DNA of 64,000 nt from a virus. A program made the translations under genes and the position numbers. This document shows positions 1-64,000 of the stretch, in pieces. Below the pieces are notes generated by a model, which was given only the letters and a program-made list of their open reading frames with translations, ran no database searches and was not told the origin of the DNA. The stretch covers positions 1-64,000 of the IMG/VR virus record IMGVR_UViG_3300046744_000381; one strand, written 5' to 3'. Position 1 is the stretch's first letter; the number at the start of each line of letters is the position of its first letter.

Positions 1-1
1 A

Positions 2-970
2 GACGAAGGACTAGGAAGTAGAGCATTTGAAATACCAGACGGTGAGGAAGAAATAGCTTTAACTGACGAAGAACTTGATATTGTTAGAGATCTAGCAAGC
101 CAAAAAGAAGACATTATTTTAGCAGCAGTTGACCTTATATTCGAACAAAACAATCCAAGTAAATTATACATTGACACAATTTATCCTGGATTCAAACAAC
201 AGACAGGTGAATTTATTGAATTTGAACTTGGTGGAAAAGGCGACAATGCGTGGACAAACAAATTCTTTTCTGAAAACACAACTGATAGCAATCCGTTAAT
301 GGCAAAACTATTAACAAAATTTGCTGAGAGTAAAGGCAAAAGTCCGTTAGAGGTAATTGCTTTTGTTGCACCAAAAGGTGTTGCAGATGAATTCAAAAAG
401 GCATTAGATAGAACTACATTCTTAGGTGTGTTTAATAATGTCGACGAGGAGCACCTTAGAAGACTTGTAAAATCATTAGTTAGCAGAGAAGATTTTGATC
501 TAGTAGACAAATATTTTGATGGTGATCTACAACGTGTAATAGAAGAAAAAGATTGGTGGAGATCAGACGAAGACTCACTGGCGCTATTAGATAAAATAGG
601 CATTAATCCCAAAGAACAAGACGCAGAGGATAACAAAGAAGAGATAATTAATTCCGTAGATGAAATTAGTAGTGTGCTTGACGAATTACAAAATTTCAGA
701 GGTGATATTGCGGGCAGAGGTGAGCTTATATCCTCAATTAATTTATTAGCATTTATGAAAAAACTCGAAGAATTATACAAGTCTGTAGGATTAGACGACG
801 AATACGGGAATGACAATACTATAGAAGATGCATTAAGCATACTTGAACCTTATCTGTTTAAGTATAACGATACTAGTATGAATGCTAGACTTGATGCTGC
901 ATTTAAAGATATACCAGATTTTGAAGAAGCAAGAGAAATTTATATGACATTATGGGAAGAATTCAATTAA
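2..970 (+). CDS. Hypothetical phage protein, 5'-truncated by window edge
   Basis: The frame is open from base 2 and ends at the TAA at 968-970, so the N-terminus lies outside the window. An internal ATG at 299 gives a shorter frame, but the upstream codons read as normal acidic protein and the gene almost certainly starts earlier. The visible part (about 322 residues) is soluble, rich in Asp and Glu, mostly helical in appearance, with no signal peptide or membrane segment. I do not recognise the family. It overlaps the next gene by 19 bases, so it belongs to the same plus-strand operon. Confidence 0.75.
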   Translation, partial: DEGLGSRAFEIPDGEEEIALTDEELDIVRDLASQKEDIILAAVDLIFEQNNPSKLYIDTIYPGFKQQTGEFIEFELGGKGDNAWTNKFFSENTTDSNPLMAKLLTKFAESKGKSPLEVIAFVAPKGVADEFKKALDRTTFLGVFNNVDEEHLRRLVKSLVSREDFDLVDKYFDGDLQRVIEEKDWWRSDEDSLALLDKIGINPKEQDAEDNKEEIINSVDEISSVLDELQNFRGDIAGRGELISSINLLAFMKKLEELYKSVGLDDEYGNDNTIEDALSILEPYLFKYNDTSMNARLDAAFKDIPDFEEAREIYMTLWEEFN

Positions 971-1650
971 AAAAAACTATTGATGTTTACGATTTAGAAG
1001 AACGAGAACTTTACAAAAAACTTCCACACTTACATAAGTGGTGGAACAAATTATACCTAGCCGAAACAATGGGCTACAGTTGTGGTCCAGGTGCTACAGA
1101 AATTCCAGCAACAAAAGAATATGTAATTAGACCAATATATAACTTAGGCGGAATGGGTATTTGTACGACAATAAAGGTTTTAGAAAAGGGTGATATTTCA
1201 AGTGTACCTCCAGGATATTTTTGGTGCGAGTATTTTGAAGGTAGACATTTTTCAACAACATATTATAAAGAAGACAATGAATGGAAATGTTTGCATAATT
1301 GGCAAGGCTGGAATGATAAATCAAATGTAATTAAGTTTACAAGATGGAAAAAAAGTGATAGTATACCTGTACTACCAGAACCGTTAGCAGCAATAGATAT
1401 ACCTATAATAAATGTAGAATACAAAGAAAATAATCCTATAGAATTACATTTTAGACCTAGCGGTAATCCAGATGGAACATCAGAAGATAGATGGAATGAA
1501 TATATACCTATATGGCAAGATACATCAACAAGTTATAAAGAATCGCTTGTAACCGAAGGATATCAATGGATAGATAATCCTTACGAAGATTGGTACGAAG
1601 ATATCGAGCCATATTTCAAAGAACAAAGATTAGGGTATTATGTACGGTAG
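952..1650 (+). CDS. Hypothetical protein with a possible ATP-grasp-like core
   Basis: 232 residues. The segment around residues 57-70 (YVIRPIYNLGGMGI) resembles the glycine-rich nucleotide loop of ATP-grasp enzymes. A later VPPGYFWCEYFEG stretch and the near-terminal ELHFRPSGNPDG segment fit the metal-binding end of that fold only loosely. I remember similar proteins in T4-type cyanophages annotated as hypothetical. It overlaps both neighbours by 11-19 bases, so it is translated in series with the preceding gene and the GNAT-like gene. An ATP-grasp ligase acting next to an acyl/aminoacyl transferase would make sense but is inference. Confidence 0.7.
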   Translation: MGRIQLKKTIDVYDLEERELYKKLPHLHKWWNKLYLAETMGYSCGPGATEIPATKEYVIRPIYNLGGMGICTTIKVLEKGDISSVPPGYFWCEYFEGRHFSTTYYKEDNEWKCLHNWQGWNDKSNVIKFTRWKKSDSIPVLPEPLAAIDIPIINVEYKENNPIELHFRPSGNPDGTSEDRWNEYIPIWQDTSTSYKESLVTEGYQWIDNPYEDWYEDIEPYFKEQRLGYYVR

Positions 1651-2086
1651 AATAGATTTATCTAAAATAGACTATGAGTTAGATCCGGATATTGTATCTG
1701 TAAGACCTACACTAAAAGAAGCCTCAGAAGTATTTGTAACATATTGTAAACACAAAAATTTCGAAAGTGTACATCCTTTATATCAAGATGATATCGATCT
1801 TTATGCTTGGAATTGTTTGTATGAAAATAACAAACTTATTGCTTGGGAGCAGACACTGCTCTATCCAAATGATAAAGTAGGATTTAGTCAACAATTTGCT
1901 TGGAATTATGAACAACCTTGGAAGCGTATTGGTTGGCGTTTTAGTCACCACGTTCCTGCTTGGATGAAGTCACAAGGATATAAGTATCTTTACTTAGGTG
2001 ACCACCAAGAATATAAAGCAGAAATTGTAGGATATGAAATATTGGCGCATATAGATAAACACGTAGACGGGTCATTTAAAGCTTGA
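1640..2086 (+). CDS. GNAT/aminoacyl-transferase-like protein
   Basis: 148 residues. The C-terminal half contains GYKYLYLGDHQEYKAEI, which resembles the YLG...YK segment of arginyl/leucyl-tRNA-protein transferases and related GNAT-fold proteins. The remainder is aromatic-rich with no obvious catalytic signature, and the usual N-terminal cysteine region of arginyltransferases is absent. It overlaps the preceding gene by 11 bases, and a promoter for the next unit begins within its last codons. A GNAT-fold transferase is the best guess; the substrate is unknown. Confidence 0.6.
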   Translation: MYGRIDLSKIDYELDPDIVSVRPTLKEASEVFVTYCKHKNFESVHPLYQDDIDLYAWNCLYENNKLIAWEQTLLYPNDKVGFSQQFAWNYEQPWKRIGWRFSHHVPAWMKSQGYKYLYLGDHQEYKAEIVGYEILAHIDKHVDGSFKA

Positions 2087-2111
2087 CATTTTGACAATAT
2101 TCTATTATTAT
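2083..2111 (+). promoter_or_regulatory. Sigma70-type promoter for dsbA
   Basis: TTGACA at 2083-2088 and TATTAT at 2106-2111 are separated by 17 bases. The predicted start is near 2118. A ribosome-binding site (AAGGAG) follows, then the ATG at 2137. The -35 box lies in the last codons of the upstream gene. Confidence 0.75.
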
Positions 2112-2136
2112 AAAACAAATAACTAAGGAGTACTAT

Positions 2137-2403
2137 ATGAGTGACCGTGTGTATGGCCCTGAAGAAAAGGCCAAGTTAGAACGCCTGGTAAAAGAAGGCG
2201 TAACTGTATTACAAGAAATTGAAGATCTGCAGGGCGGACTAAAAGAAACTGTTAAAGCAGTTGCAGAAGAACTAGATGTAAAGCCAAGTCTTATTAATAA
2301 AGCAATAAAAGTTGCACAAAAGCGTGACTGGAGTAGAGTATCAGATGAATTTGAAGATCTGGAAACAATCGTAGCTACTACAGGTTACGATAAAAATGAA
2401 TAA
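2137..2403 (+). CDS. dsbA: DsbA-type dsDNA-binding late transcription regulator
   Basis: 88 residues. The pattern (LERLVKEGVTVLQEIEDL, then LKETVKAVAEELDVKPS and a helical INKAIKVAQK segment, ending DLETIVATTG) matches the T4 DsbA family as I know it from T4-type cyanophages. DsbA binds double-stranded DNA and stimulates late transcription. The protein has two helical stretches and no membrane segment. It has its own sigma70-type promoter at 2083 and a good AAGGAG site. It overlaps the next gene by 8 bases and lies just upstream of the DNA polymerase. Confidence 0.8.
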   Translation: MSDRVYGPEEKAKLERLVKEGVTVLQEIEDLQGGLKETVKAVAEELDVKPSLINKAIKVAQKRDWSRVSDEFEDLETIVATTGYDKNE

Positions 2404-2674
2404 AATAATAAACTTCTTTAAAGAAAGCTATAGACTTTCTCCCGTTGCATTCTATTGCGAACTAGTTGAAACTATATTGCTAGTTTCTGCGAGTGCAATT
2501 CTTACAGTAACAGTATTAGATCCTGCAACAAAGATTTTTATTCCGTTGTATCTAGTAGGTAGCATACTTGGTGTGGTTAGTACAATAATTCGCAAAGCAG
2601 GATTTGCCATTGTATTATGTGCTTGGTTTGTTGTAATGAATTCGATTGCTCTTGTACAGCTCTTTGTGCTATAA
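2396..2674 (+). CDS. Small multi-spanning membrane protein
   Basis: 92 residues with about three hydrophobic segments: roughly residues 18-42 (ETILLVSASAILTVTVL), 47-62 and 66-90 (FAIVLCAWFVVMNSIALVQL). A short basic, amphipathic N-terminus precedes them. It is translationally coupled to dsbA by an 8-base overlap and ends 20 bases before the DNA polymerase gene. Similar small membrane proteins occur beside gp43 in T4-type marine phages from memory, but no function is known to me. It probably sits in the host inner membrane. Confidence 0.7.
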   Translation: MNKIINFFKESYRLSPVAFYCELVETILLVSASAILTVTVLDPATKIFIPLYLVGSILGVVSTIIRKAGFAIVLCAWFVVMNSIALVQLFVL

Positions 2675-2675
2675 T
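2646..2675 (+). promoter_or_regulatory. Possible extended -10 promoter for DNA polymerase
   Basis: A TATAAT at 2670-2675 is preceded by TGC (TGn extension). The best -35 is a poor TTGCTC at 2646-2651 with an 18-base spacer. It overlaps the end of the membrane-protein gene and lies 20 bases before the polymerase ATG, with an AAGGA site between. The weak -35 makes this tentative. Confidence 0.4.
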
Positions 2676-2694
2676 ATAAAAAAAAGGAATATAA

Positions 2695-5376
2695 ATGCCA
2701 TATGTAGATGCATTTTTTGATAGAGACGCTGATATTATTCGTGCAGTAGAACGCAAAGACGGAAAGCGACTTTATAATGAATATCAAGCCAAATACACTT
2801 GGTACTATGAAGATCCACGTGGCAAATACAAAAGCATCTTCGGTGATCCGTTACAACGTGTAGTATGTAAAAACACAAAAGACTTTCGAAAAGAACTTGC
2901 TATTAATAAAGGCAAGAATATGTTTGAATCGGATGTAAATCCTATATTTCAATGTTTAAGTGAAAATTACTTGAACCAAGATGCACCAAAGTTGAATGTG
3001 GCGTTTTGGGATATTGAAACTGACTTTGATCCAGAACGTGGATTTGCTCCAGTTGAAGATCCATTTATGCCTATTACTGCTATTACAGTACATTTGCAAT
3101 GGTTAGATATGTTAATTACAGTTGCTATGCCTCCCAAAGGGTTGCCAATTGAAGAAGCAAGGGCAATGTGTAAAGAACGCTGGGGCGATACTTGTATATT
3201 ATATCCGAATAGCAAACAAGGTGAAGGAGATATGCTGGAAGCATTTCTTGACCTAATTGAGGATGCTGATATTCATAGTGGTTGGAACAGCGAAGGCTAT
3301 GACGTTCCATACACTGTTAATAGAATACAACGTGTATTAAGCAAAGATGATACCAGACGTTTCTGTTTATGGGGGCAGTTGCCTAAGCGTAGAGAATATG
3401 AAAAGTTTGGCAAGACAAGTGAAACGTATGATACTATCGGAAGAGTACATATGGACTATCTTAACTTGTATCGCAAGTACACATATGAAGAACGTCACAC
3501 ATATAGACTAGACGCTATTGGTGAAATGGAAGTAGGCGAGAACAAGACTGTGTATGAAGGCACACTTGATCAGCTTTACAACAACGACTTTGAAAAGTTT
3601 ATTGAATACAACAGACAAGACGTTGCACTGCTAGACAAACTTGATAAGAAACTACGTTTTATTGATCTTGCAAATGAAATTGCGCACGACAACACAGTGC
3701 TATTACAAACAACAGCAGGTGCAGTTGCAGTTACAGAGCAAGCTATTGTTAACGAAGCACACAGGCGTGGTATGCAGGTGCCTAACAGAATGAATCACGA
3801 AGGCAACACAGCAGCAGCAGGCGCTTATGTTGCATTTCCAAAAAAAGGCGTACACGAGTGGATTGGTTCAATGGACTTAAACAGTCTGTATCCAAGTATT
3901 ATTCGTGCATTGAATATGGCGCCGGAAACTATTGTAGGACAGATTCGTCCAGTATTAACAGATGAGTTTTTGCACAATGCAACTACACTAGAAAAGAAAA
4001 GTTTTGCAGGTGCTTGGGAAGGCAAGTTTGCTACGCTAGAATATGATGCTGTAATGGAACAACGCAAAGATGTATCGTTGCACTTGGACTTGGAAGATGG
4101 CACCAGTCACGTACTAAGTGGTGCAGAGATTTGGAAACTAATTTTTGACAGTAATCAACCTTGGATGCTTAGTGCTAATGGTACAATTTTTACTACAGAA
4201 GTTGAAGGTGTTGTTCCAGGGTTACTAAAACGTTGGTATGCTGAACGTAAAGAACTACAAGCAAAAATGCGCAAAGCCATTGATGCAAACAATAGCACAG
4301 AAATAGCGTTTTGGGATAAAAGACAACTTGTTAAAAAGATTAACTTGAACAGTTTGTATGGTGCTATTCTTAATCCAGGTTGTAGATTTTTTGATAAACG
4401 TATCGGACAGAGTACAACACTAACAGGTAGATGTATTGCAAAACATATGAGTGCAGAAGTGAATAAGATTATTACCGGTGAATATAATCACGTCGGTAAA
4501 GCTATTATATACGGCGATACAGATTCTGTTTATTTTAGTGCATATCCTGTATTAAAAGATGAAATTGCTACAGGTAGTATTCCGTGGGGCAAAGACAATG
4601 TTATTACGCTGTATGATCAATTATGCGAACAAGCAAACACAACTTTCCCAGACTTTATGCGTGAAGCCTTCCATTGTCCACGTCCACGCAGTGAAGTGAT
4701 TGCAGCAGCAAGAGAAGTTGTTGCAGACACAGGCTTGTTTATTACAAAGAAACGTTATGCAGTGCGTGTTTATGACTTAGAAGGCGATAGAAAAGACAAA
4801 GAAGGTAGTTTAGGTAAAGTTAAGGCAATGGGCTTGGACTTGAAACGCAGTGATACCCCTGTGTTTATGCAAGACTATTTGAAAACATTGCTTGATAGGG
4901 TATTAGGACTAGAAGATGAAAAAAATCTATTAGAAAGTATTAGTGAGTTTAGGCGTGAGTTTAAAGAACGTCCGGGTTTTGAAAAAGGTTCACCCAAACG
5001 TGCAAATAAGATTGGACACTATCAACGTCTTGAAGAAAAGCAAGGTAAAGCAAATATGCCTGGACACGTAAGAGCAAGTATCAATTGGAATACACTTAAA
5101 CGTATGAACGGCGACAAGTATTCACAAGAGATTGTAGATGGTATGAAAGTTATTGTTTGCAAACTAAAACAGAATCCACTGGGGTATACAAGTGTAGCAT
5201 ATCCAACAGACGAATTACGTATTCCAGAATGGTTCAAGGAACTGCCATTTGATGGCGATGCAATGGAAGAAGTTATTATTGACAACAAACTAGACAACTT
5301 GATTGGCGTGTTGAAATATGATTTAGAAAGCACAAAACAAAAAACAACATTTAATAATTTATTTGAATGGAATTAA
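2695..5376 (+). CDS. 43: Family B DNA polymerase (gp43-like)
   Basis: 893 residues, close to T4 gp43 (about 900). This is the replicative polymerase with proofreading exonuclease. Exo I is visible as FWDIETDFD near residue 103. Polymerase motif A is MDLNSLYPSI near 390, motif B is KKINLNSLYGA near 550, and motif C is YGDTDSVYF near 605, with both catalytic aspartates. A KKRYAVRVYD segment near 685 fits the thumb-proximal KKR motif. The ATG at 2695 follows an AAGGA site. The gene is single, not split by an intein or intron. The cupin gene follows within a few bases. Confidence 0.97.
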   Translation: MPYVDAFFDRDADIIRAVERKDGKRLYNEYQAKYTWYYEDPRGKYKSIFGDPLQRVVCKNTKDFRKELAINKGKNMFESDVNPIFQCLSENYLNQDAPKLNVAFWDIETDFDPERGFAPVEDPFMPITAITVHLQWLDMLITVAMPPKGLPIEEARAMCKERWGDTCILYPNSKQGEGDMLEAFLDLIEDADIHSGWNSEGYDVPYTVNRIQRVLSKDDTRRFCLWGQLPKRREYEKFGKTSETYDTIGRVHMDYLNLYRKYTYEERHTYRLDAIGEMEVGENKTVYEGTLDQLYNNDFEKFIEYNRQDVALLDKLDKKLRFIDLANEIAHDNTVLLQTTAGAVAVTEQAIVNEAHRRGMQVPNRMNHEGNTAAAGAYVAFPKKGVHEWIGSMDLNSLYPSIIRALNMAPETIVGQIRPVLTDEFLHNATTLEKKSFAGAWEGKFATLEYDAVMEQRKDVSLHLDLEDGTSHVLSGAEIWKLIFDSNQPWMLSANGTIFTTEVEGVVPGLLKRWYAERKELQAKMRKAIDANNSTEIAFWDKRQLVKKINLNSLYGAILNPGCRFFDKRIGQSTTLTGRCIAKHMSAEVNKIITGEYNHVGKAIIYGDTDSVYFSAYPVLKDEIATGSIPWGKDNVITLYDQLCEQANTTFPDFMREAFHCPRPRSEVIAAAREVVADTGLFITKKRYAVRVYDLEGDRKDKEGSLGKVKAMGLDLKRSDTPVFMQDYLKTLLDRVLGLEDEKNLLESISEFRREFKERPGFEKGSPKRANKIGHYQRLEEKQGKANMPGHVRASINWNTLKRMNGDKYSQEIVDGMKVIVCKLKQNPLGYTSVAYPTDELRIPEWFKELPFDGDAMEEVIIDNKLDNLIGVLKYDLESTKQKTTFNNLFEWN

Positions 5377-5381
5377 TACAA

Positions 5382-5756
5382 ATGACTACAGAAGCTATCA
5401 ACAAACGACGATATAAGTCACGATTAAAAGCAGGTGATAATTTCCAAATTGCTGGCGACATTATTAAAGATGACAAAAGATATCGTGTAGTAGACAACAC
5501 TGAACTTACCAACTTAGTAGTAAGCACTACTAGGTTAAATGCAAAACAAAGTACAACAGGACATATGCACGCCGGCCAAGAAGAAGTATATATCTTTACA
5601 AAGGGTGAAGGCAAAATGTCACTTGATGGCGATGACATCAAAGTAAAAGCTGGCAGTACTGTATTAATACACGATAATGTATTTCATAGAGTACATAACA
5701 CAAGCGACACTGCATTAGAGTTTACGTGTGTATTTGACGGAAAGAGACACAAATGA
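5382..5756 (+). CDS. Cupin-fold protein
   Basis: 124 residues from the ATG at 5382, which lies 5 bases after the polymerase stop. An upstream in-frame ATG at 5367 falls inside the polymerase gene without a ribosome-binding site, so I prefer 5382. Cupin motif 1 is GHMHAGQEEVYIFTKGEG, with two His and a Glu for metal; motif 2 is GSTVLIHDNVFHRVHN. Single-domain cupins in sugar clusters are often isomerases or epimerases. The next genes are a cytidylyltransferase and a phosphomannomutase-like enzyme, so a carbohydrate role is likely but inferred. Confidence 0.8.
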   Translation: MTTEAINKRRYKSRLKAGDNFQIAGDIIKDDKRYRVVDNTELTNLVVSTTRLNAKQSTTGHMHAGQEEVYIFTKGEGKMSLDGDDIKVKAGSTVLIHDNVFHRVHNTSDTALEFTCVFDGKRHK

Positions 5757-6163
5757 AAGTAGGATTTACTTGTAGTACTTTTGATTTGTTACACGCAGGA
5801 CATATTGGTATGTTGCGTGAAGCAAAGGCAAATTGCGATTATCTTATTGTAGGACTGCAAAGTGATCCTACAATTGATAGACCTGATACAAAAAATAAGC
5901 CTGTACAAACAATGGTAGAACGTTATGCACAACTTAATGGACTTAAATTTGTAGATGAAATTGTTCCGTATCAAACAGAGGAAGACTTGATAGACATACT
6001 AGAACTGTTTCAAATAGATGTTAGATTCTTAGGCGAAGAATATAGAGAAAAAGAATTTACTGGTAGAGCTACTTGTGCCGCAAGAGGAATTGAAGTACAC
6101 TTTAATAGACGTGAACACCGTTTTAGCACAAGTGATTTAAGAAGAAGGGTATGTGACAGATGA
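5753..6163 (+). CDS. Cytidylyltransferase-like nucleotidyltransferase
   Basis: 136 residues, about the size of glycerol-3-phosphate cytidylyltransferase (TagD) and the C-terminal domain of HldE. The HxGH nucleotide-binding motif is HAGH at residues 14-17. The KPVQTMVER segment corresponds to the family's KP...ER region, and FSTSDLRRR near the C-terminus corresponds to the ISTT-type motif. The product would be a CDP- or ADP-activated sugar, alcohol or similar. It overlaps the cupin and the phosphomannomutase-like gene by 4 bases each, so the three form a translationally coupled activated-sugar module. The exact substrate cannot be read from sequence. Confidence 0.85.
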   Translation: MKVGFTCSTFDLLHAGHIGMLREAKANCDYLIVGLQSDPTIDRPDTKNKPVQTMVERYAQLNGLKFVDEIVPYQTEEDLIDILELFQIDVRFLGEEYREKEFTGRATCAARGIEVHFNRREHRFSTSDLRRRVCDR

Positions 6164-6873
6164 ATAAATTTATATTCGATGTTGATGGCACACTTACACC
6201 AAGTAGACAAAAAATAGATCCAGAATTTAAAGAGTTTTTTAAATCATTTATGGCACACAACAAAGTTTGGCTAGTTACCGGAAGTGATTATGCAAAAACT
6301 GTAGAACAATTAGGAAAAGATATTACCGAGTCGGTAGTTACGTGTTACAATTGTAGTGGTAACGATGTATGGTTCAAGGGCAAACGTGTGAATAGTAAGA
6401 ATTTTTCAGCTCCTAAAGAATTATATAATCTTATGGAGGGATGGTTGCAGGCAAGTCCATTTCCTTTGCGTACTGGTAATCATATTGAAGAACGCACAGG
6501 AACTATTAATTTTAGTATAATAGGACGCAATTGTAATTTACAACAACGAAAACTATATATTAAACACGATTTAGCAAACAAAGAACGTGAAAGTATTTCA
6601 CTAGAAATTAATATGAAATTTCCAGATATTACTGCTACTGTTGGTGGGGAAACTGGAATAGACATTTACAATAAAGGCGCAGATAAAAGTCAAATACTTG
6701 ATGATTTTAACAACGATGATAAAATTTACTTCTTTGGTGATAAAGTATCTCCAGGAGGCAACGATTGGCCGCTTGCAGTAAAACTAGACAAAAATCGTTG
6801 TTTTAATGTAAAAGATTGGCGAGACACGTGGGAAAGATTAAGTTACTTTCAGGAGGCAAAGTTAGCAGGATGA
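6160..6873 (+). CDS. HAD-type phosphomannomutase-like enzyme (eukaryotic-type)
   Basis: 237 residues, close to the roughly 245 of eukaryotic alpha-phosphomannomutase. The HAD motif FDVDGTLTPS begins near residue 6, with nucleophile Asp7 and acid/base Asp9. KGADKSQILDDF is the motif III region. FFGDKVSPGGNDWPLA near residues 191-206 closely resembles the FGDKT..GGND signature of PMM1/PMM2. The enzyme would interconvert mannose-6-phosphate and mannose-1-phosphate (or glucose analogues). It overlaps the cytidylyltransferase and the nucleotide-sugar dehydrogenase by 4 bases, consistent with one pathway. Bacterial phosphomannomutases usually belong to an unrelated superfamily, so this type is notable. 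Confidence 0.85.
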   Translation: MNKFIFDVDGTLTPSRQKIDPEFKEFFKSFMAHNKVWLVTGSDYAKTVEQLGKDITESVVTCYNCSGNDVWFKGKRVNSKNFSAPKELYNLMEGWLQASPFPLRTGNHIEERTGTINFSIIGRNCNLQQRKLYIKHDLANKERESISLEINMKFPDITATVGGETGIDIYNKGADKSQILDDFNNDDKIYFFGDKVSPGGNDWPLAVKLDKNRCFNVKDWRDTWERLSYFQEAKLAG

Positions 6874-7631
6874 TTATAGCAGGGTATGGATTTGTAGGCA
6901 AAGCACACGAACTATTATTTACAGGTCATAGGCGAGAAATTTTAATATACGATCCTCCAAAAAATATGCACGCCGACTTAGAAAATACAAGTGCTGTTAT
7001 TATTTGTGTACCAACGCCGCCAGCAGATGATGGTACTTGCGATATGAGTGCAGTTTTTGATGTTGTATCTAAAATACCCGATTATACGCCAATAATGATT
7101 AAAAGCACAATAAGTTTAGACGGATGGCACAGTTTAAAGGAAAAATTTCCTAATCATAGATTATGTTTTAGTCCAGAGTTTTTACGGGCTGCAAACTTTA
7201 TGAACGATGTTAAACATCTCGACAGTGTTATTTTAAGTGGTGATACAGATTATTGGAGAGACCAATATAGTTACAATTGGTCTAAGATGCAGTTAGCTAT
7301 TGTTAAGCCAGAAGAAGCTATTGCAATAAAATATTTTCGTAATGCATTTTTAGCAACTAAAGTTAGTTTCTTTAACGAAATATACGATTTCTGTGAAGGA
7401 CATAATATAAACTTTAATCAAGTCCGAGCAGGAGTAGCATCAGATGATCGCATATCTGATAGTCATACCTATGTATATCCAGAAGATGGTATCAGAGGCT
7501 GGGGAGGCCATTGCTTTCCCAAAGACACAAGTGCGCTATTAAAAATGGCAGCAGAAAAAAATATTAATCTAAATACACTGTCAGCGGCAGTGTATTACAA
7601 CACAAAACTAAAACAATTACTTGACAACTAA
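6870..7631 (+). CDS. Short UDP-glucose/GDP-mannose 6-dehydrogenase-like protein
   Basis: 253 residues from the ATG at 6870 (ATGA overlap with the upstream stop, AGGAGG at 6851-6856). The N-terminus is a Rossmann GYGFVGKA motif. Residues 150-160 carry the IKYFRN helix, with Lys154 and Asn158 in the usual positions. WGGHCFPKD places the catalytic cysteine at Cys215. Family members are about 380-450 residues. Here the C-terminal nucleotide-sugar-binding Rossmann domain is missing, so the protein ends soon after the central helical domain. It may act as a minimal dehydrogenase or need a partner. Confidence 0.8.
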   Translation: MIIAGYGFVGKAHELLFTGHRREILIYDPPKNMHADLENTSAVIICVPTPPADDGTCDMSAVFDVVSKIPDYTPIMIKSTISLDGWHSLKEKFPNHRLCFSPEFLRAANFMNDVKHLDSVILSGDTDYWRDQYSYNWSKMQLAIVKPEEAIAIKYFRNAFLATKVSFFNEIYDFCEGHNINFNQVRAGVASDDRISDSHTYVYPEDGIRGWGGHCFPKDTSALLKMAAEKNINLNTLSAAVYYNTKLKQLLDN

Positions 7632-7649
7632 GGCAAAATTTAGTATAAT
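7621..7649 (+). promoter_or_regulatory. Sigma70-type promoter for the clamp/dpdA operon
   Basis: TTGACA at 7621-7626 and TATAAT at 7644-7649 are both perfect consensus with a 17-base spacer. The -35 box overlaps the last codons and stop of the dehydrogenase gene. An AGGAG site at 7660-7664 and the ATG at 7671 follow. Confidence 0.88.
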
Positions 7650-7670
7650 ACAACGATACAGGAGAACACT

Positions 7671-8399
7671 ATGCAAGATATTCTACAAGACATTGTGAGT
7701 CATACACACAGATTAGGTTTTATTACTACATTGAAGGTTACAGCAGAAGACGATACTCAAATTGATAGTATGGCTGATGATCGTAGTGTAATTATGACTG
7801 CAACAACACATTCACCGGTTGGAGAATTTGTTGGTACATTTGGTATGCCAGATTTAGGCAAACTGGATTATCATTTAAAGAATCCAGAGTACAAAGATGA
7901 AGCAAAAATTGAAGTTGTGCAAGCCGAGCGCAACGGCGAAGTTATGCCAACACATATTCATTTTGAAAACAAAGCAGGCGATTTTGAAAATGATTATCGC
8001 TTTATGAACAAAGCAATCATTGAAGAAAAACTAAAAAGCGTTAAATTTAAAGTTAACACATATGACGTAGAGATTCAGCCTAATATGGCAGCAATTGAAC
8101 GTATGAAACTTATGTCTGGCGCACACAGCGAAGAAACAGTATTTCAAGTAAAAACAGAAGACGGTAATTTAAACTTTTACTTTGGAGACGAAGCTACACA
8201 CGCAGGTACATTTACTTTTGAATACGGCATTACAGGTTCATTAACACATACTTGGGCTTGGCCTGTGGCACAAACACTTGCTATTTTGAATTTAGATGGC
8301 GACAAAACAATGAGTATTACAGATCAAGGCGCTATGAAGATTAGCGTAGACAGCGGTATGGCAACATACGACTATATCCTTCCAGCACAACAAAAATAA
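7671..8399 (+). CDS. 45: Probable sliding clamp (gp45-like)
   Basis: 242 residues (T4 gp45 has 228). The protein has no catalytic motif but shows the beta-rich pattern of a processivity clamp. A conserved-looking GTFGMPDLGKLDYHLKNPEY segment at residues 53-72 matches the gp45 'YDLNxFLG' region, and the tail reads as repeated beta-hairpins ending in a YDYILPAQQ segment. The placement close to gp43, under its own consensus promoter, supports a replication role. The stop overlaps the ATG of the DpdA gene (TAATG). The assignment is by pattern only and could be wrong if this is another conserved phage beta protein. Confidence 0.6.
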   Translation: MQDILQDIVSHTHRLGFITTLKVTAEDDTQIDSMADDRSVIMTATTHSPVGEFVGTFGMPDLGKLDYHLKNPEYKDEAKIEVVQAERNGEVMPTHIHFENKAGDFENDYRFMNKAIIEEKLKSVKFKVNTYDVEIQPNMAAIERMKLMSGAHSEETVFQVKTEDGNLNFYFGDEATHAGTFTFEYGITGSLTHTWAWPVAQTLAILNLDGDKTMSITDQGAMKISVDSGMATYDYILPAQQK

Positions 8400-9856
8400 T
8401 GAAAACAAATCTTACTGAAACACAAAATGATTATGCTGTATTTTTGCCTAGTATAAGTGGCTTTTATGCTACGTTTGTAGGCAAACAACGTTATGGCGAA
8501 TACGTTGATTACAATCGTGTTCCAGCTGGCTTAAATGGTGTAGAAGGTCTTAACTTTTTGAACTCTAAAGAAGGAGCGTTCCACTATAAATGGGCGCTCT
8601 ATTCTGCAGGACACGCAGACTTAGATGTAAATAAGCACGTTGAAAAAGAAGATATGTTGCGAAACCGAGATAGAGAAAATAGTTGGTTGTTAGGCGACTC
8701 TGGTGGTTTTCAAATTGCTAAAGGACTTTGGGAAGGCGACTGGACTAATCCAAATTGTCCAAAAGCTGCCAAAAAGCGTGAACTGGTTGTAAACTGGATG
8801 GAAGAGTATATGGACTACGGAATGATGTTGGATATTCCAACTTGGACATTCCAAGATCCTAAAGCAGCAAAAGCAGCAAACATTCACAGTTATCAAGATG
8901 CTGTAGATGCAACACACATTAATGCAAAATACTATATGGCTAATAGACGTGGCAACTTCAAAGTGCTAAACGTGTTGCAAGGCAGCAATCACGCTGATGC
9001 AGACAGTTGGTATGAAGAATTCAAAGACTATTGTGATCCTGCAAAATACCCAGAAACACACTTTGATGGATGGGCAATGGGTGGACAAAATATGTGCGAT
9101 GTTGATCTAATTTTGCGTAGACTTGTTCATCAAATACACGATGGATTATTAGAAGAAGGTGTACACGATGTAATGCACTTCTTGGGTACAAGTAAATTAG
9201 AATGGGCTGTGTTGCTAACAGATATTCAACGTGCAGTGCGTAAGTATCATAATAAAAACTTTATGATTACATATGACTGTGCAAGCCCTTTTTTAGCAAC
9301 TGCAAATGGACAAGTGTATCATACTATACGTATTGAAGATCGCGGTAAGTGGAGCTATATGATGGCGCCGGGTGCAGATGATAAAAAGTATGCCACAGAT
9401 AGTAGATTATTTAAAGATGTGGTAGAAACAGACGGAATACTAAAAGCGTTTGAAGATTCGCCTATTAGTAAACATTGCAAAGTAAGTGATATTTGTTATT
9501 ACAAACCAGGCGATGTAAATAAAATTGGAAAGGAAGGTAAAACTTCTTGGGACTCATTTAGTTATGCATTACAAATGGGCCACAATGTATGGACGCATAT
9601 AGAAAGTACACAACGAGCAAATGAACGTTATGATACAGGACAATATCCATATATGTTAATCGATGAGCGTTTTGAACGTATTGAATTTAAACAAGTTGTA
9701 GATGAAATTTTTAGTCTTAAAGATAGACAAAAAAGTTTAGATCTAATCACTAAATATTCAAAGTTCTGGATGCAAGTAATTGGTACAAGACTTAATGTTG
9801 GTAAGAAAACAGTAAATGCCAGCACTAAGTTTGGAGAACTATTTGAGGAGACTTAA
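8399..9856 (+). CDS. dpdA: DpdA-type DNA guanine transglycosylase
   Basis: 485 residues. TGT-superfamily signatures are present: DSGGFQ at residues 100-105 (the substrate-binding and catalytic-Asp region of tRNA-guanine transglycosylases), VLQGSNHAD, and GWAMGGQN corresponding to the GGLS-type motif. The length and lack of a standard C-terminal Cys cluster fit phage DpdA rather than bacterial Tgt. DpdA exchanges guanine in DNA for a 7-deazaguanine base, which shields phage DNA from restriction. FolE, QueE and a QueD-like protein nearby would make the precursor. It overlaps the clamp gene by one base and abuts a small coiled-coil gene. Confidence 0.88.
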   Translation: MKTNLTETQNDYAVFLPSISGFYATFVGKQRYGEYVDYNRVPAGLNGVEGLNFLNSKEGAFHYKWALYSAGHADLDVNKHVEKEDMLRNRDRENSWLLGDSGGFQIAKGLWEGDWTNPNCPKAAKKRELVVNWMEEYMDYGMMLDIPTWTFQDPKAAKAANIHSYQDAVDATHINAKYYMANRRGNFKVLNVLQGSNHADADSWYEEFKDYCDPAKYPETHFDGWAMGGQNMCDVDLILRRLVHQIHDGLLEEGVHDVMHFLGTSKLEWAVLLTDIQRAVRKYHNKNFMITYDCASPFLATANGQVYHTIRIEDRGKWSYMMAPGADDKKYATDSRLFKDVVETDGILKAFEDSPISKHCKVSDICYYKPGDVNKIGKEGKTSWDSFSYALQMGHNVWTHIESTQRANERYDTGQYPYMLIDERFERIEFKQVVDEIFSLKDRQKSLDLITKYSKFWMQVIGTRLNVGKKTVNASTKFGELFEET

Positions 9857-10066
9857 ATGTCAGATGTTGGAAAATTAAAAGCGCACTTAGACGAATTAAG
9901 AAAAAAACATAAAGAACTTGACATAGAAATACAAAAACTGTATACTCATCATATTACAGAAGAATTAAGAAGATTGAAAACTGAAAAACTTTGGTTAAAA
10001 GATGAGATTTATAGAATTGAAAAACAATTGGTAGAACAAGGTGTATATGTAAATGGATATCACTGA
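9857..10066 (+). CDS. Small coiled-coil protein (DUF465/YdcH-like)
   Basis: 69 residues, almost entirely charged helix with heptad-like leucines. LRRLKTEKLWLKDEIYRIEKQL at the centre resembles the LKKEKL.LKDEI signature of the small DUF465 family, whose role is unknown. The ATG directly follows the DpdA stop and an AGGAG site. It overlaps the next small gene by 14 bases. A structural or adaptor function for DpdA is possible only from position. Confidence 0.7.
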   Translation: MSDVGKLKAHLDELRKKHKELDIEIQKLYTHHITEELRRLKTEKLWLKDEIYRIEKQLVEQGVYVNGYH

Positions 10067-10226
10067 AAAAGAACTGCGTATAACTACTTTAGAAATGGCG
10101 GTAGAAGATTTGGATAAAATTATTGCTAATATGAAAGAAAAAAATTATCCAGATGCAGAAATCAACGAATATGTAAAAAAACGTTGGAACACTTGGAATG
10201 AAATATATCAGGTAAAAAAACAATGA
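10053..10226 (+). CDS. Small acidic helical protein
   Basis: 57 residues (ATG at 10053, TGA at 10224-10226), starting MDITEKELRI. It is helical, charged and Trp-rich near the C-terminus. It overlaps the preceding coiled-coil gene by 14 bases and the next gene by 4 (ATGA), so it is very probably translated. It has no recognisable family and may work with its equally small neighbour. Confidence 0.6.
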   Translation: MDITEKELRITTLEMAVEDLDKIIANMKEKNYPDAEINEYVKKRWNTWNEIYQVKKQ

Positions 10227-10747
10227 AAAGAGTATACGATCAAGGTGTAAAAGAAGATGTAACTATGTTTATAGGTACAGAAGTAGAACACACTCCGCAG
10301 TTTGGAAAGAAAACACTTTTTGTAGTAGGTGTAAAAAATATAGACGAAATTATGAGTACAGCAGATAAGTTTGGTTGTAAACATATATACTGTGGTGCTA
10401 ATATGAGTTTTGATGTCACAAGCAATACATTAAGCCAGTGGAAACCTTGGGAAGATATGATACTTCCTTTGTTAAGTCAAGGATATTGGGTTACATTAGA
10501 TATTGATGTTAAACAAGTCGAAGGATTACTTGAAAGCGGTTTTACTGAATACAATAGATTTATTCCAATGATTAGTGTAAAATTACCATACATTAGTCAA
10601 TTAGGATACAATGCTTGTCTAAAATTAGATGACAGAGATTTTGATAGCACTAATCCAGGTGTATGGGTGCATAGGATGCACGATCTAAAAGAGAAAGCCG
10701 TTTTTACTGATTGGTCTAAATACACTACAGACGAAATCATAGGTTGA
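10223..10747 (+). CDS. Conserved phage protein between DpdA and QueD-like genes
   Basis: 174 residues, soluble, alpha/beta in appearance. GTEVEHTPQFGKKTLFVVG near residues 18-36 stands out, followed by a Cys-rich KHIYCGANMSFD stretch and a DIDVKQVEG strand. I recall similar unannotated proteins in marine T4-type phages but cannot name a family. It lies between DpdA with its two small partners and the QueD-like gene, so a part in base modification is plausible. The ATG overlaps the upstream stop by 4 bases and the gene ends 4 bases before the next start. Confidence 0.7.
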   Translation: MKRVYDQGVKEDVTMFIGTEVEHTPQFGKKTLFVVGVKNIDEIMSTADKFGCKHIYCGANMSFDVTSNTLSQWKPWEDMILPLLSQGYWVTLDIDVKQVEGLLESGFTEYNRFIPMISVKLPYISQLGYNACLKLDDRDFDSTNPGVWVHRMHDLKEKAVFTDWSKYTTDEIIG

Positions 10748-10772
10748 CATTATGGAACAAGAACGTTATTAT
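10744..10772 (+). promoter_or_regulatory. Possible internal promoter at the QueD-like gene start
   Basis: TTGACA at 10744-10749 and TATTAT at 10767-10772 with a 17-base spacer overlap the start of the QueD-like gene. Transcription from it would begin near Met10 (10779) and give a leaderless shortened protein. It may be chance, because the boxes are also codons for the Tyr-rich start. Confidence 0.35.
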
Positions 10773-11210
10773 GAATATATGAAACGTCGAATGAGAGAAG
10801 AGGACGCTAAATTGAGTATTACAAATAGATTAGAAAATGCAAAAAGAAGTATTTGGGTAACCTTTACTAAAGAAGGTATTCACAAGTATCCAGCAGCACT
10901 TGACGATCCTGCGCTGGCAACAGGTGACGAATATGATGTAAGTTTCTTAGGATACCCACATCGTCATACATTTCATTTTAAAGTACAAATTCAAGTAACA
11001 CACAACGATAGAGACATTGAATTTATTCAATTCAAGCGTTGGTTAGAATCATTGTATGTAGGTGATATCCTACAACTAGACTACAAGAGCTGTGAGATGA
11101 TCGCAGATGACTTGTATCAAAAGATTAACGACAAATATCCCGGCCGGTTTGTTGTTATTGATGTCGCCGAAGATGGCGAAAACGGCTGTCAAATTGTATA
11201 CCCAGGATAA
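10752..11210 (+). CDS. queD-like: QueD/6-pyruvoyl-tetrahydropterin synthase-like protein
   Basis: 152 residues. His44 (in EGIHKYP) and the His70-x-His72 pair (YPHRHTF) fit the three zinc ligands of the 6-PTPS/QueD fold. IEFIQFKRWL matches the 'DF..LK' strand-helix after HxH, and the end DVAEDGENGCQIVYPG parallels the terminal strand of QueD. QueD converts dihydroneopterin triphosphate to 6-carboxytetrahydropterin, the step between FolE and QueE. The usual catalytic Cys just before HxH is not seen, so activity is uncertain. An alternative start at Met10 (10779) lies 6 bases after an internal TATTAT. Confidence 0.62.
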   Translation: MEQERYYEYMKRRMREEDAKLSITNRLENAKRSIWVTFTKEGIHKYPAALDDPALATGDEYDVSFLGYPHRHTFHFKVQIQVTHNDRDIEFIQFKRWLESLYVGDILQLDYKSCEMIADDLYQKINDKYPGRFVVIDVAEDGENGCQIVYPG

Positions 11211-11223
11211 GGAATAAGGTACA

Positions 11224-11412
11224 ATGACTATCAAGAATCCGGTAGTAACTAAAATTTTTAACGACTTAGACGAGCTGCACGATTTTTGTCGTACAGAAGG
11301 CTATCCATTTAATGAAGCAGATTTATACAAAAAAGATGCTCGTGTATGGGGAGCTTTTACAAAGTATAAAAATTGGATCCGAGCTAAGAATCGGAATAAA
11401 GGACGTAATTAA
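11224..11412 (+). CDS. Small conserved hypothetical protein
   Basis: 62 residues, ending in a basic RAKNRNKGRN tail that could touch nucleic acid. The middle segment ELHDFCRTEGYPFNEADLY is helical and acidic. An AAGGAATAAGG stretch provides the ribosome-binding site. The TAATG stop/start overlap couples it to the glycosyltransferase. I do not recognise a family with assigned function. Confidence 0.65.
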   Translation: MTIKNPVVTKIFNDLDELHDFCRTEGYPFNEADLYKKDARVWGAFTKYKNWIRAKNRNKGRN

Positions 11413-12575
11413 TGCGTAAACTGTTTTATATGGGCTTAGAGCCTTATGAAGGCAGGTACACACTACAGCTAGAAGAATGGAGTAGGCGTACTTTCCAGCG
11501 TCGAAACATTGACTGGGTAAGTGTACCTGGTACAACTATTGATAATACAAAAGCAATACAAGTAGGCCAGGTGTTAGATGCACACGGCCGTTCCTACTTT
11601 GCTATGTCGCAAATGATGAACTTGGTGCAAATGATGCGTAACGGCGAAGTGACAGGTGAAGATGTTATTTTCTTTGAAGATATGTTTCAGCCTGGTATGG
11701 AGTCGTTGCCTTACATTATGGATCAGATTCCAGCAGAACAACAGCCACAAGTTTGGATACGTTGTTTGGCACAGGCAGTAGACCCAGATGACTTTGTACA
11801 CGTTTGGGGTATGGGTAAATGGATGAGTTTGTATGAAGAAATGTGCAACGAGTTTGTTACTGGTGTATTAGCAAGTAATGAAGAAATGGTTGCACATATG
11901 AAAATAGCAAACTGGAAAGCACCTATTTACAACATTAGCGGACTTGCATTTGATAAAACAGAAGTGCAACTTAGAGTAGGCGAAATTAAGCCTTGGGATG
12001 AACGTGAGAATCGTGTTGTTTTTGCAGCACGTTTTGATCAAGAAAAACAGCCAGACTTTTTTATGGATATTGCTGAACAACTTAATGACGAAAACATTGA
12101 GTTTGCTATTCTACAAGGTGGTCCATTAAGAAGTAATAATCAAAAATATATTGATAGAGCAAGAGCTCTTGAAAAAGCAGGTTGCTTAAAAATTTATGAA
12201 AACTTAAAAAAGAATGATTACTATCATATTGTAAATCATAGTAAAGTTTTGTTTAATTGTGCATTGCAAGATTGGACAAGTAATACAGTAAGTGAAGCAG
12301 ATGCATTAGGTTGTAATGTATTGTTTCCTGCATATAGAAGTTTTCCTGAGATATTTGCAAACGATCATACAAGAATGTATGTGCCTTGGAGTGTTACAGA
12401 TGCAGTTAACAAACTACAGCCATTGCTAGATTCTCCGCACAAAGACTTAGGTGCAATCAGTAATTGGACTAGTGCAACTATTGATCGTTACATTGATATT
12501 ATGCAAGGCAACGGTGAAAAGTGGCGTAGAGACAGCAATCGTTATAGAGATCACGTAGCGGAGACAAAGTATTGA
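11412..12575 (+). CDS. GT-B type glycosyltransferase
   Basis: 387 residues. The C-terminal half has the GT4-like pattern: NRVVFAARFDQEKQPDFFM (the xxRxxxxKxP-like donor-domain start), then an ILQGGP strand, and SNTVSEADALGCNVLFP, which matches the E-A..G.P donor-site loop. The donor and acceptor are unknown. It may glycosylate phage DNA, as glucosyltransferases do in T4, or a surface glycan. The flanking epimerase (4-base overlap) and the upstream nucleotide-sugar genes favour a sugar pathway. Confidence 0.8.
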   Translation: MRKLFYMGLEPYEGRYTLQLEEWSRRTFQRRNIDWVSVPGTTIDNTKAIQVGQVLDAHGRSYFAMSQMMNLVQMMRNGEVTGEDVIFFEDMFQPGMESLPYIMDQIPAEQQPQVWIRCLAQAVDPDDFVHVWGMGKWMSLYEEMCNEFVTGVLASNEEMVAHMKIANWKAPIYNISGLAFDKTEVQLRVGEIKPWDERENRVVFAARFDQEKQPDFFMDIAEQLNDENIEFAILQGGPLRSNNQKYIDRARALEKAGCLKIYENLKKNDYYHIVNHSKVLFNCALQDWTSNTVSEADALGCNVLFPAYRSFPEIFANDHTRMYVPWSVTDAVNKLQPLLDSPHKDLGAISNWTSATIDRYIDIMQGNGEKWRRDSNRYRDHVAETKY

Positions 12576-13447
12576 AAGTTTTAGTTACAGGTGCAACAGG
12601 ATACATAGGAAGTCACGTTTGTAAACTACTTAAACAACGTGGACACTTTGTAGTGGGCTGGGATATTAATATTCACGGCGAACACAATGATGTATCCGCA
12701 TACTGTAACGAATTTTCTAATGTTGATGTTACTGGGCAATATGTAGGCGGCATTTATGATGCTGTTGTGCATTTAGCAGGACGTAGTGTAGTACCAGATA
12801 GTATGAAGGAGCCAAGCGAATACTATAGAGTAAATGTAATGGGTACACTTAATCTTTTAAATAAAATAACTTGTCCACACATATTATTCGCTAGTACAAG
12901 TAGTGCTTGGGAAATGGAATCACCTTATGCAAGGAGTAAAGTGGCAGCAGAAGATGTAATCAAGGAGAAAGCAGATGGATACACTATCTTTAGATTTTTT
13001 AACGTATCTGGTACTGACGGCGTTCATCGTCAACTGGGTACTCCTACCCATCTTATTCGTGTCGCTGCTATGGTGGCTGCTGGCAAGATTCCAGACATTA
13101 AGATCTTTGGTACGGACTATGCTACTAGGGATGGCACTTGCATTCGCGATTATATTCATATTGTTGATTTGGCTTGTGCCATTGTCAACGGAATCGAACG
13201 TGGTCCCGCAAATACGCCATATGAATGTCTTGGTAGTAACGTAGGATATAGTGTACGTGAGGTAATCAGCACTATGGAACAAGTTACTAATAAAAAGTTA
13301 AATATAATCGAAGCTGATCGTAGAGTTGGTGATGCAGTTTCTAGTGTAGTTGATAATTTAAGTGATTTGGTTATATTAGAAAAAAATATAGAAGATATGT
13401 GTTTAGATCAATATAAATTAGAAAGGAGCAAAAATGCATTCGAGTGA
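12572..13447 (+). CDS. NAD-dependent epimerase/dehydratase (GalE-like SDR)
   Basis: 291 residues. The extended-SDR Rossmann motif TGATGYIGSH begins at residue 6. The active site has Ser-Thr-Ser at 108-110 and Tyr119-x3-Lys123. RDGTCIRDYIHIVDLA matches the R.YIHV.D signature of UDP-glucose 4-epimerases. The length is somewhat shorter than GalE (about 330). It would interconvert or dehydrate an NDP-sugar for the adjoining glycosyltransferase, with which it overlaps by 4 bases. Its end overlaps the next small gene by 14 bases. Confidence 0.88.
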   Translation: MKVLVTGATGYIGSHVCKLLKQRGHFVVGWDINIHGEHNDVSAYCNEFSNVDVTGQYVGGIYDAVVHLAGRSVVPDSMKEPSEYYRVNVMGTLNLLNKITCPHILFASTSSAWEMESPYARSKVAAEDVIKEKADGYTIFRFFNVSGTDGVHRQLGTPTHLIRVAAMVAAGKIPDIKIFGTDYATRDGTCIRDYIHIVDLACAIVNGIERGPANTPYECLGSNVGYSVREVISTMEQVTNKKLNIIEADRRVGDAVSSVVDNLSDLVILEKNIEDMCLDQYKLERSKNAFE

Positions 13448-13709
13448 ATTAGAAGGAACTGATAATTTATATTATTGGGTATTACGTGCTATTGAATTTT
13501 TAGATGATGGAGAATTTTTAGAAGGAATTATGTGGTTTGAAGAACAAGCAAAACATATTTTAGATAATATTCAAGAATGGCCAGAAAATCCTCAATTACT
13601 ACAAGATTGTAAAGATGCTCGTGAAATGATTCAAAACGAAGATTGGCCCGGTGTATTAGAAGCAATTGAAAATCTTAGAATGCATATGGAAAATATGGAG
13701 TACTTATAA
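13434..13709 (+). CDS. Small acidic hypothetical protein
   Basis: 91 residues, very acidic and Trp/Met-rich, predicted all-helical (for example LRAIEFLDDGEFLEGIMWF), reminiscent of a tetratricopeptide-like pair of helices. A GAAAGGAG site sits 7 bases before its ATG inside the epimerase gene end. Its stop overlaps the next ATG (TAATG). No family is recognised. Confidence 0.6.
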   Translation: MHSSELEGTDNLYYWVLRAIEFLDDGEFLEGIMWFEEQAKHILDNIQEWPENPQLLQDCKDAREMIQNEDWPGVLEAIENLRMHMENMEYL

Positions 13710-14065
13710 TGCGTGATCACGCAGAAAATACAATAACAATTACTTTGGATGATTGTGACGAATCCGGAATGTCAGTAACTAATGTTACTACTAGTCCACT
13801 TACAGGCAATGATTATACATTTTCCTTAACCGATAGTATTAGTACCATTGATACAAGTGGAATTGAAGATTTAATTGATATGGATTCTGGAATTACAATT
13901 GATATTAATACTCCTGTAATTTTTGAAGATTATATGCCCGAAGTATCAAAAGTAGAAGATATGTGTAATGAGTATCCTGCACTACAAAAAGTATATGAAA
14001 ACTTTAAAAGCATATATCATATGGTACATCAGGATTATGTTGGCAATAAAAAAAATGCAACATAG
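13709..14065 (+). CDS. Hypothetical acidic phage protein
   Basis: 118 residues. The first two thirds is Thr/Ser/Asp-rich and beta-like (TITITLDDCDESG), the last third helical. It has no signal peptide or membrane segment. Similar proteins exist in T4-type marine phages as hypotheticals, from memory. It overlaps the next gene by about 29 bases, and the two probably share translation. Confidence 0.6.
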   Translation: MRDHAENTITITLDDCDESGMSVTNVTTSPLTGNDYTFSLTDSISTIDTSGIEDLIDMDSGITIDINTPVIFEDYMPEVSKVEDMCNEYPALQKVYENFKSIYHMVHQDYVGNKKNAT

Positions 14066-14276
14066 CTTAGAACAATGGATAGAACGCATTAATACAATGA
14101 AAGATTTGTGTATCCAAGCACATAGAGTACGCAACGAATTTGCTGAAATTAGTTATAAAGAATATGACAAAGAAACTTGTAAACATTTATTAGAACAAGT
14201 TCAGTCTATGGCAAGAGGCATTGCAAATGAACAAATTACTGAAATAAAAACAGAGATGGACGAATGGAAAAAATAA
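14037..14276 (+). CDS. Small helical hypothetical protein
   Basis: 79 residues from the ATG at 14037, which has an AGGA just upstream. An earlier in-frame ATG at 13968 would overlap the previous gene deeply with no ribosome-binding site, and another at 14055 is also possible. The protein is a charged helix (QWIERINTMKDL...MARGIANEQITEIK). It overlaps the phosphoribosyltransferase gene by 13 bases. Confidence 0.55.
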   Translation: MLAIKKMQHSLEQWIERINTMKDLCIQAHRVRNEFAEISYKEYDKETCKHLLEQVQSMARGIANEQITEIKTEMDEWKK

Positions 14277-14788
14277 GCAGAAAGTATTACTCTTGGGAAG
14301 ATGTACAAAAATGTGCTCATAAACTTGCATTAATGATGTACAAAAGCGGGTTTCGTCCTGACTATATTGTAGGGCTAAACAGAGGTGGACTGCCACTGAG
14401 TGTTATGTTAAGTCATTTACTCGATTGTAACCATTATGCTCTTGATGTAAGATTACGTGACAATGCTACACAAGAATCTAATTGCTGGATGGCTGAAGAT
14501 GCATTCGGTTATCTTGATGGTAAATGCAAACCTAAAATGCGAAAGCAAATACTAATAGTAGATGACATCAACGACACAGGCGCTACATTTGAATGGATTA
14601 AGAAAGATTGGCAAGCAGGTTGTTTACCAAATAGTGAAGGGTGGGACGAAGTTTGGGACGAAAATGTACGTTTTGCTACAATGTGTGAAAAGACACACAC
14701 CAAGTTTGATGGTGTAAATTATGTTTGGGAAGAAATAGATACCAGCGAAAAAGACACTTGGATAGTTTTTCCTTGGGAATATGATTAA
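14264..14788 (+). CDS. Phosphoribosyltransferase
   Basis: 174 residues. The PRPP-binding motif ILIVDDINDTGAT is at residues 96-108. An N-terminal VGLNRGGLPLSVMLSH (36-51) matches the PPi-loop region of xanthine/hypoxanthine-type purine phosphoribosyltransferases. The likely role is purine salvage, converting a base and PRPP to a nucleotide. In this genomic setting a modified purine such as a 7-deazaguanine is conceivable as substrate, but that is speculation. It is coupled to the upstream small gene by a 13-base overlap. Confidence 0.85.
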   Translation: MEKISRKYYSWEDVQKCAHKLALMMYKSGFRPDYIVGLNRGGLPLSVMLSHLLDCNHYALDVRLRDNATQESNCWMAEDAFGYLDGKCKPKMRKQILIVDDINDTGATFEWIKKDWQAGCLPNSEGWDEVWDENVRFATMCEKTHTKFDGVNYVWEEIDTSEKDTWIVFPWEYD

Positions 14789-14797
14789 GGAGACAAT

Positions 14798-14929
14798 ATG
14801 AGTTGCGGTTGTGGAAGATCGCCAACAGGTAGATGTATCGGTTGGCATAGTTTGACAGAAGACGAATATCGTGTTAAACTAGACGAGTATAACAAAAGAC
14901 AGGCATTAAAGGAGAAAAAAGATGCGTGA
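14798..14929 (+). CDS. Small Cys-rich protein (CxC motif)
   Basis: 43 residues starting MSCGCGRSPTGRCIGWH, followed by a charged helix. Three cysteines (3, 5, 13) and a histidine (17) could form one zinc site. I recall near-identical short proteins in T4-type cyanophages. AAGGAG precedes the ATG, and the end overlaps the next gene by 8 bases. Confidence 0.65.
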   Translation: MSCGCGRSPTGRCIGWHSLTEDEYRVKLDEYNKRQALKEKKDA

Positions 14930-15122
14930 ACAACTAGTAAAGGCTGCAAGAATGCACGCCGAAGGTGAGCTTGAAAGAGCAAAAACAAACATCTTGGTGT
15001 ATATGCATCAAGCAGTAGGTATTGGTGAACATAGCGATATTGTTGAAGCTATTCAAGAAGAACTTGATAAAATGGCTGCGGCAACAGACCGTATCGAAAT
15101 GTTAAATGAACATTTTAGTTGA
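14922..15122 (+). CDS. Small conserved helical protein
   Basis: 66 residues, helical (AARMHAEGELERAKTNILVY...VEAIQEELDKMAAATDR), no membrane segment. A GGAG site precedes the ATG, and the start overlaps the upstream stop by 8 bases. The final codons overlap the -35 box of the folE promoter. It resembles hypothetical proteins seen near folE in marine T4-type phages. Confidence 0.65.
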   Translation: MREQLVKAARMHAEGELERAKTNILVYMHQAVGIGEHSDIVEAIQEELDKMAAATDRIEMLNEHFS

Positions 15123-15170
15123 CAAAAGATCTAAATAGTGTTACTATAAACAATAGACATCCTCGTCTAT
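15119..15170 (+). promoter_or_regulatory. Promoter of folE with 5'-terminal hairpin
   Basis: TTGACA at 15119-15124, a 17-base spacer ending GTGT, and TACTAT at 15142-15147. Transcription should begin near 15153, exactly where a short hairpin (ATAGAC 15153-15158 / GTCTAT 15165-15170) starts. Such a 5' hairpin could stabilise the message. CGGAG then precedes the ATG at 15186. Confidence 0.75.
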
Positions 15171-15185
15171 AACTCGGAGAATTAA

Positions 15186-15893
15186 ATGACAGAAGAAGTA
15201 AAAGTAAGTCAAGTTGTACGTGAAAGACTTAAAAAAAATAACGTGCGTTTCTATGCAAATGATAATATCAGCGAACACGTAAGCGAGTGGGAACTTGAAG
15301 AGATCAAGAACGAACTTGCTTATAAGTTTGAAGATGTTTTAAAAACACTTATTATTGATACTGAAAACGATCCTAACAGTATTGATACTGGTAGACGTAT
15401 GGCAAAAATGTATGTCAATGAGATTATGTCTGGTAGATATAATCCAATGCCAGCGCCTAATGCTTTTCCTAATTATGTAAATGAAGGTGAAGGTTATGAA
15501 GGTATGTTGGTTGTGCGAAGTGAACTTACAAGTTTATGTTCGCATCATCACCAAACAGTAAAAGGTGTAGCATACATTGGTATTATTGCTGGTCCTAAGT
15601 TGCTAGGTTTGAGTAAATACACACGTATTGCTCAATGGTGTGCTATGCGTGGAACACTACAAGAAGAACTAAATGTTATGATTGCTGATGAAATTCAGAA
15701 ACATACAGGCAGTGAAAATGTTGGTGTTTATGTACAAGCCACACACGGTTGTTGTGAAAATAGAGGCATCAAAGCACATAGTAGTTTAACACAAACTACA
15801 GTGTTACGTGGTGCATTTAAAAATGATCCAGCAACTAAAAAAGAGTTTATCGATAATGTGAAACTCCAACAGCAATTTGCACAGGGGTCATAA
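15186..15893 (+). CDS. folE: GTP cyclohydrolase I
   Basis: 235 residues, the usual length. The zinc ligands are visible as Cys118 and His121 (LCSHHHQ) and Cys189 (THGCCENRG). KLLGLSKYTRI and GTLQEELN are classic family motifs, and AHSSLTQTT follows the second zinc Cys. It converts GTP to dihydroneopterin triphosphate, the entry to 7-deazaguanine (preQ0) and folate synthesis. Here it shares an operon with QueE and lies near DpdA, so feeding DNA-base modification is the likely purpose. It has its own promoter at 15119, and its TAATG stop couples it to a small membrane protein. Confidence 0.97.
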   Translation: MTEEVKVSQVVRERLKKNNVRFYANDNISEHVSEWELEEIKNELAYKFEDVLKTLIIDTENDPNSIDTGRRMAKMYVNEIMSGRYNPMPAPNAFPNYVNEGEGYEGMLVVRSELTSLCSHHHQTVKGVAYIGIIAGPKLLGLSKYTRIAQWCAMRGTLQEELNVMIADEIQKHTGSENVGVYVQATHGCCENRGIKAHSSLTQTTVLRGAFKNDPATKKEFIDNVKLQQQFAQGS

Positions 15894-16057
15894 TGACAGA
15901 ACCAGTAGATGTAAGTAAAAAGCACTTTTACATTAGTTTAATAAAAAGTGCTGTACGTATCGCAGGATGCGGTGTGTGTTTATATACAGGCAGTGTAGTT
16001 TGGTTAGCAAGTGGTTTTCTTGTTGCTGAACTGCTCGGCATTGCGGAGGAACTATAA
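15893..16057 (+). CDS. Small membrane protein between folE and queE
   Basis: 54 residues with one or two hydrophobic segments (RIAGCGVCLYTGSVVWLASG, then FLVAELLGIA). It is fused in translation to both neighbours through TAATG overlaps. A similar protein occurs in T4-type cyanophages from memory. The role is unknown. A membrane protein within a soluble biosynthetic operon is slightly odd. Confidence 0.65.
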   Translation: MTEPVDVSKKHFYISLIKSAVRIAGCGVCLYTGSVVWLASGFLVAELLGIAEEL

Positions 16058-16950
16058 TGAAGTTACGCTATAGCGAAGCATTTTATAGTGTACAAGGAGA
16101 AGGTAAGTTCGTAGGAGTACCAAGTGTATTCCTACGTACCTTCGGTTGTAACTTCCGTTGTATGAATTTTGGTTTAAAGAATGAGCCTATGCGTGATATA
16201 AAACAAAAAGCAGGCATTATCCACAATGCCGAAGTGCAAGGATTGCTTGATGCTGGCGTACACGAGACTACCAAAGAGTTTAATGACTTACCTATTATAC
16301 ACACAGGTTGTGATACATACGCAAGTATCTATCCAGAGTTTAAACACTTTAATAGACAAGCAACTGTAGACGAAGTCGTAGAACATTTGCTTTCACTTAC
16401 TCCCAACGGTAAGTGGGTACAGGATAATGGTCAAGATGTACACTTGATTATGACAGGCGGTGAACCGTTGTTAGCGTGGCAACGGCTTTACGTAGAGCTG
16501 TTTGAACATCCACGTATGCAGGATTTAAGGAACATCACATTTGAAACAAACACTACACAACATTTACACGACGATCTCTACAACTATCTCAACGACAGCG
16601 ACAGACTTACAGTCACTTGGAGTTGTTCCCCAAAACTTAGTGTCTCAGGAGAACCTTGGGAAACTGCTATTAAGCCTGATGTTGCTCGTGAGTATACTAG
16701 GGTTGACGGTAGCGAACTTTATCTTAAGTTTGTTGTGGCTACTGAAGACGATTTTATGGAAGTCAAAAGAGCTGTTAGTGCTTACCAAGATGCCGGGCTA
16801 CAATGTCCAGTATATCTTATGCCAATGGGCGGGCGCAGTGAAGAATACTCCCTCAACGTTAAAGACGTGGCTGAAGCGTGTATGGCAGAAGGATGGCGAT
16901 TTACCCCCAGACTCCATATTAGCTTATTCGGAAATGCCTGGGGAACTTAG
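16057..16950 (+). CDS. queE: 7-carboxy-7-deazaguanine synthase (radical SAM)
   Basis: 297 residues. YSVQGEGKFVGVPSVFLR at 11-27 is the QueE opening, TGGEP at 133-137 is the radical SAM SAM-binding motif, and the end HISLFGNAWGT fits the family. QueE converts 6-carboxytetrahydropterin to 7-carboxy-7-deazaguanine. The Fe-S motif is unusual: Cys31 and Cys35 are present (CNFRC), but the third cysteine is 50 residues on, at Cys85 in TGCDTYAS. This agrees with a phage subfamily carrying an insertion inside CX3CX2C. The gene is coupled to the upstream membrane protein by TAATG. Confidence 0.85.
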   Translation: MKLRYSEAFYSVQGEGKFVGVPSVFLRTFGCNFRCMNFGLKNEPMRDIKQKAGIIHNAEVQGLLDAGVHETTKEFNDLPIIHTGCDTYASIYPEFKHFNRQATVDEVVEHLLSLTPNGKWVQDNGQDVHLIMTGGEPLLAWQRLYVELFEHPRMQDLRNITFETNTTQHLHDDLYNYLNDSDRLTVTWSCSPKLSVSGEPWETAIKPDVAREYTRVDGSELYLKFVVATEDDFMEVKRAVSAYQDAGLQCPVYLMPMGGRSEEYSLNVKDVAEACMAEGWRFTPRLHISLFGNAWGT

Positions 16951-17029
16951 GAAGTATAAAAACGCACAGCACGAAAAGGCTATGAAAGCGCCTATCGATC
17001 AAGATGCACTTAGAAAGGCAGGTTTATAA
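16934..17029 (+). CDS. Possible tiny protein after queE
   Basis: 31 residues (ATG at 16934; TAA at 17027-17029), sequence beginning MPGELRKYKN and ending ALRKAGL. It overlaps the queE end by 17 bases and abuts the next ATG (TAATG). It fills the only coding gap here, but its size leaves it uncertain. Confidence 0.35.
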   Translation: MPGELRKYKNAQHEKAMKAPIDQDALRKAGL

Positions 17030-17436
17030 TGAAGAAATTGCTTAAAAAAATTACAGGTATTACTGCTAAAGAACAAGCCCTTGCGGCAGAGGAAGCACGT
17101 ATCAAAGAAGAAGAAATGAAACTTCTTAAAAAGAAGGACCCTAAAGCATACTATACAAAGAAAAAAGAGGCTTGGGTAAATGTTCTTGATATGAAAATTA
17201 ACAAAGATAATATTCGAAACGGGTTCTTTGAGCTCGATTGGAATGAATACTTTATTAAAGAACTAATGCAAAATGGATATGGTTTTGAAAATGATCCAGA
17301 AGAAGAAATTGTAGATCGCTGGTTTAAAGAAATTGTATATAATATGTTAGCAGAAGAAGGCATTGATTCAACTGATAGAGGTGCAGGTTATATTAATGTT
17401 GTGCCTATTGACAAAGGTACCAGTGAAGTTAGTTAA
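17029..17436 (+). CDS. Conserved hypothetical phage protein
   Basis: 135 residues. The N-terminal 55 residues are a highly charged helix (AAEEARIKEEEMKLLKKKD) and the rest is a mixed domain with EEEIVDRWFKEIVYNMLAEEG. I recall a related hypothetical in T4-type cyanophages in this neighbourhood. It is coupled to a small gene downstream by a TAATG overlap. No catalytic motif is visible. Confidence 0.65.
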   Translation: MKKLLKKITGITAKEQALAAEEARIKEEEMKLLKKKDPKAYYTKKKEAWVNVLDMKINKDNIRNGFFELDWNEYFIKELMQNGYGFENDPEEEIVDRWFKEIVYNMLAEEGIDSTDRGAGYINVVPIDKGTSEVS

Positions 17437-17576
17437 TGGCTAAGAAATCAAAGCAAGCTAAATTGTTCAAAGAATGGAAAAATCATCTTAGCAATAGTAA
17501 ATTAACAACTGAAGAAATTATACGTAGAGCAAAAAGTTTAACAAAAAAAGGTATGCAGGTAAAAAATGATGCGTGA
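17436..17576 (+). CDS. Small basic protein
   Basis: 46 residues (ATG 17436, TGA 17574-17576), sequence beginning MAKKSKQAKLFKEW. It is lysine-rich and helical, which suggests nucleic-acid contact. It overlaps the stop of the upstream gene and the start of the DNA glycosylase gene, so it sits in a tightly packed operon. The function is unknown. Confidence 0.55.
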   Translation: MAKKSKQAKLFKEWKNHLSNSKLTTEEIIRRAKSLTKKGMQVKNDA

Positions 17577-17973
17577 TGATTTAATGGTACAGCAGCAAGT
17601 AGATAACGTTTGGCAGCATATGGTAGGTGTAATTTGTCTTAATTGTACAAATAGGAAACAAGTTAAACGTGTTTTGCCACCATTATTTGCAACTGCTCCA
17701 ACTCCGATACATTTCCTAAATACCCCAGAAAATACAATAAAAACCATAATCGAAAGTCTGGGTATGGTAAATGTAAGATATAAGCGTTTGAAAAGAATGA
17801 GTAAAGAGTTCTTGACTTGGGACGGAAAGGATGCTACAATATTGTATGGAATAGGCAAATACGGCAGCGATAGTTATCGTCTATTTTATAAGAGAGAGGT
17901 TCCCGACAATGTTGGTGATCACGAATTGAAACGCTATGTAGAAGAAGAGTTTTATGACTTACATACTAATTGA
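17566..17973 (+). CDS. HhH-GPD DNA glycosylase, MBD4-like
   Basis: 135 residues, a compact helix-hairpin-helix glycosylase. The segment LYGIGKYGSDSYRLF (93-107) closely resembles the 'HGIGKYGNDSYRIF' of MBD4. VGDHELKRYVEEE (116-128) carries Asp118 at the place of the MBD4 catalytic Asp. MBD4 removes T or U from G mismatches. No Fe-S cluster cysteines of endonuclease III type are present. It is flanked by the flap exonuclease gene (20-base overlap), so a base-excision or replication-repair role is likely. The ATG at 17566 or 17569 could start it. Confidence 0.8.
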   Translation: MMRDDLMVQQQVDNVWQHMVGVICLNCTNRKQVKRVLPPLFATAPTPIHFLNTPENTIKTIIESLGMVNVRYKRLKRMSKEFLTWDGKDATILYGIGKYGSDSYRLFYKREVPDNVGDHELKRYVEEEFYDLHTN

Positions 17974-18940
17974 TACAGCTAATACTTTCTTTAGAGCTCG
18001 TCACGTTGTCCGTGGTGATATCGATACTAAAGTAGGTATGGCTATGCACATTACACTTAACAGCATTAAAAAAGCGTGGCAAGACTTTAACGGGTCGCAC
18101 GTTGTGTTTTGCTTAGAAGGACGCAGTTGGCGTAAGGACTATTATGAGCCTTACAAGCGCAATCGTAAAGAACACCGTGATGCTATGAGTCCTCGTGAAG
18201 CAGAAGAAGATAAAGTGTTTTGGGAAATCTTTGACGAGTTTAAAGACTTTGTTGGCACTAAGACTAATTGTACAGTGTTACAAGATCCTAGACTAGAAGC
18301 AGACGACCTTATTGCTGGCTGGGTACAAAAACATACAGATGACGATCACGTTATTGTTAGCACCGATGGTGACTTTGCACAACTAATTGCACCCAATGTA
18401 CGCCAGTATAACGGTGTAAGTAATACAACAATTACACACGAAGGCTACTTTACAGACAAAGGTGATCGTGTAATTGATAAGAAAACTAAAGAGGCAAAGC
18501 CTGCACCTGAGCCTGACTTTATGTTATTTGAGAAGTGTATGCGTGGCGACACTAGTGACAACGTGTTTAGTGCTTACCCTGGTGTACGTAAGAAAGGTAC
18601 TAAGAACAAAGTAGGTCTTATTGAAGCGTATGCTGACAAGACTACAAAAGGTTACAACTGGAATAATATGATGCTACAGCGTTGGACCGACCACGAAGGT
18701 ATAGAGCACCGTGTACTAGATGATTATACACGCAATGTAACATTGTGTGATTTGACTGCACAACCTGCAGATATTAGAGATATTATAAACAGTAACATAG
18801 ATGAAGCTATGGAAAATCCTAAAAACGTATCGCAAGTAGGTATGAGGCTAATGAAGTTTTGTGCAAAGTGGGATTTACAACGTATTGCAGACAATGCTGC
18901 ACAATATTCACAACCGTTACAAGCAAGGTATAACGTATGA
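17954..18940 (+). CDS. rnh: 5'-3' exonuclease / flap endonuclease (T4 RNase H-like)
   Basis: 328 residues, close to T4 RNase H (305). The acidic PIN-domain residues are visible: ILIDTANTFF (Asp7), LEADDLIAGW near 116 and STDGDFAQL near 134. GDTSDNVFSAYPGVRKKG corresponds to the helical arch and H3TH region with GxRxKG. The enzyme removes RNA primers and flaps during lagging-strand synthesis. It overlaps the DNA glycosylase and the next hypothetical gene (ATGA), consistent with a replication and repair operon. Confidence 0.9.
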   Translation: MTYILIDTANTFFRARHVVRGDIDTKVGMAMHITLNSIKKAWQDFNGSHVVFCLEGRSWRKDYYEPYKRNRKEHRDAMSPREAEEDKVFWEIFDEFKDFVGTKTNCTVLQDPRLEADDLIAGWVQKHTDDDHVIVSTDGDFAQLIAPNVRQYNGVSNTTITHEGYFTDKGDRVIDKKTKEAKPAPEPDFMLFEKCMRGDTSDNVFSAYPGVRKKGTKNKVGLIEAYADKTTKGYNWNNMMLQRWTDHEGIEHRVLDDYTRNVTLCDLTAQPADIRDIINSNIDEAMENPKNVSQVGMRLMKFCAKWDLQRIADNAAQYSQPLQARYNV

Positions 18941-19416
18941 CAGTAAAAGCTAAACCCATATTAGATGGTAAATTTTGGATTGTAGAAGATGCAGGTGTAC
19001 GTGTAGGTACATTAGCAAAAGAAGATGAAGGCTTTGTTGTAAGTGCAAAAGGTAAAATAGATTTTTACAAAAGCGAAAATGCACTAAAAAGAAAACTAGG
19101 CAAAGATCTTTTTGTTGCTAAGATTCCAACAGAAAGTCCAACTGACAAAGACGTACACGGATATACAACAAGATCTTTACCCTTCAATAGTATGTACGAT
19201 TTACAAAGCAAACTACCATTGTTTACAAAAAGTCCAAAGTCTAAAAGTTTATATTGTGCAGGATATTATCTAGTTAAATTTAATGTAAATTGGTTAAAAA
19301 GTTTTTGTCCTAAACTAATTACTTTGCAAAGGAATGAATATATGGGTCCATTTAAAACTGAAATAGAAATGAAAGCAGCATTGAGTAATGTCAATAGAGC
19401 CATTAAACACCAGTAG
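18937..19416 (+). CDS. Conserved hypothetical phage protein
   Basis: 159 residues, soluble, beta-rich N-terminal half (GKFWIVEDAGVRVGTL) and Lys-rich overall. A PFNSMYDLQSKLPLFTKSPKSK segment near 92-113 separates two parts. It is coupled to the exonuclease by an ATGA overlap. Similar proteins occur next to rnh in T4-type marine phages, from memory. I see no functional motif. Confidence 0.65.
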   Translation: MTVKAKPILDGKFWIVEDAGVRVGTLAKEDEGFVVSAKGKIDFYKSENALKRKLGKDLFVAKIPTESPTDKDVHGYTTRSLPFNSMYDLQSKLPLFTKSPKSKSLYCAGYYLVKFNVNWLKSFCPKLITLQRNEYMGPFKTEIEMKAALSNVNRAIKHQ

Positions 19417-19630
19417 TATACAACAATTTATTCAACAAGTAAAGTCTGCAGAAACAAGTAGAGCAAGAGAACTTAGATTAGACATAGTGCAAGCTAAAAA
19501 TCTTGCTTTTACCTTAGGAATTGTAATGGCAAGATTAAACGGTGACTTGGAAAAATTTGTAAAAGAAAATGCCGGCGGTGACATCGGCGATATAGAAGTA
19601 GTTTTTGATGGCAATTCTGACTGGAAATAG
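19388..19630 (+). CDS. Small conserved helical protein
   Basis: 80 residues; the helix IQQFIQQVKSAETSRARELR continues into RLDIVQAKNLAFTLGIVMARL and an acidic tail. It overlaps the previous gene by 29 bases, and its ATG is embedded in that gene. I recall close relatives in cyanophages with no known role. A late-type promoter box follows. Confidence 0.65.
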   Translation: MSIEPLNTSSIQQFIQQVKSAETSRARELRLDIVQAKNLAFTLGIVMARLNGDLEKFVKENAGGDIGDIEVVFDGNSDWK

Positions 19631-19650
19631 TTAAAGTACAGGTTTAAAAA

Positions 19651-19658
19651 GATAAATA
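19651..19658 (+). promoter_or_regulatory. T4 late-type promoter box
   Basis: GATAAATA at 19651-19658 matches the T4 late motif (TATAAATA) in 7 of 8 bases and lies 30 bases before the ATG at 19689, in a non-coding gap. An AAAGGA site follows. Late genes in T4-type phages need the sigma55/clamp system, in keeping with the gp45-like protein and DsbA here. Confidence 0.6.
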
Positions 19659-19688
19659 TATGCGTATATAACTTAAAGGATTACGCAT

Positions 19689-19973
19689 ATGAGCAGACCT
19701 AAGCCAAATGTATTATTAGAATTCACAAATAGTATTACATACAAGTGCGAACAAGTTTTAGAAGCGGATGCAATCTGGGCTGTGTTTTACAAAAATAAAC
19801 CATTTAATTTAAAAAGTAGTAACTCTTTAACAAATTACCCTGGACCAAAATACAAAAAAACTAGTTTTTCAAATCCAGGACACGCATTTAATCTTTCTAA
19901 AAAATTAAATGAAATGTTCAAAACAGACGAATTTACAGTAGTTAAATTAGTCGAAGGTGAACAAATTGACTAA
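19689..19973 (+). CDS. Small conserved phage protein
   Basis: 94 residues, basic and beta/alpha mixed, with FSNPGHAFNLSKKLNEMF near 60-78 the most distinctive part. It is preceded by a late-type box at 19651 and AAAGGA. Its stop overlaps the next ATG (TAATG). A DNA- or RNA-binding role is possible from the basic charge but not shown. Confidence 0.65.
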   Translation: MSRPKPNVLLEFTNSITYKCEQVLEADAIWAVFYKNKPFNLKSSNSLTNYPGPKYKKTSFSNPGHAFNLSKKLNEMFKTDEFTVVKLVEGEQID

Positions 19974-20356
19974 TGTCTAATAAAATTACATACACAAAAA
20001 TTTTCCTAAAAGAATTAGGCAAAACTTATAATGATATTTCAGTACAAGAATACTTACATATTTGGTGGTATAATACTAGAAATAAAGAAGTAGGCGGACT
20101 ACGTTTAACAGATCAAGGCTATGAAGCAATACAAGAATTAGGACTAACAACATACGATATTCCATATCCACGTGAAATGCCTTTAACAACACAAATTATA
20201 ATATTTTTAGATAAGTTTATAGATTGCCCTTATTATTTGACAAATAGAAGCATAACGGTTACAAATGAAAAGAAAGCAGTTGAATTAACATTGTTTAGTG
20301 GTGATTTGCGTAAGTACGGCCTAACAAAAGCAATGAAAAGACAAAATGAGGATTGA
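19973..20356 (+). CDS. Conserved hypothetical phage protein
   Basis: 127 residues, soluble. A conspicuous PLTTQIIIFLDKFIDCPYYL segment near 70-89 resembles a conserved core in marine T4-type phages, from memory. An EYLHIWWYNTRNKEVGGLRL N-terminal part looks like a winged-helix-like fold. It overlaps the Smr gene by 11 bases. Confidence 0.65.
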   Translation: MSNKITYTKIFLKELGKTYNDISVQEYLHIWWYNTRNKEVGGLRLTDQGYEAIQELGLTTYDIPYPREMPLTTQIIIFLDKFIDCPYYLTNRSITVTNEKKAVELTLFSGDLRKYGLTKAMKRQNED

Positions 20357-20576
20357 TTTACACGGATGCCATATACACGAAGGTTGGGCAAGATTTAAAA
20401 GAGAAGTTGATCGAGCATACTATCTTGGACATAAGCAATGTAGTGTAATTACTGGGCAAGGTGCAATGATGGTAGAGTTTCCTACCTGGGCAAATAATCA
20501 CCCACTAGTTAGAGAATGTAACCAACAAAGATATAATCCAGGAAGTTTTTTAATTAGGTTAAAGAAAAAAGGTTGA
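20346..20576 (+). CDS. Smr-domain protein (MutS2 C-terminal-like)
   Basis: 76 residues, a stand-alone Smr domain. The signature IDLHG at 3-7, the central VITGQGAMMVEFPTW (the GxG loop is TGQG) and the C-terminal GSFLIRLKKKG match the family. Smr domains in MutS2 are endonucleases acting on nicked or branched DNA. In phage genomes they occur in the replication and repair zone, as here. It overlaps the upstream gene by 11 bases, and the next promoter's -35 box starts in its last codon. Confidence 0.85.
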   Translation: MRIDLHGCHIHEGWARFKREVDRAYYLGHKQCSVITGQGAMMVEFPTWANNHPLVRECNQQRYNPGSFLIRLKKKG

Positions 20577-20600
20577 CAATCTTTTATAATAATGTATACT
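20573..20600 (+). promoter_or_regulatory. Sigma70-type promoter of the winged-helix gene
   Basis: TTGACA at 20573-20578 and TATACT at 20595-20600 with a 16-base spacer containing ATG just before the -10 (extended -10). Predicted start near 20607, immediately before a perfect palindrome. A strong CGGAGG site at 20642-20647 precedes the ATG at 20654. Confidence 0.78.
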
Positions 20601-20610
20601 GTTATTATTG

Positions 20611-20630
20611 CTTAGAAATTAATTTCTAAG
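20611..20630 (+). repeat. Perfect 20-bp palindrome downstream of promoter
   Basis: CTTAGAAATT followed directly by AATTTCTAAG is a perfect inverted repeat with no spacer. It lies a few bases after the predicted transcription start and 24 bases upstream of a helix-turn-helix gene. It could be an operator for a dimeric repressor, plausibly the product of the gene it precedes, or a small mRNA stem. Confidence 0.7.
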
Positions 20631-20653
20631 GTAACTTAAAAACGGAGGCCTAA

Positions 20654-20899
20654 ATGGCATTTACAACAATTAAAACTAACCAAAAAACTTTCCTCGAAAC
20701 ATATCTTCGTGGAACAGGTAAAACTTTGACTGCAAAAGATGCAAGAGCAAGGTTTGGAATTCAGCAACTTCCAGCTCGAATGAGTGAGTTAAAAGCGGCT
20801 GGTCTAGTAGTTAAGACTGACATTGCTACTACTGGTGCAACACGATACAGTATTGTTTCTCGTGATGTAAACGGTTCAAGAGCGAAAATCTTCGCATAA
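20654..20899 (+). CDS. Small winged helix-turn-helix protein
   Basis: 81 residues. TAKDARARFGIQQLPARMSELKAAG has the spacing of a helix-turn-helix: helix, turn at FGI, then recognition helix LPARMSELK. The following VVKTD...RYSIVSRD reads as a winged beta-hairpin. I recall similar proteins in cyanophages. Its own promoter is followed by a 20-bp palindrome, so autoregulation is likely. A stable terminator at 20918 ends the unit, so the gene is monocistronic. Confidence 0.78.
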   Translation: MAFTTIKTNQKTFLETYLRGTGKTLTAKDARARFGIQQLPARMSELKAAGLVVKTDIATTGATRYSIVSRDVNGSRAKIFA

Positions 20900-20917
20900 T
20901 AACTAATATTTTTATTA

Positions 20918-20947
20918 AAATAGGTCCTTATGGGGCCTATTTTTTTT
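20918..20947 (+). terminator. Rho-independent terminator
   Basis: A ten-pair stem (AAATAGGTCC at 20918-20927 with GGGCCTATTT at 20933-20942, one T-G wobble) encloses a five-base loop. It is followed by a run of Ts up to 20947. It ends the winged-helix transcript just before the next promoter. Confidence 0.88.
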
Positions 20948-20956
20948 GAAAAGAGG

Positions 20957-20985
20957 TTGACATAGATCTAAAGTTATGTTATATT
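20957..20985 (+). promoter_or_regulatory. Sigma70-type promoter for 21020 gene
   Basis: TTGACA at 20957-20962, 17-base spacer ending ATGT (extended -10), TATATT at 20980-20985. The predicted start is near 20992. A GGGCAA region and the ATG at 21020 follow. Confidence 0.82.
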
Positions 20986-21019
20986 AAGTGTATAGGGCAA
21001 AAACACAAAGGGCAATACA

Positions 21020-21418
21020 ATGTTTACATATAGCAATGATATTATTTCAGATTTACACAAAGATGTGTATGGTTATCGTCCACGTGAGGCCTTTTGGGCC
21101 GATTGGGACAATTGTACTCCTGCTGAAAAGCAGAAGACTTGGGACGAGTATTGCAATGCTTTAGAAGCTAATTCAATACAAGAAGCAGTACAAGAGGCAG
21201 CAGATGTTGCCAAGTTCGAAGACCGTGTGCAAGATGTTATTGCAATCGGCGCTGGCAACCGCACTACTGCACTTGAGTGGATTGTAGGGCAGGAAACTTT
21301 CTACCACATCCAAGATGTTGAACATTTTGTTTGGCAGCAAGGTATCTTGTTTACAGATTATGGCAAAAAACTTATCAAAGAAATTGCCGCTATTGTAACA
21401 TACAAAGATGCATATTGA
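21020..21418 (+). CDS. Hypothetical phage protein
   Basis: 132 residues, acidic, Trp-rich and helical. The start YGYRPREAFWADWDNCTPAEKQ reads as a conserved N-terminal motif, followed by a long helix (AVQEAADVAKFEDRVQDVIAIGAG). It has its own promoter at 20957 and is followed immediately by the MoxR promoter, so it is monocistronic. I know hypothetical relatives in marine T4-type phages but no function. Confidence 0.7.
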   Translation: MFTYSNDIISDLHKDVYGYRPREAFWADWDNCTPAEKQKTWDEYCNALEANSIQEAVQEAADVAKFEDRVQDVIAIGAGNRTTALEWIVGQETFYHIQDVEHFVWQQGILFTDYGKKLIKEIAAIVTYKDAY

Positions 21419-21420
21419 GG

Positions 21421-21449
21421 TTGACCTCTATAAGATTTAATGTTATAAT
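21421..21449 (+). promoter_or_regulatory. Sigma70-type promoter of the MoxR-like gene
   Basis: TTGACC at 21421-21426, 17-base spacer ending ATGT, TATAAT at 21444-21449. The leader contains GCACTGATA (21459-21467), also present in the leader of the downstream VWA gene. An AAGGAAA site precedes the ATG at 21488. Confidence 0.85.
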
Positions 21450-21487
21450 AACGTATACGCACTGATACAAATATAAGGAAATACAAA

Positions 21488-22576
21488 ATGGACACTACAG
21501 TTAGAACAGTTAGCCCTAACCGTGCAAAGAAAAGCATTAACCGGGCATTTAAAAAGAAACGCCCTGTATTTTTATGGGGACCTCCAGGCATTGGTAAGTC
21601 AGATATTATTAGGCAAATTACTGACAGTATGCCAAATAGTCACTTGATTGATATCCGACTATCACTTTGGGAACCTACAGATATCAAAGGCATTCCGTAC
21701 TTTGATGCTAATCAAGGTAAAATGGTTTGGGGTGCGCCTAGCGAACTTCCAGACGAAGAATTTGCGAAAGCATATGATAATATTGTTGTTTTCTTTGATG
21801 AAATGAATTCATCTGCTCCGGCTGTACAAGCGGCTGCATACCAGTTAATTCTTAATCGTAGAGTAGGACAATATAAATTACCAGACAACGTTATTATTGT
21901 TGCCGCTGGTAACCGCGAAGCAGACAAAGGCGTTACATATCGTATGCCTGCTCCGCTTGCAAATCGTTTCGTTCACTTAGAGCTTGCAGTTAATTTTGAT
22001 GACTGGTTTGAGTGGGCAGTAGATAACACACAACATTCAGATGTGGTAGGCTACTTACAATTTGCTAAACAGGATCTTTATGATTTTGATCCTAAATCGC
22101 CTAGTCGTAGTTTTGCTACACCACGTTCGTGGAGTTTTGTTAGCGAATTATTAGACGAAGAAGATACAGACGAATCTACTACTACAGATCTTGTTGCAGG
22201 CTCGGTAGGCGAAGGTTTGGCTGTAAAATTTATGGCTCATCGCAAAATTGCGGGAAGTATGCCGAACCCAACAGATATTTTAGCGGGTAAGGTTAAAGAG
22301 ATAAAAACACAGGAAATCAGTGCAATGTATTCCTTAACTGTGTCTCTTTGCTACGAGCTTAAAGAAGCAAGTGATGCAAACGACAAAAAGTTTGACAATA
22401 AGGTTAATAACTTTTTAAGGTTTGCAATGGATAATTTTGAGACTGAATTGGTTGTAATGGGTATAAAACTTGCTCTTACACAATACAATCTTCCAATCGA
22501 TCCAGACGAAGTTGCTTGTTTTGATGAGTTCCATTCTCGTTACGGCAAGTACATCAAGGCTGCTCAAAACGCTTGA
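21488..22576 (+). CDS. MoxR-type AAA+ ATPase
   Basis: 362 residues. Walker A is GPPGIGKS at 31-38 and Walker B is IVVFFDEMNS near 99-108. IIVAAGNREADKGVTYRMPAPLANRFVH near 137-164 holds sensor 1 and the arginine-finger region. MoxR ATPases act as chaperones that remodel or insert metal into partner proteins, usually with a VWA-domain protein encoded next door. That is exactly the arrangement here. A hairpin follows the gene, and it has a promoter of its own at 21421. Confidence 0.9.
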   Translation: MDTTVRTVSPNRAKKSINRAFKKKRPVFLWGPPGIGKSDIIRQITDSMPNSHLIDIRLSLWEPTDIKGIPYFDANQGKMVWGAPSELPDEEFAKAYDNIVVFFDEMNSSAPAVQAAAYQLILNRRVGQYKLPDNVIIVAAGNREADKGVTYRMPAPLANRFVHLELAVNFDDWFEWAVDNTQHSDVVGYLQFAKQDLYDFDPKSPSRSFATPRSWSFVSELLDEEDTDESTTTDLVAGSVGEGLAVKFMAHRKIAGSMPNPTDILAGKVKEIKTQEISAMYSLTVSLCYELKEASDANDKKFDNKVNNFLRFAMDNFETELVVMGIKLALTQYNLPIDPDEVACFDEFHSRYGKYIKAAQNA

Positions 22577-22585
22577 GTCAAGGAA

Positions 22586-22613
22586 AAGTGGGCAGTATTC
22601 GTACTGTCCACTT
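22586..22613 (+). terminator. Hairpin with TTCG loop after the MoxR gene
   Basis: A 12-pair stem (22586-22597 with 22602-22613, one G-T wobble) closed by a stable TTCG tetraloop. The following sequence is only moderately T-rich, so it may be a weak terminator or an mRNA 3'-end stabiliser rather than a strong one. Confidence 0.65.
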
Positions 22614-22627
22614 ATTCTATTTAAAGG

Positions 22628-22656
22628 TTGACAAAAACATTAAATAATGCTATAAG
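22628..22656 (+). promoter_or_regulatory. Sigma70-type promoter of the VWA gene
   Basis: TTGACA at 22628-22633, 17-base spacer ending ATGC, TATAAG at 22651-22656. GCACTGATA (22663-22671) is shared with the MoxR leader. GAGGAT precedes the ATG at 22686. Confidence 0.82.
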
Positions 22657-22685
22657 TAATAAGCACTGATAAATGAGGATCAATT

Positions 22686-24008
22686 ATGTTAGATTTTATG
22701 CCGCAATATGTAGTTATGAAAATGTCTACAGAAAAAACAGCTAGTAAGCTTAAAAATTGGGAACCAGATCCTAATATTACACCAGAAGCATTAGAAGAAA
22801 TGCAAAAGGTAGTATTAGATCGTATTATCACTGCCCGTGTTGGTTTACTTCTTAGACATCCATTTTTTGGTAATATGGCAACACGTTTACGTATTGTGGC
22901 AGCAGATGATATTATTCCTACCGCGGCTGTAGATGGACGCAATCTTTATTATAATACACAGTTCTTTAATGCTATGGATAATAAAGAAATTGAATTTGTT
23001 ATTGCACACGAAATTCTACATATGGTATTTGATCATTTAACACGTAGAGGCGAACGTAATCCATATCTTTATAATGTTGCGTGTGATTATATCGTTAACA
23101 ATATGCTTGTAAGAGACAGAATCGGAGTGAAGCCAAAGTTAGTTGAATGTTTCCAAGACTTTAAATATGAAGGATGGACTTCAGAAGAGGTATACGATCA
23201 ATTGTATCAAGATGCAGAAAAAATTGATATTGACCAACTAGGCGAAATGTTAGATGAACACTTTGAATGGGGCGAAGGTCCGGCAAGCAATGGTGATGGT
23301 AACGATGATGGTAAAGGCAAAGGCAAAGGTCAGACATTATCTGAAAGCGAAAAGCAAAAAATTAAAGACGAAATAAAAGAAGCTGTAATGGCAGCGGCAC
23401 AAGCCGCAGGTGCAGGTAATACACCGGCTGAAGTTCAGCGTATGATTAAAGAACTAACTGAGCCTAAAATGAATTGGCGACAGTTGCTACGTCAACAAAT
23501 TCAAAGTACAATTAAAAGTGATTTTACATTTAGTAGACCTAACCGTAAAGGTTGGCAAAGTGGTGCTATATTACCTGGTATGAACTTCGACGAAACAATT
23601 GACCTTTGTGTAAGCATTGATATGAGCGGATCAATTGGTGATGATCAAGCCAAAGACTTTTTAAGTGAAGTAAAAGGTATTATGGAAGAATACAAAGACT
23701 ATAAGATTACTGTATGGTGCTTTGACACTAAGGTGTATAACGAACAAGAATTTACAGCAGATGGTGGTGAAGATATTTCAGAATATAATGTTATTGGCGG
23801 CGGCGGCACTGACTTTATGGTGAACTGGAAGTATATGAAAGATAATGGTATTGAACCAAAGAAATTTATTATGTTTACAGACGGCTATGCTTGGGATAGC
23901 TGGGGAGATCCAGATTATTGCGATACATTATTTGTAATTCATAGTAATCACGACAAAAACTTAGAAGGGCCTTTTGGATTTACAGCTCACTATGAGGAGG
24001 CTGCGTGA
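22686..24008 (+). CDS. VWA-domain metallopeptidase-like protein (DUF2201-type)
   Basis: 440 residues. The N-terminal domain carries a zinc-peptidase-like HEILH at 108-112 with a nearby HLTRRG. A Gly/Lys-rich low-complexity linker follows near 205-215. The C-terminal VWA domain has the MIDAS motif DMSGS at 312-316 and a later GGGGTDF near 370. This is the MoxR partner. Whether the HExxH is catalytic is unknown, and such proteins can act as chaperones instead. Start chosen at 22686 for its GAGGAT site. The next gene overlaps by 4 bases. Confidence 0.85.
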   Translation: MLDFMPQYVVMKMSTEKTASKLKNWEPDPNITPEALEEMQKVVLDRIITARVGLLLRHPFFGNMATRLRIVAADDIIPTAAVDGRNLYYNTQFFNAMDNKEIEFVIAHEILHMVFDHLTRRGERNPYLYNVACDYIVNNMLVRDRIGVKPKLVECFQDFKYEGWTSEEVYDQLYQDAEKIDIDQLGEMLDEHFEWGEGPASNGDGNDDGKGKGKGQTLSESEKQKIKDEIKEAVMAAAQAAGAGNTPAEVQRMIKELTEPKMNWRQLLRQQIQSTIKSDFTFSRPNRKGWQSGAILPGMNFDETIDLCVSIDMSGSIGDDQAKDFLSEVKGIMEEYKDYKITVWCFDTKVYNEQEFTADGGEDISEYNVIGGGGTDFMVNWKYMKDNGIEPKKFIMFTDGYAWDSWGDPDYCDTLFVIHSNHDKNLEGPFGFTAHYEEAA

Positions 24009-24280
24009 AGTTAAAAACAAATCCATTAGATGTTTTAGGTATAAGAAGGGTAAATTTTTGCCCTTCTACCTTCGAAACTATTGACTTAGAAAAAACCTAT
24101 AACATCGAAGCTGTACTTTCTGATTGGATAGAAGATAACCTATCAGGAAGATATTTTTTAGGAGAAAATGTCTCATTAAAAAATGAAAGTATTTCAAGTG
24201 TTACAACAGTTGGTTTTGAATTAACCAAAGAGATGAGTTTCTTTATGTTAGCTTGTCCACATTTGAAGTATACTAGATAG
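24005..24280 (+). CDS. Hypothetical phage protein
   Basis: 91 residues, no signal peptide. A compact alpha/beta appearance (TFETIDLEKTYNIEAVLSDW) with VGFELTKEMSFFMLACPHL at the end. ATGA overlap with the VWA gene puts it in the same transcript. No recognised function; possibly a third partner of the MoxR-VWA pair. Confidence 0.6.
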   Translation: MKLKTNPLDVLGIRRVNFCPSTFETIDLEKTYNIEAVLSDWIEDNLSGRYFLGENVSLKNESISSVTTVGFELTKEMSFFMLACPHLKYTR

Positions 24281-24317
24281 TCACGAAAATATATATTATA
24301 CAAGGAGTAAAAGAGTA

Positions 24318-24578
24318 ATGACTGAACAAACACAACCGGATCCAAATGAACTAAACATTCAAGATCTAGCACTAGCAAGAGCTGTAATTGAACTTGCTAC
24401 CGAAAGAGGAACATTCAAAGCAAATGAGCTCGCAAATGTCGGTGCTCTTTATAACAAGCTTGATGGTTTTCTAAAATCTGTCGAAGAGCAGGCAAAACAA
24501 GCAAAAGAAGCAGCAGAATCTGCCGAAGCAGCGGCTGAGCCTGTGCCAACACCTAAGGAGACAAACGATGGCTCTTAA
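24318..24578 (+). CDS. Small conserved phage protein with Ala/Glu-rich tail
   Basis: 86 residues. The centre (LALARAVIELATERGTFKANELANV) is a conserved helical region followed by LYNKLDGFL. The tail is low-complexity Ala/Glu/Lys. I recall a family of such proteins in T4-type cyanophages with no assigned role. A CAAGGAG site precedes the ATG at 24318, and the end overlaps the next gene by 11 bases. Confidence 0.65.
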   Translation: MTEQTQPDPNELNIQDLALARAVIELATERGTFKANELANVGALYNKLDGFLKSVEEQAKQAKEAAESAEAAAEPVPTPKETNDGS

Positions 24579-25185
24579 ACACATAGGTAGAATTAAAACA
24601 AATAAAAGAAAAATTGTAGTAGCTTACAGAGTAGTTCCTGGAGAATCGGATCAATGTCTTATTGTACAGACTGAGAATCTAAGTGCCGATGAACACGATA
24701 GTTTAATCAAAGCAGTTGAATCTGCGGCTGGCCAACAGGCATACGAATTCGGCGAAGCAATGGCTCGTAATACGTTGCCAGATGGCAGAAATATGTTAGC
24801 AGGATTTCATACAACAGGTAAGATACGTAAAGTAAAAACAACTGAAGTAGAAATGACACCAACAAATAGTGATGTAATTAGTTTAGACGAATTAAATAAA
24901 ATTATTGCTGATCAGCAAGGTGTCACAGTAGCAGACTTAGCACTTAAAGGTCCAGACGGTGAAACTGTTAAAGCAAAAACCGAAACAGTTGATCCAGCAA
25001 GTGTATATACAGACGAAGCAACTACTGAAGTACAAGACGGTATAGTTACTGATGAAGTTTTGGCAGCACAATATCGATCACAGGCTGATGCTATGTTTAA
25101 AGAAGCTAAAGCACTTAGAGAGCAAGCAGAAGAACTTGTTCCTACAAAACGTAAAGCCGCAAAGAAAACAGAAAGTGCCGAATAA
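24568..25185 (+). CDS. Conserved T4-type marine phage protein
   Basis: 205 residues. The N-terminal domain (ALKHIGRIKTNKRKIVVAYR, then VVPGESDQCLIVQTENL) is distinctive, followed by GRNMLAGFHTTGKIRK and a charged Ala/Lys-rich C-terminal tail. I recognise the pattern from cyanophage genomes, where it is hypothetical. It is likely a structural or assembly-associated protein given the following fibre gene, but no test is possible here. It overlaps both neighbours by about 11 bases. Confidence 0.7.
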   Translation: MALKHIGRIKTNKRKIVVAYRVVPGESDQCLIVQTENLSADEHDSLIKAVESAAGQQAYEFGEAMARNTLPDGRNMLAGFHTTGKIRKVKTTEVEMTPTNSDVISLDELNKIIADQQGVTVADLALKGPDGETVKAKTETVDPASVYTDEATTEVQDGIVTDEVLAAQYRSQADAMFKEAKALREQAEELVPTKRKAAKKTESAE

Positions 25186-25477
25186 AGATAATAATGTTGT
25201 AACAGACGACGAATGGAATGAAATTTTAGATGAAGTCAATTACGATTATATTCCAATTGAATATGTAAGTACAGTTATTGTAACATTTTTAGATGAAAAA
25301 GTTTGGGAAATCGACGTTCAAAACAAAAAGAACGGCGATGACCCTGCAGACGTTATAGGCGAATTTTTAGAAGAATACGACGACACAATAGATACAGTTG
25401 ATTTTAGACTTGATACAAAACGTCTCAAAAAAGATATAAACAAACGTACAAAGAGATTTTTAAAGCTTAACAAATAA
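25175..25477 (+). CDS. Conserved phage protein (GTG start)
   Basis: 100 residues from the GTG at 25175, which overlaps the upstream stop by 11 bases. An in-frame ATG at 25052 would lie inside the previous gene and gives an unlike, basic N-terminus, so I prefer the GTG. NYDYIPIEYVSTVIVTFLDEKVW and the C-terminal DFRLDTKRLKKDINKRTKRFLK resemble a conserved T4-type phage family from memory. A late-type box lies just downstream. Confidence 0.6.
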   Translation: MPNKDNNVVTDDEWNEILDEVNYDYIPIEYVSTVIVTFLDEKVWEIDVQNKKNGDDPADVIGEFLEEYDDTIDTVDFRLDTKRLKKDINKRTKRFLKLNK

Positions 25478-25487
25478 TCCTATATGA

Positions 25488-25495
25488 GATAAATA
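25488..25495 (+). promoter_or_regulatory. T4 late-type promoter box for the fibre gene
   Basis: GATAAATA at 25488-25495 in the gap before the fibre gene (ATG 25526), with TAGGAG in between. The spacing to the ribosome-binding site matches other late-type boxes in this window. A tail-fibre-like gene is a sensible late target. Confidence 0.7.
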
Positions 25496-25525
25496 CTTTA
25501 AATAATACTGTAGGAGAAGTTTCAT

Positions 25526-27595
25526 ATGGCTTTGAGAATAAAAAGAGGCACTAATGCTGAGCGTTTGTCTTATACCCCAGAATTAGGTGAATTAATTTAC
25601 GTAACTGACTATTCGAGCGCAGGCGTAGGTCCGCTTTGGGTAGGTGACGGATCAACTGCTGGCGGCAACGAAGCATCAGGGTCAGGCGGCGGCGGCGGCG
25701 GTATTACTGACATTGTCGGTGATACAACTCCACAACTAGGCGGCAATTTAGATTTAAATAGCTATGATATAACTGGAACGGGCGATATTGATACTACAGG
25801 CAATATTAACGCAACCGGTAGCATAGATGTAAACCTAAATATTGATGCAGGTGGTTACGTAAACGCTACTTCAATGGCAGCGAATTTGTTTAATGGTAGT
25901 TTTGATGGCGATTTATCTGGTAGTGTATTCGGTGACGATTCAACTGTAATAGTAGATGGTAATAACAATACTATTAATGCATCATCGGCAACAATTGGTA
26001 ATTTATCTTTCGATAGTACAGGAAACATTACAAACTCCGGTGACACAGTATATAACGTGTTACAAGGCTTTGATTTAAATGCCACAAATCCTAACAGTAA
26101 TTTCAACTTAAAAGTAAAGGGCAATAATGATGTTTCTAAGGTATTTCTTATTAAAACAGCAACCTCAGATATCAGTGCTACTTATTACGAATCGGCAATA
26201 TTTGGCGGACGTGATGATACAAATGGCGAATATTTTCATAACTCTATTGCTTTTGGTACTGACAAAACATTAATTTGCACAAGTTCAAATGGTAATTTTG
26301 ATATAGAATCCGAATATCTAACACACACTAATACTGGTCGTTTAGGTATTGGTACATACACTCCAGCAGCAACTTTAGATGTTGCAGGTGGTGGGCTATT
26401 TTCCGGACAAGTACAAGCAACAGCATTTAAAGGTACATTTGTAGCTGATGATTCAACTATACTAGTAGATGGCGTAGCAGGTAAAGTTAACCTAGCACCA
26501 AACGATATTACAGATTTAGGTAACGTTACTATTGCAACTCCACAAGCAGGACAAGTATTAAAATACAACGGTAGTGCGTGGGTAAATGATGTAGATGTTG
26601 CTGGTTCCGGCGGTGGCGGCGGTATAGGTAACATTGGTGTTGGTGCCGACGATAGTACTGTAAGATTAATAAACAGCGGAGAAAGTTTCTTAATTAAAGG
26701 CGCTGGTACAATAACAACTGCAAGTGACGCAGAAGGTAATATTACTGTTACAGGTACTACAGAAGTTTCATCTGATACTACTCCAGTGCTTGGCGGTAAT
26801 ATGGATTCAGGAGGTTTTAATCTCAAATTTGGTGATTCAGGTATTCCAGGCACAGACGACACTTTAGTATTTGGTGCAGGTGACGATTTACAAATTTACC
26901 ATACAGGAACAGCAAGTGTAATTAGTGACAACGGCGACGGCGGAATACAAATTTTAACTAATTTATTAGAAGTTAAAAATGCAGCAAATAACGAAATACA
27001 AATCGATGCCACAGAAGACGCCGGTGTCAGACTATATTACAATGGTAGTTCAAAACTGCAAACAACAACAAACGGTATAACTATTACTGGTGCAATTACA
27101 GGAAATCTTACAGGAGATGTAACTGGTAATGTAAGTGGTACAGCAGGAGGAGTTGCTTGGAGCGGTGTTACATCTACTCCAACTACACTATCAGGATACG
27201 GTATTACAGATGATGTTGTTATTGGAACTGAATTAGGAAACTTTACTTTTACAGCAAGTGTGCTAGACTCAAATGATTCAGGTGCTATTACAGTAACACC
27301 ATCTACAGTGTTTAGTAGCGATGTTACAGTTGAAAACGATTTAATTGTAACAAATAAAGTAGTAGCAGACAGATTTGAGAGCACTAGTACTGGTACGCCA
27401 GAAATTACAGCGGCAACAAACCTTAACTTGACTGCAGGTAATGCAGTTGTTATAACACAATCGCCAGTTAGATTTGCAACGTTTACAACAGCAGAACGTG
27501 ATGCACTGGCTTCCCAAAACGGTGATATGTTATACAATACAACTACTAATAAATTCCAAGGATATGCAAACGGTGCTTGGGTAGACTTACACTAA
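25526..27595 (+). CDS. Tail-fibre-like protein with Mtd-type N-terminus
   Basis: 689 residues. The N-terminal RIKRGTNAERLSYTPELGEL, then VGPLWVGDGSTAGG, resembles the N-terminal domain found in the Mtd receptor-binding protein and many phage fibres. Gly-rich linkers follow near 50-60 and 360-370. The long middle is a beta-rich fibre with repeated N/T/G motifs (NLTGDVTGNVSGTAGG). The C-terminus FTTAERDALASQNGDMLYNT and NKFQGYANGAWVDLH is a typical distal fibre tip domain. It is probably a receptor-binding or adhesin protein of the virion, transcribed late from the box at 25488. No chaperone domain is seen. Confidence 0.85.
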   Translation: MALRIKRGTNAERLSYTPELGELIYVTDYSSAGVGPLWVGDGSTAGGNEASGSGGGGGGITDIVGDTTPQLGGNLDLNSYDITGTGDIDTTGNINATGSIDVNLNIDAGGYVNATSMAANLFNGSFDGDLSGSVFGDDSTVIVDGNNNTINASSATIGNLSFDSTGNITNSGDTVYNVLQGFDLNATNPNSNFNLKVKGNNDVSKVFLIKTATSDISATYYESAIFGGRDDTNGEYFHNSIAFGTDKTLICTSSNGNFDIESEYLTHTNTGRLGIGTYTPAATLDVAGGGLFSGQVQATAFKGTFVADDSTILVDGVAGKVNLAPNDITDLGNVTIATPQAGQVLKYNGSAWVNDVDVAGSGGGGGIGNIGVGADDSTVRLINSGESFLIKGAGTITTASDAEGNITVTGTTEVSSDTTPVLGGNMDSGGFNLKFGDSGIPGTDDTLVFGAGDDLQIYHTGTASVISDNGDGGIQILTNLLEVKNAANNEIQIDATEDAGVRLYYNGSSKLQTTTNGITITGAITGNLTGDVTGNVSGTAGGVAWSGVTSTPTTLSGYGITDDVVIGTELGNFTFTASVLDSNDSGAITVTPSTVFSSDVTVENDLIVTNKVVADRFESTSTGTPEITAATNLNLTAGNAVVITQSPVRFATFTTAERDALASQNGDMLYNTTTNKFQGYANGAWVDLH

Positions 27596-27604
27596 GGAGC
27601 CTCA

Positions 27605-29539
27605 ATGAGCGAGAAAGAGTATATTGTAACACTAAAATCGGGTGTAGATTATGCTGCATTCAATACAGAAATGGTTGCCAATACCGGATCAGGTGATATA
27701 CCAAACAGGACAGTAGATGTTGCAAATGCAAGACCGGGTAGCCAAAGAAATACACATTACGCATTAACAGATGCAGAAGCAACAACACTACGTAGTGATA
27801 ATAGAGTTGTTGATGTGCAAATTCCTCCCCAAGATAGAGACGATATTGATATAGGATTAAATGCAGTACAAAATAGTACTAATTGGACCAAAAGCACAAG
27901 TTCAGGTGCGTCAGCAGACTTGAATTGGGGCCTTATTAGATGTGCAAACCCAACTGATATCTTTAATCAAACAGGTACTATTACCGGTGATTTTAAATAT
28001 ACATTAACAGGAAAAGGTGTAGATGTTGTAATACAAGACAGCGGCTTACAAGTTGACCATCCCGAGTTTACTGACAGTGCAGGTTTAAGCAGAGTAAACC
28101 AAATTAATTGGTACACAGAAAGCGGACTTGCTGGCACTCAAAATGCAAATTTTAACAGAGATTATGACGGTCACGGTTCGCATTGTGGCGGAACAGTCGC
28201 AGGACGCACACAAGGATGGGCAAGAGATGCTCAAATTTATTCTATGAAAGTTAACGGATTAGAAGGCACAGGCGACAGCGGAACTGGAATTAGTGTAAGT
28301 GATTGTTTTGATACCATTAAGTTATGGCATAGAAATAAACCAATCGACCCGAAGACTGGATATAAGCGTCCAACAATTGTGAATGCAAGTTGGGGGTATG
28401 GCGGAAATAGATCTAGTACCCCGACAGGCGGTGTGTATTTAGGTAACAGCTGGAGTTGGGCAGACTATGGTAGCAGTAGTAACAATGCCTGGGCTAACGT
28501 TGGTGTTGTTCCTGTACTAGGGTTAACAAGACGTATAAATGTACGGGTTGCTAGTGTAGATGCAGATATACAAGAATGTATAGATGAAGGCATAGTTTTT
28601 TGTGTAGCATCAGGAAACAGTTACTATTACATTGATATTGCTACTGGTCCACATTATGATGATACTTGTGACTTTGGTAGCGGTCAAGAAGCAATATTTA
28701 GAGGTAGTTCTCCATTTAGCGAAGACGCATTTATAGTAGGCAATATGGATGTTACATATACTAATAACTTAGAGCAAAAAGCAGAATCTAGTTGTGCAGG
28801 ACCTGGCGTCAACATATATGCTCCAGGTACAGAAATAATTAGTATAGGTTCAACGGATAACGGTGGTACAAGTGCAAAATATAGTACATATGGCGGACCA
28901 GATTCACCATTAGATAGCAATTACAAATTAATGAAAATATCAGGTACAAGTATGGCAGCTCCTCAAGTAGCAGGTATGATTGCCTGTCTAGCAGAAGCTA
29001 ATCCCGGAATGACTCCTGCACAATTTAAATCATATATAGAAGCAAACGCTAAACAAGATTTAATTAACACTGATAAAACTACTATTGCTTCTTATGCAAT
29101 CACTGCTACAAACAGTGGAGCAAGTGCATATGTGATGAGTGGAACAGATAGAAATGGTAGTGTATCAGGTAATAATGATAGTATAGCAATACAGGTAGGC
29201 GATACATTGACTATAACTAATAATGCCGGTGTTTCACATCCATTATACATAAAAGACGCTGCAACTACAGGCACAGGCGATCAAGTTAGTACGCCAGCTG
29301 CAACAGGTCAAGGATCTTATGGCGGTAATGGTGTACAATGGACACCGACATTACCAGGAACTTATTATTATATTTGTGGCAGCCATAGTTCTATGCAAGG
29401 AACTATCACTGTTGCTCCAGAAATAAATTTTGATAATCAAGATAGCATTTGGGATGGCCCAAGTAGAGTTTTACATAGTCCGCTTTGGAATGACGGTAAG
29501 CCTTTTACAAGTAATATTTCAGGAAACTTTGGTATATAG
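27605..29539 (+). CDS. Subtilisin-like protease fused to a cupredoxin domain
   Basis: 644 residues. The N-terminus is a short repeat-rich segment. The S8 catalytic triad reads Asp145 (VVIQDSGLQVDHP), His190 (DYDGHGSHCGG) and Ser449 (SGTSMAAPQ), with oxyanion Asn near 338 (ASGN). After about residue 500 comes a cupredoxin-like beta domain with His545 (GVSHPLYIK), Cys591, His594 and Met597 (CGSHSSMQG), the full type-1 copper ligand set. No Sec signal is evident, so a virion-associated enzyme is likely. The gene follows the fibre gene closely and a new promoter follows it. Confidence 0.85.
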   Translation: MSEKEYIVTLKSGVDYAAFNTEMVANTGSGDIPNRTVDVANARPGSQRNTHYALTDAEATTLRSDNRVVDVQIPPQDRDDIDIGLNAVQNSTNWTKSTSSGASADLNWGLIRCANPTDIFNQTGTITGDFKYTLTGKGVDVVIQDSGLQVDHPEFTDSAGLSRVNQINWYTESGLAGTQNANFNRDYDGHGSHCGGTVAGRTQGWARDAQIYSMKVNGLEGTGDSGTGISVSDCFDTIKLWHRNKPIDPKTGYKRPTIVNASWGYGGNRSSTPTGGVYLGNSWSWADYGSSSNNAWANVGVVPVLGLTRRINVRVASVDADIQECIDEGIVFCVASGNSYYYIDIATGPHYDDTCDFGSGQEAIFRGSSPFSEDAFIVGNMDVTYTNNLEQKAESSCAGPGVNIYAPGTEIISIGSTDNGGTSAKYSTYGGPDSPLDSNYKLMKISGTSMAAPQVAGMIACLAEANPGMTPAQFKSYIEANAKQDLINTDKTTIASYAITATNSGASAYVMSGTDRNGSVSGNNDSIAIQVGDTLTITNNAGVSHPLYIKDAATTGTGDQVSTPAATGQGSYGGNGVQWTPTLPGTYYYICGSHSSMQGTITVAPEINFDNQDSIWDGPSRVLHSPLWNDGKPFTSNISGNFGI

Positions 29540-29568
29540 TTGACATATAACTAAAATAGTGTTATAAT
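29540..29568 (+). promoter_or_regulatory. Consensus promoter giving a leaderless desaturase mRNA
   Basis: TTGACA at 29540-29545, 17-base spacer ending GTGT, TATAAT at 29563-29568: both perfect. The desaturase ATG begins at 29574, five bases after the -10 box, where transcription would start, and no ribosome-binding site is seen. Confidence 0.88.
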
Positions 29569-29573
29569 TTATT

Positions 29574-30191
29574 ATGGTCTTTATTTACGGATATATATGG
29601 TATTTGTTTGCGGCGTTAGTAGGAATAAGTATAGGATATCATAGATACTTTACACACAATACATTTAAAACAAATAGTATTGTAGAAATAATAATGTTAG
29701 TTTTAGGATTAATCTGCGGCGGTCGTAGTGCATTAACTTGGGCTGCTGTTCATCGAATGCATCACGCAAAATCAGATACTTTGCTAGATCCGCATAGCCC
29801 AAAATATCAAGGTGCTTGGAAAGTTTTGACTAGTAATTGGAAAGTAGAATATATACCTCGTAAATATATTACTAATTTATTAAAAAATCCACGTATAGTT
29901 TGGTTTCATAAAAACGGAAAATATTTACACTTATTAATTACACTTATTACAATTATTATAAGTGTAAAATTATTTTTTGTAATTGTTTTTGTTCCGTTTG
30001 TTTTATCTTGGCTGGGCTTCGGAATGTTGAATTATTTTGCCCACAAAGACGGAGAACCGCAAAATATTCCTGTGCTTAATTTAATTGCACCAGGCGAAGG
30101 ATGGCATTTAAACCATCATAAGCAACCGAAATCATATAAATTACACAAATACGATATAGCAGGAGTAGTTATTGAAAGATTTTTTACTTAA
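29574..30191 (+). CDS. Membrane fatty-acid desaturase (Delta9-type)
   Basis: 205 residues, shorter than cellular acyl-lipid desaturases (about 270-300). Three histidine boxes are present: HRYFTH at 23-28, HRMHH at 60-64 and HLNHH at 178-182. Hydrophobic segments lie near 1-20, 38-50 and 117-150. The protein would insert double bonds into membrane acyl chains. Lipid desaturases are known in cyanophages. Transcription is from the consensus promoter immediately upstream, probably leaderless. The overlap with the next gene is 20 bases. Confidence 0.88.
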   Translation: MVFIYGYIWYLFAALVGISIGYHRYFTHNTFKTNSIVEIIMLVLGLICGGRSALTWAAVHRMHHAKSDTLLDPHSPKYQGAWKVLTSNWKVEYIPRKYITNLLKNPRIVWFHKNGKYLHLLITLITIIISVKLFFVIVFVPFVLSWLGFGMLNYFAHKDGEPQNIPVLNLIAPGEGWHLNHHKQPKSYKLHKYDIAGVVIERFFT

Positions 30192-30927
30192 ACAAAGTTT
30201 AGCAATTAGAACTCCAGTCCTGCCAGAAGTAGAAAAAGTTGTGAATTCTGTTACTTTGGATTTACACAGTATCTCTCCTTACAAAACAGATATAATCAAA
30301 TGGTTACGTCCCATTATAAATTTAGAAGGATATAGTGTATATCCTATGAACGGATGTACAGAAGGACTGAACTGGTGGTATAATCAGGAGTACAGAGGTG
30401 TACATATGGAACAAGGTGATTATCAGTGGATTAAACCGACCGATCGATATGGCAAGATAGTATACTTGAGCGTCCCTAGTGCAATTAACGGAAATTATAG
30501 AGAATTACCAATTGATGTTCCAATAGCACTAGATATAGCGTATGTTGGAAGCACTAAGATACAACATATACGCAAATTAGACAATGTTGAGTATGTTTTC
30601 TTTAGTTTGTCAAAAGCGTTCGGTTTACGCAATGTCCGAACAGGTTGGATATTTACAAAAACTCCGGATGAAAGATTAGAATCATTAACACACAGTGCAA
30701 AATATTATAATTATTATGCGCACAATATAGCAGAAAATGTAATAAGTAATTTTGATATTGACTATATACATAGTAAGTTATATAATAAACAAAAAGCAAT
30801 TTGTGAAGAATTAGATTTTGTACCAAGCGATAGTGTGTGGCTTGCTACAACTAAAAATAAAGAATACGCAAAATTTATGCGTGATGGAAAAACAGCAAGA
30901 ATATGCCTTGCAGAAAGTATAAAATGA
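30172..30927 (+). CDS. Miniature PLP aminotransferase-like protein (TTG start)
   Basis: 251 residues, against about 380 for class I/II aminotransferases. The PLP lysine is Lys148 in FFSLSKAFGLRNVRTGW, with Asp121 and Tyr124 (ALDIAYVGS) as cofactor-contacting residues and Arg156. An N-terminal NGCTEGLNWW segment precedes it. The C-terminal small domain is greatly shortened. The start is TTG at 30172 with a good AGGAG site 6 bases upstream; no nearby ATG is as well placed. It overlaps the desaturase by 20 bases and the next gene by 4. Confidence 0.72.
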   Translation: MKDFLLKQSLAIRTPVLPEVEKVVNSVTLDLHSISPYKTDIIKWLRPIINLEGYSVYPMNGCTEGLNWWYNQEYRGVHMEQGDYQWIKPTDRYGKIVYLSVPSAINGNYRELPIDVPIALDIAYVGSTKIQHIRKLDNVEYVFFSLSKAFGLRNVRTGWIFTKTPDERLESLTHSAKYYNYYAHNIAENVISNFDIDYIHSKLYNKQKAICEELDFVPSDSVWLATTKNKEYAKFMRDGKTARICLAESIK

Positions 30928-31535
30928 AGAAACACGATTTACCGACAATTGCCAATTTAGGTTTGGATATTGATTTGCCGAGATTGCAAATGGAATGTGA
31001 TAACCTTGCAGAAAAGTTTATTGATGTAAGAAGTGCTAACCCTATGCTTTGTATGAATCACGAAGAATTAGTTAAAGATGTTTATGACAACTTTGAACAA
31101 ATTAATCTTACAGAACCAAGTGAAATACTGCCGTATGAACCTAGTATTAAAAAGCGTTTACAGCGTAGAGAAGAACACTTGTACAATGTACCAACAGATG
31201 CTTACAATGACAGTTATATCCAAACTATTGTAGAACAATGTAAAGCGCCTGCAAGCCGTGTACGCATCACTAAACTTGCTCCGGGTAAAGAGATACCTTT
31301 TCACGTAGACTACGATGTAGGGTACGCTGTGCGCTGCATATGCCCCATTTATAGTGATAATATGGTAATTAATAAATTTAAACGTAATGGCGAAGTAGAA
31401 GAATACGTGTTAGAAGCAGGTAATGCATACTTTTTAAACATTGGTTATCCTCACGCTGTTTACAATAACAGCGATAAGCCTCGTATTGCATTAATGTTTA
31501 GTTTAGACGGAACTGGCGATTTAGAACATTTATGA
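30924..31535 (+). CDS. 2-oxoglutarate/Fe(II) oxygenase, Asp/Asn hydroxylase-like
   Basis: 203 residues from the ATG at 30924 (ATGA overlap with the previous stop). The facial triad is His127, Asp129 (IPFHVDYD) and His177 (IGYPHAVYN), with Arg187 in the 2-oxoglutarate position (KPRIALMFS). This double-stranded beta-helix pattern matches the aspartyl/asparaginyl beta-hydroxylase-like oxygenases. The substrate is unknown. It overlaps the nucleotidyltransferase gene by 4 bases. Confidence 0.78.
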   Translation: MKKHDLPTIANLGLDIDLPRLQMECDNLAEKFIDVRSANPMLCMNHEELVKDVYDNFEQINLTEPSEILPYEPSIKKRLQRREEHLYNVPTDAYNDSYIQTIVEQCKAPASRVRITKLAPGKEIPFHVDYDVGYAVRCICPIYSDNMVINKFKRNGEVEEYVLEAGNAYFLNIGYPHAVYNNSDKPRIALMFSLDGTGDLEHL

Positions 31536-32170
31536 TAATTGGACTTGTGCCTGTTGGCGGTGATGCAACTAGATTAAACATTCCTTACAGTAAAGCAATG
31601 CTTCCACAAAAAGGGTTTGATTACTACAATCCTGTGATAAATCATTGTGTCCAAAATTTAATCAATACTGGTGTAGATAAAATTATTTTTGGACACGGTT
31701 GTGTCTTTAAACAAGATATACTTGCATATTATCAAAATAATATTTTTTGTCATTTATTAGAACAAAAAGGTCCTAGTGACGGCGGTAATAGATTTATTAA
31801 TAATGTATTTGAAAATTTTCCTGCCAAAGATTTTATTTTTTGCTTACCTGATACTATTACCACCGCTACACATTATAAAGATTTACTAATAAAAGATATT
31901 GTGGTTTGCGGAATGTATGACATTCCAAACTTTACAAAGGCCGACCGTCTTTTGAATAACGGAGAGTTTGATGTTAAAGCTTTAAAAAAGCAAACAAATA
32001 GTAATACAGGTTGGGGTACAATTAAATTTACCAAAACATCTTTACAAAATAAAATAACAAAAGAAATAGGTTGTTGGCTAAATGAACAAAAGTTTCAAAC
32101 AGTAACTAAAGGAAAAATGATAGATATAGGCACGTGGAAAGGCTACAATTATTATTTAAATAAATTTTAA
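31532..32170 (+). CDS. NDP-sugar nucleotidyltransferase-like protein
   Basis: 212 residues. The start IIGLVPVGGDATRLNIPYSK resembles the GGxGTRL...K of sugar-nucleotidyltransferases with a variant loop, and IFCLPDTI fits the metal-Asp strand. KMIDIGTWKGY near the end suits the usual C-terminal region. It would couple NTP to a sugar-1-phosphate. It overlaps the preceding oxygenase by 4 bases and converges with the next gene by 15 bases. It is possibly a glycan building-block enzyme for the island. Confidence 0.75.
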   Translation: MIIGLVPVGGDATRLNIPYSKAMLPQKGFDYYNPVINHCVQNLINTGVDKIIFGHGCVFKQDILAYYQNNIFCHLLEQKGPSDGGNRFINNVFENFPAKDFIFCLPDTITTATHYKDLLIKDIVVCGMYDIPNFTKADRLLNNGEFDVKALKKQTNSNTGWGTIKFTKTSLQNKITKEIGCWLNEQKFQTVTKGKMIDIGTWKGYNYYLNKF

Positions 32171-33217
32171 AGGCTCTATCCATTTGTATAGTGATTTTTT
32201 AGATAGTAAGTATTCTTTATTATATCTCAATGTATCTACATCCAACTCTATCCAATTATTTTGTTTCATCCTTTCGCAAGCACTTGTTATTTCTTTTAGT
32301 AGTAATTGTAATCTTACACTGTGATCTTTTTCAATGTCAAATTGCAAATCAAAATATTTGTCATACAATTTAAATCCCATTTCTTTTAAGTAGTGATTAA
32401 CACCAGGCTGCCCCCAAATTATTATAGGACGTTCATATAACATACTTTTCCATACTTTTTCTGTAATATAAAAACCAAAATCATCAATGCTAGTATCTTG
32501 TACTAAAATAAATTTATATTCAGACAAAAAATTACTAGAACTTTCTGTCCATTTTATTGCTTGGCTATGATTTGTAAAATCTTTTCTATCCATTACAAAA
32601 TCTTTGTTTAACACATTATGTGTATAATCTATTTTGTATTTTTTACATTGTTCTTGCATAGTTATATCGTCAATTTTAGATTGACTTAAATCTACAGGAA
32701 GTTGCCTAGAAACTAATTCGTAATTCATAACATTACGATACTCTCTTGGAAACCTACTAAAAGTAGCAAATTTATCATACTTAATTTTTGATACAACAAC
32801 ACTGCTATTGATAGATTGCGCCATTTGTATAAAAACAGGAAATGGATAAGTTTTAATTTTGTTTTTATACAAGTTACGGTTAAACCAATTAGTATAATTT
32901 TCGTATTCTTTATTTAGATTTGCCGTTAAAAGTATAACATTTAATTCAGGCACCTCATACTTTATACAGTCGTTATGAATTATTTCATATAGTTTTTCTA
33001 TGCCAAAACTTATCCAACTACAATCTAAAATTAATTTAGTTTCTTTGGCTCTTTTTAATTCATCTGATGTTAATTCACAAAACATATCACCATCGTGTTC
33101 CCAAAAATCATTAAGAGATTTACAAACATATTTTTTTAAAAACTGTAAACTGTCTAACCAATCTCGGTTATAACTCAAACCATCTGCTAATATGGTATCA
33201 GGAATAGGATAATTCAT
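32156..33217 (-). CDS. Fucosyltransferase-like (GT10-type) glycosyltransferase
   Basis: 353 residues. The C-terminal region FGFYITEKVWKSMLYERPII, then IWGQPGVNHYLKEMGFK, resembles the donor-binding TEKxxxxxxxxxPIxxG motif of alpha1,3-fucosyltransferases. The rest diverges. A similar TEK motif recurs in the protein at 58878, so they may be distant paralogs. The ATG is at 33217 in the minus strand with a CTAAATA late-type box four bases upstream. It converges with the nucleotidyltransferase. Confidence 0.65.
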   Translation of the reverse strand: MNYPIPDTILADGLSYNRDWLDSLQFLKKYVCKSLNDFWEHDGDMFCELTSDELKRAKETKLILDCSWISFGIEKLYEIIHNDCIKYEVPELNVILLTANLNKEYENYTNWFNRNLYKNKIKTYPFPVFIQMAQSINSSVVVSKIKYDKFATFSRFPREYRNVMNYELVSRQLPVDLSQSKIDDITMQEQCKKYKIDYTHNVLNKDFVMDRKDFTNHSQAIKWTESSSNFLSEYKFILVQDTSIDDFGFYITEKVWKSMLYERPIIIWGQPGVNHYLKEMGFKLYDKYFDLQFDIEKDHSVRLQLLLKEITSACERMKQNNWIELDVDTLRYNKEYLLSKKSLYKWIEPLKFI

Positions 33218-33221
33218 AAAA

Positions 33222-33228
33222 TATTTAG
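33222..33228 (-). promoter_or_regulatory. Late-type box (CTAAATA) for the 33217 gene
   Basis: CTAAATA on the minus strand from 33228 down to 33222, four bases from the ATG at 33217. T4-type late boxes sit about this distance from the transcription start, so the transcript may be leaderless. It abuts the plus-strand promoter of the acetyltransferase gene. Confidence 0.45.
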
Positions 33229-33257
33229 TTGACGTTTGGTTAAATATATGTTATTAT
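33229..33257 (+). promoter_or_regulatory. Sigma70-type promoter, leaderless acetyltransferase gene
   Basis: TTGACG at 33229-33234, 17-base spacer ending ATGT, TATTAT at 33252-33257. The ATG at 33263 follows after exactly five bases, so the mRNA should be leaderless. Confidence 0.82.
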
Positions 33258-33262
33258 GGCAT

Positions 33263-33922
33263 ATGTCAAATGTAGAAACAGATGTAAATTTGGAAATAAA
33301 AGTGTACGAAAACATAAACGTTAGAGAATACAATCCATCTGATAGAGATATAATTGAAAAATTTAGGATGTTAGCTAAACGTGACGGCAATGAAGCACTT
33401 GCCGGCGACAAATACGACCCTGACACAGTAAATGGACAAACTTGGATGACATTTGTAGAGGACGAGCTTGCAAGTGTAAGTGTCGTCGAACGTAGTCATT
33501 ACACAGGAGATCCAAAAATTGCAGGACGTATTTGTAGATATCATATTTTAAAAAAGTTTAGGCATAGTAATGCTGGGTTTCGTATGTTGCCAAATCAAGT
33601 ACAATGGGCAAAGGACAATGGACTAAAAGTATTATACTGGACACACGATGTAAACAACAAAGCATTAAATGCAATGTATCAAGGTAAAAAACGTATGGGT
33701 ATGCGAGGCGAATCTGTTCCGTATTTTATGACCGATACTTACCGTGCATTTAAATTACAACCTGATATGATTTTTAAAGTAAGTGAAAAATCTAACTTTT
33801 TACAATATGTATATGCAAACATATTAGATGAAAATTATGTATGGCGACCAGATTACAAAACTATTTTGTACTGTATGCATAATGGCACTATAGACGATTC
33901 AGTAAAAGCTGCTGTTCTATAG
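33263..33922 (+). CDS. GNAT-like acetyltransferase
   Basis: 219 residues from the ATG at 33263. An upstream in-frame ATG at 33236 lies within the promoter itself and is therefore rejected. The central segment GRICRYHILKKFRHSNAG, then MLPNQVQWAKDNGLKVLYWT, resembles the acetyl-CoA-binding beta-helix region of GNAT acetyltransferases, and NNKALNAMYQGKKR follows the usual C-terminal pattern. The acceptor is unknown. It is transcribed from a promoter divergent to the minus-strand gene at 33217 and converges with the next gene by 35 bases. Confidence 0.7.
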   Translation: MSNVETDVNLEIKVYENINVREYNPSDRDIIEKFRMLAKRDGNEALAGDKYDPDTVNGQTWMTFVEDELASVSVVERSHYTGDPKIAGRICRYHILKKFRHSNAGFRMLPNQVQWAKDNGLKVLYWTHDVNNKALNAMYQGKKRMGMRGESVPYFMTDTYRAFKLQPDMIFKVSEKSNFLQYVYANILDENYVWRPDYKTILYCMHNGTIDDSVKAAVL

Positions 33923-34724
33923 AATCCTTAATGTAATCTGTTATACAAATTTTTTCACCTACGCTATTAAATGCCCACATCCAAATATCAGCAGGTATTA
34001 AATTGTTATCATTACAATATTTTTCTTGTAAGGGTTTTGCTATTTCTGTAATGTATGTTGCACGAAACTTAGGAAGTATAGTTTTTACAACTTCTGATGC
34101 TGTTGTATTAAAATAATTGTAACTATAGTATTGCCCTATTGGTAAAGTTAGAGTTTGTGGAAGGCTATCGGAAAATACAATACCTGCTCTAAAACCGGCC
34201 ATTAAGAAATTTTTACTTAAACTAAATGCAACTGCATCAAACACATCTAAACTAGTATCTAAAGTATCAAGTGTGCATCCATAAAAAGCACAATCTAAAA
34301 ATATTTTACAATTATTAGTTATACAATGATTTATTAAATTACTAAACCAATTAGTAATACCGCCTTCGTGATTAGGCTGACTTACTAATATGTAACTATT
34401 TGGCAAGATATTATCTATATCAGTTGGAGATATACAATAGTTTTTATATGGATCTAGTATACTGTAATAAAATTTATAATCTGTATCAAAATAATAAAAT
34501 TGATCATATTTACTGTGTATGTGAGCACATTGATGAGTTAGTGCCTCGTGTATACCATTACACATTGCCCACTCTTTTTTATTTTCGCAGCCACTAAAAT
34601 TTTTTATCCAGTCCATCCAATGTTTTTTATATAAAGAAACGTCTGTACCAGAACCTTTATTAACAAGATTAATTTTTTTTAATTCGTCTTTTATTGGTTT
34701 AGGACAAAAACTGTACACCGTCAT
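33888..34724 (-). CDS. Second miniature PLP aminotransferase-like protein
   Basis: 278 residues. The PLP lysine is Lys171 in AFSLSKNFLMAGFRAG, with Arg179 after it. Asp144 (KIFLDCAFYG) and Asn118 (VSQPNHEGG) match cofactor-contacting residues. The N-terminal segment is Cys-rich. The C-terminal domain is short, as in the protein at 30172, although the two are not close in sequence. It is coupled to the SGNH gene by an ATGA-type overlap of 4 bases and is the last gene of the long minus-strand operon. Confidence 0.72.
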   Translation of the reverse strand: MTVYSFCPKPIKDELKKINLVNKGSGTDVSLYKKHWMDWIKNFSGCENKKEWAMCNGIHEALTHQCAHIHSKYDQFYYFDTDYKFYYSILDPYKNYCISPTDIDNILPNSYILVSQPNHEGGITNWFSNLINHCITNNCKIFLDCAFYGCTLDTLDTSLDVFDAVAFSLSKNFLMAGFRAGIVFSDSLPQTLTLPIGQYYSYNYFNTTASEVVKTILPKFRATYITEIAKPLQEKYCNDNNLIPADIWMWAFNSVGEKICITDYIKDSIEQQLLLNRL

Positions 34725-35404
34725 ATTATATACTTTCTTTTTGGCAAATCAGGATTAACAAACATAGACAAATCTATATCAAATTTATTATATTCTATAT
34801 AATTATCCAATATGTTGTACATAATTTTATGGTTTGAATTTGTAAAGTGTCCTTTTCTTAGATCTAGTTTTCCTATATTATAATCTGTTTTCCAATATTT
34901 TTGTTCTTTGTCAAAAACATCACACAAGCAAAAATTGTTATCAAAACTGTCTTTAAAACCCGGAATATACAAAATATCTTTACGTAAGTTTTTTATGTAG
35001 TTGAGATATGAAATGTGTTGGAAATTTGAATATTCTGTGTTTTCAATATACTTGTAATAATATAAAGCAGCATCTAATATATCATTCCATCCTTGTTTTG
35101 CAGCATCTTCTTTCCAAAATGTGCTATACTCATAGTTTACAAAGTGTCTAGTCTTATTAGTATCTTTAATTGTTATTCTTCTAGGATGCGTGACTAAAAA
35201 AATAATTTTATCAAATCTCTCGTGTGTTTTTGTAAACTGTTCTGCAGAAAATAAAAGACTAGCACTCCATTCACAAAAGTTTGTTATGTCATATTTTTCA
35301 GAAAGTAATTCCCACCAACTTTGCTTTACAAAAGGATATTGTGAATAGTCTTTTACACCTATAGGGTTTGCACCAAAACTATCACCGTAAATTGCAATTT
35401 TCAT
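34721..35404 (-). CDS. SGNH-hydrolase-like protein
   Basis: 227 residues. The block I motif AIYGDSFGA is at residues 4-12, and GHFTNSNHK near 195 supplies the C-terminal His of the fold. The middle is Tyr-rich. SGNH proteins hydrolyse or transfer acyl groups on lipids and glycans. The overlapping gene upstream encodes another SGNH-like protein, so this is a tandem pair. Activity is inferred only from the motif. Confidence 0.72.
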   Translation of the reverse strand: MKIAIYGDSFGANPIGVKDYSQYPFVKQSWWELLSEKYDITNFCEWSASLLFSAEQFTKTHERFDKIIFLVTHPRRITIKDTNKTRHFVNYEYSTFWKEDAAKQGWNDILDAALYYYKYIENTEYSNFQHISYLNYIKNLRKDILYIPGFKDSFDNNFCLCDVFDKEQKYWKTDYNIGKLDLRKGHFTNSNHKIMYNILDNYIEYNKFDIDLSMFVNPDLPKRKYII

Positions 35405-36140
35405 TTATAACCTCTGCTGCATTTTTGTGTGTTAACTTTCCAAAATGTAAAAAATCTCTTGCATCATCTAATTTAGGAAAAAAATCACACTTTAAAAGAT
35501 TTGCAGTTTCTTCAAAATAACTTGCTTGATAATAATTTGTTTTAGAACTCCAAAAGTGTTCACAAGCTAATGCTTCAAATTTAAAAAATTGTTGAGAATG
35601 AACAAGATTTTTATTCCATATTTTATACAAAACTTTCATATCATTGTTGTAATTATCCCAATGACTGCCAGACCAAGGTCCTATACGATTAATTTTATCA
35701 TCGGCGTAATATAATAATCTACCATAATCTGTCCATAATTGTATCACAGTATGCGGAATTCCAAAATTTTCAAAAAATTTAAGACTATTATGCCAACTAA
35801 AAATTGTGCTGGTGCCGCTTTGTCCAAGATTTATTACAGGTCTTTTTACAATATCACTCAATTGCTGGCAAATAGTTTCTTCAATAGCTAAAGCTTCTCC
35901 AAAGACTTGACTACAACCAAAAATCACAATAGAGTCTTCCCAATTTATGTCATTCCATTCGGCATCTCTATAAAAGTTAGAATTTAACTTGTAAGAAACT
36001 TCTTTATCATAATAATTCCATTGTGATCCTAATTGTGTTTTATTTTTCTCATAATCAGTTCTTTCTTGAATACTAAGATAATCAGGAAGTAAATTTCTAT
36101 TATAATTTTCAGCAAGAGGACCGTTAAGTAATTTATACAA
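35382..36140 (-). CDS. SGNH-like protein, second copy (TTG start)
   Basis: 252 residues. IVIFGCSQVFGEAL is a block I variant with Cys at the serine-adjacent place (GCS), INLGQSGTST gives block II, and DFLHFGKLTHKN supplies the C-terminal His. The start is TTG at 36140 with an AAGGAAA site just upstream; there is no nearby ATG. It overlaps the previous gene in the operon by 8 bases and the following SGNH gene by 23 bases. It probably acts with its partner on one acyl or glycan substrate. Confidence 0.68.
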   Translation of the reverse strand: MYKLLNGPLAENYNRNLLPDYLSIQERTDYEKNKTQLGSQWNYYDKEVSYKLNSNFYRDAEWNDINWEDSIVIFGCSQVFGEALAIEETICQQLSDIVKRPVINLGQSGTSTIFSWHNSLKFFENFGIPHTVIQLWTDYGRLLYYADDKINRIGPWSGSHWDNYNNDMKVLYKIWNKNLVHSQQFFKFEALACEHFWSSKTNYYQASYFEETANLLKCDFFPKLDDARDFLHFGKLTHKNAAEVINENCNLR

Positions 36141-36675
36141 TTAAATTTCCTTTATCATACAAATCTTTTACTACGTCAAAAGTGTAAGGAGGCATAAAAC
36201 ACACACTAAAATTTATTCTAGGATGTTTGCTTTTTGTATTATCCACCCCGTGAGGAATATTTTTAAAAAGAATAGGATCTTTGTACATTACACTTTCAAT
36301 AATAGAACCATTGTGTTTTTGTTTCCAGTCTTGCCAGTCACCTTCAGATCCTTTCCAATCTGGCATATGATAAAAATCCAGTGTATTGTTTTTATAACTT
36401 TCGCTGCAAGGAATTAAAATTGCACAGGTTCTGCCATTGTCAACGTGAGGTGGCAAATACTCTCCTGCTCTACAGGCAACTAATAATCCCATATAACTCC
36501 AGATTGGCAATAATTGATCTTTTAACCATTGAGGTTCATATTGCTTGTAATACTGTACATATCCTCTATTTTCTTCTTCTGGTGCTATTTCTACCCATCC
36601 TGACTTGTCATCAACCACGGCTTTAATCTCATCATAGTCCACATATAGTTCTTTTAAGAAAACATAATTACTCAT
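36133..36675 (-). CDS. 2-oxoglutarate/Fe(II) oxygenase-like protein
   Basis: 180 residues. The facial triad is His77, Asp79 (LPPHVDNG) and His142 (NIPHGVDN), with Arg153 for 2-oxoglutarate. The N-terminal 60 residues form a mostly helical region. It overlaps neighbours by 4-8 bases. The PHxDNGRT block is similar to those of the proteins at 37986 and 36672, indicating a shared subfamily. Confidence 0.78.
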   Translation of the reverse strand: MSNYVFLKELYVDYDEIKAVVDDKSGWVEIAPEEENRGYVQYYKQYEPQWLKDQLLPIWSYMGLLVACRAGEYLPPHVDNGRTCAILIPCSESYKNNTLDFYHMPDWKGSEGDWQDWKQKHNGSIIESVMYKDPILFKNIPHGVDNTKSKHPRINFSVCFMPPYTFDVVKDLYDKGNLIV

Positions 36676-37433
36676 TTTCCTAATACCATTTTTTTAATAT
36701 TACACGTACTATCTAAAATATATTTTATTGCGTTTACAATATCTTTATCGTTGACATTTTGTTTCAAGTCAATACAGGTGTAATTTTCATTATTGCCAAT
36801 AAAGATTATAAATTTATCTCTATGCAAATCAGCAATGTGATTTTTGTCTGTAATAATTATAGTAGCATCGTCTAAATTATCGTGTGTGTCAAAAAACTTT
36901 TGCACCATATCATTATTATAATCTTGTCCAATATTATAATCTTGTTTCCACTTTGATATCAAATCATCGTTGCTAATTATATCTATCATATCGCTATAAG
37001 TCCTGTCAATATGAAACAACAAATTGTACCTAGGTTGATCGGTATAATTTACACCGTTGTGTATACTGTCTGCATTTGTGATAACCGGTGTACTATAATA
37101 ATAATCTACTTCTTTCTCGTCAATTTTAAATTTAATCAAGTGCGGATTAGGATCTATTGGTAAGATTAATGTGGCGCCCCTAGTAAAATCACTGTGCCAT
37201 CCTGTTTCGTGCCCCGGTGGTATATAACTAAAGCTGTATGTGCTTGTGTGTAATAATTTATTTTTTATTTTTATTGCTTCTACATTTAAAGGAAATACTA
37301 TATCTTTGTGTTCACTGAATAAAGTTTTACCTCTATCATTTGAGTATAAAGGCCAGTGGGTTATGCTTTGACAACATTCGTGCAAATATTCTTTGTTATA
37401 TTCAATATCAACTGTGACAATGTAATCATCCAT
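36672..37433 (-). CDS. 2-oxoglutarate oxygenase-like protein with extra C-terminal domain
   Basis: 253 residues. The triad is His80 and Asp82 (GWHSDFTRG) with His125 (DSIHNGVN) and Arg135. The double-stranded beta-helix ends near 145. The last 100 residues form an unrelated alpha/beta domain (DDATIIITDKNHIADLHRD, FIIFIGNNEN), perhaps a Rossmann-like module. Overlaps of 4-8 bases tie it into the operon. This is the only island oxygenase with an appended domain of this kind. Confidence 0.72.
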   Translation of the reverse strand: MDDYIVTVDIEYNKEYLHECCQSITHWPLYSNDRGKTLFSEHKDIVFPLNVEAIKIKNKLLHTSTYSFSYIPPGHETGWHSDFTRGATLILPIDPNPHLIKFKIDEKEVDYYYSTPVITNADSIHNGVNYTDQPRYNLLFHIDRTYSDMIDIISNDDLISKWKQDYNIGQDYNNDMVQKFFDTHDNLDDATIIITDKNHIADLHRDKFIIFIGNNENYTCIDLKQNVNDKDIVNAIKYILDSTCNIKKMVLGK

Positions 37434-37989
37434 TAGTTTTATCCTTTGTTAAAGTAATACTTTCTATACATTCTGGTGCATCAATAATCCATTGTATAAC
37501 ATCGGCAACATATTCTGTATTTAATTTAACTTCGTCAGGATGATATCTATCTACTAAAGGAGTATGCATATGTCCTAAACTGATATATGTACATTTTACA
37601 TTAGGAGTGATATCTTCTCTATTGTGATTAATTGTTTCACATAATCTTTGTAATGCTAATTTTTCAGCACCATAACTAATATATTTTAACCAAGGTTGCT
37701 CTTTATTAATGTGATCACTTATACTACCTATACAAATTAAATGCACAGTCTTTTTATTAGCTTCAAATAATTCATACAACATATGTAATAATCTAACTTG
37801 ACTATAATTATTCATTTTTTCTGTGTAACAATTTAGTATTATCACATCATAGTGAATTGCAACGTGACAAAATTTTATCATTCCTTCATCAGTTGATAAA
37901 TCGTAATTATTAGTTCTACTTGCATAACTGGTATTTTTTATAGCACTTGCTAATCCATATTCGGCATTTCCTGTGGTTAAAATTTTCAT
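37426..37989 (-). CDS. Small SDR-like protein
   Basis: 187 residues. A YxxxK active-site pair appears as YISYGAEKLAL near residues 88-98, and an ICIGSISDH strand supplies the usual Ser. The N-terminal glycine-rich motif is weak (TTGNAEYGLASA). One of three short SDR-like genes in the island (also 42081 and 48785). It probably oxidises or reduces a carbonyl or alcohol. It overlaps neighbours by 4-8 bases. Confidence 0.65.
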   Translation of the reverse strand: MKILTTGNAEYGLASAIKNTSYASRTNNYDLSTDEGMIKFCHVAIHYDVIILNCYTEKMNNYSQVRLLHMLYELFEANKKTVHLICIGSISDHINKEQPWLKYISYGAEKLALQRLCETINHNREDITPNVKCTYISLGHMHTPLVDRYHPDEVKLNTEYVADVIQWIIDAPECIESITLTKDKTNG

Positions 37990-38432
37990 TGTTTTGCTGC
38001 CTGTATTGTTAGACTTAATCTATGAGATTCAATTTCACTAATATCGTGCGGTACATCAACTTGAAGACGATGCCAAGTGGATATTGGTGCTGTAATTTCA
38101 TATATAATATTTTCCATATTGTCGTCATACCATCTTGTTTTGACATCCGGTCCTCCAGATAAAAGTGTGTAATTATAGCAAAACGTTCTGCCTTGATCAA
38201 TATGGGGAGTAAGTTGCCTGCCTGAAAGTTGGTAATATACTTCTACAGGATAATTAAAATAAGGTTGTAAAAAATCTTGTAATTCATTATCTACTTTGGT
38301 TGAAAAATACCACCAATCCCATTCACCGCTATCATCGAAAGCATTAGGTCTTTTATACAACTCCTCTATATCTGTAATTACTAAATTTTTAGGAATTGAT
38401 GGTATAAAATTAGATAATTCAAATAACTTCAT
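37986..38432 (-). CDS. 2-oxoglutarate/Fe(II) oxygenase-like protein
   Basis: 148 residues from the ATG at 38432, which has an AAGGA site; an in-frame ATG at 38453 lies inside the SET gene without one. The triad is His77, Asp79 (LTPHIDQG) with His121 or His129, and Arg138. It is a near-minimal double-stranded beta-helix with no extra domain. The first 14 bases overlap the end of the SET gene. Confidence 0.72.
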   Translation of the reverse strand: MKLFELSNFIPSIPKNLVITDIEELYKRPNAFDDSGEWDWWYFSTKVDNELQDFLQPYFNYPVEVYYQLSGRQLTPHIDQGRTFCYNYTLLSGGPDVKTRWYDDNMENIIYEITAPISTWHRLQVDVPHDISEIESHRLSLTIQAAKQ

Positions 38433-38910
38433 CGGATTTCCTTTTTTGTGCATACCAACTCAATGGCAATTTTAAAAATTTGTAATCTTCGCCTGTTACT
38501 TTTCCTCGGCAGTTACTACTACCGCATTTACATTCAGGAATATAATCTTTCTTAGTAAGCATAAATGTACCATAATCAACTGTTACAAATTCTCCTTGCT
38601 CTATATTTCTCAAAGCTCTAAAAACCACTTGACCGTCAATATACAAATTTGGATCACAACTGTGATTTATATATGCTTCGTACTCATTTCCTTGTGGTAA
38701 ATCAATAACAAGATCTTTATCTATTAGCAATCCTTTATACCATCCTTGCTCGCTAGGACGTCTAGCCATACCTCCTATTACAAAGATAATATCTCCTTTT
38801 TCAATTTGGTTTGTAGCATAACGACACAACCCGTGGACAGGACTTTCTTTTACTGCTGTATCACTATTAAAATAACAAAACCCAGTGTGCTGTTTATTCG
38901 AATCTATCAC
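38419..38910 (-). CDS. SET-domain protein (GTG start)
   Basis: 163 residues. NHSCDPN at 82-88 and VDYGTF at 111-116 are SET motifs (the SAM-binding NHS and the catalytic Tyr). CKCGSSNCRG near 127-136 is a post-SET zinc cluster, with Cys85 as the likely fourth ligand. SET proteins methylate lysines. They are common in eukaryotes and rare in phages. The GTG at 38910 has an AAGGA site. The target is unknown: a host or phage protein would be conceivable. It overlaps both neighbours by 14-17 bases. Confidence 0.85.
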   Translation of the reverse strand: MIDSNKQHTGFCYFNSDTAVKESPVHGLCRYATNQIEKGDIIFVIGGMARRPSEQGWYKGLLIDKDLVIDLPQGNEYEAYINHSCDPNLYIDGQVVFRALRNIEQGEFVTVDYGTFMLTKKDYIPECKCGSSNCRGKVTGEDYKFLKLPLSWYAQKRKSDEVI

Positions 38911-39442
38911 CGTGTAATTCCTTCAAATACGGATTACTATAATTTTCTCTTTCGTTAGCATTGTTAAAAATAAGATGTATTCGTGGTTCGTGATCGCCAT
39001 TTACAAAATTGTGCAATTGGTGAGTATCTGTCCAATATATTTTTCCTTTGGGCATATAGGCAACAAATGGAATGTCAGGAAAAACCATAAACGATAATTT
39101 AGAATTATTTATTATAGGAATATGATATCTAGTGTACAAATCAACGTGTGTGCTGTAACAACTTCGTTCGTGTAGAAACATAAGTCTTGCACTTGCTACA
39201 GTAAAGTCTAAAGTTGTTAAGACCTGTTTTAAATAGGTACCTTCTAAGTGAGGGTGAAAATTAATACATTTGTGTTCTATTCTAGTTTTGCCATATGCAT
39301 CTACATCGTCGTGCCAAGATATTTTAGAAGAATATTGTAAACAAATTTGACAATTATTCCATCCTACTAGGTCAATAATATTATTGCATTCTTTTGCTAT
39401 TAATTTATGATTAATTTCTTTTATTTCTTTAAAAGCCTGCAT
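38894..39442 (-). CDS. Asp/Asn hydroxylase-like 2-oxoglutarate oxygenase
   Basis: 182 residues. The triad is His99, Asp101 (CYSTHVDLY) and His144 (THQLHNFVNG), with Arg154 (EPRIHLIF). RYHIPI following the first His suits the aspartyl/asparaginyl hydroxylase family. It overlaps neighbours by 1-17 bases in the minus-strand operon. The substrate is unknown. Confidence 0.75.
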   Translation of the reverse strand: MQAFKEIKEINHKLIAKECNNIIDLVGWNNCQICLQYSSKISWHDDVDAYGKTRIEHKCINFHPHLEGTYLKQVLTTLDFTVASARLMFLHERSCYSTHVDLYTRYHIPIINNSKLSFMVFPDIPFVAYMPKGKIYWTDTHQLHNFVNGDHEPRIHLIFNNANERENYSNPYLKELHGDRFE

Positions 39443-40101
39443 TATTGGTTTACCTTTCCTTTAAATCTTAAAGATAAACCAATTTTATATTTTGCTAACA
39501 TTTTTCCTGTAGCGTGTATATACTTACTATTAAAAATTAATAAGTTTCCAGGTTTATAATTTAAGGCTTGACCAGTTAATCCAAAAAACAATTCCTTTGG
39601 ACGAAAATTATTTTCTAAAGACGTGCAATACAAATTATCGTCTATTTCACAATTGGTACATCCTTGTACAGTAATGTCATCGTTTATTGATGTTTTTATA
39701 CTTTTGTTTTTATGAAACTCTGTATCGGTATCATTTAGCATCCAAGTTCTAGCTTGTTTGTCACTGCACCATTGATCAAAAACTACAAAAGGTTGATAGT
39801 TATCGCCTTCTACAAATAACGGTATTAGAACATTTATTGTATCGTGAATTCTATCTGCATCAGTATGAGGAAAATATGCATACGAATGCTTGTAAATATT
39901 ATCACCTAAGTTATAAGAAGTGTCTATGTTAAATTCAGTTAATATACTTTCAAGTTGTCGCACTACTTCAAATTCCCACGGATTGTTTATCTTTTCCATA
40001 TAATTAGAATTTACAACAAGATTTTGGTTTTCGTAAAAAAAATTTAAAATTTCTTTTCTTATTCCAAGAGGTATAACATCTTCGTATTCTTTATAGTGCA
40101 T
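39442..40101 (-). CDS. 2-oxoglutarate/Fe(II) oxygenase-like protein (MHYK-type)
   Basis: 219 residues. His79 and Asp81 (YFPHTDADR) plus His196 (KYIHATGKM) form the likely triad, with a basic residue in KIGLSLRF. It is a clear paralog of the protein at 42617: both begin MHYKxYEDV and share the LGDNIYKHxxxYFPHxD and GLSLRFKG blocks. An insertion with several Cys (VQGCTNCEIDDNLYC) is distinctive. The stop and the next start are separated by 3 bases. Confidence 0.75.
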   Translation of the reverse strand: MHYKEYEDVIPLGIRKEILNFFYENQNLVVNSNYMEKINNPWEFEVVRQLESILTEFNIDTSYNLGDNIYKHSYAYFPHTDADRIHDTINVLIPLFVEGDNYQPFVVFDQWCSDKQARTWMLNDTDTEFHKNKSIKTSINDDITVQGCTNCEIDDNLYCTSLENNFRPKELFFGLTGQALNYKPGNLLIFNSKYIHATGKMLAKYKIGLSLRFKGKVNQ

Positions 40102-40104
40102 ATA

Positions 40105-40755
40105 TTATTTTATGACATCAACTTCTATATCCTGCTTGATTTTGGAAGGAAACATAAATCCAGTTTGATGATGTTCTCTTCTATTTTTTGTGCTGTCTTT
40201 AAATCCAATACCCATCATTAATGCAATAGGATTTTCATTTTTTACAATTTTAGAAACTTCTGTGTCGTCAAAACACGCACAACACCCAGTACCATAACCT
40301 AACATACTTGCTAATAAATTAAGATATCCCGCAGCAATGCCAATTGCCATATTTTCATCTCTTTTTAGTACATTTTTAGAAGCAGTAATATCTTTGTTAT
40401 TTTCAATATTATACAACTCGTCATTTGCATATTCATTAGGATTAGTTTTTGTTGCTGGATCAACTGATTCAAAAACTACTAAAAGATTTGCTAGTGTTTG
40501 ACTATTTGTTTCTTCAACACCGTCTTCTGGGCGTTTGAATCCTGCTGTATGTTTGTGTATATTTTCGATAATGCTTCTATTTGTTACAAAGTGTACTTTG
40601 TAAAAAGCAACGTTTTGTTTGCTAGGACAGTTCTTAACTGCGTGTACAAACAATTCTATATCTTCGTCAGGAATAGTTTGCTCTAAATCCCAGTTACGTT
40701 GACAATGCTGACTACGAATAATAGTCTTTTTAATATCTTTGTGTTCTAATTGCAT
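40105..40755 (-). CDS. Nitroreductase-family flavoprotein, copy 1
   Basis: 216 residues. RSQHCQRNWD at 14-23 is the FMN-phosphate-binding start (R-S region), NCPSKQNVAFYKVHF supplies the next conserved block, and GYGTGCCACFD near 155-165 is the C-terminal flavin region. Nitroreductases use NAD(P)H and FMN to reduce nitro, quinone, or C=C groups, or serve in dehydrogenations. A paralog with the same motifs lies at 45777. A late-type box at 40774-40780 and an AGGAG site precede it. Confidence 0.8.
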   Translation of the reverse strand: MQLEHKDIKKTIIRSQHCQRNWDLEQTIPDEDIELFVHAVKNCPSKQNVAFYKVHFVTNRSIIENIHKHTAGFKRPEDGVEETNSQTLANLLVVFESVDPATKTNPNEYANDELYNIENNKDITASKNVLKRDENMAIGIAAGYLNLLASMLGYGTGCCACFDDTEVSKIVKNENPIALMMGIGFKDSTKNRREHHQTGFMFPSKIKQDIEVDVIK

Positions 40756-40766
40756 AATACATCTCC

Positions 40767-41525
40767 TTAAATATATTTATGCAATTTAGGATCATTAAAA
40801 TTAACTAGAGCTAAAATATGATATCTGTCGTCACCGTTTTTATTATTTACTGCGTGATTGTGTTGTGTATTGATTATCCAGGCTTCATTAAAACCATAGT
40901 GTTGCTCGTGTATTTCTCCGTCTAAATATACTAACATACTAGTAGCATCCTTATTTGTGATTAAAGGAATATGCACATATGCGTGAGTGTATTCTGTTTC
41001 ATAATAATTATGACTGTGCCAATTTATTCTTTGTTTATTATCTATTTTCGATATCATTATACGATCGCACATAGTCCAAGTAAACATTTCTTCAATGATA
41101 CTTTTAATATAAGGAATAGTGTCACATAAAGTTGTGTCAACTAGATGCTCAGGAGGAACCCTGCCATTTTCAATTAAGTGCTGCTTACCTAATATTTCCA
41201 TAAAGTCTAATGTTTCTCCAAATCCAAAATCTGGATCATTGCTGAAATTTCTTAAAAACTTTGCACTCCAATAATTACTAATACCTGCGCCTCGTATGCT
41301 TTTTACATCGTTGTTGTAACCTTGCCAATTTTCTAATGCAGATATTTCTTGACTTATCTTGTTTTGATTTAACTCTAAATCGCATAATTTAAAATGTGGC
41401 ACATATAATAATTTTTTAGCCAGTGAATTTTTTGCTCTATTGCTTTCACATCTAGGATGACAGGATTTATCAAAAGCCGGAGCAGATTCTGCATCTACTA
41501 ATTTATGATGTAAATCAACTATCAA
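40767..41525 (-). CDS. Asp/Asn hydroxylase-like protein with an HxH in place of HxD
   Basis: 252 residues. The usual HxD is replaced by His170-x-His172 (NWHSHNYYETE); His224 (QHNHAVNN) and Arg234 complete the site. Aspartyl/asparaginyl hydroxylases tolerate a missing Asp, so it may still bind iron. A CHPRCESN stretch near 22-29 suggests an additional Cys pair. The start is TTG at 41525; no nearby ATG exists. The start overlaps the next gene upstream by 11 bases. Confidence 0.65.
   Translation of the reverse strand: MIVDLHHKLVDAESAPAFDKSCHPRCESNRAKNSLAKKLLYVPHFKLCDLELNQNKISQEISALENWQGYNNDVKSIRGAGISNYWSAKFLRNFSNDPDFGFGETLDFMEILGKQHLIENGRVPPEHLVDTTLCDTIPYIKSIIEEMFTWTMCDRIMISKIDNKQRINWHSHNYYETEYTHAYVHIPLITNKDATSMLVYLDGEIHEQHYGFNEAWIINTQHNHAVNNKNGDDRYHILALVNFNDPKLHKYI
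40774..40780 (-). promoter_or_regulatory. Late-type box before nitroreductase copy 1
   Basis: ATAAATA on the minus strand (40780 to 40774), about 19 bases from the nitroreductase ATG at 40755, with AGGAG between. It lies in the last codons of the gene upstream. Confidence 0.55.
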
Positions 41526-42084
41526 GGATACAGCCTACTAAGTGTATTCTATTTTCTTTACTGGCATTCATAGCAGTATGCTCGTATCTTGTATCTGTAT
41601 GATACCATTTATTTTTTTCTAAATGTTTTACTTCGTCTCCAATAATCATAAAACAGCCATCTTGTGTTTTCATTGGATAATGTATCCTAGTTGTATTATC
41701 ATTATGCCAGGTTAAACAAGTCTTTGGCTGACTATTCATTATTCTTACTCTGCCAACATTGAATTTTTTTGTAAGAGCATTGTAAACTTCTTCAAACAAT
41801 GTGCCTTTAAATGCTGTGCAAAGTGTAGTAAACTGTTGTTCACGTAACGGTGGTTTACGTAAAGGAGTAATTATTTTACCATCTTCTTCGTATGATTTAT
41901 CCCAATCATACCACAAACTTGCCCTGCCTAATAAAAAATTATCTGGATCTTTTTTGGTGCTGTTCAAACAAATTTGATCCTGACAATCGTCTCGAAACCA
42001 ATGTATGGTTCCGTTATCCATTAACTTATTAAATTCATCATATAATTCAAGAATAGGTAAATCTAATTCTGTATAATAACTCAT
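41515..42084 (-). CDS. Asp/Asn hydroxylase-like 2-oxoglutarate oxygenase
   Basis: 189 residues. The triad is His127 and Asp129 (LTWHNDNTT), His169 (RYEHTAMN), with Arg179 (ENRIHLVG). An N-terminal helical part carries a KPPLREQQFTT segment. It overlaps neighbours by 4-11 bases. Together with the proteins at 38894 and 40767 it forms a hydroxylase subgroup. Confidence 0.75.
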   Translation of the reverse strand: MSYYTELDLPILELYDEFNKLMDNGTIHWFRDDCQDQICLNSTKKDPDNFLLGRASLWYDWDKSYEEDGKIITPLRKPPLREQQFTTLCTAFKGTLFEEVYNALTKKFNVGRVRIMNSQPKTCLTWHNDNTTRIHYPMKTQDGCFMIIGDEVKHLEKNKWYHTDTRYEHTAMNASKENRIHLVGCILDS

Positions 42085-42620
42085 TGCTCTCTCGGTAAAA
42101 TTGTCATTGTTTTTACATTATATTTATTAGCCAACTCTGATGCCTGAAAAATAATTTGTGCTGCTTCTTGGCAGGGAATATAGTATTGTGGTTGTAAAAA
42201 TTTAAGTATTTTTTCAGATCCTACATACCCAAATTTTAGTAACACAGTGGAACAGTGGCACTTGATACTACTTAATTGTAAACTTGCTGCTTCTAAGCTT
42301 GCTTTGTGAGCTGTATACGGATGCGGAAAGTCTTTCATACCGTCAGTGGTATTGCTACCTAAATTAACAATTACTTTTGTTTTATTTTTCCACTTTCGAT
42401 GTAATTCATACAGCATATCAGTTTGATAATAAAGATTATATGCATTGTTGATAAACACATCGCACTCTTCGCTGTCTTTTATAATACGTCTGCGGTCCTC
42501 TGCTAATTTTATATTATAACCTGTGGTCCTACTAAACCCTATAAAATTATCTTTTACTTCGGGCAATTCACTAAAAGCTTTGCCTATACCTGACGTATGT
42601 CCTGTGATTGCATATTTCAT
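42081..42620 (-). CDS. Small SDR dehydrogenase/reductase
   Basis: 179 residues. The Rossmann motif TGHTSGIGKA is at 6-15, NNAYN at about 58-62, the Ser of the triad at VNLGSNT, and Tyr-x3-Lys as HPYTAHKASLEAA. It is about 60 residues shorter than typical SDRs, and similar in size to the other two island SDR-like proteins. It overlaps neighbours by 4 bases. An alcohol or carbonyl redox step on the island's unknown product is likely. Confidence 0.75.
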   Translation of the reverse strand: MKYAITGHTSGIGKAFSELPEVKDNFIGFSRTTGYNIKLAEDRRRIIKDSEECDVFINNAYNLYYQTDMLYELHRKWKNKTKVIVNLGSNTTDGMKDFPHPYTAHKASLEAASLQLSSIKCHCSTVLLKFGYVGSEKILKFLQPQYYIPCQEAAQIIFQASELANKYNVKTMTILPREQ

Positions 42621-43294
42621 TTTACTTCCTTGTCAAACTCGCCTTTAAATCTTAGACTCAAGCCCATTTTCCAATCACAATCCATTCTACCAGTACAATG
42701 AATATGTTTGCTATCAAAAATTATTAAACTACCAGGAGTAAAATCAACAGCAATACCTGATAAATTTTTAAACAATAATCTATCTCGACCACGTGCTTCC
42801 AAACACCTAGTAAACATTTCTTCATCTATATCAACATCAGTTTTATTTTCTACTATGCTATCTTTAAACGGAAATCTACGTTTTTTATTATGTTCAAACT
42901 CTGATGCAGCAGCATACCATTTGCCCATCCAAGTTGCACCACTGCTAAAATCATTTATATATTGATCAAATATACAAAACTTTTGTTCTAAATCATTGTG
43001 TACTTTTAAAGGAATAAGAACATTAAAACAAGGATAATCTATACTTGTATCACAATGTGGAAAATATGGATCATTGTGTTTGTAAATATTATCGCCTATA
43101 TTCTCTAAATTGGTATTGAAGTAATTTGATAAAACAGGTTTTATATTCTCTTGTACAATAGATAAATTCCAAGGATCTTCAATTTTGTACATTCCATTTG
43201 TTAAATGTGTATCTGCAAATCTATTATTGTAAAATTCAACTATAGTATCTATTCTAGTTTGATCAAAAACATCTTCGTAAATCTTATAATGCAT
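42617..43294 (-). CDS. 2-oxoglutarate/Fe(II) oxygenase-like protein (MHYK-type paralog)
   Basis: 225 residues from the ATG at 43294, matching the MHYK start of its paralog at 39442; an in-frame start at 43327 adds 11 residues that lie inside the radical SAM gene. His80 and Asp82 (YFPHCDTS) plus the distal KHIHCTGRM His form the triad. The C-terminal GLSLRFKG agrees with the paralog. Gene order between the two copies is oxygenase, SDR, hydroxylase. Confidence 0.75.
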   Translation of the reverse strand: MHYKIYEDVFDQTRIDTIVEFYNNRFADTHLTNGMYKIEDPWNLSIVQENIKPVLSNYFNTNLENIGDNIYKHNDPYFPHCDTSIDYPCFNVLIPLKVHNDLEQKFCIFDQYINDFSSGATWMGKWYAAASEFEHNKKRRFPFKDSIVENKTDVDIDEEMFTRCLEARGRDRLLFKNLSGIAVDFTPGSLIIFDSKHIHCTGRMDCDWKMGLSLRFKGEFDKEVK

Positions 43295-44405
43295 CTGATT
43301 TTCTTTTAGGAATTTTGCTATCTGCACTACTTACACAACTTTCTGTCATACAAGGCATTGGTTTATCAAATAACTTAAATCCTGTTTCTATGTTGCCAAG
43401 CGGAACATCGTGGCAAGAGTAACTACGTTTAACACTGCCATCTGGTTCACGTATGATTATACCTTGGTATCCAGCATTGCAACTCCAGCCTTTAAATTTG
43501 TTGAAGTTGAAAGCATTAAAACGTTCAGCTTGATCCATATACCAAGCTTGTCCTTTTGAATCTCTAAATTCTACTTGCATATGCCAAGGCACACTAGCAT
43601 CGGGCTTATACATACTATCCTTAGGTATTTCAAATTTGGGCTTAGGTCTGTCTACAAATTTTCTTTTAGATTCTGTGTAGGCTCGCTGTGGCATTCCGTT
43701 CCACAAACGTTTTAGGTCTTTTTCTTTGTATCCTTCAACCACCTTGCTCGCAGTAGGATCGGATTGCGGTTTAAGGGTAACGTTGATTCCTTGGTTGTGA
43801 AAGAAGAGAGCATTCTCCCAATCACGTTCAAACCATTCTGGTACCATAACTTGATTAATTGTAACTTGTACATCGTGCTCCTGACAAAAAATTAACTTGT
43901 CTGCAAATTCTTGCATCTTCTCTTTGCTATTAACGTGTTCTGTGTGCAGACTTGCTGTTATACTTGCTCTGTGAAAAGCTTTAGCATATTCAACATATGT
44001 TTCAAACCACTTCATTGGACGTGAACAGTTACTTGTCATATGTACACTGGTGTAGTTTGTGTTGTCTACGTCATCAGCCAGATGTTGTAAAATGTCCAAG
44101 TAGCCAGGGTGAAAAGTAGGCTCACCACCACTAAGACTAAAATGATAACTATTAAATCCGTTTTCACGTGCTTGCCTCTTTATCTCATCTATGGTCCGTA
44201 AGCATAGTTCTGTAGGACGGTGGTCTTTACGGTCACTGCGGGCATAAGGCCAACAATAACTACATCTGTAGTTGCAGAATCTTCCGAGGAGCCAACTAAC
44301 AGTGAATATGTCACGATACAACAGGGTACGCTGACCGACACTAACAATGTCGTCAAAAGGTATCTTAGTAAAATCATAGTTACTCCACTTTAAGTCTTCA
44401 GTCAT
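43284..44405 (-). CDS. Radical SAM protein, group C (first gene of long operon)
   Basis: 373 residues. The CX3CX2C motif is Cys44, Cys48 and Cys51 (RFCNYRCSYC), and the SAM motif is SGGEP at 92-96. Additional cysteines (FKGWSCNAGYQG, YSCHDV, CMTESCVSS) in the C-terminal third could bind extra Fe-S clusters. It belongs with the protein at 49323, which shares GR.CNY.CSYC and FKGWSC. It is the first gene after the consensus promoter at 44411 and is probably leaderless. The downstream oxygenase overlaps by 11 bases. Confidence 0.88.
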   Translation of the reverse strand: MTEDLKWSNYDFTKIPFDDIVSVGQRTLLYRDIFTVSWLLGRFCNYRCSYCWPYARSDRKDHRPTELCLRTIDEIKRQARENGFNSYHFSLSGGEPTFHPGYLDILQHLADDVDNTNYTSVHMTSNCSRPMKWFETYVEYAKAFHRASITASLHTEHVNSKEKMQEFADKLIFCQEHDVQVTINQVMVPEWFERDWENALFFHNQGINVTLKPQSDPTASKVVEGYKEKDLKRLWNGMPQRAYTESKRKFVDRPKPKFEIPKDSMYKPDASVPWHMQVEFRDSKGQAWYMDQAERFNAFNFNKFKGWSCNAGYQGIIIREPDGSVKRSYSCHDVPLGNIETGFKLFDKPMPCMTESCVSSADSKIPKRKSDAL

Positions 44406-44410
44406 AACTT

Positions 44411-44439
44411 ATTATAACACTCCTTAATTTATTTGTCAA
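44411..44439 (-). promoter_or_regulatory. Consensus promoter of the long minus-strand operon
   Basis: On the minus strand TTGACA (44439 to 44434), 17-base spacer ending GTGT, and TATAAT (44416 to 44411). The ATG starts at 44405, five bases after the -10 box. It overlaps the end of the radical SAM gene at 44429 and would drive all genes down to 33888. Confidence 0.88.
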
Positions 44440-45757
44440 ATATTTTACTGTATTGTGGTGCAACATCAAGTATATTTTGATTTCTTGCTTTATCAAGATA
44501 GTTAGTAAAATTTACAAATTCTTGTAAGTAATCTTTAGCATAATCTTCTTTGTTGGCAAATTTTAAAATACTATCTAAAATATTTACTGCTTTTTCTTTT
44601 ACTAAAGGATCAATTTCGTTGTCTTTTATAATTTTATCTTCCCATAATTTATAATGGAGAAATAATTCTTGCTTTAGTTCTGTACTTAGCAATTTTATAT
44701 TTGTTCTTTTTGGTCCGTGTGCAACGTGGTGTGTAATTATTGGACGTTTTTTTGAACTATTAATTTTTTTAAATCCGCTTTCTTTAAGCTTCCACCACAT
44801 AAATTCTGGTATATGAAAAACATTGTATGCAGTAACAGTGCAAGCAAGCCAAGCAAATATATTTTTATTTTCAATGCATAATTCATCTAACTTTTGTAAA
44901 TTTTTATATGCTTGACTCCATTTTAAAGGCCAACGCTGGTATTCTACCATATCGCCAAAACCATCAATACTTGCGCCTATTCTAACTTGTCCAAAATGTT
45001 CCCACATTTTTAAGACACGAGGAGGCAAACTTGTCATATTTGTATTATATTCTATAATAATTTTTTTTGAATAACCGCTATCGATACATTTTTGTAAAAA
45101 TTCGTAATGCCTTTCGATCATCATTGGTTCACCGCCGGCCATATAAACGTGTTTGATGTTAGGAATATTTTTTTCAATACTATTCCAAAATACATCACTG
45201 CCGTGCCAATCATAATCATTAGTAAATAGTCTTCCTTTTGAATTACGTTCTAATGTTACAGTACCGTGTGTATCAATATAATCATTTGTTTTATGATAAT
45301 CTACCCATTGTTCAAACCAAGTATGGCTATCAGTTGGACCACACATTCTACAAGCAAGATTGCATAAATTACCAAAACGTAAATCATAATATGTTACAGG
45401 TATTTCACTTATTGAACCATCTTCGTCAGTAGCATCTCTTGCTTTATCTATTGTAAAAGTAGGCCAGTTTTGTTGTTCGTATTGACGCCTGCTGTTTAAT
45501 CCTGCTTCTTCTTCTTGTTGACATCTTCCACATTCTTTGCTCCATACGCCATTGAGCATATTCTTTCTTACAGTTTTCATAAGGTCTGCATTACGTGCAT
45601 CTTCTAAAGAATCACGTTGTGCATTATAAGGAGTTCCGTTGCTGTGTCTAATTACTCCCTGATTTTCTGTTACGTTTGCTTGACAACATATACGAATATC
45701 GCCATTGTTTCTTACAGCTTGAAAATTCCAAGGAATTGGACAGAAGGTGTCTTTCAT
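44429..45757 (-). CDS. Radical SAM protein, group A (Cys-rich N-terminus)
   Basis: 442 residues. The radical SAM cluster is Cys132, Cys136 and Cys139 (GNLCNLACRMC), followed by an AGGEP SAM motif. The N-terminal 100 residues carry a CPIPW start with Cys6, Cys24-Cys25, and Cys76-x2-Cys79, a pattern like a SPASM/twitch auxiliary cluster placed before the radical SAM core. Four others in the island share this order (47577, 51308, 52566, 55096). The substrate is unknown. Its 3' end contains the promoter of the next unit. Confidence 0.85.
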   Translation of the reverse strand: MKDTFCPIPWNFQAVRNNGDIRICCQANVTENQGVIRHSNGTPYNAQRDSLEDARNADLMKTVRKNMLNGVWSKECGRCQQEEEAGLNSRRQYEQQNWPTFTIDKARDATDEDGSISEIPVTYYDLRFGNLCNLACRMCGPTDSHTWFEQWVDYHKTNDYIDTHGTVTLERNSKGRLFTNDYDWHGSDVFWNSIEKNIPNIKHVYMAGGEPMMIERHYEFLQKCIDSGYSKKIIIEYNTNMTSLPPRVLKMWEHFGQVRIGASIDGFGDMVEYQRWPLKWSQAYKNLQKLDELCIENKNIFAWLACTVTAYNVFHIPEFMWWKLKESGFKKINSSKKRPIITHHVAHGPKRTNIKLLSTELKQELFLHYKLWEDKIIKDNEIDPLVKEKAVNILDSILKFANKEDYAKDYLQEFVNFTNYLDKARNQNILDVAPQYSKIFDK

Positions 45758-45776
45758 CTATTATTTAATAGAAATA

Positions 45777-46427
45777 TTAGTAATGCTTTTTAACTTTGAT
45801 CTTTTGTTTTGGCTTTGTTGGAAACATAAAACCAGTTTCGTGATGCTCTCTTCTATTACGAGTTACATCTTTGTAACCTATTCCCATCATAAGCAAAACA
45901 GGACCATTTAACTCTAAAAGTTTTTCAATAGCATCGCCATCGAAACAAGCACAACAACCAGTACCATAGCCCATCATAGCACTAGTAACATTTGCGTATC
46001 CTGCTGCAATACCTACAGCCATTTGCTGATCTCTTTTAAATGTTTCTTTCTCTGATTCGGAAAGTTCTTTTCCTAAATCCATCTTTAATATTTCGTCATT
46101 TCTAAATACACTCTTATCTCTATTTAGATGCCCGTTATATGCCTCAAAGACAATTAACAAATTAGCTAAAGTTTGGCTGTTTGTTTCACCTTCCATTGTT
46201 ACAAAGTTGGTTGTGAAACCTTCTGTCTTACTGTGGATTGCTTCAATTAAGTTTCTATCGGTAATCATATGTGCTTTGTAAAATGCAACATTTTGTTTGC
46301 TAGGACATTGTGTTATAGCGTGTTGAATAAGATCTAAATCTTCTTGCGGTATTTGCTTTGATAAATCCCAGTTACGCTGACAGTGTTGGCTTCTAATGAC
46401 TGCTTTTTCAATTTGTTTATGATCCAT
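45777..46427 (-). CDS. Nitroreductase-family flavoprotein, copy 2
   Basis: 216 residues, exactly the length of copy 1. RSQHCQRNWD at 12-21, CPSKQNVAFYKAHM and YGTGCCACFDGD are shared with it, as are EHHETGFMFP near the end and TNSQTLANLL. Copies clearly arose by duplication and have diverged. A late-type box at 46450 and an AGGAG-like site precede the ATG. The two copies are separated by five genes. Confidence 0.8.
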   Translation of the reverse strand: MDHKQIEKAVIRSQHCQRNWDLSKQIPQEDLDLIQHAITQCPSKQNVAFYKAHMITDRNLIEAIHSKTEGFTTNFVTMEGETNSQTLANLLIVFEAYNGHLNRDKSVFRNDEILKMDLGKELSESEKETFKRDQQMAVGIAAGYANVTSAMMGYGTGCCACFDGDAIEKLLELNGPVLLMMGIGYKDVTRNRREHHETGFMFPTKPKQKIKVKKHY

Positions 46428-46449
46428 TGTAGTCTCCTGTATACAAACG

Positions 46450-46456
46450 TATTTAT
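46450..46456 (-). promoter_or_regulatory. Late-type box before nitroreductase copy 2
   Basis: ATAAATA on the minus strand (46456 to 46450), about 23 bases from the ATG at 46427, with GGAG between. Placement mirrors that of nitroreductase copy 1. Confidence 0.6.
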
Positions 46457-47053
46457 TTAATTTTTATTAATTCTTATTTCCTGATACCATTCTTTTACTT
46501 CTTCAATATTTTCGTACATTAAACTTAATTGTTGAGTATTTTGCTTGTAGGTTTTTTTGGTAGGATTATATTTTCCATTTACAAAAGATATTTTATCAAG
46601 GTCTTGTAAAGTATATCTTTCTTTGTAATTAATAAGATGTTTAGTACTTTCAAACTTTTGTATAGAATATTTTAACATATCAAAAAATTCTCTTTTATAA
46701 ATTATATATTGATCGAGTTGCTTTGAAATATTAAAACTATGATAATTTGTTGTTTTAGCTGCTATACCCCAGCTTATAACTTGTCGCCAGCGATCGTTTG
46801 TTTCTGTAACTATTAATGGATTAGAAAATAACCAATCGTAAAAAGTATCTGTGTAATAGCCATATGATAAATCTGGATGAATTATTATTACAGAGTTTTC
46901 CGGAATAGATTTTATTTTATCCTCAATATTTACTTGTGCATTAGGTATTGGAGTTTTAAAATATTCTCCCAAAAATAACATATTATTTTTATTAGCAATA
47001 TGCCTTGCTAAAAAATGAGAACCTGTCCTCGGTTCTCCATATACGATTTGCAA
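46457..47053 (-). CDS. Sulfotransferase-like protein (TTG start)
   Basis: 198 residues. The start IVYGEPRTGSHFLARHIA resembles the PAPS phosphosulfate-binding P-loop (PRTGS) of sulfotransferases; the 3'-phosphate motif region is less clear. It would transfer sulfate from PAPS to a hydroxyl or amine. The start is TTG at 47053, directly after the previous stop. A late-type box before the next gene suggests it is co-transcribed with the gene at 47055. Confidence 0.65.
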   Translation of the reverse strand: MQIVYGEPRTGSHFLARHIANKNNMLFLGEYFKTPIPNAQVNIEDKIKSIPENSVIIIHPDLSYGYYTDTFYDWLFSNPLIVTETNDRWRQVISWGIAAKTTNYHSFNISKQLDQYIIYKREFFDMLKYSIQKFESTKHLINYKERYTLQDLDKISFVNGKYNPTKKTYKQNTQQLSLMYENIEEVKEWYQEIRINKN

Positions 47054-47054
47054 A

Positions 47055-47549
47055 TTATGACAACCTTTCGGTAACTATACTAATAGACTCGCTCACTCCA
47101 TAGACTAAAAAACAAAACTTTATGTTAGATTCATTAACCCAACGTCTATATAAAGAATTATCAAACACTAATGTAGAATTTAATGCACAATTAGTGTTGG
47201 CAAAATGTAATATTTTTTGTTCTCTTGAATAATCAAACAACGGTATGAAAATAGTTGTATTAGAGCCGTTAACTTTATTTGCCGTTTTAAATGAGTTTCT
47301 TTTTGTATTTCCTTCAATTCTATTTGACCCTAGTATGGTAATGTTTAAATCTTTTTCTTTCAGATAATTTGTAATAGGTCTAAGTAAATTTGTATAAGGT
47401 TTCCATCTATGACTTTGATTCTTAGGGTTGTGTGGCAAATACGAGATTCCCTTATCAAAAAGATGATTTTCTGTTGTGACAAATTTTCTTACAGCATCCA
47501 AAGAATCTTTACTCAACATTTTGTAGTTTATGTTTTTTGTGTAGAACAT
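47055..47549 (-). CDS. Hypothetical beta-rich protein
   Basis: 164 residues. STTIFIPLF-like and ALNSTLVFDNSLYRRWVN segments resemble the strands of a double-stranded beta-helix, but no clear HxD..H..R set is present, so a degenerate oxygenase-like fold is only a suggestion. It has its own late-type box at 47571-47578 and a GAGGA site. It is immediately followed by the sulfotransferase-like gene. Confidence 0.55.
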   Translation of the reverse strand: MFYTKNINYKMLSKDSLDAVRKFVTTENHLFDKGISYLPHNPKNQSHRWKPYTNLLRPITNYLKEKDLNITILGSNRIEGNTKRNSFKTANKVNGSNTTIFIPLFDYSREQKILHFANTNCALNSTLVFDNSLYRRWVNESNIKFCFLVYGVSESISIVTERLS

Positions 47550-47570
47550 TTTATCCTCAATAGTTTTATA

Positions 47571-47578
47571 TATTTATC
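47571..47578 (-). promoter_or_regulatory. Late-type box for 47549 gene
   Basis: GATAAATA on the minus strand (47578 to 47571), 21 bases before the ATG at 47549, with GAGGA between. It overlaps the stop of the radical SAM gene at 47577. Confidence 0.6.
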
Positions 47579-48785
47579 AGAGGTTACGTAAGTAATCTAG
47601 TTGTCCAGGTTCTAGTTGTGTATCTTCAAAGTATGGCTGAATTTCATTGAACAACCAAGGGTTATGTTCTTTCCAATGTTCATTACGTATAATATTCATA
47701 CGAGTATCATTGCGTAAAAACATTCCAAAATCGCCATCTTGCTCTAATTCTTTAATTAACAGCTCATAGTGAGATTTTGCATCGTATAAGTATGACAAAT
47801 GTTTAGGCATTTTAACATTAGCAATTTTAACTTTTAGCAAATCAATTAATTTGAGCTTTACATCAAAAGGTAAGTTACGTGGCATCATCCAATTAGGACC
47901 ATCAACAATAGCATTTTTTTGATAAAACTGTTCTTTGATGCAAAAGTCAATTAGTTGATAGCACAGATTTACATTATATATAGATGTAACACTATGCACA
48001 GTAGTTGTGTGTTTACCATAATGTTCTTTCATTGTAATCATATTACTTAATGTAGTATTCCATTCGCTTCCTTTACGTAAAAAATCATTAAATTTACCAA
48101 ACTGATCAACGCTTGCTGTCAGGTAAACGCCTTCACATTCTTTTAACAATTGATGCAATATTTCATTTGGTAATAAAGTTCCATTTGTAGTAATATGCAC
48201 AACTAATTTTTCTCTATTACACTTTTGTAATAGCTGTATCATTTTTTCCTGTTCCATCAAAGGTTCGCCGCCTAGGAACTTAATAAATGTTAAATCACTC
48301 ACGTCAGCTGTTTCGATCCATTTGTTTTCGGCAATAATACCACGCTTTTCAAATGGATATCCCATCTTCTTTGCATCACTGTACCATTGTGTGCTTAATT
48401 CAGGTCCACACATTCTACATTTATTATTACAAACATTACTAAATGTTACATCAATGTTTGTAAGTTTAGCAACTTTACCTCTTGTATCATCTGTAGGTAA
48501 ATTTAAAAAATTATATGGAGAGTTATAAATGTCTGTACGCATACTATTACCAGATGTTTTTTCATCTTCGTAACATTTACTGCATCCAGGAATCATTTCA
48601 TCATTTAAAACACTTTCTCTATTTTGTTGCATAAAAGGATGGTTAAAAGGATCCTCTAAAGATAAATTTAAATCTGTTGGAACGTGTTCGTGTCTAAAAT
48701 AACAACAGGGCATAACACGACCGTCTGGACGAATGGCCATATGGTGCATAGGAAGTTGACACGCATACTTTGGCAAATCCGACAT
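47577..48785 (-). CDS. Radical SAM protein, group A
   Basis: 402 residues from the ATG at 48785, chosen because it forms a TAATG overlap with the upstream stop; an in-frame TTG four codons earlier is possible. The radical SAM cysteines are 119, 123 and 126 (NVCNNKCRMC), and GGEP follows. N-terminal cysteines at 9, 27-28 and 68/71 form the auxiliary-like set shared by group A. TTSNGT-type residues follow the core. It is the last gene of a seven-gene tight operon that starts at 55063. Confidence 0.85.
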   Translation of the reverse strand: MSDLPKYACQLPMHHMAIRPDGRVMPCCYFRHEHVPTDLNLSLEDPFNHPFMQQNRESVLNDEMIPGCSKCYEDEKTSGNSMRTDIYNSPYNFLNLPTDDTRGKVAKLTNIDVTFSNVCNNKCRMCGPELSTQWYSDAKKMGYPFEKRGIIAENKWIETADVSDLTFIKFLGGEPLMEQEKMIQLLQKCNREKLVVHITTNGTLLPNEILHQLLKECEGVYLTASVDQFGKFNDFLRKGSEWNTTLSNMITMKEHYGKHTTTVHSVTSIYNVNLCYQLIDFCIKEQFYQKNAIVDGPNWMMPRNLPFDVKLKLIDLLKVKIANVKMPKHLSYLYDAKSHYELLIKELEQDGDFGMFLRNDTRMNIIRNEHWKEHNPWLFNEIQPYFEDTQLEPGQLDYLRNL

Positions 48786-49339
48786 TAGCTTTTCCAATGA
48801 TCCGGTTGCATTGGGTCTATACTAATTTCATTAATACATAACTGTTTAGGCTGATCAATAACCCATTTAATATATTTTGTAGCTTCGTCAATGTCTATAA
48901 CAGTCCTGTTAGGATGCTTTTCTTGATTATTACTCAATGTTCCAAAACTTATATAACTAATTTTAGGTCCACTGTGCCAAACACCATTTAATCCTAAAGT
49001 GTTTGAATAATCTCTTAATGCTTTCTTTTCTGCATTGTATAACCAGCTGCCGCCTTTTTTTACTCTGTCAGTTGTACTACCAACATTAATAATGTGACAC
49101 CAATGCTTTTCCAACATACATTTATGATAAACGATATTCAATAAAGTGGTTTGATGAAACTTAAATAACGCACTGCAATTTATAAAAACATCGTGTTCAC
49201 ATACACGTTCTGCTAATCTTTCTTGATCTAGTTTACGTGCTAAATCATATCCTGTGGTTTGGCTGCAAAATTCTGCATCCGGATACAATTTGTGTAAGGC
49301 TTGAGAAATGCCTGTTTCTTTGTTACCCGTTATAATCAT
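48785..49339 (-). CDS. Small SDR-like protein
   Basis: 184 residues. The N-terminal TGNKETGISQA is a short Rossmann variant, and VGSTTDRVKKGGSWLYNAEKKAL includes the Ser and Tyr-x3-Lys pair. It resembles the proteins at 37426 and 42081 in size. The overlap with both radical SAM genes is 1-17 bases. It probably performs a redox step on the same product as the flanking radical SAM enzymes. Confidence 0.68.
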   Translation of the reverse strand: MIITGNKETGISQALHKLYPDAEFCSQTTGYDLARKLDQERLAERVCEHDVFINCSALFKFHQTTLLNIVYHKCMLEKHWCHIINVGSTTDRVKKGGSWLYNAEKKALRDYSNTLGLNGVWHSGPKISYISFGTLSNNQEKHPNRTVIDIDEATKYIKWVIDQPKQLCINEISIDPMQPDHWKS

Positions 49340-50501
49340 CTAGTACCTCTGTTTGTAAATGGTTACCAAGAACTTCTAAATATCTATCTTTATGCATACT
49401 CTTAGGAGCACACAATCCGCAACCGCAAGTCATTTTAGGACAAATAATAGTTGGCATAGTGTTAGTTTTCATTTTTTGTTTTAAATCTTCAATAATTTTT
49501 TTGCCTTCACTAAGTTTTCCAATACGCCCACGTTTACCGTGTTCAAATTTTGCTTGGCAAGTTTGATGATGATAAACACTATCAGTTTGTTGTTCGATAT
49601 GTAAGAAAAACCAATTAACACTACAACTCCAGCCTTTAAACTCTCTAAAGTCTACAAAATTACTTTTGCGACTTTTTGCACCTGCGTGTAACAACATATC
49701 TCTGCTGCCGCAACAAGGACGTCCAATACTGTTGCCAAGTTTTTTCTTTTCATTTTTCTTTTCACCGGCTGCACTCAAAACTTTGCTTATTTCTTTTTCA
49801 TCATTTTTCTTTTCATTTTTTACACGCCAATAATCTTTAAACCAAGCAAGTTGTTCATCATTATACTTGTGTGCAAAACTAGGACGACTATCCGGTTCTT
49901 CGCCGATCACTCTCGGAACATAGTCAACTTGGTGCTGTTCCAAGAAATTACATAATTCTTTACACTCGTCAAAGTATTCAGCGTGGAACATTACGTTTAC
50001 ACTTACAGTAAAATTATGATTTTGACCTTGATAATGAAATTGTAATATTCTATCCTTAACTTGTTGTTTAAGTTTTTGGTCGCTTTCACTATGATAACTA
50101 ACAGTGGCGTGATCAAAGTTTTGCATAACCGCAACACCCATTTTTTCGCCCATTGCACCGTTGGTTGTTAGAGCAAATCCACATTCCCATTTATCTTTAT
50201 ATTTTGTATCATATTCTGTTCTAAGATATTGAGCAAATGGAATAAAATTAGGATTTACTGTCGGTTCTCCTCCTGTAAATCCAATATTTGCTATTTTACT
50301 TTTTCTGTATTCAAGATGTATATCGATATATTCGTATAAAAAATCTACATTATTTTTTAATTCTTCAAGTGTTGCGTGTGCTGAAAAATTATCGTGCCTA
50401 TGTACTGGACAATAGCTACAATCATAATTGCATCTGCGTCCAGTATCCCAAGTAACCTGAAAGACGTGACCTGTAAGTAGGTCTATAGTATCAAAACTCA
50501 T
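49323..50501 (-). CDS. Radical SAM protein, group C
   Basis: 392 residues. Cys24, Cys28 and Cys31 (RRCNYDCSYC) form the radical SAM motif, and TGGEP near 74-78 binds SAM. The C-terminal half has PCCGSRDML, FKGWSCSVNW and CPKMTCGCGLC, so up to two auxiliary clusters are possible. A charged Lys/Glu insertion near 225-250 is distinctive. It is a paralog of the protein at 43284. It is coupled to the SDR-like and QueC-like genes by overlaps of 11-17 bases. Confidence 0.85.
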   Translation of the reverse strand: MSFDTIDLLTGHVFQVTWDTGRRCNYDCSYCPVHRHDNFSAHATLEELKNNVDFLYEYIDIHLEYRKSKIANIGFTGGEPTVNPNFIPFAQYLRTEYDTKYKDKWECGFALTTNGAMGEKMGVAVMQNFDHATVSYHSESDQKLKQQVKDRILQFHYQGQNHNFTVSVNVMFHAEYFDECKELCNFLEQHQVDYVPRVIGEEPDSRPSFAHKYNDEQLAWFKDYWRVKNEKKNDEKEISKVLSAAGEKKNEKKKLGNSIGRPCCGSRDMLLHAGAKSRKSNFVDFREFKGWSCSVNWFFLHIEQQTDSVYHHQTCQAKFEHGKRGRIGKLSEGKKIIEDLKQKMKTNTMPTIICPKMTCGCGLCAPKSMHKDRYLEVLGNHLQTEVLDDYNG

Positions 50502-51315
50502 TAATTTCCTTTATCATTTCAGGCACTCTTTGTTCTGCCCACTGTCTTTCGTCACACCACCAGCATTCATTGCATATAGGTACATCCATACCAGGTGTGT
50601 ACTTGGTAAAATCCTTGACAACATCTGATACAACGTGATTATGATTAATATCTCCTTCACAGCTACGTGTAGTATAATATAAATCCTCCACATTGTAAAG
50701 ATAATATTGTGCAACAATCCAATCTTTTTTTACATATCTAAAAGGATGACAAAAATGTGCCTTTAATTTTGGGCTATAATAAAGAACATCTATTAATTTA
50801 GCATCTTCGGCATTTCCGTCTCTGTTTTTCATACGGTCTTCACGTGAATCGTCTGGATTCTTACTTGTAGCATTGAATACAGCATCTAAATTATATTCCC
50901 AACTTGCAAATTTGTTAAAATCTCCAACAATAATTTGATCTCCGCTTCTGCCATTTATTATAGGACCACTTACTCCGTGTTCTAATGCAGGAGGAATAAA
51001 TGTTGTATGCCTATTTTCAATAATTTCTGGATAAAGACTTTTTAATTTATTGAAAACTTGTATACTCCACCATCCTTGCCACGGTCTTGTTTCCCAACAA
51101 CGCTGATATGTAATAACATCTATTTTACAATCTAATTGATTATCTGTTATAATCTTGCCTAGCAAGTAACATAACAATGCGCTGTCTGCACCTCCACTTA
51201 AATTTACACCAATACGTTTCCACTTTTTACTAAACAGTATATCTAAATGGTTTACTTTTGTTATTATAAATTCGTCACTTAGTTTTTCATACAATTTGTT
51301 GCTTGCTTCAAACAT
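50491..51315 (-). CDS. queC-like: QueC/ExsB-like PP-loop ATPase
   Basis: 274 residues from the ATG at 51315 (AGGA site; the upstream ATG at 51393 lies inside the previous gene). The PP-loop motif is SGGADS at 40-45. The C-terminal Cys219 and CNECWWC (248, 251, 254) resemble the zinc site of QueC. QueC makes preQ0 from 7-carboxy-7-deazaguanine, the step after QueE. However, the protein lies in the radical SAM operon, not beside QueE, so it may be another amide- or nitrile-forming PP-loop enzyme. Confidence 0.7.
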   Translation of the reverse strand: MFEASNKLYEKLSDEFIITKVNHLDILFSKKWKRIGVNLSGGADSALLCYLLGKIITDNQLDCKIDVITYQRCWETRPWQGWWSIQVFNKLKSLYPEIIENRHTTFIPPALEHGVSGPIINGRSGDQIIVGDFNKFASWEYNLDAVFNATSKNPDDSREDRMKNRDGNAEDAKLIDVLYYSPKLKAHFCHPFRYVKKDWIVAQYYLYNVEDLYYTTRSCEGDINHNHVVSDVVKDFTKYTPGMDVPICNECWWCDERQWAEQRVPEMIKEINEF

Positions 51316-52573
51316 TTCTATAAATCCTATTTGTGTTTTTATCAAATTGATAATTTGTAAAATGGTCGTTAAATTCTTGTTTCCATATAACATCAGTTTT
51401 TTTAATATATTCTTTAAATGCTGTCCAATGTTTTTCTTCTACTTTATGATTATGAATATATTCCCAGATGTTTTTAATGCCTTGATATGCAATAAAACAA
51501 TCACTTCTATCTTTTGATGTAAATTTTGTTAGGTATGCAATAGCACTATTAAGTTCTCTTTCGGTTTCGTCTTTGAAATGCAACATCATAAGAGCAGGAT
51601 TTAGGTAGTCAGGTGTGTATATAATACTAATGTTAATAAAATCACATTCTAATTCTATAAACCCTTTAATAATATCTTTAAACTGCATAAGCTGATATAC
51701 ACCAGTTGTACATATTAGTGCAATTTTTGTTTTTTTACTTCGTACAGATTTAAAAGTTGCAATATTTTTTGCTAATGTATCCCAATCGCCGCCTCTAAAA
51801 TATTGATACATTCCTGGGCTACAATCAATACTTATTTTGACTTCACTGCTACCAAACTTATCTAAACAATCACTAAGAGCTATTGGATCAAAAGGTGCAT
51901 TAAAATTTGTATGAAACATCACAAACATATTTTTTGCATTTGGATGTTCTGCAAGTCTTTTCAGTGTTGGTAAGAATGGCTTTTGATATAATACTTCGCC
52001 GCCTGCAAAGTCTACTCTTTCTAGATTTGGAAAGTTTTCGATAAGATCATCAACTACTTCTAGTGCCATTTCGGTATTTAACTCGATGCGTAGATCTTCG
52101 TCAATGTGTTCTCTATGCATATCTTGTGTAAGTTGTAGTAAATTATGTTCACGATCAATTTCATCAGGCTGATAACGTTTTAGTTTTGTCATCCATCCAC
52201 TACTAAAAGCTGCACTACAATGTAGACAAGCCATATTACAAGCATTACTAAAACGTATTTCGATAGTTTTAAGGCCTTCAAATTTAGTAGCACCTGTGCC
52301 ATAATCAGTGTAGCTTGTATCAGGCGGAGATTCCTGTCTCATACTAATACCGGCATTTTGTTCTTCAACGACTTGACACATATCACAGCCTCTAGGCCAG
52401 TTACCTTGGAGTAAATCTAGTCTGTGTTTTTTAAATGCGTCATTGTTAAAATACTGACTAGGTAAATGTCCTTTTGCTAACCATTGTAATCTGTCAGATT
52501 GCTGTGGACAACTTGTAGCAAATTGTTGTTTCAAATTTAAACCACCTAATGCATAATAACAAGGCTTACTCAT
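51308..52573 (-). CDS. Radical SAM protein, group A (divergent)
   Basis: 421 residues. The core is Cys112, Cys116 and Cys119 (NACNMACLHC), with an AGGE motif (FAGGEVLYQ) near 190. N-terminal cysteines are at 5, 22 and 63/66. It lacks the double Cys at 24-25 of the others, so it is the most divergent member. It overlaps the QueC-like gene by 8 bases and the next radical SAM gene by 8. The substrate is unknown. Confidence 0.82.
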   Translation of the reverse strand: MSKPCYYALGGLNLKQQFATSCPQQSDRLQWLAKGHLPSQYFNNDAFKKHRLDLLQGNWPRGCDMCQVVEEQNAGISMRQESPPDTSYTDYGTGATKFEGLKTIEIRFSNACNMACLHCSAAFSSGWMTKLKRYQPDEIDREHNLLQLTQDMHREHIDEDLRIELNTEMALEVVDDLIENFPNLERVDFAGGEVLYQKPFLPTLKRLAEHPNAKNMFVMFHTNFNAPFDPIALSDCLDKFGSSEVKISIDCSPGMYQYFRGGDWDTLAKNIATFKSVRSKKTKIALICTTGVYQLMQFKDIIKGFIELECDFINISIIYTPDYLNPALMMLHFKDETERELNSAIAYLTKFTSKDRSDCFIAYQGIKNIWEYIHNHKVEEKHWTAFKEYIKKTDVIWKQEFNDHFTNYQFDKNTNRIYRNV

Positions 52574-53972
52574 TAAATATATCCTTCATTTCTGGAAATG
52601 TTTCTTCAAATGTTATTCCACGTTGTCGATCACACAAGGATAAAAATTCTTTCATTTCGGGTAGTCGTCTACTCCAATCTTCACTTTCCATAAAATTTAC
52701 CATACCTTGTAAACGTTTGATACCATATCCTGCATCTCGCCATTGATCGTATGTGACAGCTTTTTTACCGTGCTTGTACCATATAGGTACTCCCTTTTCC
52801 CAATTATCTTCCCACCAAGGATAAAACTCTTCATATTTTTTGCGTACTTCTGCCTTAAACCATTTAGGCAAAACTTTTACATTTAAATGAGGAGGGTGAT
52901 ATACAAAATGATAATTTATTCCTCCTGCACCAAATGGCCACATATTTACTTTTTGAAATCCTTGTTCTAACTTCCATTTTATAAAGTCAGGCAAGTAATA
53001 AATGTTTAATGCTTGAACTGCACAAGCAACTGTAATTTCAACATTTACACTTGTTTGTTTATCTAATATATGAAATACTTCTTCTGTGCGCTTCCATTTG
53101 CTAGGATAGCGTATATAATCATTCATTTCGTGAATACTATCAACACTATAATGAAAACGTACTAGCTTGAACTGTTTCCACAAGTCAAATAAATCTTCGC
53201 GCCACTCTACACCATTTGAATTATAGCGTAGTTCTAAATCCTTTGCGATACCCTGTCGTATTGCTTCTTCAAGAATCTCATAATGTTCTTCAATTATTAA
53301 ACTTTCGCCACCTGCAAAGTAAATTTGTTGCATATTAGGCATCTGGTCATAAAACTGTTTCCAAAACACAGGATTTTGTTTATGCCAATTATAACTACTG
53401 CCGTTTGTACTGCCCTTATCCTGCCATTGCATTGTTTCTTTAAGGCTTTTGTTTTGTACAGCAGGAAATATTTTTTTATAATCTTTAATCCACCCTGAAC
53501 TATCGTGTGGTGAACACATTACACAAGCAAGTTGACATTTAGTACCAAAACGTAAATCAATGTATGCCAACTGTGGAGGTACTTCTCCATCTTCAGTAGT
53601 ATTAGCAATTAGTTCATCTACATTAGTGCGTTGACTCCAATATTCAGTTTCCCACATACGCTTACTATTGTGTCCTGCTGCTTCTTCTCTATAACACTTC
53701 AAACAACTAGGTGGCTTTTCGCCATTCATCATTTGCTTACGCACATTTTTCATATACTCGCTATTCCAAGCAGTTTGAAAATCTGTTACGTTAAGATTAT
53801 TAGGTTTGCCGTCATCGGTTTTAAGAATACCAACTTGTCCACCGTGCTCTTTATCATTTGTAGGACCAACCGAACTTGCATTTGCTGTGCAACAAACTCT
53901 CATACTACCGTCTGGTCTTGTGCTAAGATGTACCCAAGGAAGGATACAAAACGTGTCACTTACTTTATTCAT
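52566..53972 (-). CDS. Radical SAM protein, group A
   Basis: 468 residues. Cys146, Cys150 and Cys153 (TKCQLACVMC) make the radical SAM motif and AGGES takes the place of GGEP. The N-terminus FCILPWVHLSTRPDG has Cys9, then Cys27-Cys28 and Cys90-x2-Cys93, the group A auxiliary set. The C-terminal 150 residues are Trp-rich. The start overlaps the previous gene by 4 bases. It shares the FC..PW start and RICC/RVCC segment with the protein at 44429. Confidence 0.85.
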   Translation of the reverse strand: MNKVSDTFCILPWVHLSTRPDGSMRVCCTANASSVGPTNDKEHGGQVGILKTDDGKPNNLNVTDFQTAWNSEYMKNVRKQMMNGEKPPSCLKCYREEAAGHNSKRMWETEYWSQRTNVDELIANTTEDGEVPPQLAYIDLRFGTKCQLACVMCSPHDSSGWIKDYKKIFPAVQNKSLKETMQWQDKGSTNGSSYNWHKQNPVFWKQFYDQMPNMQQIYFAGGESLIIEEHYEILEEAIRQGIAKDLELRYNSNGVEWREDLFDLWKQFKLVRFHYSVDSIHEMNDYIRYPSKWKRTEEVFHILDKQTSVNVEITVACAVQALNIYYLPDFIKWKLEQGFQKVNMWPFGAGGINYHFVYHPPHLNVKVLPKWFKAEVRKKYEEFYPWWEDNWEKGVPIWYKHGKKAVTYDQWRDAGYGIKRLQGMVNFMESEDWSRRLPEMKEFLSLCDRQRGITFEETFPEMKDIFNE

Positions 53973-55063
53973 ACTGTACTTATGTTATTATCTATGTAGT
54001 TTATTTCATTATGATATGCTTTGTTTTTTGCACAAGTTCTAATACATCTACTTAAATGCATTTCGTGTTCCGGATCCCAACTTGCATACAATAACTTTTT
54101 ATACCAAGTGTGTTCTAAAATTTCTTCTTTACTATGGTGCCGTAAACTATTCCAATTTGGTTCAAATTTATTTAACTTATCTAGTATGCCTTCCTTATTT
54201 TTGAAAGCACTATCCCAAAGAAAACAACAAGGCCATAATGTTAAATCGCTTGCAATAAATATTTCACCTTCGTGAATGTATTTGCACACAACTGTTTTTA
54301 AAATTTCTTGTTTTTTTGTTTCAAAATCTTTATTTTGTTTTTTTGCTTTGTATTGGGCAATAAATTTATCTAAATCTTTTACATCTTTTTTCTTACTATG
54401 TTCCTTAGACCCTGTAGTAGTAATTTTCTTTTCTTCAACTACAACTTTTTTAATTTCCTTGTCTTTTTTAGAAATTTTTGCTATCCAGTCGTGATAGCTG
54501 TTACGCATACCGGTTCTTGTAGCAAAAGTAAATCCTAAACTTTCAGCGTGTATTTTTGCTTTATCAACTTCGTGTTCATTATGGTCAAATATAATATAAA
54601 TCCAACTTGCACTTCCTGTAGGAGCATAAAAACTATATGCTTGCATATTACGTGATACAATATTAAATTTTGTGTTTACTCTATATATGTGATTAGTTTG
54701 CTCGTGGCCGTCTACGCAAAAATGTATAAACACTAGTCCAGGTCTTTCGGCTGCGATTTTACCTAGCCTTGCCCACCATTCAGCTTTTTGTATTCCTCCG
54801 TTGGTACTAAGTTCGCAGTATCCTCCCATACTTGATAGGTAATCAACCATATCAACACATTCGATATGCAGTGCAGGATCTCCTAGTACACCGCAAAACT
54901 TAAATTCTACTCCAGTATAATCATCAGGTGGAAATATACGTTTTATATCCTCAAATGTAAAACTTTGTATAGTCAATAGATCTTTGTTAAGTGTTCTAGC
55001 ACACCCCGGACAGGCTGCATTACAATCACTTGTGATTTCTAATTCTACTTTTTTAATTTTCAT
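53969..55063 (-). CDS. Radical SAM protein with C-terminal SPASM cysteines (group B)
   Basis: 364 residues. The core is Cys14, Cys18 and Cys21 (SDCNAACPGC) right at the N-terminus. The C-terminal third (TLWPCCFLWDSA, HLSRCIRTC) is typical of SPASM/twitch domains. A Lys-rich linker separates them (near 205-245). It is a paralog of the protein at 56289. It is the first gene of the seven-gene minus-strand operon, with a late-type box about 27 bases upstream. Confidence 0.86.
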   Translation of the reverse strand: MKIKKVELEITSDCNAACPGCARTLNKDLLTIQSFTFEDIKRIFPPDDYTGVEFKFCGVLGDPALHIECVDMVDYLSSMGGYCELSTNGGIQKAEWWARLGKIAAERPGLVFIHFCVDGHEQTNHIYRVNTKFNIVSRNMQAYSFYAPTGSASWIYIIFDHNEHEVDKAKIHAESLGFTFATRTGMRNSYHDWIAKISKKDKEIKKVVVEEKKITTTGSKEHSKKKDVKDLDKFIAQYKAKKQNKDFETKKQEILKTVVCKYIHEGEIFIASDLTLWPCCFLWDSAFKNKEGILDKLNKFEPNWNSLRHHSKEEILEHTWYKKLLYASWDPEHEMHLSRCIRTCAKNKAYHNEINYIDNNISTV

Positions 55064-55083
55064 AATATGCGCACTTTACTTAG

Positions 55084-55098
55084 CTAAATATATTTATG
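55084..55098. promoter_or_regulatory. Overlapping divergent late-type boxes
   Basis: CTAAATA at 55084-55090 (plus) is followed by a five-base gap and the ATG of the radical SAM gene at 55096. On the minus strand, CATAAATA runs from 55098 to 55091 towards the gene at 55063. Both resemble T4 late boxes, and the plus-strand one would give a leaderless transcript. Confidence 0.5.
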
Positions 55099-56301
55099 AA
55101 TAACAAATTGTGTGCTGCACCTTTTATATCTTTTTATACAGGCTCTAATCATAAAGTGACTAGCTGCTGTGCTATGTATGACCCGATAGGTAATAGCAAT
55201 AAAGACACATTTGAAAACATTATGAATTCAACCACTGCAAAACGTGTGCGTAAAACGTTAATGAACAACGAATTTCCGCCTGAATGTTCTGCTTGTGCAG
55301 ATGTTGAAAAACAAACAGGAGATATTGCAAGTGTAAGGAAATTTAGTAATCGCTTAGTAGACAATACAGATTTTTTAAATAATACTGCATCAGACGGAAC
55401 TTTAATAAAACAAACTCCTGTGTTTTTAGATTTACTGTTCAGTAATAAATGTAATTTTGCTTGTATGGGGTGTGATCCTACACTTAGCAGTACTATTGCA
55501 GACAAATACACAGACGCATATGATCTAGTTTTTGATAAATCCTATGAAAGAAAAAATTGGCACAATAAATCAGATATTGTAGATTATATATTAAAATATA
55601 AAGATAGTATTAGGCTTATACATTTCAACGGTGGTGAACCATTTATGCAGACAGAAGTTCACGAAATCTTAGACGTGCTAAAAAAACATAATTTACAAAA
55701 ACAAATAAAAATATGGTCACATACAAACGGAAGTGTAAAAAAATATAAAGGCGTTGATGTTATAGAAGACTACTTACAATATTGGGGAGAAAATTGCGAA
55801 ATTAGTTTAAGCCACGATTTACATTATGCCAAAGGCGAATATGTTAGATACGGACTTGTAACTAAAAAATGGGAAGAAAATTTTCAACGTATTACAGATG
55901 CAAACATAATGATTAATATACATACAAGTTACAATATTTTTAATTGTTTACATTTGTGCGATTTATTTGATTACTATACAAAACATTTAAATCATAAAGG
56001 CGATTTAAGTTTATGTCCCTGGTATAATCCTAAGCCGTTTACTGCTCCACTAGCACAAGTTAACAGTGATATACTTTACAAAGCAAATGACCAACTTAAC
56101 GAAATGCAAATGATATTAGCCAAAGGTGGTAAAAATATTGCGTGGAATACTAGAGAACTTAGAAACTTTTTAAACATCAAATGGGAAGATATAGAAGAAC
56201 AACATAATAGATTTAAAAAATCAATAACTAAATTTGACTTACTTAGAAATACTAATTTTGTAGAAACATTTCCAGAGCTGCGTTGTCTTTATGAAAATTG
56301 A
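55096..56301 (+). CDS. Radical SAM protein, group A (plus-strand copy)
   Basis: 401 residues. The radical SAM cysteines are 119, 123 and 126 (NKCNFACMGC), GGEP follows in HFNGGEPFM, and N-terminal cysteines are at 6, 24-25, 64 and 67. It is the only island radical SAM gene on the plus strand. It starts five bases after a CTAAATA box and converges with the next minus-strand gene by 13 bases. The N-terminal pattern matches the group A proteins on the other strand. Confidence 0.85.
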   Translation: MNNKLCAAPFISFYTGSNHKVTSCCAMYDPIGNSNKDTFENIMNSTTAKRVRKTLMNNEFPPECSACADVEKQTGDIASVRKFSNRLVDNTDFLNNTASDGTLIKQTPVFLDLLFSNKCNFACMGCDPTLSSTIADKYTDAYDLVFDKSYERKNWHNKSDIVDYILKYKDSIRLIHFNGGEPFMQTEVHEILDVLKKHNLQKQIKIWSHTNGSVKKYKGVDVIEDYLQYWGENCEISLSHDLHYAKGEYVRYGLVTKKWEENFQRITDANIMINIHTSYNIFNCLHLCDLFDYYTKHLNHKGDLSLCPWYNPKPFTAPLAQVNSDILYKANDQLNEMQMILAKGGKNIAWNTRELRNFLNIKWEDIEEQHNRFKKSITKFDLLRNTNFVETFPELRCLYEN

Positions 56302-57374
56302 GCTGCAAATGGATCAAATTTTGCTCCGCATTTTTCACTACAAACTCCTAATTTACCTTCTTTAATTGATTGTGCATTCCAACTATCTTCGATGCTTTTT
56401 AACAAAGGTCCGTCCATTACTTTTTTCATATCATTCATTATTACATTGATGCCGCCTTTGCCGCCTGCTTTATCAATATGATCCCATATTTGTTCTACTT
56501 TAGGATCTTTATGCCACCATTTATACATACGTCCAGCAGTCCAACAACAAGGCATTAGTAACCCTTCTGCTGTAATAAAAATATTTCCAGCGTCTTTGAC
56601 TTTGCATTTTATTTTAGCTACGTTGTAATAATCCATCATAGTGCCGTATTGTTTAGCAATCGTTTCTTGTTTTGCAAGTTCTTTATTTGCAAACTTTACT
56701 TCATTTGGCTTTGATAATGTTTGTGTTTTTTCGCCTTTACGATTTATAGCTTGATGTTTTTCTTTACCAGTCATTTTCTTAGTACTGTAGAAACGTCCTG
56801 TTTTTTTCTTTATAAACTTTTCACAACCCCATTCGTTTGCAAGACGTTCTGCTTCTTCTACTTGATGCTCGTTGTGTTGGAATATAATATAATCCCAACG
56901 TGCTCTACCGCCTGCTGCAATAAAAGCCTTCATATTTGTTTCAACTTTATCCCATTGTACATTTTGTCTATATAAATGATTTGTATCCTCTAGTCCGTCA
57001 ACACTAAAAATTACAGCACCGTTGCGGCCAAAAACTTGTGCAAGTTCCATCCACCAAGGCATATCTCTAGCGCCAGCATTGGTATTCATACTAAGCCACA
57101 TTGTAGGATTATGTTCTCTAAAATATTTGAATATTTCTAATGTATCTTTTGCAACTATAGGATCACCTAAGTTTCCACACATATACATAGTTTTTAATTG
57201 TTTAATAAAATCAGGTTTAAAAATTTTTTTTGCTTTTTGCAAAGTTATTTCAGCATTTGTTAAATGAGGATTGTCGTCACCACCATTCATATTCCTATCG
57301 CACATAGGACAGGCTGCTTGACATTTTTGTGTTATTTCTAAATGTACTTCTTTTACATCTTCATACTTATACAT
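56289..57374 (-). CDS. Radical SAM protein with C-terminal SPASM cysteines (group B)
   Basis: 361 residues. The core is Cys18, Cys22 and Cys25 (QKCQAACPMC). The C-terminal LLMPCCWTAGR and VCSEKC cysteines are SPASM/twitch-like. FSVDGLEDTNHLYRQN near 128-143 and a Lys-rich middle mirror the paralog at 53969, which shares DG.E.TNH.YR and YIIF.HNEHEV-type segments. It is the last gene of the minus-strand operon that starts at 62831. Confidence 0.86.
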   Translation of the reverse strand: MYKYEDVKEVHLEITQKCQAACPMCDRNMNGGDDNPHLTNAEITLQKAKKIFKPDFIKQLKTMYMCGNLGDPIVAKDTLEIFKYFREHNPTMWLSMNTNAGARDMPWWMELAQVFGRNGAVIFSVDGLEDTNHLYRQNVQWDKVETNMKAFIAAGGRARWDYIIFQHNEHQVEEAERLANEWGCEKFIKKKTGRFYSTKKMTGKEKHQAINRKGEKTQTLSKPNEVKFANKELAKQETIAKQYGTMMDYYNVAKIKCKVKDAGNIFITAEGLLMPCCWTAGRMYKWWHKDPKVEQIWDHIDKAGGKGGINVIMNDMKKVMDGPLLKSIEDSWNAQSIKEGKLGVCSEKCGAKFDPFAAQFS

Positions 57375-57796
57375 TCAATTTCCTCAAAACCACCTGCTGG
57401 TGTAAAATAATAGTTATCAAACTTTTTCATCTCTCTATGAAAAGATTGCATTTTATCTGCAGGGAATACAATACTTAAATTATTAACTATTCCTACTGAT
57501 TTGTCAAGAACTTTTTTTGCTTTATTATGAATACATCGTCCAAAATGAAATCCTCCTAACAATATTTTTTTATGTTTCAAATCCTGTAAATCACAGGAAT
57601 TAATTCCTTGAAACCAATCGGATATTTCTCTGCCACTACCATCAACAAAAATATCAGCATATCTTTCTAATTCCGGAATCATTGATTTTAAGTAATGAGA
57701 AAATGCAAAACATTGACTAAGAAGATCAGGAAACTGTTTTACATCTTCATCTTCACAATATTTCCAAGGATCTATTATTACAAACGCTGTTTTCAT
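57353..57796 (-). CDS. Isochorismatase-like cysteine hydrolase
   Basis: 147 residues. The start TAFVIIDPWKY carries the first Asp of the family, and ILLGGFHFGRCIHNKAKK near 79-96 resembles the cis-peptide plus catalytic Cys (GRC) segment. The middle lysine of the triad is not clear. It is shorter than usual (about 180-200). It would hydrolyse an amide or enol ether. It overlaps the radical SAM gene by 22 bases and the nucleotide-sugar dehydrogenase by 4. Confidence 0.55.
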   Translation of the reverse strand: MKTAFVIIDPWKYCEDEDVKQFPDLLSQCFAFSHYLKSMIPELERYADIFVDGSGREISDWFQGINSCDLQDLKHKKILLGGFHFGRCIHNKAKKVLDKSVGIVNNLSIVFPADKMQSFHREMKKFDNYYFTPAGGFEEIECISMKM

Positions 57797-58878
57797 TTAT
57801 TATTTCCATAATCTAGCCAAGGATTAAAATTATAGGCTTTTTCTATAGGAGGATCATCTGGATGAACCAATACATAAACACTAGGATTTTCATCTACTAT
57901 CCAGCCTCCGTGTTTTTTTACATAATACTGTACTAACAAACTATAACTTCCGTCAGTTAAATCTGTGTTTGATTTATAAGAATTACTACTAAATTTAATC
58001 TTGTTGCCGTACCGTAAAATATGCACCGCCATATTTTCGGCTTGCTTTTCTCTTGCTAGTGCTATGCCACCAAATAAATCATAACCTAAATTTAAATCTT
58101 CAGATAATTTACGCAATGCTATATTATCTCTCGGATGACAAGGACCACCGTCTCCCATACCGGCCTTCATATAAGCATTACTCATAATTCTTTTAGTGCT
58201 GTTTGCTAGTGCATCTGTTACTACATCCACATTAATGTTTCCTTTTTTTACAGCCACATCCTGTATCATATTAACAATACCGAGTTTTGTGCTTATAAAG
58301 GTGTTATAAAATACTTTAATACATTCGCATTCGTCCCAAGTACCGGTAACTATACTACAATCGTTTTCTGTAATACTTTGGTAGAATTCTTCAAGCAACA
58401 CATCCGGCTCGCCATTTTCTGTGCCAATCATAATCATTTCTGGATTCAACATATCATTTGCGACTGTTCCCATAGCAATTAAATAAGGATTATAACTTAA
58501 ATTGGTATTTGTTACTAAAGGTGAAATTTGTTCACGCATAACACCAGGAAGCACTGTACTAATAACAACTAATCTTTGATTACGATTCATATGTTTATTG
58601 CATTCAATTACTGCTTCTTTAAGTTGAGTGTAATCAAAATCTTTTGCTGGCAGATGTGTAATAGGCAGACTGCCGTCATATTCGGATTGATGAGGTGTAG
58701 CAACTGAAATAAAAACTATTTCTGCGCCGGAAACAGCTCCTTGTATATTAGGCCATAGCGTTATATGCTTGCTATGTTTTTTTATTTTATCGTATCCGTT
58801 AATACAATGACCTTTTTGAGCTGCTGCTTCTGCGCAAGGCATTCCTAACTTTCCTAATCCTATAAAACTAACGTTCAT
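57793..58878 (-). CDS. UDP-glucose/GDP-mannose dehydrogenase family protein
   Basis: 361 residues. The Rossmann GLGKLGMP motif is at 7-14 and the catalytic Cys247 lies in GDGGPCHPRDNIAL. VFYNTFISTKLGIVNMI fits the central helical domain. The C-terminal third exists but is short. It probably oxidises a nucleotide sugar to the acid, supplying an acidic or modified sugar to the glycosyltransferase at 58878. One-base overlap couples them. It is not closely alike to the protein at 6870. Confidence 0.82.
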   Translation of the reverse strand: MNVSFIGLGKLGMPCAEAAAQKGHCINGYDKIKKHSKHITLWPNIQGAVSGAEIVFISVATPHQSEYDGSLPITHLPAKDFDYTQLKEAVIECNKHMNRNQRLVVISTVLPGVMREQISPLVTNTNLSYNPYLIAMGTVANDMLNPEMIMIGTENGEPDVLLEEFYQSITENDCSIVTGTWDECECIKVFYNTFISTKLGIVNMIQDVAVKKGNINVDVVTDALANSTKRIMSNAYMKAGMGDGGPCHPRDNIALRKLSEDLNLGYDLFGGIALAREKQAENMAVHILRYGNKIKFSSNSYKSNTDLTDGSYSLLVQYYVKKHGGWIVDENPSVYVLVHPDDPPIEKAYNFNPWLDYGNNK

Positions 58879-59957
58879 TAAACTGCTCCATTGGTAATTA
58901 AATTAAAATTATCGTACGTGGCATTTTTATTGTAAAGAACATTATATAACTCGAAATTATGTTTTACACGTTCAGCCATTTGATTTCTAATTTTAATTAA
59001 ATGTTTTTCGTCGTATGTAGAAAATCTTTTTAAATTATCAACTATAATTTGTATCCTTGTTTGTAACGGCAAATCAAAATCATACGACTCGTCAATCCAA
59101 GGAGCAAATGTATAGTAACCTAAATCTCGCATCCTATCCAGTGTTCCAGGGCATCCTAAATTGATAAAGGGCATTCCTATTGCAGGAGCTTTAAAAGATT
59201 TTTCTGTAAGAAACATTTTATTATTATCAACCCAAGTTTCTGTATTTAGAAATAAAAAACTATATTTGCATTGTTTTGGAAATTTATAAACAGGATTCAC
59301 ATTTTTTAGATCCGGTTCATCTAAAATGTCGAATTTAAAATTTTTAAAATTTGTTTCAGGATGTTGTTCATAATATTGATACATTTGTTCATAAGCATCA
59401 GCAAAAGTAGTATATCCATATTTTGCTAGATTGTTTTCAAAAATCTTTTCTATAAGTGATGCTCTATGATATCTATAGGCTCTATTTAAATTCATATATA
59501 TTTTTTTTGGTTTATACTTTACTACATTTTTTACTGGCTCTAAAAATTTATAAAATATAGGATTAGTAATATGAATTATGTTCGGGTCGTTTGTTTTACA
59601 TTTTTCTGGGGAAACAATATAAATTTTTGATTGAATAAATTTGCTTATGCGTTTTACAGTTTCAATTAATGTTTTATTTGATTCTAGTAAATCGCATATT
59701 ACAATTTTATTTTTTTCTTTCTCTAAAAAATCTTTATGTCTATTTAAAAATCCAATGATTTCAAATTCCCATTTATCAATGTATATCTGGTCTTCGCTGT
59801 TTATATAAAAAATAGGAATAATTTTTGGATAATCATCATCACGTTTTGTATAAACGATTTCTGTATTAGCTTCCTTCAAGTAATCATCTGTAAAATCTAG
59901 TTGAGCATATCTTGTTTGGTCTTCGTCAAACAATAAAATAATATTTTTATCTTTCAT
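58878..59957 (-). CDS. Glycosyltransferase-like protein (GT10-like C-terminus)
   Basis: 359 residues. The C-terminal FLTEKSFKAPAIGMPFINLG, followed by CPGTLDRMRDLGY, resembles the donor-site TEK...P motif also seen at 32156. The N-terminal half is Tyr/Asp-rich and unlike known families. A glycosyltransferase is likely, with the nucleotide-sugar dehydrogenase next door. It overlaps the small gene upstream by 11 bases. Confidence 0.6.
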   Translation of the reverse strand: MKDKNIILLFDEDQTRYAQLDFTDDYLKEANTEIVYTKRDDDYPKIIPIFYINSEDQIYIDKWEFEIIGFLNRHKDFLEKEKNKIVICDLLESNKTLIETVKRISKFIQSKIYIVSPEKCKTNDPNIIHITNPIFYKFLEPVKNVVKYKPKKIYMNLNRAYRYHRASLIEKIFENNLAKYGYTTFADAYEQMYQYYEQHPETNFKNFKFDILDEPDLKNVNPVYKFPKQCKYSFLFLNTETWVDNNKMFLTEKSFKAPAIGMPFINLGCPGTLDRMRDLGYYTFAPWIDESYDFDLPLQTRIQIIVDNLKRFSTYDEKHLIKIRNQMAERVKHNFELYNVLYNKNATYDNFNLITNGAV

Positions 59958-60171
59958 AAATTAATTTTATATCCTTACCGGGGCCAACTTTACTTGGTAA
60001 ATCTCCATATTGTTCAATATACCATTCTATTACAGCTATGTACCATTTTTGACTATTGTGATGCGCTTTTTTATTAAACTGCCAAATATTATCATTTGTT
60101 GCTTGCATAGTACTCAAAGCTCTAGCACTTTCTTTCTGCATTTCTCTTAATGTCAAATTACTTAAATCCAA
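59947..60171 (-). CDS. Small hypothetical protein (TTG start)
   Basis: 74 residues. TLREMQKESARALSTMQATND is a conserved-looking helix, and KWYIAVIEWYIEQYGDLPSK follows. I recall the pattern from cyanophages, unannotated. The start is TTG at 60171; the in-frame ATG at 60141 is an alternative. It lies between glycosyltransferase-like genes and overlaps both neighbours by 11-14 bases. Confidence 0.6.
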   Translation of the reverse strand: MDLSNLTLREMQKESARALSTMQATNDNIWQFNKKAHHNSQKWYIAVIEWYIEQYGDLPSKVGPGKDIKLIYER

Positions 60172-61204
60172 TTTTCATAAACCTTTTGTACTTTGGCAAT
60201 TCTAATTCGCCTTCATATAACACAGTTGTCATTGGTAACTTATCACTAAACTCTTTTAAATCCTTGCTGCAATTGACGTGTTCTTCAATCTCAAAATAAT
60301 CGTTTCCTTGTACAACAATTAATTTGCCATCTGGTATTCTATTGTACCATTCTGTAAAATTATGTATATGTTCGGAACTTGTATTGATTATAGTATCCGG
60401 CGTGTCCCATAATAATTCTTCTTCACCGTTTGATTTATAAACACGATAAACGTGATCGTCATTGAAGTTTATATCGTGTATATCTTGAACACTTGCTTTA
60501 AATTTCCAATCATCCACTACCCATTTTTTATTAAATATTTCTGCAATAGTAGGACAACTATTATCAACATCAAAACTTCTAATTTTTATAACATCTAAAT
60601 TGTTTTCAAACATCATTGTTGCAAGTGTTCCATACCAGCCTGCACACAAAAAAACTGTTCCTAAACTCATACTTGTTTTTTTAAGTTCGTCTATTAACCA
60701 TAACTTACTTTCAAGTTGTCCTCTACTAAAGCAATCTTCGTCAAACTTAATTTCTTTTTCCAGCAATGTTTTAAAAGCATATACAAACTGACTATTAGTA
60801 TAGTGTTCTAATAATCTCCATAAATCATAATAGTTGTCATTTAACACTAATCCTTTTAAATCTTTGCTTTTTAAAATCCTAAATATACTGTGTATATTTT
60901 TGTCAAGTACAGCTTTACGTAAATCTTCAGTGCCAGGTAATAATCTAAATAAGCTATGCAAGTTTTCTTCAAGTACCGCTTTACGTAAATCTTCAGTTTC
61001 TCCAATTATGCGTTTATTATCAATTACACGAAATATACTATGCCAATTTTCTTCCATTACAGCTTTGCGCAAATCTTCATTACAATCCGATAATTTAAAT
61101 ATGCTTGTTAAATCTTGATCAATATATGCTCTGCGGAGATCTGAAAGACGCTCATCGTGTTTGTACAATAGCTCAAATCTGTCTAGTAACTTATAAATTT
61201 CCAT
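60158..61204 (-). CDS. Repeat-containing protein with methyltransferase-like C-terminus
   Basis: 348 residues. Residues about 20-135 contain five repeats of the form (E/S)DLR(K/R)AVxxxNxHS(I/L)FRxL, each 22-28 residues long. These are probably helical hairpins forming a solenoid-like domain. The C-terminal half (SLGTVFLCAGWYGTLATMMF, then VIKIRSFDVDNSCPTIAEIF) has a Rossmann-like glycine loop and acidic strand that suggest SAM binding, but the methyltransferase motifs are weak. The protein is in the operon with glycosyltransferases. I recall similar proteins in cyanophages without function. Confidence 0.6.
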   Translation of the reverse strand: MEIYKLLDRFELLYKHDERLSDLRRAYIDQDLTSIFKLSDCNEDLRKAVMEENWHSIFRVIDNKRIIGETEDLRKAVLEENLHSLFRLLPGTEDLRKAVLDKNIHSIFRILKSKDLKGLVLNDNYYDLWRLLEHYTNSQFVYAFKTLLEKEIKFDEDCFSRGQLESKLWLIDELKKTSMSLGTVFLCAGWYGTLATMMFENNLDVIKIRSFDVDNSCPTIAEIFNKKWVVDDWKFKASVQDIHDINFNDDHVYRVYKSNGEEELLWDTPDTIINTSSEHIHNFTEWYNRIPDGKLIVVQGNDYFEIEEHVNCSKDLKEFSDKLPMTTVLYEGELELPKYKRFMKIGFK

Positions 61205-62831
61205 TAAACTTTTCTCTTAACCAGTCAAAGTCGTTTATCATTTTCAGTAATTCAATATTTCCTTTGTTAGCACTTCCGTACATTGTACCTTCTTTTGCAC
61301 CTTTTATTGCAAAATCTCCAAATGGTTTATCACGCCCAATTGATGACCAAATTTTAAGACGTCTATCAGTTTCAACATCTTTTTGTCTATCAATTACTTT
61401 ACTACTTAGCTTACAACATTCTCTAAAGGCACTTTTCCAAGTTTCGAATTCTCCTGTATTAAACGCAGTAATATTAGATACTTGTTGTATTGCTCTAAAT
61501 TTAGAACTAATGCTTGTTGTCATATCTGGCTTACTAGTATCCATATCAATTGTTGCTTGCCTTGGGAATAATTTTACTCCGCCGTATCCATACACTAGCC
61601 CGTTAATGGGATTTCTACTACGCCAAACGTGAACGTGATCCCATTGCCAAACAGGAACTTGATAATTAAAATCAAAATCTTCAATTATATTAGCATCACC
61701 GTCTACGATATAAAACATTGATGTTGTACACTGCTTTGCAGCTTCTATGTGTGCTTGGTGTATGCCTTTGACACCGTGTACACGCTTTGCATTAGGAACC
61801 TTTTCTTTGAGAAGACTATAATTTTCATCAGCATTTGGTTCTTGATAACTTATGAATACAACGTCATACGGCTTAGGATTACTAATTACTTTATTATGTT
61901 CTTTTTTATTTGCTATGAACATAAATTGCCATTCTCTTTGACTAATTTTACAATGTTTACTACATAATACAACACCGTCGTGATATTCACCATTAAGATA
62001 TACGTGATTAATTTTCCTATCATATTCATTATCAAATGTAAAATATTCATCAAAAGTATAATCATCAACTAATTCAATATGGGCAGGAACTACATAAAAC
62101 AGTTCTGTTTCTGATTTTTCTAATGCTTGTAAATAATCTTCATAACTGTCAACAAAATAAATTTCATATTTTGCAGGACCTGAACCTGTTTGGCTCCATT
62201 CTTTACGTGCTACAGGAAATCTGTAATCAACTTCTTTTTTTGTTAAAGGCCGATTTTTACTACATAAAAATAAACCATTATATAATTTTTTGTCGTTTAC
62301 TTGATGCACAAATGCGTGATTCTGTTGTCGTAAATCTGACTTATGATGTGTTATGTAAAAGTCTTTAACTAGATTAGTGGCTTGTATATTTTTACTACTC
62401 ATCCAAAACATTTGTGTTTTAGACTTTTCTAATGCAACACTATATTCTTCATAACTATCTATTTCAAAATAATCAAATGACTTTGGTGTACTTGCAGTAA
62501 TTTCAACAAATTTTTTATTAATAAAAAATCTATAATCAATTTCTTTTTGTGAAATTTTTGATGTTTTTGGTACAAGACTTATGCCATCGTAATCATCGCC
62601 GTTTAAAAACATATGCACATATTTTTGACTCCATTCGTCAGGTTCATAATCAAAATGAAAGTCATCATTTATAACCAAGTCAGGATACACTATCCAAAAG
62701 AAGTTAGTAATACAACTTGCCTGTGCTTGTTCTATTGTTTCAGCACATTTAAGGGTCGGTATCTTAGATTTTAGAGCTTTTAACTCAGCTTGATACAAAT
62801 TTTTGTTTGCAATTAGATAAACATCGTACAT
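61191..62831 (-). CDS. Multi-module GT-A-like protein
   Basis: 546 residues with three tandem modules in the first 370, each with a VHxFLNG or NHVYLNG block, then SKxxK(I/L)SQ(K/R)E or LTKKEVDYRF, and a DSYE(E/D)Y...ALEKS segment. The last 200 residues contain YIVDGDANI, a likely DxD metal site of a GT-A glycosyltransferase, and the conserved TTSISSKFRAIQQVS and GRDKPFG. Cyanophage homologs are unannotated from memory. It is the first gene of a seven-gene operon. The promoter is at 62838, the ATG six bases after its -10 box. Confidence 0.65.
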   Translation of the reverse strand: MYDVYLIANKNLYQAELKALKSKIPTLKCAETIEQAQASCITNFFWIVYPDLVINDDFHFDYEPDEWSQKYVHMFLNGDDYDGISLVPKTSKISQKEIDYRFFINKKFVEITASTPKSFDYFEIDSYEEYSVALEKSKTQMFWMSSKNIQATNLVKDFYITHHKSDLRQQNHAFVHQVNDKKLYNGLFLCSKNRPLTKKEVDYRFPVARKEWSQTGSGPAKYEIYFVDSYEDYLQALEKSETELFYVVPAHIELVDDYTFDEYFTFDNEYDRKINHVYLNGEYHDGVVLCSKHCKISQREWQFMFIANKKEHNKVISNPKPYDVVFISYQEPNADENYSLLKEKVPNAKRVHGVKGIHQAHIEAAKQCTTSMFYIVDGDANIIEDFDFNYQVPVWQWDHVHVWRSRNPINGLVYGYGGVKLFPRQATIDMDTSKPDMTTSISSKFRAIQQVSNITAFNTGEFETWKSAFRECCKLSSKVIDRQKDVETDRRLKIWSSIGRDKPFGDFAIKGAKEGTMYGSANKGNIELLKMINDFDWLREKFNGNL

Positions 62832-62837
62832 ACATTA

Positions 62838-62866
62838 ATTATACTAAGAAAAACTAATCTTGTCAA
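62838..62866 (-). promoter_or_regulatory. Consensus promoter of the 62831 operon
   Basis: TTGACA (62866 to 62861) and TATAAT (62843 to 62838) on the minus strand, 17-base spacer. The ATG at 62831 follows after six bases, so the mRNA is leaderless or nearly so. Confidence 0.85.
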
Positions 62867-62873
62867 CATTAGA

Positions 62874-62880
62874 ATAAATA
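62874..62880 (+). promoter_or_regulatory. Late-type box for the second fibre-like gene
   Basis: ATAAATA at 62874-62880 in the gap before the ATG at 62898, with TAGGAG in between. It is in the same arrangement as the fibre gene at 25526. Confidence 0.65.
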
Positions 62881-62897
62881 CATTGTAGGAGAAAAGT

Positions 62898-64000
62898 ATG
62901 ACTGATTTTATACCCGGAGATTCGTATCGAATTGATATTGTAGGTGCTGATAGCACATTAATTATTGATAGCTGGCTAAGCCAAATTAAAGCAAATGTTG
63001 TTAACAGAGATGGCGTTATTCAAGTTGATACAACATTTGGTAAGCTATACGGTCCTATGGTAGGAAATGTTGAGAATGAAGAAGGTGATGTACTAGTAAA
63101 TGCTAGTAGTCGTACAGTTCATATGGATGTTGTCGGTAATTTAAAAGATTCTAACAATAACGTTGTAGTAGATGTACAACGGAGTTTGTTAAAAGGAAAT
63201 TTTGAAGGTAATTTAGTTAACACTAACGGCGATATGATTTACGATGCGTCAACAAATACGTTGGTTGTAGATAGAATAGTAGGAGATTTATATGGAACTC
63301 ATCACGGAGAAGTTGAGTTAGTAGGATCTATTAGCGGAACAGTTAATGGCAATCTAATCGGATCAAGTAATGGTACACACTCGGGCGAAGTAATGGGTAA
63401 TGTAACAGGTGATCTACGTGGTGATGTAGTTGACGGCGAAGGCAACATTATGCTTAATGGCTCCAACGGTACTTTAAATGGAAATTTAAAAGGTGGTATA
63501 TTAACTCCAGACACAGATGAACACGTATTAACGTGGAATTCTACACTAAGACATCACGTTATTAGAGCAGGATTAGAACATCCTGATTCGCACAAATCTG
63601 TTTTAAAATTAGGCAATACTGACAGAGAAACTATGTATACAGGAAACATAAATTGGTATGATGATTCTCCTGTACTTACATTGCTAGATTATGATGGTAC
63701 AGATAAACCAAGTATACTTGCAGAATTTAATGGTTGTGTAATGGGCCAAGTAATTGATGAAAATAGAGCACCAGTGCTGACTGTAAATGAAGGACAAGTT
63801 AGACTCGAAGGCGGTTCGACAGGTGAAATCAATATTGGTTACAACAGCACAGAAACAATACAAGTATATGCTGACAATATAAGTTATAAACTTCAATCAA
63901 ACCCGGTTAACACTTCTAATTTAGGACAAGTAAATTATTTTGCTTTCAACGGTGACCACGAAAATATGCTTCCACTTAATCCTGGAGATCATTTGATGGT
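62898..64000 (+). CDS. Fibre-like structural protein, 3'-truncated by window
   Basis: The frame is open from the ATG at 62898 to the last base (367 residues visible), so the C-terminus is outside the window. It begins MTDFIPGDSYRI. The middle is a run of short G-N/D-rich repeats (GNVTGDLRGDVV, GTVNGNLIGSSNG), typical of beta-helical fibres, and GFN-like NNVVVDVQR segments. It has no N-terminal Mtd-like domain. It is probably a virion fibre or baseplate spike, transcribed late from the box at 62874. Confidence 0.78.
   Translation, partial: MTDFIPGDSYRIDIVGADSTLIIDSWLSQIKANVVNRDGVIQVDTTFGKLYGPMVGNVENEEGDVLVNASSRTVHMDVVGNLKDSNNNVVVDVQRSLLKGNFEGNLVNTNGDMIYDASTNTLVVDRIVGDLYGTHHGEVELVGSISGTVNGNLIGSSNGTHSGEVMGNVTGDLRGDVVDGEGNIMLNGSNGTLNGNLKGGILTPDTDEHVLTWNSTLRHHVIRAGLEHPDSHKSVLKLGNTDRETMYTGNINWYDDSPVLTLLDYDGTDKPSILAEFNGCVMGQVIDENRAPVLTVNEGQVRLEGGSTGEINIGYNSTETIQVYADNISYKLQSNPVNTSNLGQVNYFAFNGDHENMLPLNPGDHLM

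Follow-up and report, generated by a model that had tools for sequence, protein, structure and literature searches.

The window, by which we mean the whole stretch of 64,000 nucleotides analysed, corresponds to the initial 64 kb of an IMG/VR virus record with 136,876 bp and a GC content of 34.6%. Judged from its sequence, the record is a marine phage of the T4-superfamily, of myovirus type. Its gp23-type capsid protein has up to 70% identity with those of jumbo phages, its gp43-type DNA polymerase has 50% identity to that of Sinorhizobium phage Phosso, and a gp55-type late sigma gene is found at 102257-103081. The closest cultured relatives have 287-490 kb, so this record is possibly a fragment.

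A cargo island occupies the window from about 29.5 to 62.8 kb, with desaturase, acetyltransferase, radical-SAM, twitch-radical-SAM and sugar-nucleotide genes. The island (29574-62831) encodes at least five radical-SAM proteins, with two confident twitch-domain members (44429-45757 and 55096-56301), as well as a UDP-sugar dehydrogenase and many proteins without Pfam match. The cargo units have their own promoters and lack terminators of their own, so they do not qualify as morons; we found no terminator-like site at the unit ends and 3 in the region, vs 6.5 in shuffled sequences. Regarding base composition, the tetranucleotide CATG was observed 0 times in the whole 136,876-bp record vs 373 expected, which looks like the total avoidance of a restriction site. 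CGCG is also scarce (12 vs 74 expected) and most of the remaining 4-base palindromes are near expectation. CATG is likewise low in the closest relative, L029 (4 vs 23), and near normal in the others.

Promoters abutting start codons in the cargo island

Four genes of the island have a strong sigma70-type promoter directly next to their ATG:

29540-29573, + strand: sigma70-type promoter TTGACA-N17(TGt)-TATAAT followed by TTATT, abutting ATG 29574; kept in the 91%-identical relative L021.
29574-30191, + strand: fatty-acid desaturase-like gene (Pfam PF00487, E 5.6e-11), putative leaderless start; the gene opens a 4-gene unit (29574-32170).
33229-33262, + strand: sigma70-type promoter TTGACG-N17(TGt)-TATTAT followed by GGCAT, abutting ATG 33263; kept in L441 (94% identity) but not in L442 or L443.
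33263-33922, + strand: GNAT acetyltransferase gene (Pfam PF00583, E 1.8e-4), putative leaderless start.
44406-44439, - strand: sigma70-type promoter TTGACA-N17(TGt)-TATAAT followed by AAGTT, abutting ATG 44405; geometry found in 39 of 54 dereplicated homologues.
43284-44405, - strand: radical-SAM gene (Pfam PF04055, E 1.5e-14; 232 IMG/VR relatives), putative leaderless start; the gene opens a long unit that extends to 33888.
62832-62866, - strand: sigma70-type promoter TTGACA-N17-TATAAT followed by TAATGT (N6), abutting ATG 62831; N6 kept in homologues of 54-81% identity.
61191-62831, - strand: gene of the 'MYDI' family (no Pfam or NCBIfam match; family also in relatives), putative leaderless start; the gene opens a unit that extends to 56289.

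The first-pass annotation had placed the ATG five bases past TATAAT or TATTAT at 29574, 33263 and 44405, had noted a difference of one base at 62831, and had found no ribosome-binding site between promoter and ATG at any of the four. Reading the letters directly, we found all of this as described, with N6 instead of N5 at 62831. The -35 boxes had not been mentioned; TTGAC[A/G] lies at exactly 17 bp in all four sites, and three of them (29574, 33263 and 44405) have an extended -10 (TGn). The spacer of the 44405 promoter contains AAGGAG, which ends 14 nt from the ATG and is outside the predicted transcript. The exact pattern TTGAC-N18-TATWAT-N5-ATG occurs 3 times in the window, vs 0.01 expected from dinucleotide shuffles.

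Bacterial TA-led leaderless genes have a -10-like box around 10 bp before the start codon and no Shine-Dalgarno (SD) site (Zheng et al. 2011, PMC3160421). The phage sites have the same geometry: the second-position A of the -10 box is at -10 (N5) or -11 (N6), within the allowed 8-14 nt upstream, no SD is within reach, there being merely 5-6 nt after the -10 box, and the start codon is ATG at all sites. Nevertheless, TA-led genes were defined on cellular genomes and with sigma70-type boxes, whereas our cases are phages and involve T4-type late boxes too.

Five other strong intergenic sigma70-type promoters of the same genome (before 2137, 7671, 21020, 21488 and the late-sigma gene at 102257) are followed by the ATG only after 20-38 nt, with SD-like sites. 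Those within the window are:

2083-2136, + strand: TTGACA-N17-TATTAT, leader and AAGGAG before ATG 2137.
7621-7670, + strand: TTGACA-N17-TATAAT, leader and AGGAG before ATG 7671.
20957-21019, + strand: TTGACA-N17-TATATT, leader and AAGGG before ATG 21020.
21421-21487, + strand: TTGACC-N17-TATAAT, leader and AAGGA before ATG 21488.

All four leaderless strong sigma70-type starts are at cargo genes and at the first genes of units, vs the five leadered ones (Fisher p = 1/126). Apparent promoter matches within coding sequence were set aside, namely 10744 of this genome and those of L116, L133 and L136.

Late-type boxes next to the ATG

Two operon starts of the island, 33217 and 55096, lie next to late-type boxes, both of which are CTAAATA variants and not NATAAATA:

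33218-33228, - strand: late-type box CTAAATA followed by TTTT, 4 nt before ATG 33217; weaker candidate.
32156-33217, - strand: gene without Pfam match, candidate late leaderless start, divergent from 33263.
55084-55095, + strand: late-type box CTAAATA followed by TATTT (N5), abutting ATG 55096; homologues have (T/A/C)ATAAATA-N5-ATG.
55096-56301, + strand: twitch-domain radical-SAM gene (NCBIfam NF033640, E 3.3e-74), putative late leaderless start.

Both elements of T4-type late transcription, the mapped boxes and a gp55-type late sigma, are present in this genome. The T4 late box spans -13 to -6, and therefore +1 would fall on the A of the ATG. The late box of the divergent start 55063/55096 (55083-55098) is near-palindromic, with CATAAATATATTTATG in some homologues, so that one sequence can serve both strands as late promoter.

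In the loci examined, the distance from NATAAATA to the ATG was bimodal: we found 23 cases at d=5, 4 at d=4 and 0 at d=6, the others being mostly at 16-31 nt, and two control octamers had no distance peak. Several of the d=5 cases stem from the search with the twitch-radical-SAM gene and the rest are independent of it. Over whole records the excess of the late-box pattern was smaller (67 vs 22 mirror matches).

The cultured SAR11 phage HTVC008M also encodes a gp55-type late sigma. Its TATAAATA-N5-ATG sites were annotated starts in 5 out of 5 cases, and 12 annotated starts lie exactly 5 nt after a box (9 NATAAATA and 3 CTAAATA), among them those of tape measure, tube cap, head closure, DNA end protector, baseplate, tail completion and csgF genes. 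The leadered late-box genes of this phage mostly have GGAG-like sites. Its DNA polymerase and primase genes (NC_020484; 97061 and 118253) have strong sigma70-type promoters 11-12 nt before the ATG and no SD, which suggests very short leaders of around 5 nt.

The same box is the late promoter of T4 and cyanophages (PMC2984593); for pelagimyophages, a survey reported that the prediction of late promoters failed (PMC7029224). Here the box is exactly 5 nt from the ATG at many genes, whereas T4, S-PM2 and P-SSM2 have TATAAATA-N5-ATG once at most. Our search of open-access papers gave no account of late genes being leaderless in T4-type phages, and the ATG-abutting geometry shared by putative T4-type late promoters would be what is new here.

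Conservation in homologues and occurrence in other phages

We read 80 of the 232 IMG/VR relatives of the radical-SAM gene, and 54 upstream regions remained once near-identical ones were removed. A promoter scoring at least 10/12 was located 5, 6 or 7 nt before the ATG in 39 of them (23, 15 and 1 respectively), and at any other distance within d=0-65 in only 1; about a quarter of the homologues lack this promoter. The flanks from -100 to -46 had a mean identity of 28.9%, that is, random level. The genes had mean identities of 85% in protein and 53% at third positions, vs 38% in the first 11 spacer bases, which indicates that the hexamers and their distance are kept while the rest drifts. Furthermore, gene pairs that are 90-92% identical in DNA had unrelated flanks and partly different spacers with the same hexamers and geometry, and the crossover in these pairs may lie within the promoter itself. 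Distant homologues of the desaturase (L022-L028) and the acetyltransferase (L442 and L443) lacked the promoter, therefore strong conservation is limited to the radical-SAM, MYDI and twitch-radical-SAM families.

As for the spacers, that of the radical-SAM promoter (44417-44433) and those of its homologues often have AAAGGTGn right before the -10 box, that is, an extended -10 with extra G's, and in L091 the same AAGGTG is 7 nt from the ATG, an SD-like position. The radical-SAM gene had no match in annotated phages. A bacterial origin was rejected, as the gene was found in just two MAG contigs, with the geometry at neither start.

In 50 records bearing the radical-SAM gene, the promoter-ATG pattern had 52 matches vs 1 for the reversed pattern, and around 22 of the 52 were in other gene families. 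Perfect promoters in such records formed two modes, 45 at d=5-7 without SD and 46 at d of at least 13, of which 37 had SD-like sites. Because the records were chosen by their radical-SAM gene, the share of 37% at 5-6 nt is too high, although the other families remain. Among extended promoters of general IMG/VR records, an ATG followed at d=5-6 in 4 out of 96 cases, and the cultured jumbo relatives, HTVC008M, T4, S-PM2 and P-SSM2 had 0 or 1 sigma70-type sites each; thus, the geometry is not general. The densest case that we found was L231 (IMGVR_UViG_3300023235_000155, 21.8 kb), with four TTGACA-N17-TATAAT-N5/6-ATG starts in 13.7 kb. A link with phage-encoded ribosomal protein bS21 was discarded: there is none in this genome, which is possibly a fragment, only 2 of 28 wild records have it, and it is also found in cultured jumbo phages without the geometry, so there is no correlation.

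The first-pass annotation had taken the geometry for an expression style of cargo genes, perhaps early in infection. For the strong sigma70-type promoters of this genome the cargo part holds, but in relatives replication and virion genes share the geometry. A cargo-only rule fails on the primase-like and helicase-like genes of relatives, on early replication genes of wild phages, namely thymidylate-synthase-, DNA-ligase- and clamp-loader-like ones (identities judged by eye from sequence), and on the virion genes of HTVC008M, and these genes point to a lineage-wide initiation mode instead of a cargo code. Early timing fits the sigma70-type set only, as the parallel set uses T4-type late promoters.

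Probable leaderless initiation and its meaning

In our opinion these junctions are most probably promoter-to-start-codon fusions that give leaderless mRNAs and are kept by selection (probability around 0.86), and the comparisons strongly support the leaderless transcription proposed before. Host RNA polymerase (sigma70 type), or polymerase with the phage late sigma, would bind the promoter, and transcription would begin at the A of the start codon, 5-6 nt downstream of the -10 or late box. Ribosomes, presumably 70S, would then read the 5'-AUG without SD, in a host that we assume to be able to translate leaderless mRNA. Since other promoters of the same phage have leaders and SD sites, the initiation mode appears to be a choice per gene, kept by selection. 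The sigma70-type set would act early, and the benefit might be compactness, the gene unit needing around 35 bp of control DNA and working in any context. At 44405, transcripts with a leader could also arise by read-through from upstream genes.

Of 40 radical-SAM promoters, 38 have a pyrimidine immediately before the ATG. In a second count, whose loci overlap with that set, there was a pyrimidine at -1 in 28 of 29 leaderless starts vs 50 of 150 SD-led starts (p = 6e-11), as would be expected for transcription starting at A. When ATG was replaced by GTG or TTG the pattern had 7 matches, vs 52 with ATG, in largely the same 50 records. The early coding regions are also less structured (mean -2.8 vs -4.9 kcal/mol), and low structure is common at gene starts.

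An unlikely alternative is that the mRNAs are near-leaderless, with very short leaders (1-4 nt) or multiple start positions. The choice of start by RNA polymerase spans several positions, N5 and N6 forms are found alongside a few N7 ones, and N5 puts the A 6 nt past the -10 hexamer, one below the textbook optimum, so transcription starts within the AUG are possible. Nevertheless, the distances are sharply 5-6 nt for sigma70-type promoters, late boxes nearly always have 5 nt, and the pyrimidine is what is found at -1 of a start site. It is very improbable that translation actually begins further downstream, at a codon preceded by a separate ribosome-binding site, the promoter-proximal ATG being part of a normal leader. 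The start codons are predictions, but the radical-SAM proteins are almost invariant from residue 3 onward in 41 homologues, an SD-preceded later start within 40 codons was found in only 2 of the 41, and the same Met is used by the homologues without promoter. The genome is AT-rich and compact, its intergenic gaps are short and promoter-like strings are frequent in it (122 vs 97 in shuffles), but a chance juxtaposition is practically excluded by the excess of exact matches in the window and in relatives and by the conservation of the geometry between unrelated flanks.

Most of the leaderless genes known from phages are single repressor genes. In lambda cI and in PY54 cI and cro, the leaderless mRNAs of PY54 having been shown by RACE, the phage promoter is likewise placed so that the mRNA begins at the AUG (PMC4488713); those cases concern individual repressors in temperate phages, whereas here many genes of T4-superfamily marine phages, including diverged relatives, and two promoter classes are affected. 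Large leaderless sets have been reported in Alphaproteobacteria, with 375 genes in Caulobacter, whose translation is as efficient as that of leadered genes, and 171 in S. meliloti (PMC4117421). The likeness is in the size of the sets, although these are host genes.

If the fusions are leaderless, there would be a conserved leaderless programme with two promoter classes in abundant uncultured marine phages and, at virion genes, in a cultured SAR11 phage, HTVC008M, where being cultured makes it directly testable. Standard gene callers and promoter scans could then misread many starts and operons, translation mode would be a layer of phage gene control, and late boxes 5 nt from the ATG may explain why late-promoter prediction failed in the pelagimyophage survey (PMC7029224). 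More tentatively, and we regard this as rather doubtful, a large group of marine T4-superfamily phages might have in this fusion a dedicated module for expression, with early and late promoters, which would serve as a standard junction for cargo swapping and set a second translation mode that the phage makes use of in infection.
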